Shown: piece by piece, positions 1-33,404 of the stretch
Layout: each line of letters begins with the position of its first letter
Position numbering within the stretch: position 1 is the stretch's first letter
Virus record (IMG/VR): IMGVR_UViG_3300005831_000046
Location: 1-33,404 of that record
DNA: 33,404 nt
Strand: one strand, 5' to 3'
Source: a virus
The notes under the pieces: generated by a model
The model's database searches: none
The model's input: only the letters and a program-made list of their open reading frames with translations
Told to the model about the DNA's origin: nothing
Program-made: the position numbers and the translations under genes

Positions 1-21
1 GTATGCTAAGGTTTATAAAAA
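1..21. repeat. left copy of near-identical 21-bp terminal repeat
   Basis: The first 21 bases match the last 21 bases of the window (33384-33404) at 19 of 21 positions; the differences are T for G at positions 2 and 12. Overlapping the two copies completes the plus-strand gene that begins near 33184: its frame continues through the overlap and stops with TAG at 26-28. I read this as the ends of a circular or terminally redundant genome. The two mismatches could be assembly-end errors. Confidence 0.75.
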
Positions 22-24
22 GGA

Positions 25-117
25 TTAGCCTTTCCGCTTCTTCCAATAATCCAATAGCCACGATTTGAGGATAACGTAGTACGGCTTTGTGCAGTGCCGA
101 ATAAACTGCACGAATGT
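25..117 (-). pseudogene. C-terminal remnant of a holin-like gene (paralogue of the gene at 442-798)
   Basis: The minus strand here reads KPYYVILKSWLLDYWKKRKG then a stop, matching the C-terminus of the intact gene at 442-798 (LKSWLLDYWKKRKS). At DNA level about 26 of 32 bases agree (roughly positions 40-71 against 453-484). Upstream of codon KP the frame has no similarity and no plausible start; an in-frame stop lies at 118-120. It is therefore a truncated duplicate, ending convergently on the stop of the plus-strand gene that crosses the window junction. The duplication flanks the plus-strand gene 140-427, suggesting that gene was inserted by recombination at this locus. Confidence 0.6.
89..111 (+). 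promoter_or_regulatory. perfect 7-bp hairpin upstream of the 140-427 gene
   Basis: GTGCAGT (89-95) and ACTGCAC (105-111) form a perfect inverted repeat with a 9-nt loop, 28 nt before the start codon at 140. It could be an operator or an mRNA leader hairpin. There is no following T-run, so a terminator is unlikely. Confidence 0.35.
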
Positions 118-139
118 TTAATTTAAAAACAAAAGTAAA

Positions 140-427
140 ATGGAAGAACAAAAGTTGAATAACGAACCGAACTCGGCATTGCACAAAACCGATGTTAGCC
201 GCAGTTTATTATCATACGAGGAAGCAACCGCCCTTTGTCTAAAAACTAAGTGGAAAGTTACACCCTGCAATTCAGGTGAGCAATGTTGGTGCAGACTAAT
301 AGTTCCCGAAACAGAAATAGAGGATAAGGATGGGAACGAAATTTACATTGCAGGGAGCGGTTGCGTTCCAAAGGTTTATGCTGAACACATAGTCAAGTTA
401 CATAATGAGTCGCTAAATTGCGGCTAA
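140..427 (+). CDS. hypothetical protein, 95 aa, plus-strand orphan
   Basis: One of only two genes on the plus strand. The 95-residue product is soluble-looking with a central Cys cluster (CNSGEQCWCRL, around residues 43-53) and another Cys near residue 75; I do not recognise a family. The start ATG follows an A-rich stretch (aaaaacaaaagtaaa), which is how Bacteroidota translation starts usually look. It is flanked by the holin-like remnant on the left and the intact holin-like gene on the right, ending 14 nt from the latter's stop, so the two are convergent. Its position beside a partial duplication suggests an acquired cargo gene. Function unknown. Confidence 0.65.
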   Translation: MEEQKLNNEPNSALHKTDVSRSLLSYEEATALCLKTKWKVTPCNSGEQCWCRLIVPETEIEDKDGNEIYIAGSGCVPKVYAEHIVKLHNESLNCG

Positions 428-441
428 CTTGCGGCTTTGCG

Positions 442-798
442 CTACGACTTTCGCTTTTTCCAGTAATCTAATAGCCAAGACTTGAGGACACCCACAAGCA
501 GGTATATCCACATCGGGTCTTCGCTGTTTATAACGTCAGCACTTACACCTGACTTTGCCAATATCTCCGCAGCGAATCGAACAAGCACGAACATTATAAT
601 TGAGTGCTGAAACGCCTCTTTCCAATTGTCGCGCACCCAAAACTTCCACGACCATTTAGCGGGTGTTCTATGGGAAGATACTTTCCTGAATGCAGCCGTT
701 ACCGACTTGTAAACAAACCAACCCATTGCAGCGAATGAAAGGGCTGCGAGTAAGTGTTCGGGGGTCATGCCACCGCTTATGTAGTTATAATAGTTCAT
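442..798 (-). CDS. putative holin-like membrane protein, 118 aa
   Basis: The product has probable membrane segments near residues 15-35, 62-82 and 92-108 and a very basic C-terminal tail (YWKKRKS), a layout seen in phage holins and related small membrane proteins. It is the last gene of the rightward-to-leftward virion operon and overlaps the preceding coiled-coil membrane gene by 4 nt (ATGA), so the pair is probably translated together. The holin assignment is an inference from size, topology and position; the endolysin is not adjacent but sits near 23 kb. A truncated copy of its C-terminus is found at 25-117. Confidence 0.5.
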   Translation of the reverse strand: MNYYNYISGGMTPEHLLAALSFAAMGWFVYKSVTAAFRKVSSHRTPAKWSWKFWVRDNWKEAFQHSIIMFVLVRFAAEILAKSGVSADVINSEDPMWIYLLVGVLKSWLLDYWKKRKS

Positions 799-1028
799 TT
801 CTTTTCTATCAAAATATCAATTTTAGACTCAATTCTGTCTATCTTTTTTTCCGTTGTGCGTTGGTTTTCTTGGTGCGCTGCTTGGACTGCTTCAATTGCT
901 GCTAAACGTTTTTTCATATCGCTGCCTTCGTTTCCAATGTGAACGACTAAGGCGAGTATCAAAGTGGAAATTATCCCAATAGCCCATCTTATCCAATTGT
1001 TGGTTTCTACGTTTTTCGGTGCTGCCAT
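795..1028 (-). CDS. small single-TM coiled-coil protein (XhlA-like topology), 77 aa
   Basis: One hydrophobic segment near residues 12-32 (RWAIGIISTLILALVVHI) is followed by a charged heptad-rich helix to the C-terminus. This is the topology of haemolysin XhlA-type lysis accessory proteins, but the similarity is structural, not a recognised signature. I place the start at the ATG at 1028 (MAAPKNVE); a GTG at 1043 would extend it by five residues into the preceding gene. It overlaps the holin-like gene by 4 nt. A role in lysis or membrane anchoring is inferred from context. Confidence 0.55.
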   Translation of the reverse strand: MAAPKNVETNNWIRWAIGIISTLILALVVHIGNEGSDMKKRLAAIEAVQAAHQENQRTTEKKIDRIESKIDILIEKK

Positions 1029-1035
1029 CACTAAA

Positions 1036-1299
1036 TCATTCACGTTCTGCCCCTAATTGTTGTAAAACAAAGTTATCAATCGCGGTGTCGTCAGTTGTCC
1101 AATTAGCCTGAACATCCAACGGAATACCAAGTTTCAATCCTATAGAATTACCGTCCCAATTCTTAATTGGCTCACCGTCTTTGTAAAGAATTGCGACCAA
1201 GGTCAACGCCTCGCCTAAATTTGTCTTGTAATTCGGAATAGACCAATCTACCCCGTTGGCTCCCGAAAGCCCTAAATTAATTGGTTTAATGTTTATCAT
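1036..1299 (-). CDS. hypothetical protein downstream of tail fibre, 87 aa
   Basis: Begins at the ATG at 1299, which overlaps the stop codon of the fibre gene (TAATG); a longer frame to 1341 would overlap the fibre gene by 43 nt and is less likely. The product (MINIKPINLGLSGANG onward) is rich in N, G and aromatic residues, has no membrane segment, and looks like a small beta-rich virion or fibre-associated protein. No family recognised. Coupling to the fibre gene suggests a fibre chaperone or minor tail component. Confidence 0.6.
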   Translation of the reverse strand: MINIKPINLGLSGANGVDWSIPNYKTNLGEALTLVAILYKDGEPIKNWDGNSIGLKLGIPLDVQANWTTDDTAIDNFVLQQLGAERE

Positions 1300-3083
1300 T
1301 AGTTTCGATTTAAGTTTTGTTGTACTCTGAAATAATCCCATCTTGGGCGAGGTTCACCGCCCGCGCTTGCTACTTTGGCAACACCTAAATAAAGTGCTGC
1401 GTGATTTAATGTAGTGATTTTGCTTGATGGCGTTCCCGTTCCCTGAGATACCCCGTTTATCCAAAATTCGCAGGCGTGTGTGGATGCTGCTACTTTGAAT
1501 CTCAACACAAACCAAGTCGAAGTCGCGCTTCCTGAACTTCCGTTGATTGTTACTTGGTTAGAGGTTGTTCTGTATCGGAAAATCCAATTGCCTGAGTTAA
1601 CCCCTTGTTGGCGAGTGATAGCGACTGAATTATCAGGGTTAGGGTTAAAGAAAGAATTGGAAAGTCCAAATATGTCGAAGTAATCTTCAGTACCACTTTG
1701 CGCAAGTGATGCCGTTTGAATTATGAATGTCATATCCAATTCTCCTGCGTCTACCGTCCAACCCGAAGTTGCCCCGACATCCACCGTAGGGCAAATGTGC
1801 GCACGGCCTGAAAACGCCCCCGATGAAGTACCGGGACTTGGAAACGCAAACCCTGGTCTTCCTTCTACCACAGTGTTAGAGTATGAAAAGCCCGCCCCTG
1901 CACCGCTAATATAAGCCGTTAAACCGTCAGGCAATGTTTGTGCATAGAAATCAGTTTCATAAATAAACGAATCGCCAACCGTTGCAAGGTCTGTTCCGCC
2001 CGAAGAAATCACCAAATCCCCTGAACCCAAAACGCTTGTTCCGTTGATGGTCTTAATGTTAGTGCCACTTACTAAGGTAGCTTGCTTGCCTGCTAACGCA
2101 TCAAACACCGCATCTTCTGAAGGTGCGTTTGTGGTTACTCCGTTGGTTATGGTTTGGGTAATGTTTGCGCTTGTGAGGTAGCTTCCCGCTACTTGGTATA
2201 GCGTATCAAAGTAAGTTTTTAGGGTTGCCTTAATATTTGCCCACGTTACCTTTTTAAGCACGTTAGACGCTGCCGAATCAATTAAAGGTATAGTGTCAGC
2301 GTCTACGGGTGTAGTCTTCGCTGTTGCCCCGTGTATTGCGCTGCCTACGTTTCCTGCGTCCGTTACATCTGCCAAGGCTTCGATGCCGTCTAACTTGGTT
2401 TCGTCTGCGGTTGTGAATGACGCTGTGGTATTAGCGAGTACACTTGAATAGGCTTGAACATCTGACCCGATTTGTGCTGCGGTTAAGAGTTTACTTTTTG
2501 GGTTGCCGTCATTTTTGGCGTATAGTTCCCCATCATTGGCAGCCCATAAGCCCGTACTACTTGCGCTTACCGTAGGGTCTGCGCTTTGGTGCTTTAAATG
2601 GATATGACCTGCACCGCCCGTGCCGTTTATATTAACTGAGGTAAACGCGACATTTGTGCCTTCCGTTGCCTTAGTGTTTAACTGCGTTTGAATTGCAGAA
2701 GTAACCCCGTTAAGATATTGAAACTCCGCGTTGGATACCGTGCCATCCGCTATCTTGGCTGCGTCTATGCCCGTGGGTAGGTCACCCGCTGCAATTGTTA
2801 GGCTGTAAAATTCAAGTCCGCTTGCGTCCGCTTTTACCCGCACACCTTTGCCACCTTGTCCTGAATAAGATGCAGGAACATCGGTCAAATCCACAAAAGC
2901 AGATGCCCCACCGCCCGCGCTACCCCAATAGCTTAACGATGTCCATTGTCCCGTGCCGTTACCGACTTTAAATTTACGGGTATCGGTCTCCAAACCAACC
3001 TCGCCATCCGCTAAGATAGGGTTTGAACTTGTCCATTGTGACGCAGTACCGCGCCTTAGTTTTATAGTAATATATCCACTCAT
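1299..3083 (-). CDS. tail fibre / receptor-binding protein with Mtd-like N-terminus and lectin-like C-terminus, 594 aa
   Basis: Residues 1-55 (KLRRGTASQWTSSNPILADG, then VGLETDTRKFKVGNG) match the N-terminal module found on many phage fibres (major tropism determinant N-domain type). Residues about 85-380 are low-complexity fibre shaft with D/G/T-rich repeats (IDAAKIADGTVSNAEFQYLN, QTQLNTK, SAIHGATAK). From about residue 395 there is a beta-sandwich-like region (SFIYETDFYAQTLPDGLTAY, FEFWING-type EFWINGVSQG, ending in YFRVQ) typical of concanavalin/LamG-like carbohydrate-binding folds. It probably binds a host surface glycan. The shaft shares a module with the 1183-residue tail protein at 11231-14782. 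It overlaps the tail terminator gene by 4 nt. Confidence 0.8.
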   Translation of the reverse strand: MSGYITIKLRRGTASQWTSSNPILADGEVGLETDTRKFKVGNGTGQWTSLSYWGSAGGGASAFVDLTDVPASYSGQGGKGVRVKADASGLEFYSLTIAAGDLPTGIDAAKIADGTVSNAEFQYLNGVTSAIQTQLNTKATEGTNVAFTSVNINGTGGAGHIHLKHQSADPTVSASSTGLWAANDGELYAKNDGNPKSKLLTAAQIGSDVQAYSSVLANTTASFTTADETKLDGIEALADVTDAGNVGSAIHGATAKTTPVDADTIPLIDSAASNVLKKVTWANIKATLKTYFDTLYQVAGSYLTSANITQTITNGVTTNAPSEDAVFDALAGKQATLVSGTNIKTINGTSVLGSGDLVISSGGTDLATVGDSFIYETDFYAQTLPDGLTAYISGAGAGFSYSNTVVEGRPGFAFPSPGTSSGAFSGRAHICPTVDVGATSGWTVDAGELDMTFIIQTASLAQSGTEDYFDIFGLSNSFFNPNPDNSVAITRQQGVNSGNWIFRYRTTSNQVTINGSSGSATSTWFVLRFKVAASTHACEFWINGVSQGTGTPSSKITTLNHAALYLGVAKVASAGGEPRPRWDYFRVQQNLNRN

Positions 3084-3613
3084 GAAATGCCCCCATCTAT
3101 TAAGGGTGTAATGTATGTCGAATTATAAAAGCCCCCGTCTATCACTTGAATATCCAAGTCAATTGAAGGGAAGTCGTAATCATTTGAAGGTACAGCGCAA
3201 AAATCCCGTGTAAAAGCCATTTTCGCGTCTATTGAAACAATATGCCCAGCAACTATGTCGGTCTTATCGTCATAAAAAGGCTCTGCGTTTCCGTTTACTT
3301 CCCAATTCACAGATTCGTTTCTGTACACATATTTCAGAGTAGAGATAATGTCCTCCAAAATTGCACCCGTGTCGCTTAATACTTCCACTGTGTCGGAGAA
3401 ATCTTCCTTGTGCCTATCCATTACAGCCAAGGCAAACTGATAAACTATTTCTTTGCCCGACATTCTAAACCCATTGGGGAATACTCTCATTAGAGGGTAC
3501 TCCGCAGGACTTGCAGCAATGTCAGCATCCACCCCAACGAGGACGGACTTAACCATTTTGTGATTAGTTCCCGCTGTTTTGAGGCTTAATATTAGTCGGT
3601 TTTGGCTGCTCAT
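3080..3613 (-). CDS. putative tail terminator / tail completion protein, 177 aa
   Basis: A mixed alpha/beta protein of the size usual for tail terminators (about 130-180 residues). It follows the connector gene and precedes the fibre, and the MSSQNRLILSLKTAG start, the central QFALAVMDRHKED segment and the C-terminal IDLDIQVIDGGFY stretch resemble terminator-like proteins of Bacteroidota siphophages as I remember them. The role would be to cap the tail tube and dock to the connector. Assignment is by context plus general likeness, not by an unambiguous motif. Confidence 0.5.
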   Translation of the reverse strand: MSSQNRLILSLKTAGTNHKMVKSVLVGVDADIAASPAEYPLMRVFPNGFRMSGKEIVYQFALAVMDRHKEDFSDTVEVLSDTGAILEDIISTLKYVYRNESVNWEVNGNAEPFYDDKTDIVAGHIVSIDAKMAFTRDFCAVPSNDYDFPSIDLDIQVIDGGFYNSTYITPLIDGGIS

Positions 3614-3680
3614 TTAGTTTAAGATATTTGCGTAACTTTTGTTCGTCACGCTGTTGCTTCTTAGTCTTTTGGTTCTTCAT
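3564..3680 (-). CDS. possible 38-aa basic small ORF overlapping connector and terminator genes
   Basis: A short frame starting with ATG at 3680, inside the end of the connector gene, runs through the 47-nt gap and ends inside the start of the terminator gene. The product (MKNQKTKKQQRDEQKLRKYL, then KLNEQPKPTN) is strongly charged and helical. The gap between the two long genes is unusual in this tightly packed operon, which supports a real small gene, but both ends overlap other frames. Function unknown. Confidence 0.35.
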   Translation of the reverse strand: MKNQKTKKQQRDEQKLRKYLKLNEQPKPTNIKPQNSGN

Positions 3681-4212
3681 AGTCTCGGCAGTCGCCCCCA
3701 TCATCAAAGAAAAATCCACTAAAAAATTGTGTCCTGCTTGGATTGATTACATCCTGACCGCTTCCCGCGTTAAGATAAAGTGGGTATGTGGTGCTGTTTT
3801 CCAACAAATAAGCCGTTAGTCTATTCCCGTAATACTCCGCTTTATCTTTATAGTGTGTGGCAAGTTTGGTAAGCTGGTCTAAGTCCACGGGATTTGAATT
3901 GTCGCTGTTTCGCGTAGAGATGCTCTTATTCATGAATTTAAAGGTCATAGGTACTGACGCCTCAACTATGATGTAATGAAGCAAGCAAGGGGCAATATAA
4001 TTCGTTATAAGCGTGGTATTGTTTGCGCTTAGAGTACTGGCGTTAATTTGGGTCAAGATTTCATCATAAATGCCCGACCCTATTAAGTCGCGGATATAAA
4101 TATCCTGAGCAGTCCGCATAGCGTTGCGCAACAATTTAGAATCTACGTTATCATCAATGGGGGAATTATCCTTTACCCATTGTTCGTCAATCATGTATGC
4201 AAAATCAGGCAT
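3661..4212 (-). CDS. head-tail connector, DUF6712-like, 183 aa
   Basis: Mostly helical. The start (MPDFAYMIDEQWVKDNSPID), the helix with AMRTAQDIYIRDLIGSGIYD, and the later segment with HYIIVEASVPMTFKFMNKSI fit the head-completion/connector proteins of Bacteroidota phages grouped as DUF6712. It would sit between portal and tail. It overlaps the portal gene by 8 nt, as expected for proteins assembling on each other. Confidence 0.7.
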   Translation of the reverse strand: MPDFAYMIDEQWVKDNSPIDDNVDSKLLRNAMRTAQDIYIRDLIGSGIYDEILTQINASTLSANNTTLITNYIAPCLLHYIIVEASVPMTFKFMNKSISTRNSDNSNPVDLDQLTKLATHYKDKAEYYGNRLTAYLLENSTTYPLYLNAGSGQDVINPSRTQFFSGFFFDDGGDCRDYEEPKD

Positions 4213-6031
4213 TTTTCCTCCTTACTATTACTTGTCTCCATTCGTGACGGCAGGCAGGCTCGTTCACATCTGTATTGGGGTTGTGATACCATCCTCCGCG
4301 CCTTTTCCATACATCATAACCAAGGATAGTGCTTAGTTTGTCTATGTCCTCACGTGAGTATAGTTTGCCTAATTTCATTAAGCGTTGGCAGAACTCGCGC
4401 GACTGACCGCGTAAAGCTGGCGCATCCGCCCTTACATCGTAGCGGTAACGCACAACCAAGGTTTCAATATTTGTGTCCGTGATTTTGATTGCCTTATTTG
4501 TGTAGCTTACTTTCCCCTTTTGGTCTAACACTTTGAGGATTTCCTCTACTTCCTTTTCGGGTATCTTTGTCAGCTCTGAAATGTTTTTCACGTTGGGTTT
4601 TTCGTTGTCCTTAATCGCTGCTATTACCTTGGATTCCTTTTGAGTTAGTTCCTCAAATTCAAAGTGTGTTTCATCATCCCCAAATTGCGCGTAAATTGCA
4701 ATATGCTCGTCTAATGAAGATGTTTCCGCATTGAATGCAGTAGCAGTAGATTTGCCTTCGCCACCGACAACGGGCGGCAATCCTACCAAACTTCGAATTT
4801 CGTTTATGCTTAACTCGTTTAGTACTTTGTTTGCTACCAACGGAGACAAGCTACTGATTGCGTTAATAAGTGCGTCATTGCCTGACGGTGCTTGTTCTTC
4901 GGGAAGTCCCATTTTAACGCGTACTTCGTTTCTGTCAATTACACCCGCTGTGAATAGTTGTGTTACATCTTGCTCGATAGGCTCAAAACGTACCGTTTCA
5001 ACCTTACCCGCTTCGCCCATGGCTTGCAGGAACATAGTATAAACCGAATCCAATCTCTGTTGGTTAGGTCTCACGTATTGACGGTAGAAAATCTCATAAG
5101 CCGTTGCGAGTTCGTTTCTTCCGCCTAATTGACCTTCTTCCTTAATGCCTAACAGCATCGGAGAGGTAACTTGGTGCGCTGTGAATATGTTTTGTTCAAC
5201 CGCCTTAGAAAGTTCCAAGAACATCGTGTCCAATTGGTTTGACGTTAGCGGATTTAATTGTGCGGGGGTTTCGTTGATATCGTTGTAAATAAAGATAATC
5301 GAACCAGCGTTTGAGTCACCCGTGTATGCGTTTTGAAACTTGCGTTTAAACAGACGCGCTTCTTCGGGTGTTGGTTCGCCTTTGAACAACTGCAACATAT
5401 GCCCCGCGGTGAATCCGCTTGCGATGTTGTTTTGGTGGAAGTTGCTAATCCGCGCGTCAATGTCGATGTAGTTTAAAGCAGGATAGTACTCAGGCAAAGG
5501 ATAAACGCCTAACCCCGTGCGGTATTCACGATAGTAAAATATCTGCTTGCCCATTGGCTTCGCGGTGTTGAGGTTAAAAGGCTCGTATGATTCTATGTCT
5601 TCTGCCTTTGCCTTGCTCCAATCCTCTGCATAAAAGTATTCTGTGTGATTTAGAGTCCTTACCTTGGAAAAGTCCATGTGGAAAAATGACGGTTTCCCTA
5701 ATCTGTCATAAAGAACTTCCACCGCAAATCCACCCTGAACTTTTACATCGGTAGTTATTTTGAATCTGAACTCTTGGAAGGTGTCGTATTTGTTCCACTT
5801 TTCAACTCGTGCAGGACTTACACCAGTTACCCCTTCGCCAATGATATACAATACCTTTTGCTGAACGATTGCATTGTGTTTGGCTGACTTATTCAGAAGG
5901 TAGATGAGGTCATCTGGGAATTTGTTTTTTTCGCCATATTCAATAATGCCCTTGGACTTTAACTCCTTAAATTCGGGCATCTTGTTTTCAACGAAGGTCA
6001 AAAACTCCAAGGACTTACTGAGTGATTGCAT
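4205..6031 (-). CDS. portal protein with C-terminal winged-helix-like and Cys/His segments, 608 aa
   Basis: The first ~400 residues are portal-like: a long alpha/beta body, the segment NNIASGFTAGHMLQLFKGEP, then FIYNDINETPAQLNPLTSNQ and the helix LFLELSKAVEQNIFTAHQVT followed by PMLLGI, typical of portal stem and clip regions; position beside capsid and connector genes agrees. After residue ~440 two extra segments follow. Residues 466-510 (ESKVIAAIKDNEKPNV to VLDQKGKVSY) have a helix-turn-helix plus wing pattern. Residues 540-608 contain REFCQRLMKLGKLYSREDI, RRGGWYHN and ACRHEW, a Cys/His/Trp-rich tail I associate with Bacteroidota phage head proteins. The double-stranded DNA passes through the portal, so a DNA-binding appendage would make sense, but that is inference. 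Overlaps the upstream gene by 17 nt. Confidence 0.8.
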   Translation of the reverse strand: MQSLSKSLEFLTFVENKMPEFKELKSKGIIEYGEKNKFPDDLIYLLNKSAKHNAIVQQKVLYIIGEGVTGVSPARVEKWNKYDTFQEFRFKITTDVKVQGGFAVEVLYDRLGKPSFFHMDFSKVRTLNHTEYFYAEDWSKAKAEDIESYEPFNLNTAKPMGKQIFYYREYRTGLGVYPLPEYYPALNYIDIDARISNFHQNNIASGFTAGHMLQLFKGEPTPEEARLFKRKFQNAYTGDSNAGSIIFIYNDINETPAQLNPLTSNQLDTMFLELSKAVEQNIFTAHQVTSPMLLGIKEEGQLGGRNELATAYEIFYRQYVRPNQQRLDSVYTMFLQAMGEAGKVETVRFEPIEQDVTQLFTAGVIDRNEVRVKMGLPEEQAPSGNDALINAISSLSPLVANKVLNELSINEIRSLVGLPPVVGGEGKSTATAFNAETSSLDEHIAIYAQFGDDETHFEFEELTQKESKVIAAIKDNEKPNVKNISELTKIPEKEVEEILKVLDQKGKVSYTNKAIKITDTNIETLVVRYRYDVRADAPALRGQSREFCQRLMKLGKLYSREDIDKLSTILGYDVWKRRGGWYHNPNTDVNEPACRHEWRQVIVRRKNA

Positions 6032-6395
6032 TTACTTTATACTCTTTTGTTATGGTGTTTACAGCGAATGTGTTTTCCGTGTCTTTTACTACGGCAATTC
6101 CTTCCTCTACTACCTCATTTGCCAATGAAGGATTTGTATTACTTGAAGAAGTCTGCGCGTAGATTGTGTATTCATACTCACCGACTGGCAATGTCTTTTG
6201 CGTTGTCGCGCCTTCGGTGAACGTAAACTCGTTATATCTTTCGGTATGGGTTGAAGTGTCGGAAACTAAAAAAGTCCTAATCGCACCCGATACCATGTGT
6301 TTAAACGATATTAAAAAATAAGGGTTCGTAATTGTTACCTTTTCGGTAGCAGTTACGTACATCGTGTTAGATGCCCCCTTGTTAATCGTTATCAT
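6015..6395 (-). CDS. putative virion-associated beta protein, 126 aa
   Basis: I start it at the ATG at 6395 (MITINKGASNTMYVTATEK); the longer frame uses a TTG inside a promoter-like element. The product is a beta-rich, membrane-free protein with PYFLISFKHMVSGAIRTFLV and LPVGEYEYTIYAQTSS, resembling small Bacteroidota phage virion proteins found near the capsid and tube genes. It is the first gene after the tail tube terminator, is preceded by a candidate late promoter, and overlaps the portal gene by 17 nt. Precise role unknown. Confidence 0.6.
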   Translation of the reverse strand: MITINKGASNTMYVTATEKVTITNPYFLISFKHMVSGAIRTFLVSDTSTHTERYNEFTFTEGATTQKTLPVGEYEYTIYAQTSSSNTNPSLANEVVEEGIAVVKDTENTFAVNTITKEYKVNAITQ

Positions 6396-6400
6396 GACTA

Positions 6401-6430
6401 TAAATGTACGATTTCCCAAAATTGCGCTAA
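6401..6430 (-). promoter_or_regulatory. candidate late promoter (GTACATTTA, 11-nt spacer, GCGCAAT) before 6395
   Basis: On the coding strand the order is TATTAGCGCAAT, 11 nt, GTACATTTA, 5 nt, ATG. Plus-strand blocks are TAAATGTAC at 6401-6409 and ATTGCGCTAA at 6421-6430. The same two blocks with the same 11-nt spacing occur before the genes starting at 9151 and 15954. The element lies directly after a terminator, where a new promoter is needed. Because it ends 5 nt before the ATG, transcripts may be leaderless or nearly so. Confidence 0.6.
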
Positions 6431-6431
6431 T

Positions 6432-6461
6432 AAAAAAAGCCCATCACTTGGACGGGCTTTT
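6432..6461 (-). terminator. rho-independent terminator after tail tube gene
   Basis: AAAAGCCC (6435-6442) pairs perfectly with GGGCTTTT (6454-6461) around an 11-nt loop. Read on the minus strand the hairpin is followed by a run of seven T. It lies just downstream of the tube gene's stop at 6477. Confidence 0.9.
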
Positions 6462-6476
6462 CTTTAGTTGTTTAGC

Positions 6477-6992
6477 TTACGCTAATGCGAGAGACGCAAC
6501 AACGGAAGACTGAACTTTCAAAGGCAAATCGGTCTCCTTATGCAAGAAGTTCAAAACGCTTCCTTTGAAGTCGGTGAACGCCTGACCGAAGTTTACTTCT
6601 GATTGCTGGAGTTGCATACCGTAGTCTGCGCCATACAGCCAATAATTATCCTCGGTGTCACGCACAATACATCTCAAACGCGCCTGCGAAAGTAGCTTTA
6701 ATTCGTTACGTTTTGCGGTGCTTAGTTTGTGCAGTCTTACGGTTAAATCCGCCTCATAGTAGGTAGTGCCGTTTTCACTTGAAGGAATAGACCTCCAAGT
6801 TGAAGTTGCGGTTTCCTTTTCGAGTTCGTACTTAAAGTAAACCCTGCTTGATGCAAGTGTATGTGCGGAAACTTCCCCGCTTGATTTGGTTACGGTGTCG
6901 GAAGAGTTGAACTCTACCAAGTAAATTGCTTTTACTCCCCCTGCTTGGTCTTTGCAGTCAAGAGTGAATCCTTGTGTTAATAGGCAAGCCAT
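6477..6992 (-). CDS. major tail tube protein, 171 aa
   Basis: The N-terminus (MACLLTQGFTLDCKDQAGGV, then KAIYLVEFN) and the later VRDTEDNYWLYGADYGMQLQ followed by GQAFTDFKGSVLNFLHKE fit the tail tube proteins of Bacteroidota siphophages: a beta-barrel core with a GxAxxDxKG-type stretch near the end. It would polymerise around the tape measure. The gene is set between two strong terminators, consistent with a separate abundant transcript. Confidence 0.7.
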   Translation of the reverse strand: MACLLTQGFTLDCKDQAGGVKAIYLVEFNSSDTVTKSSGEVSAHTLASSRVYFKYELEKETATSTWRSIPSSENGTTYYEADLTVRLHKLSTAKRNELKLLSQARLRCIVRDTEDNYWLYGADYGMQLQQSEVNFGQAFTDFKGSVLNFLHKETDLPLKVQSSVVASLALA

Positions 6993-7008
6993 GATTTTAA
7001 TGTGTTAT

Positions 7009-7042
7009 AAAAAAGGCGGGCTTTGTGACCCGCCCTTTATTT
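7009..7042. terminator. bidirectional-looking terminator between capsid and tail tube genes
   Basis: GGCGGG (7015-7020) pairs with CCCGCC (7029-7034); A-rich and T-rich flanks extend the stem with one bulged C. T-tracts follow in both orientations (TTTATTTTT on plus, TTTTTTATAA on minus). On the minus strand it ends the capsid transcript. Confidence 0.85.
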
Positions 7043-7058
7043 TTGGTTTTACTTATGG

Positions 7059-8021
7059 TTAGATTACAAAATAAACTACTTGGTCAGGGAATGCAATTTG
7101 GCAACCGTATTTGAAGTTAGCTTTGAATTTAACGATGTCGTCATCTTCGCTATACCAAAACTTATACGCTTCTTCCTCGTTCATCATGTCTGTACCCAAG
7201 AAGAAGTTAGCCCAAAAAGATGCAACAATTTTGTTTGTGCCATCCATACCTGGCAAGCCATAAATCTTGATGCCTGAAATTGGGTCAAGGATTTCAAGGT
7301 TTGCAGCTTCAGTTGCGTTGTAGTGGTAGAGGTTAGCAGATACCAACCATGCGCGGTATGTTCTGAAAGTGTCCGCACCCATTGCAATAAACAAGTCAGG
7401 ACGACCCAACAATGCAGTCGGCAACAAAGAGTAAATCTTTGTAATTGCATCGTCAATGTTAGAAGAGGTCAAACTTGTAAGTTGTGTCCATCCACCGCCC
7501 GTAGTTGGGTTGCCTTGGATTGGGTCGCCTGCGCCACCGAAACCTAACGCGGTAAGGATAGTTAAATATCCGTCCCAAAATGCGTTGTTACCAGTACCGC
7601 CTGAGGTATTACCCTGCCAAATAGCGGTTTCGATTGCTTGTGCAATGCCCATTGCTTTTTCTTCGCCAATCTGTGCTTGGAATACGCCCATGTCTACGGG
7701 TGCGCCCGCTGAAAGTCCAATCTGTGTGAACTTAGCTTCCAAATCCTTAGGACAAAGGTTTTCAAACACTTTTACTTTACCAACGGTGATGTCACGGTCA
7801 GTAATTGCGGTTGTTCCGCTTGTGGTGTTTGAGCAACCATCCGCTTGGAAAAGGATAGTAGATGACAGAATAGGCAATGCCTGAGAAGATTTTACGCCAG
7901 CAACTACCTGACCTGCGCTTTGCAACAAAGATGCTGTCTTTGCTGAAAACATAGCTTTTACCAAAAGGTTGGTTTGTTCCTCTTTGGTATAGTTAGTGAG
8001 TGATGATACGTCTAGTGCCAT
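7059..8021 (-). CDS. major capsid protein, 320 aa
   Basis: Length and layout fit the capsid proteins of Bacteroidota siphophages with the HK97 fold. Visible features are an early helix (SLTNYTKEEQTNLLVKAMFS), a middle part with DLFIAMGADTFRTYRAWLVS, a GIKIYGLPGMDGTNKIV stretch, and the C-terminal FFLGTDMMNEEEAYKFWYSE followed by FKYGCQIAFPDQVVYF, the late-domain signature I associate with these proteins. It follows the scaffold gene by 2 nt and has a strong terminator behind it. No long N-terminal delta domain is seen, which fits with a separate scaffold. Confidence 0.8.
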   Translation of the reverse strand: MALDVSSLTNYTKEEQTNLLVKAMFSAKTASLLQSAGQVVAGVKSSQALPILSSTILFQADGCSNTTSGTTAITDRDITVGKVKVFENLCPKDLEAKFTQIGLSAGAPVDMGVFQAQIGEEKAMGIAQAIETAIWQGNTSGGTGNNAFWDGYLTILTALGFGGAGDPIQGNPTTGGGWTQLTSLTSSNIDDAITKIYSLLPTALLGRPDLFIAMGADTFRTYRAWLVSANLYHYNATEAANLEILDPISGIKIYGLPGMDGTNKIVASFWANFFLGTDMMNEEEAYKFWYSEDDDIVKFKANFKYGCQIAFPDQVVYFVI

Positions 8022-8023
8022 TA

Positions 8024-8554
8024 TTATTTGATTGAATTAAGTGATTTTGCAAATGCTGCCAAGCTGTTGTCTTTTTCAATCTTGGTAGCGGAAATTTCTT
8101 TTTTCTTTGGTTCGGGAGTTTGCTCGGCAAATGCTGCGAAAGCATCCATCTGCTTGTTAGCAATTTCCAACATCTTTGAAATGTTAGCTTGGATTTCTGC
8201 AATGCTTTTGGTGTTCGCTTCCAATGCTGCCTCGTATTTAGAAATACGGGTTTCAATGGCGGTGAATTGCTCTGCAAAGTCGCTTTGTGGTTCAGGTGCT
8301 TCTGCTGCTTTGATTTCAGCTACCAAACCTTCGCTTACAACGATAACCGTTCCGTCTTCCAAGGTGTGTTCACCATCGGGGGCAGGAGTGCCGTCTTCTA
8401 AGGTTACTGCTACACCTTGCACAAGTTCGTCACCTTCGTATTGGATAACAACACCGTCTGTGGTTGTAGCACTACCAAACTTCATGGGATTCAGTTTTTC
8501 CTTAATTGCGGAAAACTCAGCCCTAATTTGTTCGAGTGTTTCTTTAAAATTCAT
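8024..8554 (-). CDS. putative capsid scaffold protein, 176 aa
   Basis: Helical, acidic N- and C-terminal parts flank a beta-like centre (VIQYEGDELVQGVAVTLEDG then TPAPDGEHTLEDGTVIVVSE). Residues ~95-145 are a heptad-rich coiled coil (FTAIETRISKYEAALEANTK). The tail is K/E-rich. Lying between the protease and the major capsid gene, this is the expected place and character of a scaffold or of the prohead core. The HTLEDGT motif recurs in scaffold-region proteins of Bacteroidota phages as I recall. A candidate late promoter precedes it. Confidence 0.65.
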   Translation of the reverse strand: MNFKETLEQIRAEFSAIKEKLNPMKFGSATTTDGVVIQYEGDELVQGVAVTLEDGTPAPDGEHTLEDGTVIVVSEGLVAEIKAAEAPEPQSDFAEQFTAIETRISKYEAALEANTKSIAEIQANISKMLEIANKQMDAFAAFAEQTPEPKKKEISATKIEKDNSLAAFAKSLNSIK

Positions 8555-8559
8555 ATACT

Positions 8560-8587
8560 TAAATGTACGTTAGTTAAGTGATGTGCG
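8560..8587 (-). promoter_or_regulatory. candidate late promoter before scaffold gene
   Basis: TAAATGTAC (8560-8568) stands 5 nt before the start codon, as at the other late sites. The second block is degenerate here: ATGTGCG at 8581-8587 with a 12-nt spacer, instead of ATTGCGC with 11. Confidence 0.45.
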
Positions 8588-9151
8588 AAAATTGCGGAGA
8601 TAGGCGAGGAAATCCCGCGCTGCGCTTAGTTCTTCGGTCTCTTTCTCTACCCCGAAAAACCCTTCAATTGAAAAGCCATTGAACACGCCTTCTTTAACCT
8701 TGCCCCATACTTCGTCGTTATCTACCAAGTAAGACACAAACCAAGACCCGTCCTTCGCGTCTTCAAATCCCGTTGGTGGGTTGATACCGCGTTCACGATT
8801 TACGAAGTAAGATTCAATCATTGATACACCTTCATTTACGGGTGCATCGTGGTTTGTGTTTATGGCGTTGTATTTCTGTTGCCTGCTGAATTTCTTTGCA
8901 AGTTCCCAAATTGTCTGAGCATTGAATACGATGTAATATTCGCCCCGTTCATCGTCCTTGCGGTAAATTGGCAAGTCGGCAAGCATTGCAGCCCCCGTGA
9001 TGATTCGTTTTTCCTCTGACTGAATAGAGTAACGCTGTTTTTCGTTGAACGCTAAAAAGTCCTTCTGAATTGCGGGTTTATCAACTAAGGAAATAAAGGT
9101 AATACCCCCGTCTTCCTCGCCCGCTGTTGCCATGTATACTGGTAAATCCAT
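8570..9151 (-). CDS. XkdF-like prohead serine protease, 193 aa
   Basis: The start (MDLPVYMATAGEEDGGITFI, then SLVDKPAIQKDF) and the middle (GAAMLADLPIYR, EYYIVFNAQTIWELAKKF, YNAINTNHDAPV, SWFVSYLVDNDEVWGKVKEG, FNGFSIEGFF) match the putative phage serine proteases of the XkdF type. In this family the conserved NxxHD-like histidine and the GFSIEG serine are thought to be catalytic; both are visible here. It would cleave scaffold and capsid during prohead maturation. The scaffold gene lies downstream and a candidate late promoter upstream. Confidence 0.85.
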   Translation of the reverse strand: MDLPVYMATAGEEDGGITFISLVDKPAIQKDFLAFNEKQRYSIQSEEKRIITGAAMLADLPIYRKDDERGEYYIVFNAQTIWELAKKFSRQQKYNAINTNHDAPVNEGVSMIESYFVNRERGINPPTGFEDAKDGSWFVSYLVDNDEVWGKVKEGVFNGFSIEGFFGVEKETEELSAARDFLAYLRNFRTSLN

Positions 9152-9156
9152 GTACT

Positions 9157-9188
9157 TAAATGTACACAGAAAAGGAATTGCGCTAATA
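9157..9188 (-). promoter_or_regulatory. candidate late promoter before XkdF-like protease gene
   Basis: TAAATGTAC (9157-9165), 11-nt spacer, ATTGCGC (9177-9183), then TAATA. The block ATTGCGCTAATA is identical to the one at 6421-6432. On the coding strand the element ends 5 nt before the ATG at 9151. It overlaps the last codons of the tape measure gene. Confidence 0.6.
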
Positions 9189-11234
9189 TACCGACAACTG
9201 CCTATTAGTGTTCACCCTTTTTTGCGCGTTTGAGATGTCCGATTCAAGAACATACACCCTATTCATGGGGCTTTGTCCGTTGGGTGCATTTAGTCTTAAG
9301 GATTGGTTGTTTACGCTGAATGTCTGAGGTATTGCTGCGGATGCAGAAGACGGCACATTTGGTGCATTGTCACCTTCTTTGCCTAAGATTCGTTTTGCTG
9401 CTGCTATGTTTGCAAGTACCGTAGACACACCGATTGCAATTGCTCCAATGTTCGCAGGGAATGGGACGGATTGCGCCTGCGCCACCGCACCTGAGATACC
9501 TTTTGCCGTGTCAATTGCTATTTGAGCAAGTGCAAACGCTTTGCCTTTTTTGGTCTGCGCACCATAGAGTTGTGAAAGTGTACCAAGTGCTGATGAAGTA
9601 GCAGACATTACATCATCCTGATTTTTCTTAAGTGCATCGGATTTGGCTTTATCGTCAGCAACCATCTTTTCATCTGCTGCCTTTTTGTTTGCCACTTGGT
9701 CATCTAACGCAGCCTTTTGGATATCGGTTTGGTCTTTGCCGTAATCCGCTGCCTCGGTCAAAAGTCTTGCGTACTTGTCTTGCTCAATTGCTTGCAGATT
9801 GTCTGCTAATGTCTTTGCGTCAATCTCACCAGTCAAATAACGCTGCTTCTCTATGTTGGCTTTGTCTTCGTAGTATTTATTAATAGCCTCAACGCCCTTT
9901 TTGTATTCATCCTCCGTGCGTGTTAATTGGTCTGCCTTGCGCTTTTCATCAATTGCTTTTTGCTCGGCATTGAATTTGTCTGTTATGTCTTTGGTGCGAA
10001 GGTTGTGTTCGCGTAAAATCTGCTCCTGAGTTAGATGCTTTTTTTCTTCGCTTTTCAACTCCAATGCCCACAACATCTCAAATGCTGCCAACCTTTCTTG
10101 AAGTGTTACGGCTGTCTTTTCTGCATATTCTGCGTCCGCCTTTGCTCTGTCATCGTTGGTTTTTTTCTGATTATCTCTTGCCTCTTTTGCACTTGTTTCT
10201 TGAATACTTTTTATTTGCAACTGATAACCAGCGTTTGCGTTTCTGAGTTCTGCTAATTTATCCTTTGCTGCTTTAATGATCGCGTCCCCTTCCTTTGCAA
10301 CTTCCTCAGGGTCAAATACTAAATTTGCAATTCCCTCATTGAATCCTTTTTGTAACTCCCAATTCTTACCCAATGCCTCACCCACCATATCTACGGTCTT
10401 GAGCAAAAGTTGAATTGGGATAGTCAACGATTTGACAACCCCTTGAAGGATTTCGTTGTTTCTTTTGGCTGCTGCAACTTGTGCGTTTTTGGTTATCTCC
10501 GCATTTTCTACTGCGATTTCAGCTTGTTTAATGGCTTGGTCGCTTTGAAGTTTTTTCATCTTCAAGATGTCCAACTCTGATTTACCTTGCAGTTTTAAAA
10601 CATTCTCTTGCCCGTCTATGGCGGTAAGTTTTTCTTCTTGCGCCTTTAAATTTTCCTCAGTTGCTTTGTTTAGTTTTTTCTGTTCCGAAGATACTCCTCC
10701 AACCGCTTCTTTTATGTCATCCCAATATGCGACAATAGTGCCAAGTAAGACAATAAAAGCCCCAATGCCAGTAGCCAATAATCCCGTGCGAATCTTCTTG
10801 AACGCATCCAATGCCCCTTGCCCCATAGAAACAAAGGTTTCCTTTACTTGCATTATGCCGTCAATCCCTTGCGCAAATGCCATAGCACCTTGAACTTTTG
10901 CCAAGGTCTTTTGTACATCCTCAGACTCAGCACCAAACAAAGCCAATGCCCCTTGTGCTGCTTGTATTCCGTTTGCTACTCCGCTAATAACCTTACCAAC
11001 TGCTGCAAATTTGTCAGGATTTAAACCCGCAACACGGTTGTTCAGGTCTTCCATTTCGTCGGTGAGTTGGGCAACTCTTTTTGCTGCCTCTTGCGCTTGA
11101 GGACTAAACTCCCCAAAATCACGAGCAAATTGTACCGCTTCCTGCTTTGCTTGCTTTATTTCTTCGCGTATTGATTTGACGCTATTGCCACCGCTTGCCG
11201 TGGCTTTTACGTTTACTATGGTTTCAATTGTCAT
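9183..11234 (-). CDS. tail tape measure protein, 683 aa
   Basis: Long helical protein: an N-terminal coiled coil (IREEIKQAKQEAVQFARDFG), a hydrophobic stretch near residues 148-170 (LLATGIGAFIVLLGTIVAYW), a very long charged coiled coil from ~185 to ~530, and a C-terminal small-residue region (KAFALAQIAIDTAKGISGAV and GAIAIGVSTVLANIAAAKRI) typical of tape measure proteins. At roughly 0.15 nm per residue it would set a tail of about 100 nm, so the virion is probably a siphovirus. It overlaps the upstream tail gene by 4 nt. Unusually, it lies after the tail tip genes and directly before the head genes. Confidence 0.85.
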   Translation of the reverse strand: MTIETIVNVKATASGGNSVKSIREEIKQAKQEAVQFARDFGEFSPQAQEAAKRVAQLTDEMEDLNNRVAGLNPDKFAAVGKVISGVANGIQAAQGALALFGAESEDVQKTLAKVQGAMAFAQGIDGIMQVKETFVSMGQGALDAFKKIRTGLLATGIGAFIVLLGTIVAYWDDIKEAVGGVSSEQKKLNKATEENLKAQEEKLTAIDGQENVLKLQGKSELDILKMKKLQSDQAIKQAEIAVENAEITKNAQVAAAKRNNEILQGVVKSLTIPIQLLLKTVDMVGEALGKNWELQKGFNEGIANLVFDPEEVAKEGDAIIKAAKDKLAELRNANAGYQLQIKSIQETSAKEARDNQKKTNDDRAKADAEYAEKTAVTLQERLAAFEMLWALELKSEEKKHLTQEQILREHNLRTKDITDKFNAEQKAIDEKRKADQLTRTEDEYKKGVEAINKYYEDKANIEKQRYLTGEIDAKTLADNLQAIEQDKYARLLTEAADYGKDQTDIQKAALDDQVANKKAADEKMVADDKAKSDALKKNQDDVMSATSSALGTLSQLYGAQTKKGKAFALAQIAIDTAKGISGAVAQAQSVPFPANIGAIAIGVSTVLANIAAAKRILGKEGDNAPNVPSSASAAIPQTFSVNNQSLRLNAPNGQSPMNRVYVLESDISNAQKRVNTNRQLSVY

Positions 11235-14200
11235 GCTATTCTGATTGCTCTTATGCTTGTTCCTTTGTCTGAGTTATTACTCACGTTATTTGCAGTGTTT
11301 ACACCGTTGCCGTCCGATGCTATCCAGTTGCCCGTCTGTGTAGTTGTTCCCCTTGCACCTCTCAATTTGTAAGTGGTTGTTCCCGTTGGGGATACTATCG
11401 CGGAAAGTGAAACATTGCCCCACGTTCTAACCGTTGCAGTACCTGCCACTAAATGCTGAGAACCTTCCGCAATTACCACGTTTGAACCGTCTGTTATGGC
11501 TGCCATCATTACCGCAACCGTAGTAGTTTGTGACGCACCATTTACCGTTGCTAAAATCAACCAAGTGCCCGCTGCTAATGAAATACTCGCGCCAGTTATG
11601 TCGGCATAAGTCACAGCGGATAACGTAGTTTCAGCGGTTGCAAACGCTTCTGCTGTTGTTAATGCTACTGCCTTAGTAGTAGTTCCCGTTATACCGAATC
11701 CGTTGGTTAAAGTAGCTTGTTTGCCGTCTAATTGTGTTTGTATGGCTGAAGTAACACCGTCTAAGTATTGAAATTCTGTGTTTGATACGTTACCGTTGGC
11801 AATCTTTGCAGCATCAATAGCACTCGGCAAGTCGGATGCTTGAATAGTTGAATCTACCCATGCCGTGCCGTTATGCCTGAGATACTCACCACTTGCTGCA
11901 AGTGTAATTGTAACATCGTTTAAGTCGTTAATATTTGCCGCTGCTATTCGTGCGTCAACGCTTGTATTAAAGTTCGTTATATCGGATGCCGTATGCGTAT
12001 GCGCTGTGGGTGCGTCACCAATGTACATAAAGTTCCCATCCGTACAAGCCGTGTCAAATTGTGACTTGGTTCCCGTTATACCTACGATGCTGGTTTGGTC
12101 TCCGCTGTTTGTCCCCGTAAGTCCCAAATCAGTCTTTACTTGGCTTACGCTTCTGTTAACCCATGCCCCCGCCTTGCGTTGTATGAAATCGTCATTGGTA
12201 GGGATTAAATTGGCAATAGCAGTAAGGTCGCTATCCAATGGTTGCTTGCCGTCAAGTTGCGGTTGTATCGGTGCAGTTACCCCATCGGTGTAATTCAGCT
12301 CTGTAATGGTTGAAGTAAGCCCCGACAATGTTTCCGCAGAATCTACTATCCCATCGTTGTCCGTGTCGTACTCCGCTTTTGTCATATCCCCGCTTCCTGC
12401 GCTGGCATCCGCTACCCACTTTGTCCCGTCATACTTAATTGAATCACCCGCGCTTGGTGCTGTAAGGTCTACTTCTTTATTGAACCAATACATCTTATCC
12501 GATGCGGTGATTTCTAAGTTCTGAGACATTAAAACCACGTTTCCGCTTCCACTTATCACAACCCCCGAAGAACCGCCTACAAAATTCCCCCTTCCTGCTT
12601 GGGAAACGTGTCCGCCTTTGTAGCCAACTATCATGTCTTTATCTCCTACAAATTGCGCTTCGCCAATTTTTACTACCTTTTGCCCCAAGAAATCCCCGAA
12701 CCCGCCTTCACCTACGCTGCCAGTTGTTGGGGTGAATGATGCGTGTCCTTGGATTTGTACGAACTCACATTGCGTTAGTCTGTCGGGTACGTAGTCAATT
12801 ACTTTATTCAGTCTAAAATAGCTATTCTCAAAAAAGAAAGTATCTCGGAAGGATAGCTTTTCAAAGTCTGCGGGGGTTATGTGAAAATACCCAGTTACTA
12901 CTTTACTATTAGGGTCGGTAATTTCGTTAATGTACCTGCTCCAATATGCGTTGTAAAGATTGTTATTAGTGTACGCTGTGTTAGGCGGATAGCCCGCTTC
13001 GAATGGTGTACCGTAAAGAATGTCCACAGAAGGCGCAACCGCTGTGTCTGTGTGGATAGTAAGCGGGTAAATGTCCTCTGTTATTGAAGGCGATGTAGTG
13101 CCTCTATCCGTAAATATATCATAAGTGGTGCAGGTTTGGTTTGAGTCGTGGTATAAAATGTGAATCCCGTTGAACTTATCAATTAGAGGATAGGTTTTAT
13201 CTTCTGCAGTGTGTACCTGCGTAGGCTTAAACACGGTTTCAATTTTCTTTTCCTCTTTGACAAAATCATTCTCAACATCTACGAACACATCCCCATAAGT
13301 ACGATTATAAATTGCGGTGTATTCCTTGTTAAAAAAGTCCTCAGATTTGGCATGGCTGAAATAGTATCTTTTTGCGTTCAGTTCCCCCATCGGGATAATG
13401 CTTAACTTCTGCGACTTGTCCAATTTCTCTGACCAATCGTTTAGGCTGCCCGTGTAGTATTCCTCATAGGGCATCACAATTAGCTTGTACGGGTTATCGG
13501 GGTCTTTGTCTACATGAAGGTTGAACATAGAAACAAAGGACTTCATAACATCCGACTGAGTAATAGTGCCAGTAAAGAATTGGTCAAACTGCATTGTTTG
13601 GGTAGGTGTCGCACCCTTCCTTTTTACGTTGTACATCTGAAATCCTGATGCCAATGTTAAGCCCGTTGGGAATATAGAACTGCCCGTCCTTGGAATAATA
13701 TCCAACACTTCAACGGTGTATACTGACCCGTACCCTAAATACTTATTGTCAAATAGCGCATAAATGCCATCGTTTACACTTCCGCCAGCGTCCGCTGTTA
13801 CTACTGATGTGTTTATGTGTATTGCAGTTCCGTTTTGTTTCAGTACCCATGTCACATCATAAACTTCATTTGCAGTAACGCCAGTCATTTTGACATTACC
13901 CTCAATGACCAAATCACAATAACCCGCTGACTTTGTGCCTAATGTAATAGCGTTTGCCCCTAAGTTGTAAATATTGTTCGGGTCTGTTTCGGTGTTGAAG
14001 TTTAAAACTGAACCAATACTTACCGCAACATCGACATTCGTAGAGGCATTAAATAAATAAGCTACCGAAGGCGGTGTGCCCACATCCGAAGTAAGCAATA
14101 GCCCCTTAAACGTATCTGAATTGAAAAAGCTATCCGTAGTGTACGTAAATCCCGCGTTGCTCAGTATCTTATCTACCACGGTTTTAGCGTAAAGCATAGG

Positions 14201-14782
14201 CTTGTAATAGTCTAATGTAACGCTATTATAGGAATTTAGAGTGCCATCATTCACAAGCCCGTAAATATACCCGATACCCGCACCGCCTGCCGTGGGTGTG
14301 CCGTTTACTACTATCGTGTTGCTCCAAGAATTAACGACATTGGTAGTGTTGAACTCATGATTGTATTCTGAGAAATCCAAGTCGGACATTTTCAGCCCGC
14401 GAATCTCTGTGAATAGTTCCGCTGCCATCCCGTGGATGCTACACTCAAACTCTATTTCGCCATCGTCTGTTACGTTTATCTGAATCAAACGCATGAACCC
14501 TACCACTTGCGGAATAGAATCAACTAAGACGGTAACAGATGCCCGTAAATTAGGGTTGAAGTCAGGGGCAAATTGTGTACTTGCCGTGATGTCGTAGTTG
14601 ATGTGATAAAGATGCCCGAAAAACTCTTTATTTGTTTTTGTTCCTGCCAGAGTGAATGTCTTTGTCCAATCCGATTGTTTGTTTTCAGGCTCGCGAACAT
14701 CTGCAACCGACCTATTAATAGGAATGTTGAAGTCCGCAGGGACATCTAAGAAAGTATTGTTTGATACTATTTGGTAAATCAT
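11231..14782 (-). CDS. tail tip / baseplate protein fused to fibre shaft and head domain, 1183 aa
   Basis: Residues 1-~650 resemble tail-tip hub proteins of Bacteroidota phages: MIYQIVSNNTFLDVPADFNI, RSVADVREPENKQSDWTKTF, TIQL-type FTLAGTKTNKEFFGHLYHIN and a later GYFHITPADFEKLSFRDTFF. Residues ~700-1050 are a glycine- and repeat-rich fibre shaft (AEYDTDNDGIVDSAETLSGL, ITELNYTDGV, IQPQLDGKQ, IDAAKIANGNVSNTEFQYLD). The last ~150 residues form a beta-rich domain (LAAGTWLILATVNGAS, TYKLRGARGTTTQTG) that may be a trimeric receptor-binding or C1q-like head. The shaft shares a module with the fibre at 1299-3083. Overlaps neighbours by 4 nt on both sides. Confidence 0.75.
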   Translation of the reverse strand: MIYQIVSNNTFLDVPADFNIPINRSVADVREPENKQSDWTKTFTLAGTKTNKEFFGHLYHINYDITASTQFAPDFNPNLRASVTVLVDSIPQVVGFMRLIQINVTDDGEIEFECSIHGMAAELFTEIRGLKMSDLDFSEYNHEFNTTNVVNSWSNTIVVNGTPTAGGAGIGYIYGLVNDGTLNSYNSVTLDYYKPMLYAKTVVDKILSNAGFTYTTDSFFNSDTFKGLLLTSDVGTPPSVAYLFNASTNVDVAVSIGSVLNFNTETDPNNIYNLGANAITLGTKSAGYCDLVIEGNVKMTGVTANEVYDVTWVLKQNGTAIHINTSVVTADAGGSVNDGIYALFDNKYLGYGSVYTVEVLDIIPRTGSSIFPTGLTLASGFQMYNVKRKGATPTQTMQFDQFFTGTITQSDVMKSFVSMFNLHVDKDPDNPYKLIVMPYEEYYTGSLNDWSEKLDKSQKLSIIPMGELNAKRYYFSHAKSEDFFNKEYTAIYNRTYGDVFVDVENDFVKEEKKIETVFKPTQVHTAEDKTYPLIDKFNGIHILYHDSNQTCTTYDIFTDRGTTSPSITEDIYPLTIHTDTAVAPSVDILYGTPFEAGYPPNTAYTNNNLYNAYWSRYINEITDPNSKVVTGYFHITPADFEKLSFRDTFFFENSYFRLNKVIDYVPDRLTQCEFVQIQGHASFTPTTGSVGEGGFGDFLGQKVVKIGEAQFVGDKDMIVGYKGGHVSQAGRGNFVGGSSGVVISGSGNVVLMSQNLEITASDKMYWFNKEVDLTAPSAGDSIKYDGTKWVADASAGSGDMTKAEYDTDNDGIVDSAETLSGLTSTITELNYTDGVTAPIQPQLDGKQPLDSDLTAIANLIPTNDDFIQRKAGAWVNRSVSQVKTDLGLTGTNSGDQTSIVGITGTKSQFDTACTDGNFMYIGDAPTAHTHTASDITNFNTSVDARIAAANINDLNDVTITLAASGEYLRHNGTAWVDSTIQASDLPSAIDAAKIANGNVSNTEFQYLDGVTSAIQTQLDGKQATLTNGFGITGTTTKAVALTTAEAFATAETTLSAVTYADITGASISLAAGTWLILATVNGASQTTTVAVMMAAITDGSNVVIAEGSQHLVAGTATVRTWGNVSLSAIVSPTGTTTYKLRGARGTTTQTGNWIASDGNGVNTANNVSNNSDKGTSIRAIRIA

Positions 14783-15954
14783 GCCATTCTTTCAGGTTCG
14801 CTGTATTCGATTTCTACCACTTGATTAAACACTCCGTCTATTGAGTTATACTTTTGCTCGTAATCGGGAAGATTAACGACAATCGGATAATAGTCCACCC
14901 CGTCAAGCAAATAAACCTCAGGTGACGCAAACAAGCCCTTTATGAACTCACTATCTGCTGTGGTTATGTTGTCGCTGTGTAGCGTTGCCCGCTGTGTCCT
15001 TTGCGCGTAATAAACCGATGTGCTGTGTTTATGTTCGTTGCGGGAAAATCTATTCCCGTTTAGTTCGTGGGTGTCGCGCTTCATTATACGCTTTTCAATG
15101 TTCCACTTATCCCGTTTGAACATATTAAAATACCACGAATCAAACCCGCCCTTTTCATTTAACCAACACAAAGTATAGCCTTCAAACTCTGAGCAGTTGT
15201 CGTAGTAATCATAACGGAAAGTAGAGGAAAAAGGCGTAAATACCGAAACGCCATCCCATGTACCCACGGCAATAGTAAAGTAAGCTGCGGATGAAGATAC
15301 AAAAGGAACTCCGCCCGTAATTATTGAGCCAGTACTTGTGAACGAATTTTGGTTATATCCGATGGGAATTTTAAACTGCGTCTTTGCTGTTGCGGTGTAT
15401 TGAATCCTTGCCGTCTGAATAACGCTTCCCGCTGCGTTGTAAGATTTGATTTCTACAATGTTTTGAGAAAGGTTTGTTGCCCCCGTCGCGTTGTTCCAAT
15501 AGAACCAAGACAACTCGTTTCTGTGTATGTTTCTCCTTACCGTGTGCAGTCCCTCAAAAGACACATCTCCCGTGTTTGCGCTGTTTGTTGTGTATTGGGT
15601 AGTGGTGACCTCGTTTAGATATTCAGTAACGGGTGTGCCGTACTCTTTCCCGAACTCTACTTCATACTCGCAAATAGGCAAAGTGCTTGTACCGATGCTT
15701 GTGCTGGATATGTCGAAGAAGTTTGCAATCTGTGATTCAAGAATTCTATTTACAGAAATGACACCTTTGTTGGTGCTGTTTGGGTAAATTGGAAACTTGA
15801 ACTTTGCGAGTTGATTGCCTGACCCGTCCTTTACTACCGCTATAAATTTGAAATTCGCGTCTGAATAGATACCGCCTGAGGATTCGCTTACCGTGAAATA
15901 GTCAGGCACAAGTACTGCTTGAAATTCAGGGTTTGCCACTATGGATAATGCCAT
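14779..15954 (-). CDS. putative distal tail / baseplate protein, 391 aa
   Basis: Beta-rich protein (MALSIVANPEFQAVLVPDYF, KFKFPIYPNSTNKGVISVNR, then CSEFEGYTLCWLNEKGGFDS and NRFSRNEHKHSTSVYYAQRT). The CWLNxxGGxDSW-like stretch and the C-terminal region of the type SPEVYLLDGVDYYPIVVNLP are characteristic of tail-tip proteins found beside the hub protein in Bacteroidota phages. It overlaps the 1183-residue gene by 4 nt and has a candidate late promoter directly before its ATG. It probably joins the tail tube to the tip. Confidence 0.6.
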   Translation of the reverse strand: MALSIVANPEFQAVLVPDYFTVSESSGGIYSDANFKFIAVVKDGSGNQLAKFKFPIYPNSTNKGVISVNRILESQIANFFDISSTSIGTSTLPICEYEVEFGKEYGTPVTEYLNEVTTTQYTTNSANTGDVSFEGLHTVRRNIHRNELSWFYWNNATGATNLSQNIVEIKSYNAAGSVIQTARIQYTATAKTQFKIPIGYNQNSFTSTGSIITGGVPFVSSSAAYFTIAVGTWDGVSVFTPFSSTFRYDYYDNCSEFEGYTLCWLNEKGGFDSWYFNMFKRDKWNIEKRIMKRDTHELNGNRFSRNEHKHSTSVYYAQRTQRATLHSDNITTADSEFIKGLFASPEVYLLDGVDYYPIVVNLPDYEQKYNSIDGVFNQVVEIEYSEPERMA

Positions 15955-15959
15955 GTACT

Positions 15960-15986
15960 TAAATGTACATAATTAGGCTATTGCGC
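15960..15986 (-). promoter_or_regulatory. candidate late promoter before the 391-aa tail gene
   Basis: TAAATGTAC (15960-15968), 11-nt spacer, ATTGCGC (15980-15986), with the coding-strand element GTACATTTAAGTAC ending at the ATG at 15954. Same geometry as at 6401 and 9157. It overlaps the final codons of the upstream gene. Confidence 0.6.
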
Positions 15987-16559
15987 GTCAATGGTTGCGT
16001 ATATTGCTAACCTCTCCCCATACATACGTGCCAGTGCGTCAGATATGATTTGCAAGTTCTCAGGCGTTAACACTTCGCGTATGAATCCCGAACCTTTATA
16101 CCCAAATCTCTTAACCGTGCCTTTTGCACCGATTGACCGCGCTATTGCAAATGCCATTCCGCGTCTTCTTTCCATGACTGACAACTTACTTTCGCCTTTT
16201 GACTTTCTCACGGGTATACCTTTAGCGGTTATCCATTCCTCAATACTTTTAATCGGTGGGCGTTTCCCGCGCTTGCGTCCGTACTCAAAGTATTTCCAAT
16301 GCTCCGAACCCATGACATTCGCCTGAATCAAATTCCCCGTTTGCGTCACCCTGCTCGCTTCTAATGATTGCAAAAGGTCGCGGGATGCTGTGCCTTTCTT
16401 TTCAAGTAATGACCTACGCAAGTCTTCCGTAATCATCTGAGCAGCGGTTTGAATTATCTGCTGCTCTGCGGTTAAGTTTGAAGGGTCGTATTTAGACGGG
16501 TCTTCCCCTAACGTGTCAAGTATGCCCGATGCGATGGCTTCAAGTTGCGCCTTGTTCAT
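15978..16559 (-). CDS. putative HK97-gp10-like tail completion protein, 193 aa
   Basis: Contains a basic central region (GSEHWKYFEYGRKRGKRPPI, then KSIEEWITAKGIPV) and a C-terminal half with FAIARSIGAKGTVKRFG, then SGFIREVLTPE. The pattern of YxxxGRxxGKxPP, EWI..KGI, AxxIARSIxxKGT and GFI is typical of HK97 gp10-type or neck proteins that join head and tail. It overlaps the frameshift extension of the tail chaperone by 4 nt (ATGA). The neighbouring genes are tail assembly genes, which fits. Confidence 0.7.
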   Translation of the reverse strand: MNKAQLEAIASGILDTLGEDPSKYDPSNLTAEQQIIQTAAQMITEDLRRSLLEKKGTASRDLLQSLEASRVTQTGNLIQANVMGSEHWKYFEYGRKRGKRPPIKSIEEWITAKGIPVRKSKGESKLSVMERRRGMAFAIARSIGAKGTVKRFGYKGSGFIREVLTPENLQIISDALARMYGERLAIYATIDAQ

Positions 16560-17343
16560 GTCATTAAATGTACAATTTCCTGAAGTATGGCAATTATGTA
16601 CCTCTCGTTGGATTTGTCAGCCCGTGCCATCCTTGCTGCCTCGGTCAACTTATCCGACAAGTCTTTTTTTCTTTTAATTAAAAGCGTTGCTGCGTTGAAA
16701 TATTCCACAAGGTTCATATTCCATATTGCCTCTACTCTCAAGGGGTCACGTTGGGCGAGTTGGTCCGTGATGTCAAGCCATATACTCCAGTCAGCTTTTC
16801 CACTTCCTCCCGTAAATAAGGAAGGATAGCCTTTAATGATTTGGTCAAGTACAGAGAAAAAAAAAGCAAATTACCCATTGCGATTTCAATAGAAAGGTGA
16901 TTCAGAAACAAGTCAGCCCGTGCCTCATAAGTCGCCACCAAGTCCTTAACCTTTTTCGGTTTGCCCATCCAATTTAACTCCACGGAAAGATAAGCAAGTA
17001 TCTTGTGGATGTTCTTGTATCCTTCTTCTTGGAATAGCTTTTGAACCGCTGCAAATTGGTGTGCGTTTAGTTCGTGTTTGTTCACGGTGAACTTATACCG
17101 TTTGCCTTTGAGTTTGAAAGGTCTGTTTTGCTCCTTACTTGGTGGAATGTCCATCCAATCCAATTTGGCGGTCAAGGCCTCCCTTTCCGCGTTTGGCATA
17201 GATTCGAAGTAGTCAAATTCTTTGCCCGTTAAAATAGACAATGCCCACATATCCTTGTCAACCTTTTCAAGTTCTTGGTTGATTTCTGCGAGTTGCAGGA
17301 ATTGTTTTATAGTGACTTGATGCCACCCTAATAAGCTGCCCAT
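16556..17343 (-). CDS. tail assembly chaperone, -1 frameshift product (gpGT-like), 262 aa
   Basis: The 201-residue gene 16738-17343 contains nine consecutive T on its coding strand (16865-16857), read as CTT TTT TTT TCT, i.e. a U-UUU-UUU slippery heptamer at codons 160-162. A -1 slip continues in a frame that stays open from 16858 to the stop at 16556. The new 100-residue extension begins FSVLDQIIKGYPSLFTGG, passes ADWSIWLDITDQLAQRDPLR and VEAIWNMNLVEYFNAATLLI, and ends VHLMT. Its amino-acid composition is clearly protein-like with no internal stop. Paired short and frameshifted chaperones are the rule in lambda-like and many other long-tailed phages (gpG and gpGT). The alternative is a homopolymer length error that splits one 262-residue gene. 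Confidence 0.7.
16561..16591 (-). promoter_or_regulatory. weaker candidate late promoter before 16559
   Basis: TAAATGTAC at 16565-16573 lies 5 nt before the ATG at 16559, as at the other late sites. It is inside the last codons of the chaperone extension, and the upstream block is poor (TATGGC at 16586-16591 rather than ATTGCGC), so this copy may be partly chance. Confidence 0.35.
16738..17343 (-). CDS. tail assembly chaperone, short form (gpG-like), 201 aa
   Basis: Zero-frame product. Mostly helical with FLQLAEINQELEKVDKDMWA near the N-terminus, a basic KLKGKRYKFTVNKHELNAHQ centre and a VELNWMGKPKKV stretch; after the slippery site it reads SLYLTKSLKAILPYLREEVE and ends in VTP. It resembles chaperone-region proteins of Bacteroidota phages by layout. 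It starts by overlapping the TerL stop by 16 nt. In related phages the short form is made in excess and guides assembly of the tube around the tape measure; here the tape measure gene lies 5 kb downstream. Confidence 0.65.
   Translation of the reverse strand: MGSLLGWHQVTIKQFLQLAEINQELEKVDKDMWALSILTGKEFDYFESMPNAEREALTAKLDWMDIPPSKEQNRPFKLKGKRYKFTVNKHELNAHQFAAVQKLFQEEGYKNIHKILAYLSVELNWMGKPKKVKDLVATYEARADLFLNHLSIEIAMGNLLFFSLYLTKSLKAILPYLREEVEKLTGVYGLTSRTNSPNVTP
16857..16866 (-). promoter_or_regulatory. U-UUU-UUU ribosomal slippery site
   Basis: Coding-strand C followed by nine T, read in the zero frame as CTT TTT TTT (16866-16858). XXXYYYZ with X=Y=Z=U allows both P- and A-site tRNAs to re-pair after a -1 slip. 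I did not find a strong hairpin immediately downstream by eye. Confidence 0.65.
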
Positions 17344-18521
17344 ATTCCGTTTCTGTTATTTATTTTACAATCCCATGCCAACGCTAAAGAGTTTACGCAG
17401 TCATCATGACTACCGTCAGGGGCTGAGAATTTCACCCGCCCTTGGTTGTAGATAAACTCAAAGCCCTCTAATTCGTCCTGCATTACGCCCGCTAAGATAG
17501 ATATTTCCCCGCTATTTATTGCAGTTGCCAGTCCTTCCATTAGTTGCTGCTTAGTTCGTACCCCCGCAGCGTAGTTAACCCCGATAACTCGCGGGCATTT
17601 ACGTGCTATGTCCTCTACAATGGGGTCACCCACACCCGTTGAATCTATGTGCGCCGCTGTCTTACCCACTACTGACATGATTCGTGTCTTGGTTTGCGCC
17701 CAATCTAATTGAAATCTGTCAAAGTAACTTACGCGCCCCGCCTTATCTAATCCCGTTATTACCGTCCAATCCGAATATTTGGCAAGGTCAACCCCATACG
17801 CCACCGTTGGTTCTTTGCTTATCTCCCGAATATTAGCCCGAATAGCCTGCAACCCAAAAGGATTAGACCCATCCTCGGACGGTTCTGCCAAATACAGCTC
17901 GTTAAATATCCATTCGGGAAGGTCGCGTTTAGCTTGTTCGATTTCCTCATAGGATAAAATGCCTTCCGCTGCTGCGTCATAGGCTGTGATTTTGTGATAC
18001 TCATAGCCCGATTCCCCATTCTTTGCCTTTACGCCTAACTTATAGCCCCAATTCTTTTTACCCTTTGCGTTGCCGATTAGCTTACATTTGCCCCCCGTTG
18101 CGGTTAGGGTTGAACGTAGCGCATACCACGCCTCTTCCCTTGCCCTTGTGAACTCGTCAAACACCGCAGCGTATACATCATCTCCGTAAAGGTTGTCGGG
18201 TTTCTCAGCGGACTTAAAATGTATCTCGGCTCCCGTTGGAAGGGTAAGTACTAACTTGGATTCGTTAGCCTTGAAAAAGTCCCGCACCGTTACTTGGTTG
18301 CGCATACGCTTAAATGCGATTTCCGCCTGACCGTAAACGGGAGCCACCCACCAAACCGACTGCCCTTTCTTTAATTTTAAGGATTCCTCAAATAGCCAAA
18401 TGATATGACTTGCCGTCTTACCGCATTTTGTGGCAGCCTCGCAAACCGTAAATCTTGCAGGGCTGTCTAACAATTTAACTTGGTAGCTGGTTAGGCTCGG
18501 TCTTTTGTAGTGGATTTGCAT
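17328..18521 (-). CDS. terL: terminase large subunit, 397 aa
   Basis: ATPase part: Walker A-like CEAATKCGKTAS (residues 27-38), coupling-type QSVWWVAPVYGQAE, and Walker B VYAAVFDEF (116-124). Nuclease part (RNase H fold): Asp in YGVDLAKYSD (D245), HIDSTGVGDP (D293) and DGSHDDCVNSLALA (D373/374), the usual metal ligands. It packages DNA into the prohead through the portal. Overlaps the upstream glycosyltransferase by 31 nt and the downstream chaperone by 16 nt. Length is short but within range for such terminases. Confidence 0.92.
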   Translation of the reverse strand: MQIHYKRPSLTSYQVKLLDSPARFTVCEAATKCGKTASHIIWLFEESLKLKKGQSVWWVAPVYGQAEIAFKRMRNQVTVRDFFKANESKLVLTLPTGAEIHFKSAEKPDNLYGDDVYAAVFDEFTRAREEAWYALRSTLTATGGKCKLIGNAKGKKNWGYKLGVKAKNGESGYEYHKITAYDAAAEGILSYEEIEQAKRDLPEWIFNELYLAEPSEDGSNPFGLQAIRANIREISKEPTVAYGVDLAKYSDWTVITGLDKAGRVSYFDRFQLDWAQTKTRIMSVVGKTAAHIDSTGVGDPIVEDIARKCPRVIGVNYAAGVRTKQQLMEGLATAINSGEISILAGVMQDELEGFEFIYNQGRVKFSAPDGSHDDCVNSLALAWDCKINNRNGIWAAY

Positions 18522-19513
18522 ATCCGTTCGTAAAATTGGAGACGCTTATAATTGATGTGTTCAATGTCAAAGAAAGCATGGCAATACGCATAGTTACTAT
18601 CCCCGTACTTCCCCGCCAATGACTTTGTGAATATGAATAGCTGCATCGCGTTTATCCAATCCAAGGTTGTGTTCTTGGTAAATAGAATGCCGTTGTTCTT
18701 TGTGTGTTCGCTGTATGGCTGAACATCTGAGGCAATAAGGGGTAACTTATACTCCGCACATTCAATCATTTTCAATTCTGACTTCATGCTGTTGTACTTG
18801 GTTTCTTCTAAGGGTGCAAGTGCAATGTCAAAGTTAGCGTATAGTTTGCCGTACTCATTCACTGGCACACCTTGATGCAATGTTACCGCTGTGAACTTCT
18901 TGGCAATCCTTTCCCAAATAGGTTCGTGTGGCATATAACCGCAAAGGTGGAACTCGATGTCGTACTTTTCTATACAGAAGTTAACCGCGTCAGCAATCAT
19001 ATTTAAGTCGTTCTCGTGGGTGATACCGCCTACCCATCCAAATCGTAGTTTATCAGAAGGTTGTTTTATAACCGCCCATTGTTCATCCGTCCACTCAATA
19101 GCGTTTGGGATAATTGATACGTTGTGATTCAGCGGGCGTATCTCTGCCGCCATTCTTTCCGTTGTGGTAGTCACCCCCGCTGCGTATCTGATAGCGTCCT
19201 TAATTGCGTTGGTAGTGTCGTTCTTTCTGAAATACTTATTGGCATGGTGATACTTTGGCAATCTCCAAAAATCGTCAATGTCCACAATGTAAGGGATGCC
19301 AAGTTCAGCTACCTTTTGTAAGAAAGGGTAATGGTCTTTGCCTAAGTCACGGTTGAATAGTATAAGGTCATAGCCTTGTAAGTCGGGAATTCCGCGCCCC
19401 TGAGCCATGTAGATTTCAACCTCAGGCGTGTCAATTTGCATCCTCATAAGGGGCTTGTATAATCGGTGGTAGTCCACCCCCGACATATTTTGGCAGATAG
19501 CTAATATTCTCAT
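18491..19513 (-). CDS. GT-B glycosyltransferase (GT4-like), 340 aa
   Basis: Rossmann-like N-terminal half (MRILAICQNMSGVDYHRLYK, YDLILFNRD, IPYIVDIDDFWRLP) followed by the second domain: IIPNAIE (134-140), LRFGWVGGITHENDL (156-170), FDIALAPLEE (228-237) and SELKMIECAEYKLPLIAS (245-262). The last block holds the ExxxxxE-like nucleotide-sugar binding region of GT4 enzymes. It lies between a lipoprotein gene and TerL and overlaps TerL, so it is made with the packaging genes. Substrate cannot be read; with the GT9-like enzyme and the methyltransferase nearby it may decorate a virion protein, host surface glycan or modified DNA base. Confidence 0.85.
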   Translation of the reverse strand: MRILAICQNMSGVDYHRLYKPLMRMQIDTPEVEIYMAQGRGIPDLQGYDLILFNRDLGKDHYPFLQKVAELGIPYIVDIDDFWRLPKYHHANKYFRKNDTTNAIKDAIRYAAGVTTTTERMAAEIRPLNHNVSIIPNAIEWTDEQWAVIKQPSDKLRFGWVGGITHENDLNMIADAVNFCIEKYDIEFHLCGYMPHEPIWERIAKKFTAVTLHQGVPVNEYGKLYANFDIALAPLEETKYNSMKSELKMIECAEYKLPLIASDVQPYSEHTKNNGILFTKNTTLDWINAMQLFIFTKSLAGKYGDSNYAYCHAFFDIEHINYKRLQFYERICKSTTKDRA

Positions 19514-19779
19514 TTGAAAGATATTGTTTGCCCTTGTATTGCTACCCCGTTAACTCTCACCATTACTTCGCCAGTGTCAGCGGTTGCGGTAAATCTTGCC
19601 CCGTTAAGTACGCCCGTCTGAACTATCTGCCCGTCCTTTAGACAACAGAAGTCCGTGTGTAGGTTATCTACTGACCAAACAATTGAGCCGTCGCCAATCT
19701 TGGTTACTTCGTACCATGTGGGCTTAACTTCCTCTTTCTTACATCCAAACATTAAAAGTGCGATTAGTAGGTATCTCAT
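19510..19779 (-). CDS. small lipoprotein with surface-export signal, 89 aa
   Basis: A short signal peptide (MRYLLIALLMFG) ends in Cys13, the predicted lipidated residue. Directly after it is KKEEV, so positions +2 to +6 fit the Bacteroidota lipoprotein export signal X-K-(D/E)2-X that sends lipoproteins to the outer face of the outer membrane. The mature part (~76 residues) is beta-rich, ending NGVAIQGQTISFK, with a single Cys pair (FCCL). It overlaps both glycan-enzyme neighbours by 4 nt. A phage-made surface lipoprotein could block superinfection, but no family is recognised. Confidence 0.75.
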   Translation of the reverse strand: MRYLLIALLMFGCKKEEVKPTWYEVTKIGDGSIVWSVDNLHTDFCCLKDGQIVQTGVLNGARFTATADTGEVMVRVNGVAIQGQTISFK

Positions 19780-20327
19780 TTTTTGATTATTACTTCGATG
19801 GAAAACTCCCCGTTTGCGTGTTCCTCAGGTCGGTCATGGTTGGTGCTGGTATCAATTACCTTCATTGAGTATTTAAACACCCCTGCTGCCTGCAATATGC
19901 CCTTCATGCTGAACGTGTGGGGCGGTTGACATTCGTCGGGCAAGTAGAAATATCTGTGGTCTTCGTTCCATCTACTCGGCAATGTCTTTTTTCTTTCATA
20001 TAAATCTCGATGTGGAAGGGAAATAATTACATGACCGCCAACCTTGCAGATACGCAACCAATTCTGAATGGCTGTAATGGGGTCGTCCAAGTGTTCGAGG
20101 ATGTGACTTGCATACACGTAGTCAAAATGATTGTGCGGGTATGCGTCCATTGTTGTCGCGTCGCAAATGTCTTTATCGTGATGTACGCAGTTTTCAAGTG
20201 CGATTGGGTCTGCCCCGTCGTGTGTATCTATACGCCCGCACCCGATGTCGATGCCGTAGCCTTGGATATACTTATCGTAGAATCCCGATTTAAGTCTGCG
20301 CTTATGCGCCTTTGATGTTTCCGCCAT
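19776..20327 (-). CDS. class I SAM-dependent methyltransferase, 183 aa
   Basis: Motif I is GYGIDIGCGR (residues 23-32), the acidic motif II region is HHDKDICDAT (49-58), and the DYVYASHILEHLDDP stretch (69-83) is the motif common in type-11 methyltransferases, followed by VGGHVIISLPHRD. No DNA methylase catalytic motif (DPPY or PC) is visible, so a small molecule, sugar or lipid-glycan is the likely acceptor. It overlaps TerS by 26 nt and the lipoprotein gene by 4 nt. Such genes are frequent beside glycosyltransferases. Confidence 0.85.
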   Translation of the reverse strand: MAETSKAHKRRLKSGFYDKYIQGYGIDIGCGRIDTHDGADPIALENCVHHDKDICDATTMDAYPHNHFDYVYASHILEHLDDPITAIQNWLRICKVGGHVIISLPHRDLYERKKTLPSRWNEDHRYFYLPDECQPPHTFSMKGILQAAGVFKYSMKVIDTSTNHDRPEEHANGEFSIEVIIKK

Positions 20328-20739
20328 TGTTTAAGTCTAAAGTGATTTCTATTTTGCCCTTGTGGGTATTGTCTGTTTCTACCTTTTCTGTTAAGCCGTT
20401 TAAGCGTTGGGTGATGGATGCATTGTACTGCCCCACCATGCCCCCTTCTATTTGGTCATTCTTAATACTCTTGCGCACCCGCGAACAGATGTTCAAGTAT
20501 TCTTCATACATATTATCCTGATTAACAAAATACTGATGCACATATCCTACTCTTTCCACGCAGTACAATTCAAATCCTTCCATTGTAAGCGGTCTTTCTA
20601 AAGGTGTTTCTACCCTATCCCCTTCCTTACCAACATACTCTACTTTTGTGCGTGGGTTGCTTTTTACTTCCTTAGCATATTCAAGGAATAGTTCCCACAT
20701 CTTTTCGGGTGTCTCTACGTTTCTTGGATGTCCTGCCAT
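20302..20739 (-). CDS. terS: terminase small subunit (gp3-type DNA packaging protein), 145 aa
   Basis: The N-terminus MAGHPRNVETPEKMWELFLE resembles the Gp3-type packaging proteins, with their GGRP-like start and PEELWE motif. A helical middle (PLTMEGFELYCVERVGYVHQ, YEEYLNICSRVRKSIKND) forms the DNA-recognition/oligomerisation part, and the tail is IEITLDLNNGGN. It recognises the packaging start and feeds DNA to TerL, which here is separated from it by three other genes. Confidence 0.8.
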   Translation of the reverse strand: MAGHPRNVETPEKMWELFLEYAKEVKSNPRTKVEYVGKEGDRVETPLERPLTMEGFELYCVERVGYVHQYFVNQDNMYEEYLNICSRVRKSIKNDQIEGGMVGQYNASITQRLNGLTEKVETDNTHKGKIEITLDLNNGGNIKGA

Positions 20740-20740
20740 G

Positions 20741-21568
20741 TTATACCTCGTCTGTTGCTATTGATGCTCTTTCTAATTGTAAACTCTTTCTGTAATCCCC
20801 GTGCATTCGCTTCATGTGTTCGATTAGGTTCTGAAGGTTCATGCAGTCGTTGCCGTTGGGTGTCATTGGAATGCAGTTGTGTGCAAATGGGCATACTTCT
20901 AATATTCTGTTGTGTCCCATGATTTCCGCTATTGCATAAGCCATTGATTGGTTTCCTATAAACGTGTGACAGCCTTTGATAATTGCAGCCGTCTCTAAAA
21001 AGTTAGAAACTAACGCATGACGCATATCTGGTAGCTTTCTGTTTATGATGTCATACTCACTCGGCAACCCTATGAATGTCATGATGTGGCGGAAAGGTAA
21101 AAGTACTCTGTAATCAAAAGTAGGGTTGTGGTATCTTTCCGTGCGGTTGATTACTATTCGCGATGTCTTCTTTGCCTTTACGTTAAACTCAATCGGTTCG
21201 CTTAGGTCGCAAGTCAATTCATGGAATGCGTAAAAATACCAACGAGAAATTGAACCTTGGTATCTTAAACCGATGTCGCGCATCTTGTCAAAGTTGTAAG
21301 TTGATTCCTCAAAGTTATCTGCTATCTGCACGCCTTCGATAAAGTCCGTAGCTAATAATAAGGGTCTAAGCATATCCGCGCCCGTGGTTGTGAGCATGAC
21401 CGACCCCGATGGGTGTTTGAAGTTTGGGTTGTCTGCGTACTCTGCTTTTTTGTTGGTTTGGAGTTGGACAATTACTTTCTCATTGTGTAAACGAGAGGCA
21501 GCCCTCATAGCTGGTAGGGAATAAATTATGTCCCCGATGTTGCCTGAATGTTTAATTGTTAGCTTCAC
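20741..21568 (-). CDS. GT9-like glycosyltransferase (heptosyltransferase fold), 275 aa
   Basis: Starts with KHSGNIGDIIYSLPAMRAA, the nucleotide-sugar transferase signature seen in LPS heptosyltransferase-like GT9 enzymes. The C-terminal half contains KGCHTFIGNQSMAYAIAE and NRILEVCPFAH, resembling the donor-binding site with its GNxS and A-E pattern. It is shorter than cellular heptosyltransferases (~330-350 residues) but both lobes are represented. It is translated just before TerS, with a 1-nt gap. The target is unknown; LPS or virion glycan are possible. Confidence 0.8.
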   Translation of the reverse strand: MKLTIKHSGNIGDIIYSLPAMRAASRLHNEKVIVQLQTNKKAEYADNPNFKHPSGSVMLTTTGADMLRPLLLATDFIEGVQIADNFEESTYNFDKMRDIGLRYQGSISRWYFYAFHELTCDLSEPIEFNVKAKKTSRIVINRTERYHNPTFDYRVLLPFRHIMTFIGLPSEYDIINRKLPDMRHALVSNFLETAAIIKGCHTFIGNQSMAYAIAEIMGHNRILEVCPFAHNCIPMTPNGNDCMNLQNLIEHMKRMHGDYRKSLQLERASIATDEV

Positions 21569-21755
21569 GATATAAATCTCTTAATGCTGTGATAAGGCAA
21601 GTCTTACAAGGGGTGATATGTGTACCCCGTAAGGCAATGTGTATCTCTTGCAGTTTCGCGTAATCTTGGTCATTTATTGCCAATGTAGCTGTTCGGTTCA
21701 GCGTGTCTATGTAATGACCGAATGATTTTATTGTTTCGCGTTGTTCTTGGTTCAT
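21552..21755 (-). CDS. hypothetical protein with CxxC, 67 aa
   Basis: Small helical protein with two Cys near the C-terminal third (THITPCKTCLITALRDLYRE). No family recognised. It overlaps the GT9-like gene by 17 nt and the preceding membrane gene by 4 nt, so it belongs to the same translational chain. The single CxxC is not enough to claim zinc binding. Confidence 0.6.
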   Translation of the reverse strand: MNQEQRETIKSFGHYIDTLNRTATLAINDQDYAKLQEIHIALRGTHITPCKTCLITALRDLYREANN

Positions 21756-21985
21756 ACTCTTTCAATATATCCTGCTGCTATGGTTGATACTGCACACATT
21801 AATATTCCTTGCCATCCGTAAAGGTAAACAAAGATAAGCCCTGAACTCCAAAATGTCAAACAGAATGCGCAGTTGAATGGCTTTCTAAGTTTTACTTGTA
21901 TTTGCCTTGCGTATGGTTCGATAATAAACCTAACGAGCAAAGTCATCAAACACGGTATTGATATTATTTGCAACCAAGTATTCAT
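21752..21985 (-). CDS. small membrane protein with CxFCLTFW motif (DUF1360-like), 77 aa
   Basis: Two or three membrane segments (WLQIISIPCLMTLLVRFII; FWSSGLIFVYLY; ILMCAVSTIAAGY) around a conserved-looking NCAFCLTFW motif. The CxxCxxFW signature in a small membrane protein is reminiscent of DUF1360-type proteins found in phages and bacteria. The ATG at 21985 overlaps the sigma-like gene by 56 nt; an internal ATG at 21946 would shorten the first membrane segment, so I prefer the longer form. Function unknown. Confidence 0.55.
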   Translation of the reverse strand: MNTWLQIISIPCLMTLLVRFIIEPYARQIQVKLRKPFNCAFCLTFWSSGLIFVYLYGWQGILMCAVSTIAAGYIERV

Positions 21986-22466
21986 ATTCTTTTTTTATTC
22001 TGTTGGTGATGTTTTCAATTGATTCCTTGACGGTCTTGTGGTGAATCTTTGTGCGTCTTGCAATGGCTGAGTATTTTTCCCCGCCTTCGTACAAAATGTA
22101 TATCTCACGGTCAAACCAATATAAGTTTGGGTCATTGAGTACTTTCTCTCGTGCTGCCAGTAATTCCTCGTTGATGTTTCTTTCATGTGAATGCTTTGGC
22201 TCTGTGGTTATGTCTGAATGTCTGTGTATAAAATCTTTATAAAATTTCTTGCGCACGTTGCTTGGATTGGCAATTTTCACAAGAACTGAGATAGCCCACC
22301 ACTTAATATACGGCTGTCGTTTTATAAGATATTCGTCTGACTGCTGGCATACAAATACAAAGAACTCTTGGTACAAGTCCTCACTATTAGCGGGCGCAAT
22401 TGACTTGCAGCTACTCTTTAACCATTCGCTATTTGCCAACTGATTGAGGATGCCTTCCCGCGTCAT
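21930..22466 (-). CDS. phage sigma-like factor, 178 aa
   Basis: Residues ~29-37 (EDLYQEFFVFV) match the start of sigma region 2, followed by a WWAISVLVKIANPSNVRKKF helix. After an acidic linker with ERNINEELLAAREKVL, residues 120-160 (REIYILYEGGEKYSAIARRT, then KIHHKTVKESIENITNRI) form a region-4 type helix-turn-helix. Size and two-domain layout are those of ECF-like sigma factors; Bacteroidota phages often carry such divergent proteins. It lies immediately upstream of the packaging and virion genes and may direct the repeated late promoters, which is inference. Confidence 0.75.
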   Translation of the reverse strand: MTREGILNQLANSEWLKSSCKSIAPANSEDLYQEFFVFVCQQSDEYLIKRQPYIKWWAISVLVKIANPSNVRKKFYKDFIHRHSDITTEPKHSHERNINEELLAAREKVLNDPNLYWFDREIYILYEGGEKYSAIARRTKIHHKTVKESIENITNRIKKEYEYLVANNINTVFDDFAR

Positions 22467-22479
22467 GAAGACAAATATA

Positions 22480-22623
22480 CTATTTTACTTTAATATCCAT
22501 GCACTTGCCTTCTTTCAACGCCTTTTTGATAATCTTTTCAGCCTCAGGGATATTGTTCACCGCATGGTCTACTGAGTTCCTTTGCCCGTTGGTTATTGTG
22601 TAGACGGTTATGTCAATTAGCAT
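22480..22623 (-). CDS. small hypothetical protein, 47 aa
   Basis: A short frame begins with ATG at 22623, overlapping the HNH gene end by 11 nt, and runs to TAG at 22480. Product [20 protein letters not shown] onward, then AEKIIKKALKEGKCMDIKVK. It fills the only gap between the HNH and sigma-like genes and reads like a small alpha/beta protein. No family recognised. Confidence 0.55.
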   Translation of the reverse strand: MLIDITVYTITNGQRNSVDHAVNNIPEAEKIIKKALKEGKCMDIKVK

Positions 22624-22927
22624 ACTTTTCAATTAGTGAATCCATTAACTCCACATCGAACGCCTTGCCAGTCTCTTCTAACTTCTGTTTGTGTACGCGG
22701 TAAAGCCATCCTTTAAATTGTTTCTTATCCCCGTATCTTTCGTGGCACTTCCTACATAGCCCCATTAGATTTTCTATGAAGTCCTTATGTTTGCTCCCAC
22801 CCATTGAACGCGCACACACATGGTGAACATCAAGAACAAACTGTCCCATACTTTGACTATACGCCCCGCATCCCTCGCACTTTGGCTCAGGAAAATAGGA
22901 AAGATATATTTTAGTGTGTGGTTTCAA
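22613..22927 (-). CDS. HNH endonuclease, 104 aa
   Basis: C17-EGC20 forms the first half of the structural zinc site and LC58-RKC61-HE the second. The HNH catalytic positions are VLDVHHV (H35/H36), N53 in IENLMGLC, and H62. Free-standing HNH proteins of ~100 residues are common in long-tailed phages, where some assist packaging-end cleavage; others are selfish. Here it is about 2 kb upstream of TerS and next to the endolysin, overlapping it by 4 nt. Confidence 0.85.
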
Positions 22928-23388
22928 ATCGCTTCAAAGTGCATCCAATCGTAGTTCTTTTCCCTACCCAATGAAATAAACCCGTGCTTATAGAATATGT
23001 CAATCATGGGCTGATATTCAGGGCGTGCAAAACGTGCTGTCTTTGCCGTTTCCTTTAGTTGGTTTCTTTCAGGGTCTAAATCAATCGCAATACCCCAAGC
23101 ATGGGAAGAGTACTCACTACCGCCCCGCATTTGCCTAAAATTAAAGCAGCCCCCAAAAAGGTCTATCCCTAACTCCACAATCTTTTCATATCCATAATGC
23201 GCTAAAATGTCGGCAAATATGGCTTCGAATTGTTTGGCTACTGCGTGGTGACACCTCATAGTCTTTACCTTGGTGTTTTTGTCCCATGCTATCCTCATTA
23301 GATAAGGCAGTTTAATGTTCACAAGATAAGTGCCAGTCTGATTAGGCTTACCAAATCTTTCTATTTTCTGTGCAGTTGTTAACATCAT
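22924..23388 (-). CDS. endolysin, peptidase M15 family, 154 aa
   Basis: The metallopeptidase signature is visible: [16 protein letters not shown] (H96 and D103 as zinc ligands) and DWMHFEA (H150), plus the intervening [19 protein letters not shown]. This is the M15 layout of D-Ala-D-Ala carboxypeptidases and L-Ala-D-Glu endopeptidases used by phages to cut peptidoglycan peptides. No signal peptide is seen, so it needs a holin. A strong hairpin ends 3 nt before its first start codon, suggesting control of translation. Confidence 0.9.
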
Positions 23389-23391
23389 CTA

Positions 23392-23434
23392 CCACCACAT
23401 CCCCACAACGAATTAACGAAGCGGGGCGTGGTGG
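23392..23434 (-). promoter_or_regulatory. long hairpin directly before endolysin start
   Basis: CCACCAC (23392-23398) pairs with GTGGTGG (23428-23434) and CCCC (23401-23404) with GGGG (23423-23426), giving 11 bp around a small internal loop and an 18-nt hairpin loop. On the mRNA the 3' arm ends just before UAG AUG AUG, the endolysin start. No T-run follows, so this is more likely a translation-control or processing structure than a terminator. Confidence 0.55.
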
Positions 23435-23448
23435 ATGAAAAACAAACC

Positions 23449-23943
23449 CTATTTTACGATAAAATAAGTCATAATTAAAGCACCCGCTATGTGTGCAAGT
23501 GTTCCCTTTCTATTTGGCTTCTGCGCCAGTTTGTCTACTAAATTTACAATCCGTTCACTTTTGATGCTGTCAAGTCTTATAGCCTCTTGTATCCACACCG
23601 AATCTTTCTGCCATTTGTCTTTATATCCGATAACAAGCTCAGCGTTGAGTTGCCCCTCATTGAGCTTTCTAACCACTTCACGCTGACAGCTTTCGCCTGA
23701 CAAGCTATCTGTGTAGCTTCGGCATAGGTTACTCCATGTTGAATCGTATACCCATCTGACGTGCGAATCCACAAAATGCCGATATTTGTATCTGATTTTC
23801 GTGATGGTGTCGGTGTCATGGTAGCGTAGTTTAAGGGTGTCGGTTACTCTTATCGTTTCAGGCTTCGTTTGTTGGCAGTTCTTTGGCAAAGATAGCAAAA
23901 GGATTACAATGCCGATAAGAAGTAAGATTTTAGCCGTTCTCAT
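23449..23943 (-). CDS. putative spanin-like membrane protein, 164 aa
   Basis: N-terminal membrane anchor (KILLLIGIVILLLSL), a charged periplasmic middle with Y/D/T-rich strand and helix (VTDTLKLRYHDTDTITKI, then coiled helix KDSVWIQEAIRLDSIKSERI) and a hydrophobic C-terminus (AHIAGALIMTYFIVK). It sits directly upstream of the endolysin. The two-end hydrophobic layout suggests a spanin or other lysis-linked protein bridging the envelope, but there is no acceptable lipobox (PKNC), so it is not a classical unimolecular spanin. Confidence 0.5.
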   Translation of the reverse strand: MRTAKILLLIGIVILLLSLPKNCQQTKPETIRVTDTLKLRYHDTDTITKIRYKYRHFVDSHVRWVYDSTWSNLCRSYTDSLSGESCQREVVRKLNEGQLNAELVIGYKDKWQKDSVWIQEAIRLDSIKSERIVNLVDKLAQKPNRKGTLAHIAGALIMTYFIVK

Positions 23944-24298
23944 GGATATTGCCTATTACGGTTGTTTCTTTCCCGATTGCGTCAAACAATGGTATAGTTT
24001 CACCATCTTCAGGGTGTTTATAAACCGATACAAAACCACCATCTTCAAAAGACACGGTTGACACGTAACCAACGCACACACGCAGCCAATCCCCTTCCCA
24101 AATCTCTTTTCCGTCCTTATCATTTAATCCCGTGTATTGTCCTACGGTTGAGGGGTCTACTTCGTGATGTTCAAAGTCGTTTGATATTCCAATGTTGTCA
24201 TATTGTATGCCGTCTTTTTCTGTTGCGTAATGAATCAAATCACCATACACCCACTCGCCATTGTCTACACGCTTGCCCCTAAATTTTATTTCTCTCAT
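23930..24298 (-). CDS. YopX-like protein, 122 aa
   Basis: Begins MREIKFRGKRVDNGEWVYGD and contains VGQYTGLNDKDGKEIWEGDW, the two hallmark stretches of the phage YopX family. Length is typical. The family's function is unknown; members are common in phage early or accessory regions. It overlaps the downstream gene by 14 nt and its start overlaps the stop of a 24-residue membrane peptide. Confidence 0.9.
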   Translation of the reverse strand: MREIKFRGKRVDNGEWVYGDLIHYATEKDGIQYDNIGISNDFEHHEVDPSTVGQYTGLNDKDGKEIWEGDWLRVCVGYVSTVSFEDGGFVSVYKHPEDGETIPLFDAIGKETTVIGNIHENG

Positions 24299-24369
24299 CT
24301 GTTAAATATTATGCTGTCAATTAGTGCCAGTAATAATAAGGCGTTAGGGATTAGAGGTATCAGTTCCAT
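24295..24369 (-). CDS. 24-aa single-TM peptide, translationally coupled
   Basis: ATG at 24369 begins a short frame whose product is MELIPLIPNALLLLALIDSI, then IFNR, almost all of it one membrane helix. Its stop overlaps the YopX-like start (ATGA), and its start lies within the end of the 133-residue gene. It neatly fills the only gap between those genes. Very short, so certainty is limited. Confidence 0.4.
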   Translation of the reverse strand: MELIPLIPNALLLLALIDSIIFNR

Positions 24370-24745
24370 TCATCAACTCCTTTATGTGTGGTGGGATTTC
24401 GGTGGAGAAGTGTGTCCAACTAAGACCAATTATAGTTGCGTATTTAGCTTGTGAAGCTATTATTTTTGATAATTGAGAAAAAGCGACTGCGGCACTATCC
24501 TCATCATCCCAAAAGTACCCCCATGTTCCAATTGCAGGCTCAGGCTTGCTCGTGTCAAATGTTTGCTCTTTGTAGAAGATTGTAGGGTTTATATTGCTTA
24601 TATGCTCTTTACCATCATTATTAAATGTCCCTGATAAAACACCCGTATCTGAACGAAACGACAACGGATAAACGTCATTTGAGCTTTCCTCTAAAACACC
24701 CCAACCAAACCAAATATGCCAAACTCTTTCCCCCGCCTTAAACAT
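24344..24745 (-). CDS. hypothetical protein with N-terminal phage SH3-like domain, 133 aa
   Basis: The N-terminus (FKAGERVWHIWFGWGVLEES, then YPLSFRSDTG) resembles small phage domains of the type GDxVWhxxyGwGxV...yPlxVxF that I have seen in accessory proteins. The rest (TWGYFWDDEDSAAVAFSQLS, TEIPPHIKELMNG) is not recognised. It overlaps the 120-residue upstream gene by 8 nt. Confidence 0.55.
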   Translation of the reverse strand: MFKAGERVWHIWFGWGVLEESSNDVYPLSFRSDTGVLSGTFNNDGKEHISNINPTIFYKEQTFDTSKPEPAIGTWGYFWDDEDSAAVAFSQLSKIIASQAKYATIIGLSWTHFSTEIPPHIKELMNGTDTSNP

Positions 24746-25100
24746 TTCCTTCTCCTTTCTTTATTACTTTGCAGTTAATCCAATAGCGACCCATTTCATC
24801 CAAAAATTCACCATCTGCAATTGTTTTAAACTTCCCAACTCTACCATGTAAATGTCCGTTATTATCCCAAAATAAGCAAACATCGCCATATTGTGGCGTT
24901 TCTACCATTTCACTCACCAGCATACCCCCCTCGTTAGGGTTAACTAAGTCGTGGATGCGTTTTGCTGCTCTTTGAATGTCCTCTAAAATTACATCGAATC
25001 TGTCATCGTTGTAGATTTCAGGGAATCTTTGTACGTGGCTCAAGGCAATCCTTAAATCATCCAGCGCCACAATTTCTTGTTTTAATAGTTCGTATTCCAT
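24738..25100 (-). CDS. hypothetical accessory protein, 120 aa
   Basis: I use the ATG at 25100 (MEYELLKQEIVALDDLRIAL). A longer frame to 25211 would run through a rho-independent terminator at 25121-25150, which makes it improbable. The product is helical at the N-terminus with a C-terminal small domain (GDVCLFWDNNGHLHGRVGKF, ending YWINCKVIKK) similar in style to phage modifier domains. No family recognised. Confidence 0.55.
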   Translation of the reverse strand: MEYELLKQEIVALDDLRIALSHVQRFPEIYNDDRFDVILEDIQRAAKRIHDLVNPNEGGMLVSEMVETPQYGDVCLFWDNNGHLHGRVGKFKTIADGEFLDEMGRYWINCKVIKKGEGNV

Positions 25101-25116
25101 AGGTTTGTTTTCACCT

Positions 25117-25155
25117 AAAAACCCCCGCACCGAATGAACAATGCGAGGGTGTTTT
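25117..25155 (-). terminator. rho-independent terminator upstream of the 25100 gene
   Basis: ACCCCCGCA (25121-25129) pairs with TGCGAGGGT (25142-25150) with one mismatch and a 12-nt loop; on the minus strand the stem is followed by TTTTTAGG. It would end the transcript begun at the promoter near 25750. A weak TTG-N20-TTAG pattern overlaps it, so a downstream promoter may also be here, but I do not call one. Confidence 0.7.
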
Positions 25156-25326
25156 AATCGAGTTGTAAAGTGTTGGTATCTGCGATGGGGAGTTGTGTCT
25201 ATCTCGTTCATGCAGGGAATTCCGACCTTAGTTTATATCGACACGCGATTTGTACTAAGTTCCATAGCCTATTCTACGTCCTATGACCCATTTAAGGGCA
25301 GCTCGGCTGACATCTGCATCTCAAAA
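25156..25326. other. gene-free stretch, 171 bp
   Basis: No convincing gene on either strand. The long plus-strand frames crossing this stretch show no protein-like pattern or usable start, and on the minus strand I see only peptides of ~10-12 codons and an N-terminal extension of the next gene that would cross the terminator. No clear long hairpin. It may be the decayed end of the neighbouring broken gene, or an untranslated RNA. Confidence 0.4.
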
Positions 25327-25590
25327 TCACTCCCAACCTATCATTTCGATATGCTCCCAAGGGCTACCAAGTTCGTCTATGACGCATGGTTTGTTTCTCT
25401 ACTTTGCCTCAGTCAGGGTGTCCGCGTATAGTCTTCCATCCTTACCGTTTCGTGCTCCAATACTTTTAAGAACGTCTCTCACCACCGCAGCCCGATAGCG
25501 GAGGGGCTTATCGGGCGGGATAGGGTTCTGAGTTGGCTTAAATCGTATATTTAATTCCTTTGTTGTGGCATATGCAATACCACTGCTCAA
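25327..25590 (-). pseudogene. small gene apparently interrupted by an in-frame TAG
   Basis: The minus frame reads GIAYATTKELNIRF ... DVLKSIGARNGKDGRLYADT, then LTEAK and TAG at 25399-25401, and continues in the same frame for 23 protein-like residues (RNKPCVIDELGSPWEHIEMI, GWE) to TGA at 25327. One C-to-T change (CAG to TAG) would explain this. It could be a broken gene, amber readthrough, or a short functional protein. The true start is unclear: the TTG at 25590 overlaps the MKNEQ gene in another frame; a GTG near 25483 is possible. Confidence 0.45.
25490..25516. repeat. perfect 8-bp inverted repeat
   Basis: GCCCGATA (25490-25497) and TATCGGGC (25509-25516) with an 11-nt loop, 22 nt downstream of the stop of the 68-residue gene. 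No T-run follows on the minus strand, so it is not a standard terminator; it could stabilise the 3' end or mark an operator. Confidence 0.5.
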
Positions 25591-25744
25591 TAGGCAATAT
25601 ATTAAATGGTGTCATGCTTGCAAAGTGATTGATAGTATTCGCCACAATGTTTTTGCTTACTAATTTGTAAGTTGACAATTCTGCTTTTACAACTTCTGTA
25701 AATAGTGATTTTACGTTTTCTGTGATGTTTTGTTCGTTTTTCAT
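25538..25744 (-). CDS. hypothetical protein, 68 aa
   Basis: MKNEQNITENVKSLFTEVVK onward, ending in HNKGIKYTI; helical N-terminus. It is the first gene behind a well-formed promoter with an upstream palindrome. No family recognised. The downstream frame at 25327-25590 overlaps its last 53 nt in another frame, so a frameshifted longer gene cannot be excluded. Confidence 0.55.
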   Translation of the reverse strand: MKNEQNITENVKSLFTEVVKAELSTYKLVSKNIVANTINHFASMTPFNILPIEQWYCICHNKGIKYTI

Positions 25745-25748
25745 AATT

Positions 25749-25810
25749 CAAACTAACTACCTTTTTTTTAACTATGCAAGTACTTGATGTAATTTGGAAT
25801 CATTCTAAAT
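25749..25810 (-). promoter_or_regulatory. promoter with upstream palindrome (site A)
   Basis: Coding strand: TTG (complement of 25777-25779), 20 nt, TTAGTTTG (25756-25749), then the start 5 nt on. This fits the Bacteroidota -33 TTG / -7 TAnnTTTG layout. Upstream, 12 nt before TTG, is the palindrome ATTTAGAAT G ATTCCAAAT (25792-25810). Three more promoters share this build. Confidence 0.7.
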
Positions 25811-25819
25811 AGTGACAAT

Positions 25820-26029
25820 TCATGGTTTTTCAGGCAATGACATCCAGTGGGTGACAAATAAATAAACACCGTCTTCATAATCCTCTTCATCGTACCTTAT
25901 ATCCCGAAAGGCTGAATCCTCGTAAATCAATACAAGAATATTGTATTGGGGGTATTTTTGGTTATCTTGATACACTAACACTATTTGCCCTTCATTAGGG
26001 GTTTGTTCTGTTACGCTTATCCAATTCAT
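25820..26029 (-). CDS. DUF551-like protein, 69 aa
   Basis: Starts MNWISVTEQTPNEGQIVLVY and ends VTHWMSLPEKP, the N- and C-terminal signatures of the DUF551 family (W-I-S-V..LP...VLV and VTHWMPLPxxP). Length is typical. Function unknown; common in phage accessory regions. Overlaps the upstream gene by 4 nt. Confidence 0.85.
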   Translation of the reverse strand: MNWISVTEQTPNEGQIVLVYQDNQKYPQYNILVLIYEDSAFRDIRYDEEDYEDGVYLFVTHWMSLPEKP

Positions 26030-26418
26030 CTTAAATTTATTTCGCTTTTGTACTTTGATACAATGGAACGGCTGAAATCTAACTGGTGTGTTGCCGTCCT
26101 ATTTACCCTATCTGCCCACTTTTCAATATAGTTGAAGTCCATACACAAGGCATCCACCTTTTTATTGATTAGACTTGGCGAGTACCCACCTTGGGCAAGG
26201 GATTCCTTTAGGGTTTCCATGATTGCGTCATTCGTGCGCTTGTCTCTGTGATACCTCGCATCCGCGCAAAGTTTACCTGACTGCGACATGATTACTTCAA
26301 GTACCTCAGAACGCCTTACCACGGCTTCAATATCGCCCGTGTCGTACTTGGTATCGCAAAAGGTTTGCATACGTTTAAGCAGCGGTTCTATGTCCTCAAA
26401 TGGCGTTACCGTTTCCAT
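26026..26418 (-). CDS. hypothetical protein beside recombination genes, 130 aa
   Basis: I start it at the ATG at 26418 (METVTPFEDIEPLLKRMQTF), 23 nt inside the preceding gene; a longer frame to 26487 would overlap more. Helical, with SEVLEVIMSQSGKLCADARY and a C-terminal RVNRTATHQLDFSRSIVSKY. I have the impression of similar proteins next to annealase or SSB genes in Bacteroidota phages, with the THQLDxxRS motif, but cannot assign a function. Confidence 0.6.
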   Translation of the reverse strand: METVTPFEDIEPLLKRMQTFCDTKYDTGDIEAVVRRSEVLEVIMSQSGKLCADARYHRDKRTNDAIMETLKESLAQGGYSPSLINKKVDALCMDFNYIEKWADRVNRTATHQLDFSRSIVSKYKSEINLR

Positions 26419-26671
26419 AGAATGTTTCCTGAATTTTGCTTTGCTCGAATCTATTGTTAAACTCAATCTTACGCAGCTTTGACGCATCCAAATCGGGGTA
26501 ATCTACAAACAGACGCTTTGCCCTGCATTTAGCAATACCGCTGTCAAAGTTGCCAGTCTTAGACACTGCAAGTAGGTCGTTTAAGTACGTTTCCGCTTCT
26601 TCACGATTGCTCGGTTCAAAGTGGGTTAAGTACAACGCCCAATCGTGTTCAGTCATGTGGATAGTGTTCAT
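26396..26671 (-). CDS. hypothetical protein, 91 aa
   Basis: Soluble, mixed protein (MNTIHMTEHDWALYLTHFEP, then ETYLNDLLAVSKTGNFDSGI and FVDYPDLDASKLRKIEFNNR). Its start overlaps the stop of a 58-residue membrane protein (ATGA), and its end overlaps the next gene by 23 nt. No family recognised. Confidence 0.6.
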   Translation of the reverse strand: MNTIHMTEHDWALYLTHFEPSNREEAETYLNDLLAVSKTGNFDSGIAKCRAKRLFVDYPDLDASKLRKIEFNNRFEQSKIQETFYGNGNAI

Positions 26672-26844
26672 TTCTTTTCTTGAATAGCGTCAATTATAGC
26701 GTATACGGCAGAACAAAACAAAAATAAGCAGAATAAGACAAAACTGTCCACATCACCTTTAAATGTAAATGCCCCAATTGTTGCCAATACAAGGAACAAT
26801 ATTGCCCACGCAAAAAACGTGTACTTATGCCTATTGCTACTCAT
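26668..26844 (-). CDS. small two-TM protein, 58 aa
   Basis: Short gene with ATG at 26844 overlapping the ERF stop (ATGA) and TGA overlapping the next start. Product: basic MSSNRHKYT, membrane segment FFAWAILFLVLATIGAF, short loop, second segment FVLFCLFLFCSAVYAII, then DAIQEKK. Coupling on both sides makes it very likely real. Topology resembles small phage inner-membrane proteins; role unknown. Confidence 0.7.
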   Translation of the reverse strand: MSSNRHKYTFFAWAILFLVLATIGAFTFKGDVDSFVLFCLFLFCSAVYAIIDAIQEKK

Positions 26845-27368
26845 TTCAATAACCCTTCCACTTCTTTACTTACTTTGTACTTCTTGCGAATGTCCGATAC
26901 GCTGCCACCCTTGGCAATGTACGCTTTTGCTTGGTTAAAGGCTTCTGTGTCCTTATTGAGCCAAGGCAAGTCTGATTCCGCCTTTGGGCTGCTTGCTGCG
27001 TTTCCGTCGTCGTCGTCATCTACATTAAGGCCTAATATTGCACATAGTGAATAGCGCCTTTGGTAAGTAATTGCGCTACCTATTGCCTGAGGGTCTGATT
27101 TTGTGGGTTTCATTGTTCCGTTTGCTTCGATATACTCCCCGCTTTCTGAATGAATAAGCATAGTAGTTAAGCCGTCACCATCAGGAATTTGCGATATAAC
27201 CAAACCGCAGTCAATTAACGGCTGGTGTATTTCATCAAGTATTGAAGGCAAATCCGCGTACTTTGACTTAAAGAATGGGTTGTCTGCTTTTTTCTTAATT
27301 TTTACCGCCTTGGTTTGAAATTCAAACAATGCCTTGGCTAAGTTCTTTATTGATTCTGACTTGTTCAT
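26841..27368 (-). CDS. erf: ERF-family single-strand annealing protein, 175 aa
   Basis: The core is ERF-like: NPFFKSKYADLPSILDEIHQ, GLVISQIPDGDGLTTMLIHS, and SAITYQRRYSLCAILGLNVD, followed by acidic DDDDDG, the recognisable ERF pattern with its YQRRY and LxLxxxDD stretch. A C-terminal small domain (EAFNQAKAYIAKGGSVSDIR) ends it. I start at ATG 27368, which overlaps the upstream stop (ATGA), not at the TTG at 27380. It anneals complementary single strands during recombination-dependent replication. Confidence 0.9.
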   Translation of the reverse strand: MNKSESIKNLAKALFEFQTKAVKIKKKADNPFFKSKYADLPSILDEIHQPLIDCGLVISQIPDGDGLTTMLIHSESGEYIEANGTMKPTKSDPQAIGSAITYQRRYSLCAILGLNVDDDDDGNAASSPKAESDLPWLNKDTEAFNQAKAYIAKGGSVSDIRKKYKVSKEVEGLLK

Positions 27369-27613
27369 ACTGCCCTCCAAATGGTTTGTTTGCGTCCAGT
27401 TCTACCAACTTTCGACCCGTCCTTTTTAATCTTTCCTGCGTCCTCAAGTTCACTCATGCGCTTAAAGATTTGTGAGGGGTGCATACCGTTTAAGATTGCA
27501 ATGTCCTCTGCTGTCAAGTCAAGGGACTTGTACGTGAAAATAGTGTCCAAAATTTGTTGGTGAATCCGTGGCTTGTGAGGCTTAATAGATTCGTGTGCTT
27601 CTCTGCTGTTCAT
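27365..27613 (-). CDS. winged-helix DNA-binding protein, 82 aa
   Basis: Helix-turn-helix and wing: HQQILDTIFTYKSLDLTAED, IAILNGMHPSQIFKRMSELE, then DAGKIKKDGSKVGRTGRKQT with the beta-wing ending IWRAV. This is the pattern of small phage and plasmid winged-helix regulators. It follows the 46-residue protein with a 4-nt overlap and precedes ERF with the same. It is a candidate for binding one of the repeated operators, though nothing ties it to them directly. Confidence 0.75.
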   Translation of the reverse strand: MNSREAHESIKPHKPRIHQQILDTIFTYKSLDLTAEDIAILNGMHPSQIFKRMSELEDAGKIKKDGSKVGRTGRKQTIWRAV

Positions 27614-27750
27614 AGTGATACGTGCAATCTAAGTTTTAAAAAAGCAACTGAGTAAACGTGCCTACGATTTGACAACGGCAACAATGGCAACTTCAAAAAA
27701 CCAAAATGGTTCTTAGGGTGTAGCGTAAAGTGAAAGTTTATGTTTTTCAT
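27610..27750 (-). CDS. small basic protein, 46 aa
   Basis: ATG at 27750; product MKNINFHFTLHPKNHFGFLK onward, ending AFLKLRLHVSL. Stop overlaps the next start (ATGA). Basic and hydrophobic with NRRHVYSVAFLKLRL near the end; small proteins of this kind with a terminal R..sixFLkl.i pattern recur in Bacteroidota phages. Function unknown. Confidence 0.6.
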   Translation of the reverse strand: MKNINFHFTLHPKNHFGFLKLPLLPLSNRRHVYSVAFLKLRLHVSL

Positions 27751-27771
27751 GATTGTTTTTCACTACCGCAA

Positions 27772-27794
27772 CCCCGCTACTTGTGATAGCGAGG
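27772..27794 (-). repeat. hairpin between two small genes
   Basis: CCCCGCTA (27772-27779) and TAGCGAGG (27787-27794) pair over 8 positions (a G-U wobble on the minus-strand RNA) with a 7-nt loop. It lies in the 67-nt gap between the 42- and 46-residue genes. No T-run, so an mRNA-stability or attenuator role is more likely than termination. Confidence 0.4.
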
Positions 27795-27817
27795 TGGGGT
27801 AGGTTCTATGATTTGGC

Positions 27818-27946
27818 TTAGTTCTTACAGACGTATATTATTTCTGAATTGTAAGACCTTTCTAATTCAGCGATTCGCCATTCAGGTAAATAGTCTACAA
27901 CTAATGTTTTGCCGTTTGCAAATTCTATAAAGTATGTGTTTCTCAT
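27818..27946 (-). CDS. small hypothetical protein, 42 aa
   Basis: ATG at 27946; product MRNTYFIEFANGKTLVVDYL then PEWRIAELERSYNSEIIYVCKN. It reads as a compact beta-beta-alpha-beta protein and is the first gene behind promoter site B. No family recognised. Confidence 0.65.
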   Translation of the reverse strand: MRNTYFIEFANGKTLVVDYLPEWRIAELERSYNSEIIYVCKN

Positions 27947-27951
27947 AGATG

Positions 27952-28013
27952 CGAAGTAAATAGTCACCCGTCAATTGTGCAAGCATTCAGAGTAATTTGG
28001 AATGGTTCTAAAT
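27952..28013 (-). promoter_or_regulatory. promoter with upstream palindrome (site B)
   Basis: Coding strand TTG (27982-27980), 20 nt, TTACTTCG (27959-27952), then ATG 5 nt on. The palindrome ATTTAGAAC C ATTCCAAAT (28013-27995) ends 12 nt upstream of TTG, exactly as at site A, and 10 more bases on its outer side (AATTGTCACT) are also identical to site A. It overlaps the end of the preceding coding region. Confidence 0.65.
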
Positions 28014-28261
28014 AGTGACAATTCCGCAAATTCCTTCCCCAATCTGCTATGCCCATACTTGCCAGCCATTTCAACCGCCTTAATAGTTTCCAACTTTGCC
28101 GATATGTCAGCCTTGGGTAAGCCGTCCAAGTAACGGGCGCGTGATGATGCGTGTTCCATTGCTGCCTTGTGACGCTTCTTGACCGATAATGACGCGCTAT
28201 GTTCGTACATTTCGCGGTGGTAGAAGTAATCTTCCCACGCTTGATCCAATAGTTTCTTCAT
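27971..28261 (-). CDS. hypothetical protein, 96 aa
   Basis: Helical, charged protein (MKKLLDQAWEDYFYHREMYE, HKAAMEHASSRARYLDGLPK, then EMAGKYGHSRLGKEFAELSL). Overlaps the DnaA-like gene by 4 nt, so the two are coupled. Promoter site B lies inside its last codons. No family recognised. Confidence 0.6.
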   Translation of the reverse strand: MKKLLDQAWEDYFYHREMYEHSASLSVKKRHKAAMEHASSRARYLDGLPKADISAKLETIKAVEMAGKYGHSRLGKEFAELSLFRTIPNYSECLHN

Positions 28262-28737
28262 GATAAATAAGCCTTTTTAATTTCCTCAAACTTTGCCCGA
28301 TACGATTTGTCTACCGAACACAAGTCGCTTACCGTGTCTTTTGCGTGGATTGCCGTGGAATGGTCGCGCCCCCCAAAAGAGTATGCAACCGTGGCAAGAC
28401 TGTACCCACCATAAACGCGCAAAATGTGCATCATGATTTGGCGAACCAATACTAAATCCGCCTTGCGTGATTTGCTATCTACGTCCTCGATGGTTAATTC
28501 CCGTCTGTCTTCTTCGTAGGCTATGCGTTCACCCAGCGCATTGCATATTGGTTTCTTCCCTGCGCAGTAAGTCGGCATATGCTGCTTTACTATTCTGAAA
28601 AGTCTCTCTTTGTCTGCGTTAAAGTTTTTCACGATAGGCTTAACATAGGTAGCCTGCTCGATTTGATTTGCCAATTCTAAAGCGTTACTATACCCGTGGT
28701 GAGTGAGTACGTCTAAGGCTGCTGTAAATGTGTCCAT
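28258..28737 (-). CDS. stand-alone DnaA domain IV-like protein, 159 aa
   Basis: Residues ~84-140 carry the C-terminal DNA-binding signature of DnaA: SRKADLVLVRQIMMHILR followed by YSLATVAYSFGGRDHSTAIH (112-130), matching the conserved GGRDHSTVLHA motif. There is no AAA+ ATPase domain; the N-terminal 80 residues are helical and unrelated. Such proteins could bind DnaA boxes at the phage or host origin to recruit or block host DnaA. It sits next to the primase-helicase, which favours a role in replication initiation. Confidence 0.85.
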   Translation of the reverse strand: MDTFTAALDVLTHHGYSNALELANQIEQATYVKPIVKNFNADKERLFRIVKQHMPTYCAGKKPICNALGERIAYEEDRRELTIEDVDSKSRKADLVLVRQIMMHILRVYGGYSLATVAYSFGGRDHSTAIHAKDTVSDLCSVDKSYRAKFEEIKKAYLS

Positions 28738-28762
28738 TATTTTCTGCTGTTATATTCTTTCT

Positions 28763-30385
28763 TTAGTGTATTTCTAAATATAAACCTGTGGGTTTGTGGT
28801 ACTGAAATCTCTGCATTCCCGTTTCGCCCCAATGGCTAAACTTCACTTTTTGTACGTGAACATCCACGGTGTCATCATCGTAATTTCGGTATACCGTTAT
28901 GCCGTTGTCCGTCTTGTTAAAAAAGTTCGCACTTCCAGCGATGTCGTAAAGATTTGGAACTTCATACTTTCCCCCCTCTTTGCGTATCTTTTTAGGGTGA
29001 GCAACTAGAAAGCAATGCACATTATACCTTTCGCAAAAGTTCACAATCTTGTCCAATGACTGCCCGATGTACTTCGTTTCTGATTCTCCGTATTGGTGCT
29101 CTAATTTATTCCATGCGTCAATAACAAACCAATCTATACCCTTTCTATTTTTAAGTGTAGCTACGTGGCTTAAAATTGAATCTAAGGTGAAGTCCTTTTC
29201 AGGCTTGACAAACCAAACCGTCTCATCTAAAAAGAACATCGCCTGAGAAACCTCATCTAAACTCATTCTGTGTTCACCAAACCAAGGTCGCTGTGTAAGT
29301 TTTCGTGCCAACTTTGAAAAGTGCAATTCAGTCGGTCTGTTTTCAGGTGAATAAAACGCCCCTTTCCATCCGTGCTTAACATTCAACTTCATGATGATGT
29401 GGTCTAAGAAATCCGATTTACCATGTCCAGGGATTCCCGTTATAGTTGTGAGATACCCCTTGTGAAATTTCAGCAGAGAATCAAAACCATTCATTCCCGT
29501 TCCTACACCCTCAGGTAGCCCGTTTTGGTAAAGGTCTAAAATACTATCCTGAATGTCTCGGATAGTAAACACGCCAACCATTGGAAATTCTGTAAAATTG
29601 TTCGCTGCTGTGGCAAGGTTTATCTTTCCGTGGGTTATAAGATACTCGTTTGCATCCTTTGCCCCGTCAAAAACGATGTAATCGCATTTGTCGCGCCCAA
29701 ATCTGTCTGCAAGTAGTTCGCGCAGTTCGCGCCCTTTGGTATCGTTATCGCTGCAAATGTGGATTTTTTCAACCGTATCGAATAAATCCATGTATCCGTC
29801 AAGATATTGAAGATTCTTGTTTGCCCCGTTTGGAACTGATACCACAGAAGTAATGCCAGCTTCAATTAAACTAAGTGCATCAATTTCCCCCTCTGTTATC
29901 CATACCTCTTTTGAACCTATTACAGAATCCAAGTTGTATAAAATAAGTTCCGCGCCTGAATGAAGTTTGAAATTCTTTTCAGCATCCCGATATTTCACGT
30001 TTACCAACTTGCCAGCCAAAAAGTAATTAAAGCATATTACGTTCACTTTCTTTTCCTTTTGTGGCATATACTCCACTTGTGAAGTAATCTTCATTCTAAG
30101 GCAAGTTTCTGCACTTATACGCCTACTCTCAAAGTATTTCAGAACTGCGTCAGGTAGCGCGGTTGTATTCTGCCACACGGGAACCTCATATTTCTTTTCC
30201 TTTGTGCGTTCAACTAAAGTTCCAGACCATCCGCAATAGTGGCAATGCCAAAGTTGTTTGGTAATATCCACGCTAAGCGACTTGTCGGTTTTGTTACTTC
30301 GGGTGTCGGAGCATTTAGGGCACTTGGTTTTATACTGCCCACTTGTGCGCCCTTTAATGTCGATGTTGTAAAGTTCCCAACTCAT
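28763..30385 (-). CDS. bifunctional primase-helicase (Toprim and DnaB-type helicase), 540 aa
   Basis: Zinc ribbon at C22/C25 (CPKC) and C48/C51 (CHYC). Toprim domain: ITEGEIDALSLIEAG (E165), VVSVPNGA, and HICSDNDTKGRELREL (D213, D215). Helicase domain: Walker A TGIPGHGKSDF (316-326), Walker B WFVIDAWNKLEH (419-430), and a DnaB-like DIAGSANFFNKTDNGITVYR (481-500). The order is that of T7 gp4 and Twinkle. I use ATG 30385, which overlaps the upstream stop (ATGA), rather than 30394. It unwinds and primes the phage DNA. Confidence 0.93.
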   Translation of the reverse strand: MSWELYNIDIKGRTSGQYKTKCPKCSDTRSNKTDKSLSVDITKQLWHCHYCGWSGTLVERTKEKKYEVPVWQNTTALPDAVLKYFESRRISAETCLRMKITSQVEYMPQKEKKVNVICFNYFLAGKLVNVKYRDAEKNFKLHSGAELILYNLDSVIGSKEVWITEGEIDALSLIEAGITSVVSVPNGANKNLQYLDGYMDLFDTVEKIHICSDNDTKGRELRELLADRFGRDKCDYIVFDGAKDANEYLITHGKINLATAANNFTEFPMVGVFTIRDIQDSILDLYQNGLPEGVGTGMNGFDSLLKFHKGYLTTITGIPGHGKSDFLDHIIMKLNVKHGWKGAFYSPENRPTELHFSKLARKLTQRPWFGEHRMSLDEVSQAMFFLDETVWFVKPEKDFTLDSILSHVATLKNRKGIDWFVIDAWNKLEHQYGESETKYIGQSLDKIVNFCERYNVHCFLVAHPKKIRKEGGKYEVPNLYDIAGSANFFNKTDNGITVYRNYDDDTVDVHVQKVKFSHWGETGMQRFQYHKPTGLYLEIH

Positions 30386-31062
30386 GGCTTCCATCCGTTT
30401 CTTTTGGGGAACATGCTATTTTGCATCCTTCCAAGTTCGTCAAAGTTTTTCGTCTTTTCCTGAGCAATCCATGCAGCATCAAATCCTATCCAGCTTTTTT
30501 CTACGCATATTCTTAGAACATCGTTTTTTGGTAAGGATGCCTTTTCCAATTCCCTAATGAATCCATTGTATGCCGTTTCTGAATTTACCGCCCGTTTCTT
30601 TTTGCGTACTTGCAACCACTCATTCACAAGGGTATCATCTAAGCCGTATTTTAATAATGCCATCCTAAAATCAAAAGATACGCCTTCAGGCGGTTGTTCT
30701 GTATTTCTTTTTTCTTTTATTCCATTATCACTATCACTACCATTATCAGTATCGGGTTTTTTGGGTTCTTGAAATAACCCATCGCTTTTTTTCGGTTCTG
30801 TTGGGTTTTTCGGTCTGCCTCCTTTTGCCCCATTTACTTTGTTCTTTTCGCAAGTTGTCTCATACCTTTGTAGGTCGCGCTTTAACTGCTGTTTAATCGG
30901 TTCAAATGTCAACTGAATAATCAAATCCTCTGTTTCAGGATTCATGTCGTTAACGTACATTAGAATGTGTTTGAATAACTCCCCCGCCTTTTCATTAGGC
31001 ATCTTTTCCAGCGTGTGGATTAAGTCGGTGTAGAGTAGGAAAGACTTTTTATCTTTTGCCAT
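30382..31062 (-). CDS. replication initiation / replisome organiser protein, DUF6291-like, 226 aa
   Basis: Start KSFLLYTDLIHTLEKMPNEK, then AGELFKHILMYVNDMNPE, is the helical N-domain of DUF6291-type proteins found in Bacteroidota phages. A linker rich in K, P, D, N and repeats (EPKKSDGLFQ, EPKKPDTDNG) is followed by a C-terminal helical domain (LVNEWLQVRKKKRAVNSETA, WIGFDAAWIA). The layout resembles lactococcal-type replisome organisers with a DNA-binding N-terminus and helicase-loading C-terminus. It directly precedes the helicase and follows a repeat-rich intergenic region. Function inferred. Confidence 0.7.
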   Translation of the reverse strand: MAKDKKSFLLYTDLIHTLEKMPNEKAGELFKHILMYVNDMNPETEDLIIQLTFEPIKQQLKRDLQRYETTCEKNKVNGAKGGRPKNPTEPKKSDGLFQEPKKPDTDNGSDSDNGIKEKRNTEQPPEGVSFDFRMALLKYGLDDTLVNEWLQVRKKKRAVNSETAYNGFIRELEKASLPKNDVLRICVEKSWIGFDAAWIAQEKTKNFDELGRMQNSMFPKRNGWKP

Positions 31063-31223
31063 GGTGTAGTGGATTAAAAAAAATGGACGGGCAAACTTTC
31101 GCCACTACACGATTGACCGATGCAATATCGGTAACGCCCGCCCATAAGATTTTTATTGTATGATTTCTCATTTCAATCGTGTAGTGTAGTGCAAGTATAC
31201 GGATAAGTTTTTACTTATGCAAA
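31063..31223. other. repeat-rich intergenic region, candidate origin or control region
   Basis: 161 nt without a gene. A perfect 14-bp inverted repeat, CACTACACGATTGA (31103-31116) and TCAATCGTGTAGTG (31173-31186), spans most of it; GTGTAGTG is also present at 31064-31071, so it occurs three times in all. Within it, CCGAT (31117-31121) pairs with ATCGG (31127-31131), and TGGACGGGC (31084-31092) pairs with GCCCGCCCA (31136-31144) with one mismatch. ATAAGT-TTTT-ACTTAT lies near 31203-31218. Position directly before the replication initiator suggests an origin or a complex operator; neither is proven. Confidence 0.5.
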
Positions 31224-32105
31224 TTAAAATACCTCACAGCTTTCTGTGCATCCGTTATTACTATCTAAATATTCATCCCATAATGACAATTGCCTTGCGT
31301 CTGATATGGTTTTGCTTTCGTCTTTTGCGGGTTCAAATGGGAATTGACTTTCTTCTATGATTTCGTCAATGGTCATATTGTTTCTAAAAAACCTATAAGG
31401 TGGATTCGCTTTACTCATTCTTGACGGTGGTGTATAGTTTTCATATTTCTGTTCCATTTCGCGCCACCAATCAGCTAATTCAGGTTTGTCTTTTGCAATA
31501 GTCATTAATTTTCTTAAACCCTTTTTCCAACATAAGTCGCAGTTGCCTTCGTAGCTTTTTAAATTCAGGTCAAATGATTGTTGCGCCCAAAAAGTGTTAA
31601 CATCGCCTTTAGTTACATGAAACAACTCTGCAAAAAACAAGAACTTGTTTTGAACCTTCTTTTCCCAATTCAATCTCTTTGGCTCATCGCTTCTTATTCC
31701 GATAGCTGTTTCGTAGTTTTTCCATCCAATACTGCGAGCATAAGAGTTTATAGGTGCTTTCTTTAACTCCCTTGTGCAATGCGGACTATTCTGATTTACA
31801 AAGCCGTATTTAAAGATAACGTCCTCAAATGGTTGTCCGTTGCGTTCAGCATCTTTAAAGTTAGTTACAACGTGCGTAGTGCCTTTGCCTTTTTCATTAT
31901 GAACAAAAGCCTCTACCCATACTACATTAAAACCAAACTCTTTATCGCATCTATCTACAAACTCTAATGTTTCTTCTCTTTCTCTGCCAGTATTGGCAAA
32001 TACTACTATCATATCATATACATCTTGTTTGTTTTTTAAGAGCCACCAAGTCATGTATGCAGACGTTCTGCCACCGCTGAAGCTAATTAATAATTTCTTT
32101 TTCAT
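31224..32105 (-). CDS. PAPS-reductase-like enzyme (N-type ATP pyrophosphatase), 293 aa
   Basis: PP-loop SFSGGRTSAYM (residues 8-18) followed by VVFANTGREREETLEFVDRC is the hallmark of the adenylyl-sulfate/PAPS reductase superfamily. Later motifs include FVNQNSPHCTRELKKAPINS and EGNCDLCWKKGLRKLM, then a C-terminal CTESCEVF. The Cys-rich layout recalls iron-sulfur-bearing or DndC-like members, but also the phage PAPS-reductase-like group of unknown role. In phages these are carried as accessory genes and may act in nucleotide or sulfur chemistry rather than sulfate assimilation. It is the largest gene of the early operon and couples to the preceding gene by 4 nt. Confidence 0.85.
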   Translation of the reverse strand: MKKKLLISFSGGRTSAYMTWWLLKNKQDVYDMIVVFANTGREREETLEFVDRCDKEFGFNVVWVEAFVHNEKGKGTTHVVTNFKDAERNGQPFEDVIFKYGFVNQNSPHCTRELKKAPINSYARSIGWKNYETAIGIRSDEPKRLNWEKKVQNKFLFFAELFHVTKGDVNTFWAQQSFDLNLKSYEGNCDLCWKKGLRKLMTIAKDKPELADWWREMEQKYENYTPPSRMSKANPPYRFFRNNMTIDEIIEESQFPFEPAKDESKTISDARQLSLWDEYLDSNNGCTESCEVF

Positions 32106-32356
32106 CCTAATGGTGTTAATGGATTGTTAAAATCGCCTAACTCTTTGGCGCGGCACTCGCGTTTATCTTTCATTCTTGCCCGTACATATTCATAGTTCTT
32201 GGCTATGTAGTGTTTGCGGATGCGGTTTGCTTGGTTGAGTTTGTAAATGTAATAATCAGGGGAAATTGTAAAGTCAGACCCGATTATATAAATTGCTCTT
32301 GCGCATCGCTTTATTTCCTTTTCGGCAAAGGCAATTCTTGTTTGGTAGTGTTTCAT
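32102..32356 (-). CDS. small basic protein, 84 aa
   Basis: Helical, strongly basic protein (MKHYQTRIAFAEKEIKRCAR, IYKLNQANRIRKHYIAKNYE, ARMKDKRECRAKELGDFNNP). Overlaps the PAPS-reductase-like gene by 4 nt and the 21-residue membrane peptide by 4 nt. No family recognised; its charge suggests nucleic-acid contact. Confidence 0.6.
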   Translation of the reverse strand: MKHYQTRIAFAEKEIKRCARAIYIIGSDFTISPDYYIYKLNQANRIRKHYIAKNYEYVRARMKDKRECRAKELGDFNNPLTPLG

Positions 32357-32418
32357 TCTCCTTTAATTGTGTAGTAAGCTAGTACCCCGTACATTGCTAT
32401 TATTATGATGTCAGTCAT
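32353..32418 (-). CDS. possible 21-aa membrane peptide
   Basis: ATG at 32418, product MTDIIIIAMYGVLAYYTIKG then E, a single membrane helix. It overlaps its neighbours on both sides through ATG/TGA junctions, so translational coupling supports it despite its size. Confidence 0.45.
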   Translation of the reverse strand: MTDIIIIAMYGVLAYYTIKGE

Positions 32419-32518
32419 TCTTTAAGTCGTCCTTAATGATTATCCAAATGGCAAAGCCAAGGATAGCAATTAGCAGCAATGCTGCCATGCCTGCAAAGTA
32501 GCCTATTTCACTTGCCAT
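32411..32518 (-). CDS. single-TM small protein, 35 aa
   Basis: ATG at 32518, product MASEIGYFAGMAALLLIAIL, then GFAIWIIIKDDLKND: one long membrane helix with a charged tail. Its start overlaps the end of the 59-residue gene and its end overlaps the next frame. A phage inner-membrane small protein of unknown role. Confidence 0.6.
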   Translation of the reverse strand: MASEIGYFAGMAALLLIAILGFAIWIIIKDDLKND

Positions 32519-32687
32519 AGAATTTTCTTACTTGGTTTGTTGCCCACTGTTCAACCTTGTTGCGTTCTTTGTGTTCGATAGCCCTTGAAACGCGGTTGCG
32601 CTGAATAGACCAGTACTTTTTGGATCGGGCAACCTTTTCCGCTTCGCCATTTGCCCAATTGCGGGTTTCAAAGTAGGTGCTTATCAT
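32508..32687 (-). CDS. small basic protein, 59 aa
   Basis: ATG at 32687 overlapping the preceding stop (ATGA). Product MISTYFETRNWANGEAEKVA, then RSKKYWSIQRNRVSRAIEHK and ERNKVEQWATNQVRKFYGK: helical and basic. No family recognised; part of the coupled early chain. Confidence 0.6.
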   Translation of the reverse strand: MISTYFETRNWANGEAEKVARSKKYWSIQRNRVSRAIEHKERNKVEQWATNQVRKFYGK

Positions 32688-33058
32688 AGTTTCCCCCTTT
32701 CCTCTTTAATCTCCACAAGTTGGGCGTTTATCCCCGCTTCGATTGCTGTGTAGGCTTGACGTATTGATTCGCGGATTTGGGGTAATGATGTGCCGTTAAA
32801 GTAGGCATCAACTATTGCCGATATAATTGATTCATCAGTGTCCGATACGCTATCTTCAACGAGGTGTTGCTCTATTAACTCGGCTGGGTATAGTAGGCAA
32901 TCATCACCGTACTTTACAATACACACGTTAACTTTGTCCAAGTATTCATCAACTACACCTACACGACCGATGTAATCTTCTAAGGTCACAAACCATACGC
33001 AATGGTCGCGTGATTCAAACTCAAACCCCCTTACTTTCTTTCCGATTAGATTTTTCAT
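32684..33058 (-). CDS. hypothetical protein, first gene of early operon, 124 aa
   Basis: MKNLIGKKVRGFEFESRDHC then VWFVTLEDYIGRVGVVDEYL forms a small beta-barrel-like N-domain; the C-terminal half (SISAIVDAYFNGTSLPQI-type, then ESIRQAYTAIEAGINAQLVE) is helical. No family recognised. It follows the promoter region at 33064-33136 and is the first gene of the early transcript. Confidence 0.65.
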   Translation of the reverse strand: MKNLIGKKVRGFEFESRDHCVWFVTLEDYIGRVGVVDEYLDKVNVCIVKYGDDCLLYPAELIEQHLVEDSVSDTDESIISAIVDAYFNGTSLPQIRESIRQAYTAIEAGINAQLVEIKEERGKL

Positions 33059-33063
33059 AAGTG

Positions 33064-33178
33064 CAAACTAATACGCCATTATTGGATTAAACAATAGGCG
33101 CGTTCAATTTGGCTGTAATTTAGAATCATTCCAAATAACGAATTTGCTTGATTATATCGTTCCTACCCCCTTAGTTTG
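33064..33178. promoter_or_regulatory. divergent promoters sharing one palindrome (site C)
   Basis: Palindrome ATTTAGAAT C ATTCCAAAT (33118-33136) lies between two promoters. Rightwards: TTG (33148-33150), 20 nt, TTAGTTTG (33171-33178), for the plus-strand gene; gap to palindrome 11 nt. Leftwards: TTG (33094-33092), 20 nt, TTAGTTTG (33071-33064), for the gene starting at 33058; gap 23 nt, about one helical turn more than at sites A and B. Confidence 0.7.
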
Positions 33179-33183
33179 CAAAC

Positions 33184-33404
33184 GTGTTAGGAATAGTAAC
33201 AAAGAATAAAATTAAGTGCGAGGACGGTAACACTTACCCTCTGCTCGGCTGCTACGATTGTAGAGGCGATATCGACACGCTGTATAAGTTTCCGCAGGGG
33301 TACGAAATAGACGTGGAAATAGTGGACGGCAAGGCGGTTAAGACCTACGCCCCACCGATTAAGCAGTTTAAAACGAATGGCGGGGATGCTAAGGGTTATA
33401 AAAA
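33184..33404 (+). CDS. plus-strand small protein, runs off the end, continued at 1-28 when circularised
   Basis: Frame reads KIKCEDGNTYPLLGCYDCRG, then DIDTLYKFPQGYEIDVEIVD, then GKAVKTYAPPIKQFKTNGGD and AKGYK at the edge. If 33384-33404 is laid over 1-21, the frame continues KKD and stops at 26-28, giving about 75 residues. I use GTG at 33184, 5 nt after the promoter's -7 box; no ATG is available. The Cys pair in GCYDCRG and C in KCEDG could bind metal. Not recognised; likely small beta-rich protein. Confidence 0.6.
   Translation, partial: MLGIVTKNKIKCEDGNTYPLLGCYDCRGDIDTLYKFPQGYEIDVEIVDGKAVKTYAPPIKQFKTNGGDAKGYK
33384..33404. repeat. right copy of near-identical 21-bp terminal repeat
   Basis: Matches 1-21 at 19 of 21 positions (G at 33385 and 33395 replaces T). 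See the left copy. The reading frame crossing it is preserved on overlapping the ends, with one changed codon (GGT here, GTT at the left end) and one at the repeat's edge. Confidence 0.75.

Follow-up and report, generated by a model that had tools for sequence, protein, structure and literature searches.

The late promoters of phage T4 consist of a short element, TATAAATA, that occupies the -10 position only and is read by gp55, a phage protein of the sigma family that needs the sliding clamp and a co-activator. Phages phiEco32 and 7-11 encode a sigma factor for middle and late promoters with the consensus TAATGTATA, as well as an anti-sigma protein (PMC4331800), and the Privateer homolog of this sigma factor has been called ECF (PMC7881722). 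The primary promoter of Bacteroidota, recognized by sigma-ABfr, takes the form TTTG / TANNTTTG with a -7 consensus of TAHHTTTG (PMC6847099). The ECF-type promoters of Flavobacterium psychrophilum carry the motif SM6 with a CGT box (PMC9723704).

The window analysed here is a 33,404 nt stretch of viral DNA (IMG/VR record IMGVR_UViG_3300005831_000046, positions 1 to 33,404). It comes from a virus that appears to belong to an uncultured group infecting Bacteroidota, in which promoter and sigma factor change together between lineages. Five repeated elements in the window probably act as promoters for virion genes, forming a second class of transcription specific to the phage and read by an ECF-like sigma factor of its own. 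Repeated late promoters served by a phage sigma factor would be of a kind already known from phiEco32, here with new features, a comparison that draws on sequence alone. The likeness to phiEco32 and 7-11 lies in a phage sigma factor distinct from that of the host, a short motif before structural genes and an early part that relies on host promoters (PMC4331800). The differences are that the host belongs to another phylum, that the promoters are set at the start codon, and that the boxes are lineage-specific and vary with the sigma domains. T4 likewise combines a short late promoter with a reader of the sigma family, but the lineage of the window (lineage A) has in addition a -35 element. F. 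psychrophilum shares the use of ECF sigma factors beside the primary sigma in Bacteroidota, but its ECF promoters serve a cellular regulon and carry another box (PMC9723704). No description of these phage promoters or of the ECF-like sigma factor was found in the open-licence PMC literature.

The element TAAATGTAC occurs in exactly five copies in the window, all on the plus strand, at positions 6401, 8560, 9157, 15960 and 16565. Read on the coding strand, these are -10-like boxes, GTACATTTA, located on the minus strand at 6401–6409, 8560–8568, 9157–9165, 15960–15968 and 16565–16573. A pattern search of the window for GTACATTTA-N5-ATG returned five matches on the minus strand, none on the plus strand and none in the reversed control. 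All of them precede the genes starting at 6395, 8554, 9151, 15954 and 16559, as the earlier note had claimed from the letters alone, and none lies elsewhere in the window. The pairing with ATTGCGC that it described at three of these genes is exact: in the plus-strand reading the heptamer stands 11 nt after the box at 6401, 9157 and 15960. On the coding strand this places a -35-like GCGCAAT 11 nt upstream of three of the five boxes (6421–6427, 9177–9183 and 15980–15986, minus strand), and site 8560 has a version with three mismatches. At least four ATTGCGC-paired matches arose in none of 100 shuffles. When 46 random 19-nt segments of the coding strand were drawn, four of them shared an 8-mer in just 2 of 2000 draws and five did so in none of 2000.

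The genes behind the boxes are all on the minus strand. The gene at 8570–9151 matches the S78-type family Peptidase_S78_2 and encodes a head maturation protease. The gene at 6015–6395 (126 residues, no family match) lies between a 171-residue gene and the portal gene. The gene at 8024–8554 (176 residues) directly precedes a capsid-like gene of 320 residues at 7059–8021. The gene at 14779–15954 (391 residues, no family match) lies within the structural block; judged by the position of its promoter, that at 15978–16559 (193 residues) opens the late block. The description as a virion gene is secure only for the head protease; the other four are read as such from their location among the terminase, tape-measure-like, capsid-like and portal genes, and their expression would presumably be late. 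One scan found 103 relatives of the capsid-like gene, which had no match among the phages in the INPHARED copy. The portal matched Nonlabens phages P12024S/L at 25%, and the terminase gave distant matches only.

The earlier note had proposed to look for the motif before the structural genes of related phages. Four lineages of shared ancestry were compared, and a promoter-like box is kept there; it stands on the coding strand at a near-fixed distance from the start, and for the most part it avoids coding sequence. The refuting condition set in the earlier note, a similar frequency inside the genes of relatives, thus came out in favour of the promoter idea. The box is lineage-specific; before equivalent genes of the uncultured relatives it reads GTACATTT in lineages A and B, GTACTATT in lineage C and CTACTTTT-like in lineage D, part of which has CTACTTAT. 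Near gene starts, each lineage's box is almost exclusive to that lineage. In a table of 16 records compiled by direct search, the lineage box precedes the equivalent of the 9151 gene in 16 of 16 records, that of the 15954 gene in 14 of the 14 records that include its start, that of the 6395 gene in 14 of 15 and that of the 16559 gene in 13 of 14, with record G008 the one lacking it. The 8554 gene has the box in 9 of 16 records; lineage C has none there and lineage B has ATAATATTTA. When 8-mers in the 19 nt preceding gene starts were ranked de novo, a lineage box came first or shared first place in 8 of 9 records; in G008 other words came out on top. Counted over distinct sites outside ORFs of at least 90 residues, the distance from the late box to the first open ATG or GTG is 12–17 nt in 10 of 12 cases in lineage A, 12 of 14 in B, 8 of 8 in C and 28 of 39 in D. 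Short inverted repeats are seen at some of the late boxes, namely TGTAC-N6-GTACA at 9151 and CCTAC...GTAGG in lineage D. A palindromic operator around the box was considered as a candidate and dropped, the symmetry not being general.

The two-part, sigma-type architecture proposed in the earlier note was upheld for the -10-like box, which is kept in relatives, but its GCGCAAT half is consistent in lineage A only. The -35 position there has GC in 9 of 10 nonredundant sites (counted by eye), with the consensus TTnGC/GCGCAAT, and the other lineages lack a consistent -35 element.

A separate, host-type class of presumed early promoters is also present, in agreement with the distinction drawn in the earlier note. 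It has the form TTTG-N19-TATATTTG-N4-ATG, which matches the Bacteroidota primary promoter (PMC6847099) and leaves 4 nt to the start; the -7 box TATATTTG is unchanged in lineages B, C and D. In the late boxes the TAHHTTTG of that promoter is replaced by GTACATTT, GTACTATT or CTACTTTT. A plain sigma-70 promoter scan was uninformative (17 sites against 17.9 in shuffles).

The boxes might nevertheless be ordinary host promoters of the TTTG/TAHHTTTG type, used by the primary sigma factor of the host with no phage factor, the GTAC being chance or fine tuning. In each of records G001 and G002, two of the five sites read TACATTTG, a full fit to the published consensus (PMC6847099), and the spacing of 17–18 nt to an upstream T-rich element is near that of the host. 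As TAHHTTTG is largely or fully matched by TACATTTA and TACATTTG, the host sigma factor might read lineage-A boxes unaided. However, all five boxes of the window are TACATTTA and fall short of TAHHTTTG, and those of lineages C and D are further off. The final G is mostly lost while GTAC or CTAC is fixed, and the boxes of lineage C (GTACTATT) and part of lineage D (CTACTTAT) break the TTT core, whereas the -7 box of the host-type class is TATATTTG in each of lineages B, C and D. A repeated motif unlike the host consensus stands before structural genes, as in late promoters of the phiEco32 type, and use of the boxes by the host sigma factor alone appears improbable.

The late class is most likely read by the product of the gene at 21930–22466 (minus strand), a 178-residue protein with predicted sigma2 (residues ~1–80) and sigma4 (~98–166) domains. 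In the predicted structure a helical sigma2 domain is followed by a helical sigma4 domain, and the longer parts of primary sigma factors are missing. The model has a mean pLDDT of 79.7 and a pTM of only 0.43, so that it is uncertain how the domains are oriented towards each other. All of the top 19 Foldseek matches belong to sigma factors or to complexes that initiate transcription; most are ECF sigma factors whose alignments span the whole chain. The best, 6dv9_F, has an E value of 2.9e-3, and none reached 0.001. Region 4 of sigmaE aligned over 68 residues at 1.9 Å (VIA: Z 9.5), and both sigmaE domains over 143 residues with a Z score of 9.4. No family match exceeded its curated cut-off (best sigma matches E 0.016–0.03); among the curated sigma-70 region 2 and 4 models, Sigma70_r4_2 reached 14.4 bits in one of nine members, below its cut-off of 25.7. 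The protein is therefore named ECF-like, rather than an ECF family member by sequence. The sigma-like protein invoked in the earlier note thus exists, with a predicted fold that best matches ECF sigma factors.

An ortholog was found in 16 of 19 records. The window protein as query retrieved one near-identical contig only, and the nine-member alignment offered no conserved stretch to scan with, so single proteins of each lineage served as queries instead. The lineage-B protein had no detectable sequence match among phages in the INPHARED copy. PDB sequence matches of the alignment were confined to TAL-effector repeats of 24–30 residues, which were taken as chance. In the window, the sigma gene is preceded by a host-type -7 element (TATATTTG-N5-ATG; 22472–22479, minus strand), 5 nt before its ATG. 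In lineages B–D it lies inside an operon, and the upstream regions of first genes often end in TTTG-type sequences.

The two sigma domains vary in step with the two promoter halves. Among lineages B, C and D the terminases are 82–88% alike, but the sigma factors 31–39%. Fast divergence of the sigma factor was not counted as evidence by itself, because a number of other core genes likewise diverge to ~30%. The domains follow opposite orders: sigma2 is closest between A and B (44.6%, vs 30.9% for B–D), and sigma4 is 15.8% alike between A and B and 39.7% between B and D, a pattern seen in none of 5000 column shuffles. Sigma2 is most alike between lineages with a common -10 box, and sigma4 is unlike the rest only in lineage A, the sole lineage with a consistent -35 element. 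The pattern agrees with a -10 box common to A and B and a -35 element kept only in A, the match of the latter to sigma4 being one lineage deep. We tentatively suggest, as a reading with somewhat less than an even chance, that the late promoter code is modular and that early and late programmes are both leaderless. In a modular code, sigma2 and sigma4 would change separately from one another, whether through fast divergence or through exchange of domains, and the promoter half read by either would have to follow at about five sites simultaneously.

Under the preferred reading, a host-type promoter would drive the phage sigma gene, and the product would join the host RNA polymerase. Its sigma2 would then read GTACATTT and, in the lineage of the window, its sigma4 would read TTnGC/GCGCAAT. 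Transcripts would start at or a few bases from the start codon, so that translation of the leading gene in every late unit would proceed from an mRNA with no leader or almost none. Exact start sites are predicted here from box positions. The promoter idea of the earlier note is, on these comparisons, largely supported.

The MotA and AsiA proteins of T4 re-aim the host sigma factor, and the elements could be sites for such a factor or for a phage activator, the sigma-like protein doing something else. Inverted repeats in some late boxes could bind a dimer, and the sigma protein as box binder is a prediction. The symmetry is nevertheless missing at many sites, and the predicted fold together with the domain-by-domain match to the boxes favours a sigma factor; we regard an activator as unlikely, slightly more so than host promoters. 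A translation signal in the mRNA, with no promoter, would explain the tight distance to the start (14 nt from the G in lineage-A boxes near starts) but is very improbable given terminator-like hairpins that end 3–24 nt before some boxes, an upstream half in fixed register in lineage A, a distance that ranges from 14 to 17 nt in lineage D, and a box that varies in step with the sigma factor.

With the element-to-start rule of 4–5 nt given for Bacteroidota promoters in PMC6847099, the box-to-start distances predict that both promoter classes would give leaders of ~0–5 nt. The nearly leaderless late mRNAs of the earlier note are consistent with this, but early promoters would have the trait too and it is not special to the late class. 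By comparison, 87% of predicted transcripts in F. johnsoniae have leaders of >10 nt (PMC6847099), unlike these phage promoters, and leaderless transcripts are just 5.5% of mapped mRNAs in F. psychrophilum (PMC9723704). On the tentative reading above, both programmes would depend on leaderless mRNAs although the host phylum makes little use of such transcripts. If the main proposal is correct, it raises the question of how ribosomes that rarely meet leaderless mRNAs translate the main virion genes. The viruses would provide a naturally occurring set of small sigma factors, each matched to promoters of its own, so that protein half and promoter half could be tested against each other by swapping; orthogonal sigma/promoter pairs for Bacteroidota, where genetic parts are scarce; and a sequence rule for telling early from late genes across a large group of uncultured viruses. 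Were the code modular, lineages with packaging proteins >80% alike could not use each other's late promoters, which would amount to a transcriptional barrier between close relatives.

The terminator that the earlier note placed directly before one copy has a counterpart, at the 6395 copy, in a terminator-like hairpin stem at 6439–6453 (minus strand), followed by TTTTTTT and directly upstream of the promoter at 6401–6427, but the scan of the window yielded terminator-like sites in numbers close to those of its shuffles, so it argues only weakly for termination there. In the 60 nt before each site, terminator-like hairpins were seen for 9 of 46 nonredundant late sites and for 0 of 23 early sites; among random segments the count was 6 of 1000. 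Those upstream of late boxes recur in lineages B, C and D.

The elements preceding virion-gene starts in the window are real and conserved, and are best explained as late promoters placed at start codons and read by a phage sigma factor. The minus strand carries nearly all genes of the 33,404 bases. A primase/helicase and replication genes are present, as are the terminase (17328-18521), a tape-measure-like gene, the head protease (8570-9151), the portal (4205-6031) and a 320-aa gene (7059-8021), which has no named family and is termed capsid-like because of its position beside the protease. The earlier note had described a repeated element ahead of five virion starts, two-part at three of them, and both halves were recovered. 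GTACATTTA-N5-ATG occurs five times, each time before a gene of the structural block; neither the opposite strand nor the reversed control gave a match. GCGCAAT lies exactly 11 nt upstream of this box at three of the five sites. Five random same-strand segments shared one 8-mer in 0 of 2000 draws.

A scan with the capsid-like gene yielded 103 relatives, and 80 of them were retained; 18 of these and one record from a sigma scan were dissected gene by gene. Lineages were defined by which box precedes the corresponding genes: A (window, G001, G002) carries GTACATTT; B (G003, G004, G005, G017) GTACATTT, mostly as GGTACATTT; C (G006, G007, G018) GTACTATT; and D (G008-G016) CTACTTTT, CTACTTAT or CTACCTTT. 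The note had proposed looking for the motif before structural genes of related phages, and a lineage-specific box does stand there. In 16 of the 20 records including the window (all except G011, G012, G014 and the short G019), with genes named by their window start, the lineage box stands ahead of g9151 in 16/16, g15954 in 14/14, g6395 in 14/15, g16559 in 13/14 and g8554 in 9/16. At g8554, lineage B has ATAATATTTA instead, and the region ahead of the start holds no box in lineage C. In B, C and D a sixth gene, oriented against the structural genes, bears the box as well; its G003 product is a calcineurin-like phosphoesterase (such a gene with a late box is at locus L108, 9189-10190 (+)). Each box is nearly exclusive to its lineage. 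Counting boxes within 22 nt before an in-frame ATG or GTG, with near-identical records counted separately, GTACATTT was near starts in 14/21 cases in A, 13/21 in B, 0/3 in C and 0/5 in D; GTACTATT in 6/7 in C and 0/5 in the other lineages; and CTAC[TC]T[TA]T in 34/74 in D, 1/27 in A, 1/16 in B and 0/6 in C. With repeats removed and in-ORF sites set aside, the distance to the first open start is 12-17 nt for 58 of 73 late boxes (A 10/12, B 12/14, C 8/8, D 28/39).

Hairpins bear on whether the box acts in DNA or as an RNA signal. A terminator-like hairpin lies within 60 nt upstream of 9/46 nonredundant late boxes (A 0/12, B 6/12, C 2/5, D 1/17), 0/23 early boxes and 6/1000 random segments; the window's own hairpin has too few G-C pairs for the stricter hairpin test. 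A hairpin ending 3-11 nt before the box would halt read-through RNA, so that transcription must start afresh there, which favours a promoter over an RNA signal.

The late element is also distinct from the early class, as previously claimed. This second class, TATATTTG, stands exactly 12 nt before the start-codon A in 30 of 38 nonredundant sites, preselected at a distance of 11-18 nt from a start; outside ORFs and with no preselection, the fractions at 12-13 nt were 1/5 in A, 6/9 in B, 6/7 in C and 16/23 in D. The consensus of this class, TTTG-N19-TATATTTG, matches the primary promoter of Bacteroidota, TTTG/TANNTTTG (PMC6847099). The class lies ahead of small ORFs, of a gene with a DnaA domain and, in the window, of the sigma gene. 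The early box, searched as a fixed word that leaves variants uncounted, is unchanged across B, C and D, whereas the late box differs; this constancy does not rest on A, which has one early site near a start.

Transcripts in Flavobacterium johnsoniae start 4-5 nt past the end of the -7 element (PMC6847099). By this rule we infer leaders of 0-1 nt for the window's late mRNAs, and the range over the lineages would be about 0-5 nt. Near-leaderlessness, as proposed earlier, would not set the late class apart, since early leaders would likewise be about 0-1 nt. Leaders exceed 10 nt in 87% of predicted F. johnsoniae transcripts (PMC6847099), leaderless mRNAs make up 5.5% of those mapped in F. psychrophilum (PMC9723704), and of 37 Bacteroidetes/Chlorobi genomes surveyed in silico, 1 had leaderless genes. 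Leaderless mRNAs are therefore rare among the studied bacteria of the phylum.

The proposed reader of the late box is the 178-aa product of 21930-22466 (-), whose sequence matches sigma factors only weakly and which has an ortholog in 16/19 records. In the PDB, the 19 best matches to its AlphaFold2 model, built from nine orthologs (mean pLDDT 79.7, pTM 0.43), are chains of initiation complexes or sigma factors, mostly ECF (best E 2.9e-3). The VIA comparison with sigmaE region 4 gave a Z score of 9.5 and 1.9 Å over 68 residues. Against both sigmaE domains the Z score was 9.4 over 143 residues, and the differing placement of the domains raised the RMSD to 10.1 Å.

Between B, C and D the terminases agree at 82-88% and the sigmas at 31-39%. 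By domain, sigma2 is most alike in A and B (44.6%; B-D 30.9%, A-D 31.0%), and in sigma4 lineage A stands apart (A-B 15.8%) while B, C and D are mutually alike (36-48%); none of 5000 column shuffles reached this contrast. For the helix at residues 51-66, which we take to be the ECF -10-reading helix from helix order and general ECF anatomy, agreement is 41% for A-B, 38% for A-C and 13% for A-D. The -10 box is common to A and B, yet the terminase tree sets A apart from the rest. A consistent -35 element occurs only in A, with GC at one position in 9/10 nonredundant sites counted by eye. Sigma2 is thus closest where the -10 is shared, and sigma4 and the -35 are both distinct in A, so that each promoter half appears to track its expected reader domain. 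Across four lineages of shared ancestry, this is strong circumstantial evidence, not proof. Late promoters of the same kind, read by a phage sigma factor, are already known in phiEco32 (PMC4331800); what is new is the phylum, the placement of both classes at the start codon and the variation by domain.

Scanning named genomes with the terminase gave six loci, including ones in Mucilaginibacter and Fibrisoma, which makes Bacteroidota the most likely hosts. A distant sigma is present in three of the six. Late-gene starts in these relatives show other candidate repeated elements, few in number: CGCCAACA ahead of ATACTTAA in the Mucilaginibacter loci, and a GCGGACAAAACA/TATATATAG pair twice in locus L215. 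Paired elements before late genes of distant relatives lie at L214:11208-11242, L214:12230-12265, L216:11232-11266, L215:13380-13430 and L215:17468-17520.

In lineages C and D, TTATCCACA occurs as a perfect DnaA box with AAAG or GAAG in front, one copy of this form per record (L113:8388, L114:17115, L117:7233, L118:9463, L120:1799, L124:7502, L127:10863, L129:763 and L130:9492). It sits upstream of an HNH-like gene and the sigma operon in 9/9 records holding that region. A lone DnaA domain IV protein bearing the signature GGRDHST is also encoded by the phages, and the box may therefore mark an origin or set the timing of the sigma operon. TTATACACA/TTATCCACA-type boxes inside the sigma gene of lineage A (window 22231 (-), G001, G002, G019) may be chance, because the stretch codes for conserved residues.

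Bacteroidota rarely use the Shine-Dalgarno sequence AGGAG, and its presence here is odd. It lies ahead of 39 of 703 called genes, and its reverse complement ahead of 2. The strongly Shine-Dalgarno-like GTAAGGAG at 4212-4230 (-) in the window, before the gene starting at 4212, was found in 18/18 records read and is also coding sequence, at the portal gene's end.

Follow-up and report, generated by a model that had tools for sequence, protein, structure and literature searches.

The tail assembly chaperone gene of phage lambda gives a short 0-frame protein, gpG, and a -1 fusion, gpGT, which share an N-terminus, the slip occurring shortly before the first ORF ends. Phage P2 has a comparable pair, gpE/E+E', with a -1 site of T_TTT_TTG; P2 gpE and gp41 of Mu are represented by the profile PF10109 (Phage_TAC_7). 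Transcriptional slippage at A/T runs of about nine is described for Shigella mxiE, Thermus dnaX and IS elements. Of these, mxiE slips at a U run (PMC1088944), and insertion of a U there connects two ORFs and leads to a longer product. These are, however, cellular, plasmid or IS genes, and a phage tail chaperone with transcriptional slippage was not found in the open-licence literature searched, where transcriptional slippage combined with tail assembly chaperones gave general papers only, and tail assembly chaperones combined with Bacteroidetes phages and frameshifting gave a general survey only.

We analyzed viral DNA of 33,404 nucleotides (IMG/VR record IMGVR_UViG_3300005831_000046), referred to as the window, in which the two reading frames with their slip site, the gene for the terminase large subunit, the next gene and the tape-measure-like gene described below lie on the minus strand. 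An ORF for a 201-aa product (17343-16738) starts within the end of the gene for the terminase large subunit, TerL (17328-18521; PF03237 Terminase_6N, above the cut-off), which lies immediately upstream. It contains nine consecutive T's at 16865-16857, the only place in the window where one base is repeated without interruption nine times or more. The run is spanned by codons 160-163, CTT TTT TTT TCT, which is codon register 2 (NTT TTT TTT TNN), and it includes the heptamer T_TTT_TTT (16858-16864) in codon phase. After the run, the -1 frame reads FSVLDQIIKGYPSLFTGGSGKADWSIWLDITDQLAQRDPLRVEAIWNMNLVEYFNAATLLIKRKKDLSDKLTEAARMARADKSNERYIIAILQEIVHLMT and stays open for 100 codons (16858-16556) until a stop at 16558-16556. 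Residues 1-162 before the slip would thus be followed either by a 39-aa tail in the 0 frame or by the 100-residue extension, giving a predicted fusion of 262 aa, and the stretch 16857-16738 would encode both the 0-frame tail and the start of the -1 domain. The mechanical ORF list covered the extension only with a 61-codon ORF starting at TTG (16556-16741). An earlier sequence-only reading of this DNA had described the run and its codons, the 100 open codons, the tiny TTG ORF and the position right after TerL, and all of these were borne out.

The next gene (16559-15978, 193 aa) begins before the -1 extension has ended. Its only match is a weak one to phrog_21534 (function unknown), and judged from its sequence the product resembles a gp10-type tail/neck protein. 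The same tail module includes a gene for a tape-measure-like protein of 683 aa (11234-9183; local match to phrog_24676, E 2e-11), about 5.5 kb further on from the putative chaperone gene. In a relative, the prophage L140 of Mucilaginibacter pedocola, the tape-measure-like gene stands just before the chaperone gene. In neither case, therefore, does the gene lie directly upstream of the tape measure gene; it follows TerL, whereas that of lambda adjoins the tape measure gene. Elsewhere in the window, glycosyltransferase and methyltransferase genes (18491-19513, 19776-20327) are located between the small and large terminase genes, and L140 likewise has a glycosyltransferase gene between its terminase genes. 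A 594-aa protein (1299-3083) with an N-terminal Mtd_N (major tropism determinant) domain is a probable tail fibre.

Searches with the 262-aa fusion itself (patterns against viral contigs, tblastn against phages) gave no matches because the protein diverges fast. Relatives were therefore gathered via TerL from viral contigs and genomes, and with a profile of the first domain from a sample of about 400 + 200 + 300 Bacteroidota genomes. The chaperone alignment was too diverse to serve for a pattern scan, and loci were scanned for a run of at least seven T's joining a 0-frame ORF to a -1 ORF. Such a run with a -1 extension was present in 232 loci (198 distinct sequences, 41 clusters at 50% identity), so the search for a conserved homopolymer in relatives, suggested in the earlier reading, had a positive outcome. 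The run was T9 in 185 of the 198 distinct relatives, T10 in 13 and shorter in none; loci from genomes contributed a further seven T9 and one T8 (L384). Among the first 137 loci (1.27 Mb), the coding strand outside the gene carried just five other T9 runs. Because the same run, at the same place and with the same -1 extension, recurs in 232 loci while other T9 runs are scarce, the association is more than chance. Three relatives (L062:5806, L065:5631 and L073:8186) have a second T9, a few hundred bases past the one in the chaperone gene.

Isolates also carry T9 with the -1 extension, namely prophages of M. pedocola, Fibrisoma montanum (L141) and Spirosoma profusum (L158), and the cultured Nonlabens (Persicivirga) phages P12024S and P12024L (L213:23136-23827 and L217:1501-2195). 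In the Nonlabens phages the gene again follows TerL, but its sequence is very distant from that of the window, and their records split it into two hypothetical proteins, gp38/gp39 (P12024L_40/_41). Flavobacterium phage 6H (L214:9586-10927, minus strand) is a structural relative with the second domain in the -1 frame behind a stop; its gp10 was not counted as a T-run member, since the -1 frame stops directly after T_TTT_TTC.

Matches to the first-domain profile comprised 201 loci that combine a -1 extension with a run of at least nine T's, 14 truncated at a contig end, four single-ORF fusions and ten others. The ten were L097 and L376 (T-run members below the thresholds), L085, five of the L022 type, L221 and L224. 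In the four fusions (L014, L018, L023 and L024), the profiles of both domains match one ORF. By eye, L221, L223, L224 and L383 have one long ORF each and are probably fused as well. Because both parts are encoded in a single ORF in the four profile-matched relatives, the two parts of the window gene would make one polypeptide.

Whether the two frames are used was visible in codon-position variation, which we compared in twelve clusters (the site totals are our own sums). Before the run, 953 sites were variable at position 3 of the 0 frame, compared with 315 and 166 at the other positions (each of about 1750 sites; ~54% at position 3). Past the 0-frame stop, the excess was at the -1 wobble position, with 349 variable sites against 52 and 127 (each of about 663; ~53% at the -1 wobble). 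In the overlap, 125 and 122 sites varied at the two wobble positions and only 73 at the position that is wobble in neither frame (each of about 446). Across the site the wobble signal changes frame, from 0 to -1, and where the frames overlap both constraints apply; these patterns argue that both frames are translated and that their products are under selection at the protein level. Together with the single-ORF relatives, they lend support to the 201- and 262-aa products predicted earlier.

The length of the run was maintained independently of its register. An in-phase U_UUU_UUU heptamer was present in every T-run member, and the run began at codon position 1, 2 or 3 depending on the lineage, so that the T's in excess of the heptamer were two on the 5' side, one on each side or two on the 3' side; the length was nine in all three registers. 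The residue before the heptamer was F, one of V/L/I, or one of A/G/S/N/C according to the register, and since the flanking residues vary in this way, protein sequence does not explain the extra T's. Length nine occurred at 48 of 53 lineage/type points and at no more than 38 in 200,000 shuffles of the flanks, a comparison that does not give a true probability because the lineages are related. Register switches within a cluster were found in two clusters only. Between the close relatives L339 and L370, the run was displaced by one base through compensating changes with its length unchanged; such compensating substitutions set CTG TTT TTT TTT GTG against TTG GTT TTT TTT TCG. The second Phe codon was never TTC, a codon that these genes otherwise use commonly.

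An uninterrupted A/T run of about nine was thus kept whatever the register, with three exceptions. One is L384, the only genome with eight T's. Another is L085, in which the run is interrupted and the canonical heptamer is lacking; there TTTTTTCTTT (L085:3927-3937) stands in place of the run, owing to two substitutions that do not alter the -1-frame protein but disrupt the heptamer of the 0 frame, and it is possibly a lost slip site. The last is the L022 clade, in which all five members (L022, L228, L229, L231 and L244) have no long run but an invariant GGA AAT TTT at the homologous place, which forms an in-phase A_AAT_TTT; L230 and L232, TerL cousins of this clade, have T9.

Two explanations would dispense with slippage during gene expression. 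Homopolymers are error-prone in sequencing, and some relatives do have a single ORF, so the run could be a mistake of sequencing or assembly, or the gene could be broken, with one ORF as the true gene. Nine T's recur, however, in some 200 sequences that were assembled independently, as well as in genomes of isolates and of two cultured phages, and the overlap is under dual-coding constraint; we consider this explanation extremely improbable. Long homopolymers are also typical switches, and replication slippage at the run might toggle the fusion between genomes by phase variation. Such toggling appears highly improbable in view of the constancy of the run, which is nine in 185 of 198 distinct sequences with no mixture of 8, 9 and 10 seen in populations, and in the L089 clade the T10, aligned with T9 relatives, differs by a C-to-T substitution, with no effect on how the frames relate.

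For the agent of the slip, the ribosome and RNA polymerase are both candidates. If ribosomes made a programmed -1 shift on U_UUU_UUU, as they do in lambda G/GT and P2 E/E', this would be in line with known tail chaperones, which shift -1 on the ribosome (PMC5009743), with the annotated P2 site and with the heptamer being in phase in all T-run members; the extra T's would then be kept because a longer U run slips more readily on the ribosome, or for the sake of the protein sequence. The replacement of the run by the canonical A_AAT_TTT in the L022 clade suggests that slippage by the ribosome can work for this gene, and for that reason it stays a real rival. Seven T's would be enough for the ribosome, yet no run of seven turned up and only one of eight, and nine are kept over three registers with differing flanking residues. 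Stimulatory elements were not apparent either. Folding of the RNA after the run, a check proposed in the earlier reading, revealed no conserved structure, as simple minimum free energy windows after the run were not stabler than other parts of the gene (mean z +0.12, 28 clusters), and words resembling an SD motif upstream were present in only 2 of 28 clusters. We therefore regard a purely ribosomal mechanism as a serious possibility but not a probable one. The -1 event and the in-phase heptamer proposed by the sequence-only reading stand, while the ribosome as the agent of the slip was not established.

Transcriptional slippage is, in our judgement, the best-supported single mechanism, and it is moderately probable that it acts as the main route or as an equal partner of the ribosome. 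It is favoured by the conservation of length nine across registers, by the displacement of the run between close relatives at constant length, by the absence of the silent TTC from the second Phe codon and by the lack of a downstream structure or an SD-like motif: nine T's kept in three registers, where the heptamer needs seven, point to slippage of RNA polymerase on T9. The RNA:DNA hybrid is nine nucleotides long and slippage on A/T runs results mostly in +1 insertions (PMC5574713), and selection against A/T runs is evident from nine in many bacteria (PMC1088944). The run is thus as long as the hybrid and has the length at which selection against slippage shows. On this model, the frame change would occur at the uninterrupted run of nine T's, where the hybrid of about 9 bp would consist entirely of rU:dA, and RNA polymerase would slip back and add one U. 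The resulting mRNA with U10 would be translated ordinarily and would continue in the -1 frame. The majority of mRNAs would yield the short 201-aa chaperone and a minority the 262-aa fusion, which adds the second domain from the -1 frame, and slippage at the run would set the ratio of the two products. Ribosomes may contribute by -1 slippage on the in-phase U_UUU_UUU, as the two kinds of slippage can act together. Here we infer the function as a chaperone, the level at which slippage acts and its efficiency.

The gene belongs to a phage of Bacteroidota and probably helps to build the tail. We consider it quite likely to be a tail assembly chaperone gene from its neighbourhood, a sub-threshold match to Phage_TAC_7 in relatives, the predicted fold and the two-product design. 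Relatives of the L030 type matched PF10109 below the cut-off at residues about 28-64; such matches were found in 6 of 20 records, and control genomes matched too at that loose threshold. The window protein itself had no match in Pfam or PHROG, and its comparison with P2 gpE and Mu gp41 by hhalign was not significant. In P2 the shift comes directly after the matched segment, whereas here the run lies about 95 residues later. The AlphaFold2 model of residues 1-162 had a mean pLDDT of 91.5, and that of the naturally fused L023 a pLDDT of 61.6. A fold search against the PDB returned no match; against BFVD, the first domain matched many unnamed phage proteins, including one from P12024S, and gave a weak match (E 1e-2) to one bearing the name tail assembly chaperone.

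The earlier comparison with gpG/gpGT found support for the two-product design and for a gpG/gpGT-like role; the position of the gene differs from that in lambda. As in lambda, a 0-frame and a -1-frame ORF overlap and the slip site comes late in the first of them; no sequence relation to the lambda proteins was seen, T9 takes the place of the lambda slip site, and slippage here may be at transcription. By analogy with gpG/gpGT, the short form would coat the tape measure protein, and the fusion, through its second domain, would recruit the tail tube protein; such binding, and absence from the virion, would be predicted features of the two products.

Current records, cultured phages included, split this gene into two hypothetical proteins, and T9 with a -1 ORF near TerL provides a simple rule for its annotation. 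We incline, if only slightly, to the view that a large and diverse group of Bacteroidota phages makes its chaperone fusion via polymerase slippage on a hybrid-matched T9, at times replaced by the A_AAT_TTT heptamer or by gene fusion, giving three routes in one family. In the literature that we found, frameshifting in tail chaperones was treated as ribosomal. If slippage is transcriptional here, RNA polymerase would set the product ratio that controls tail assembly, and one family would allow slippage in transcription, slippage on the ribosome and plain gene fusion to be compared in nature.
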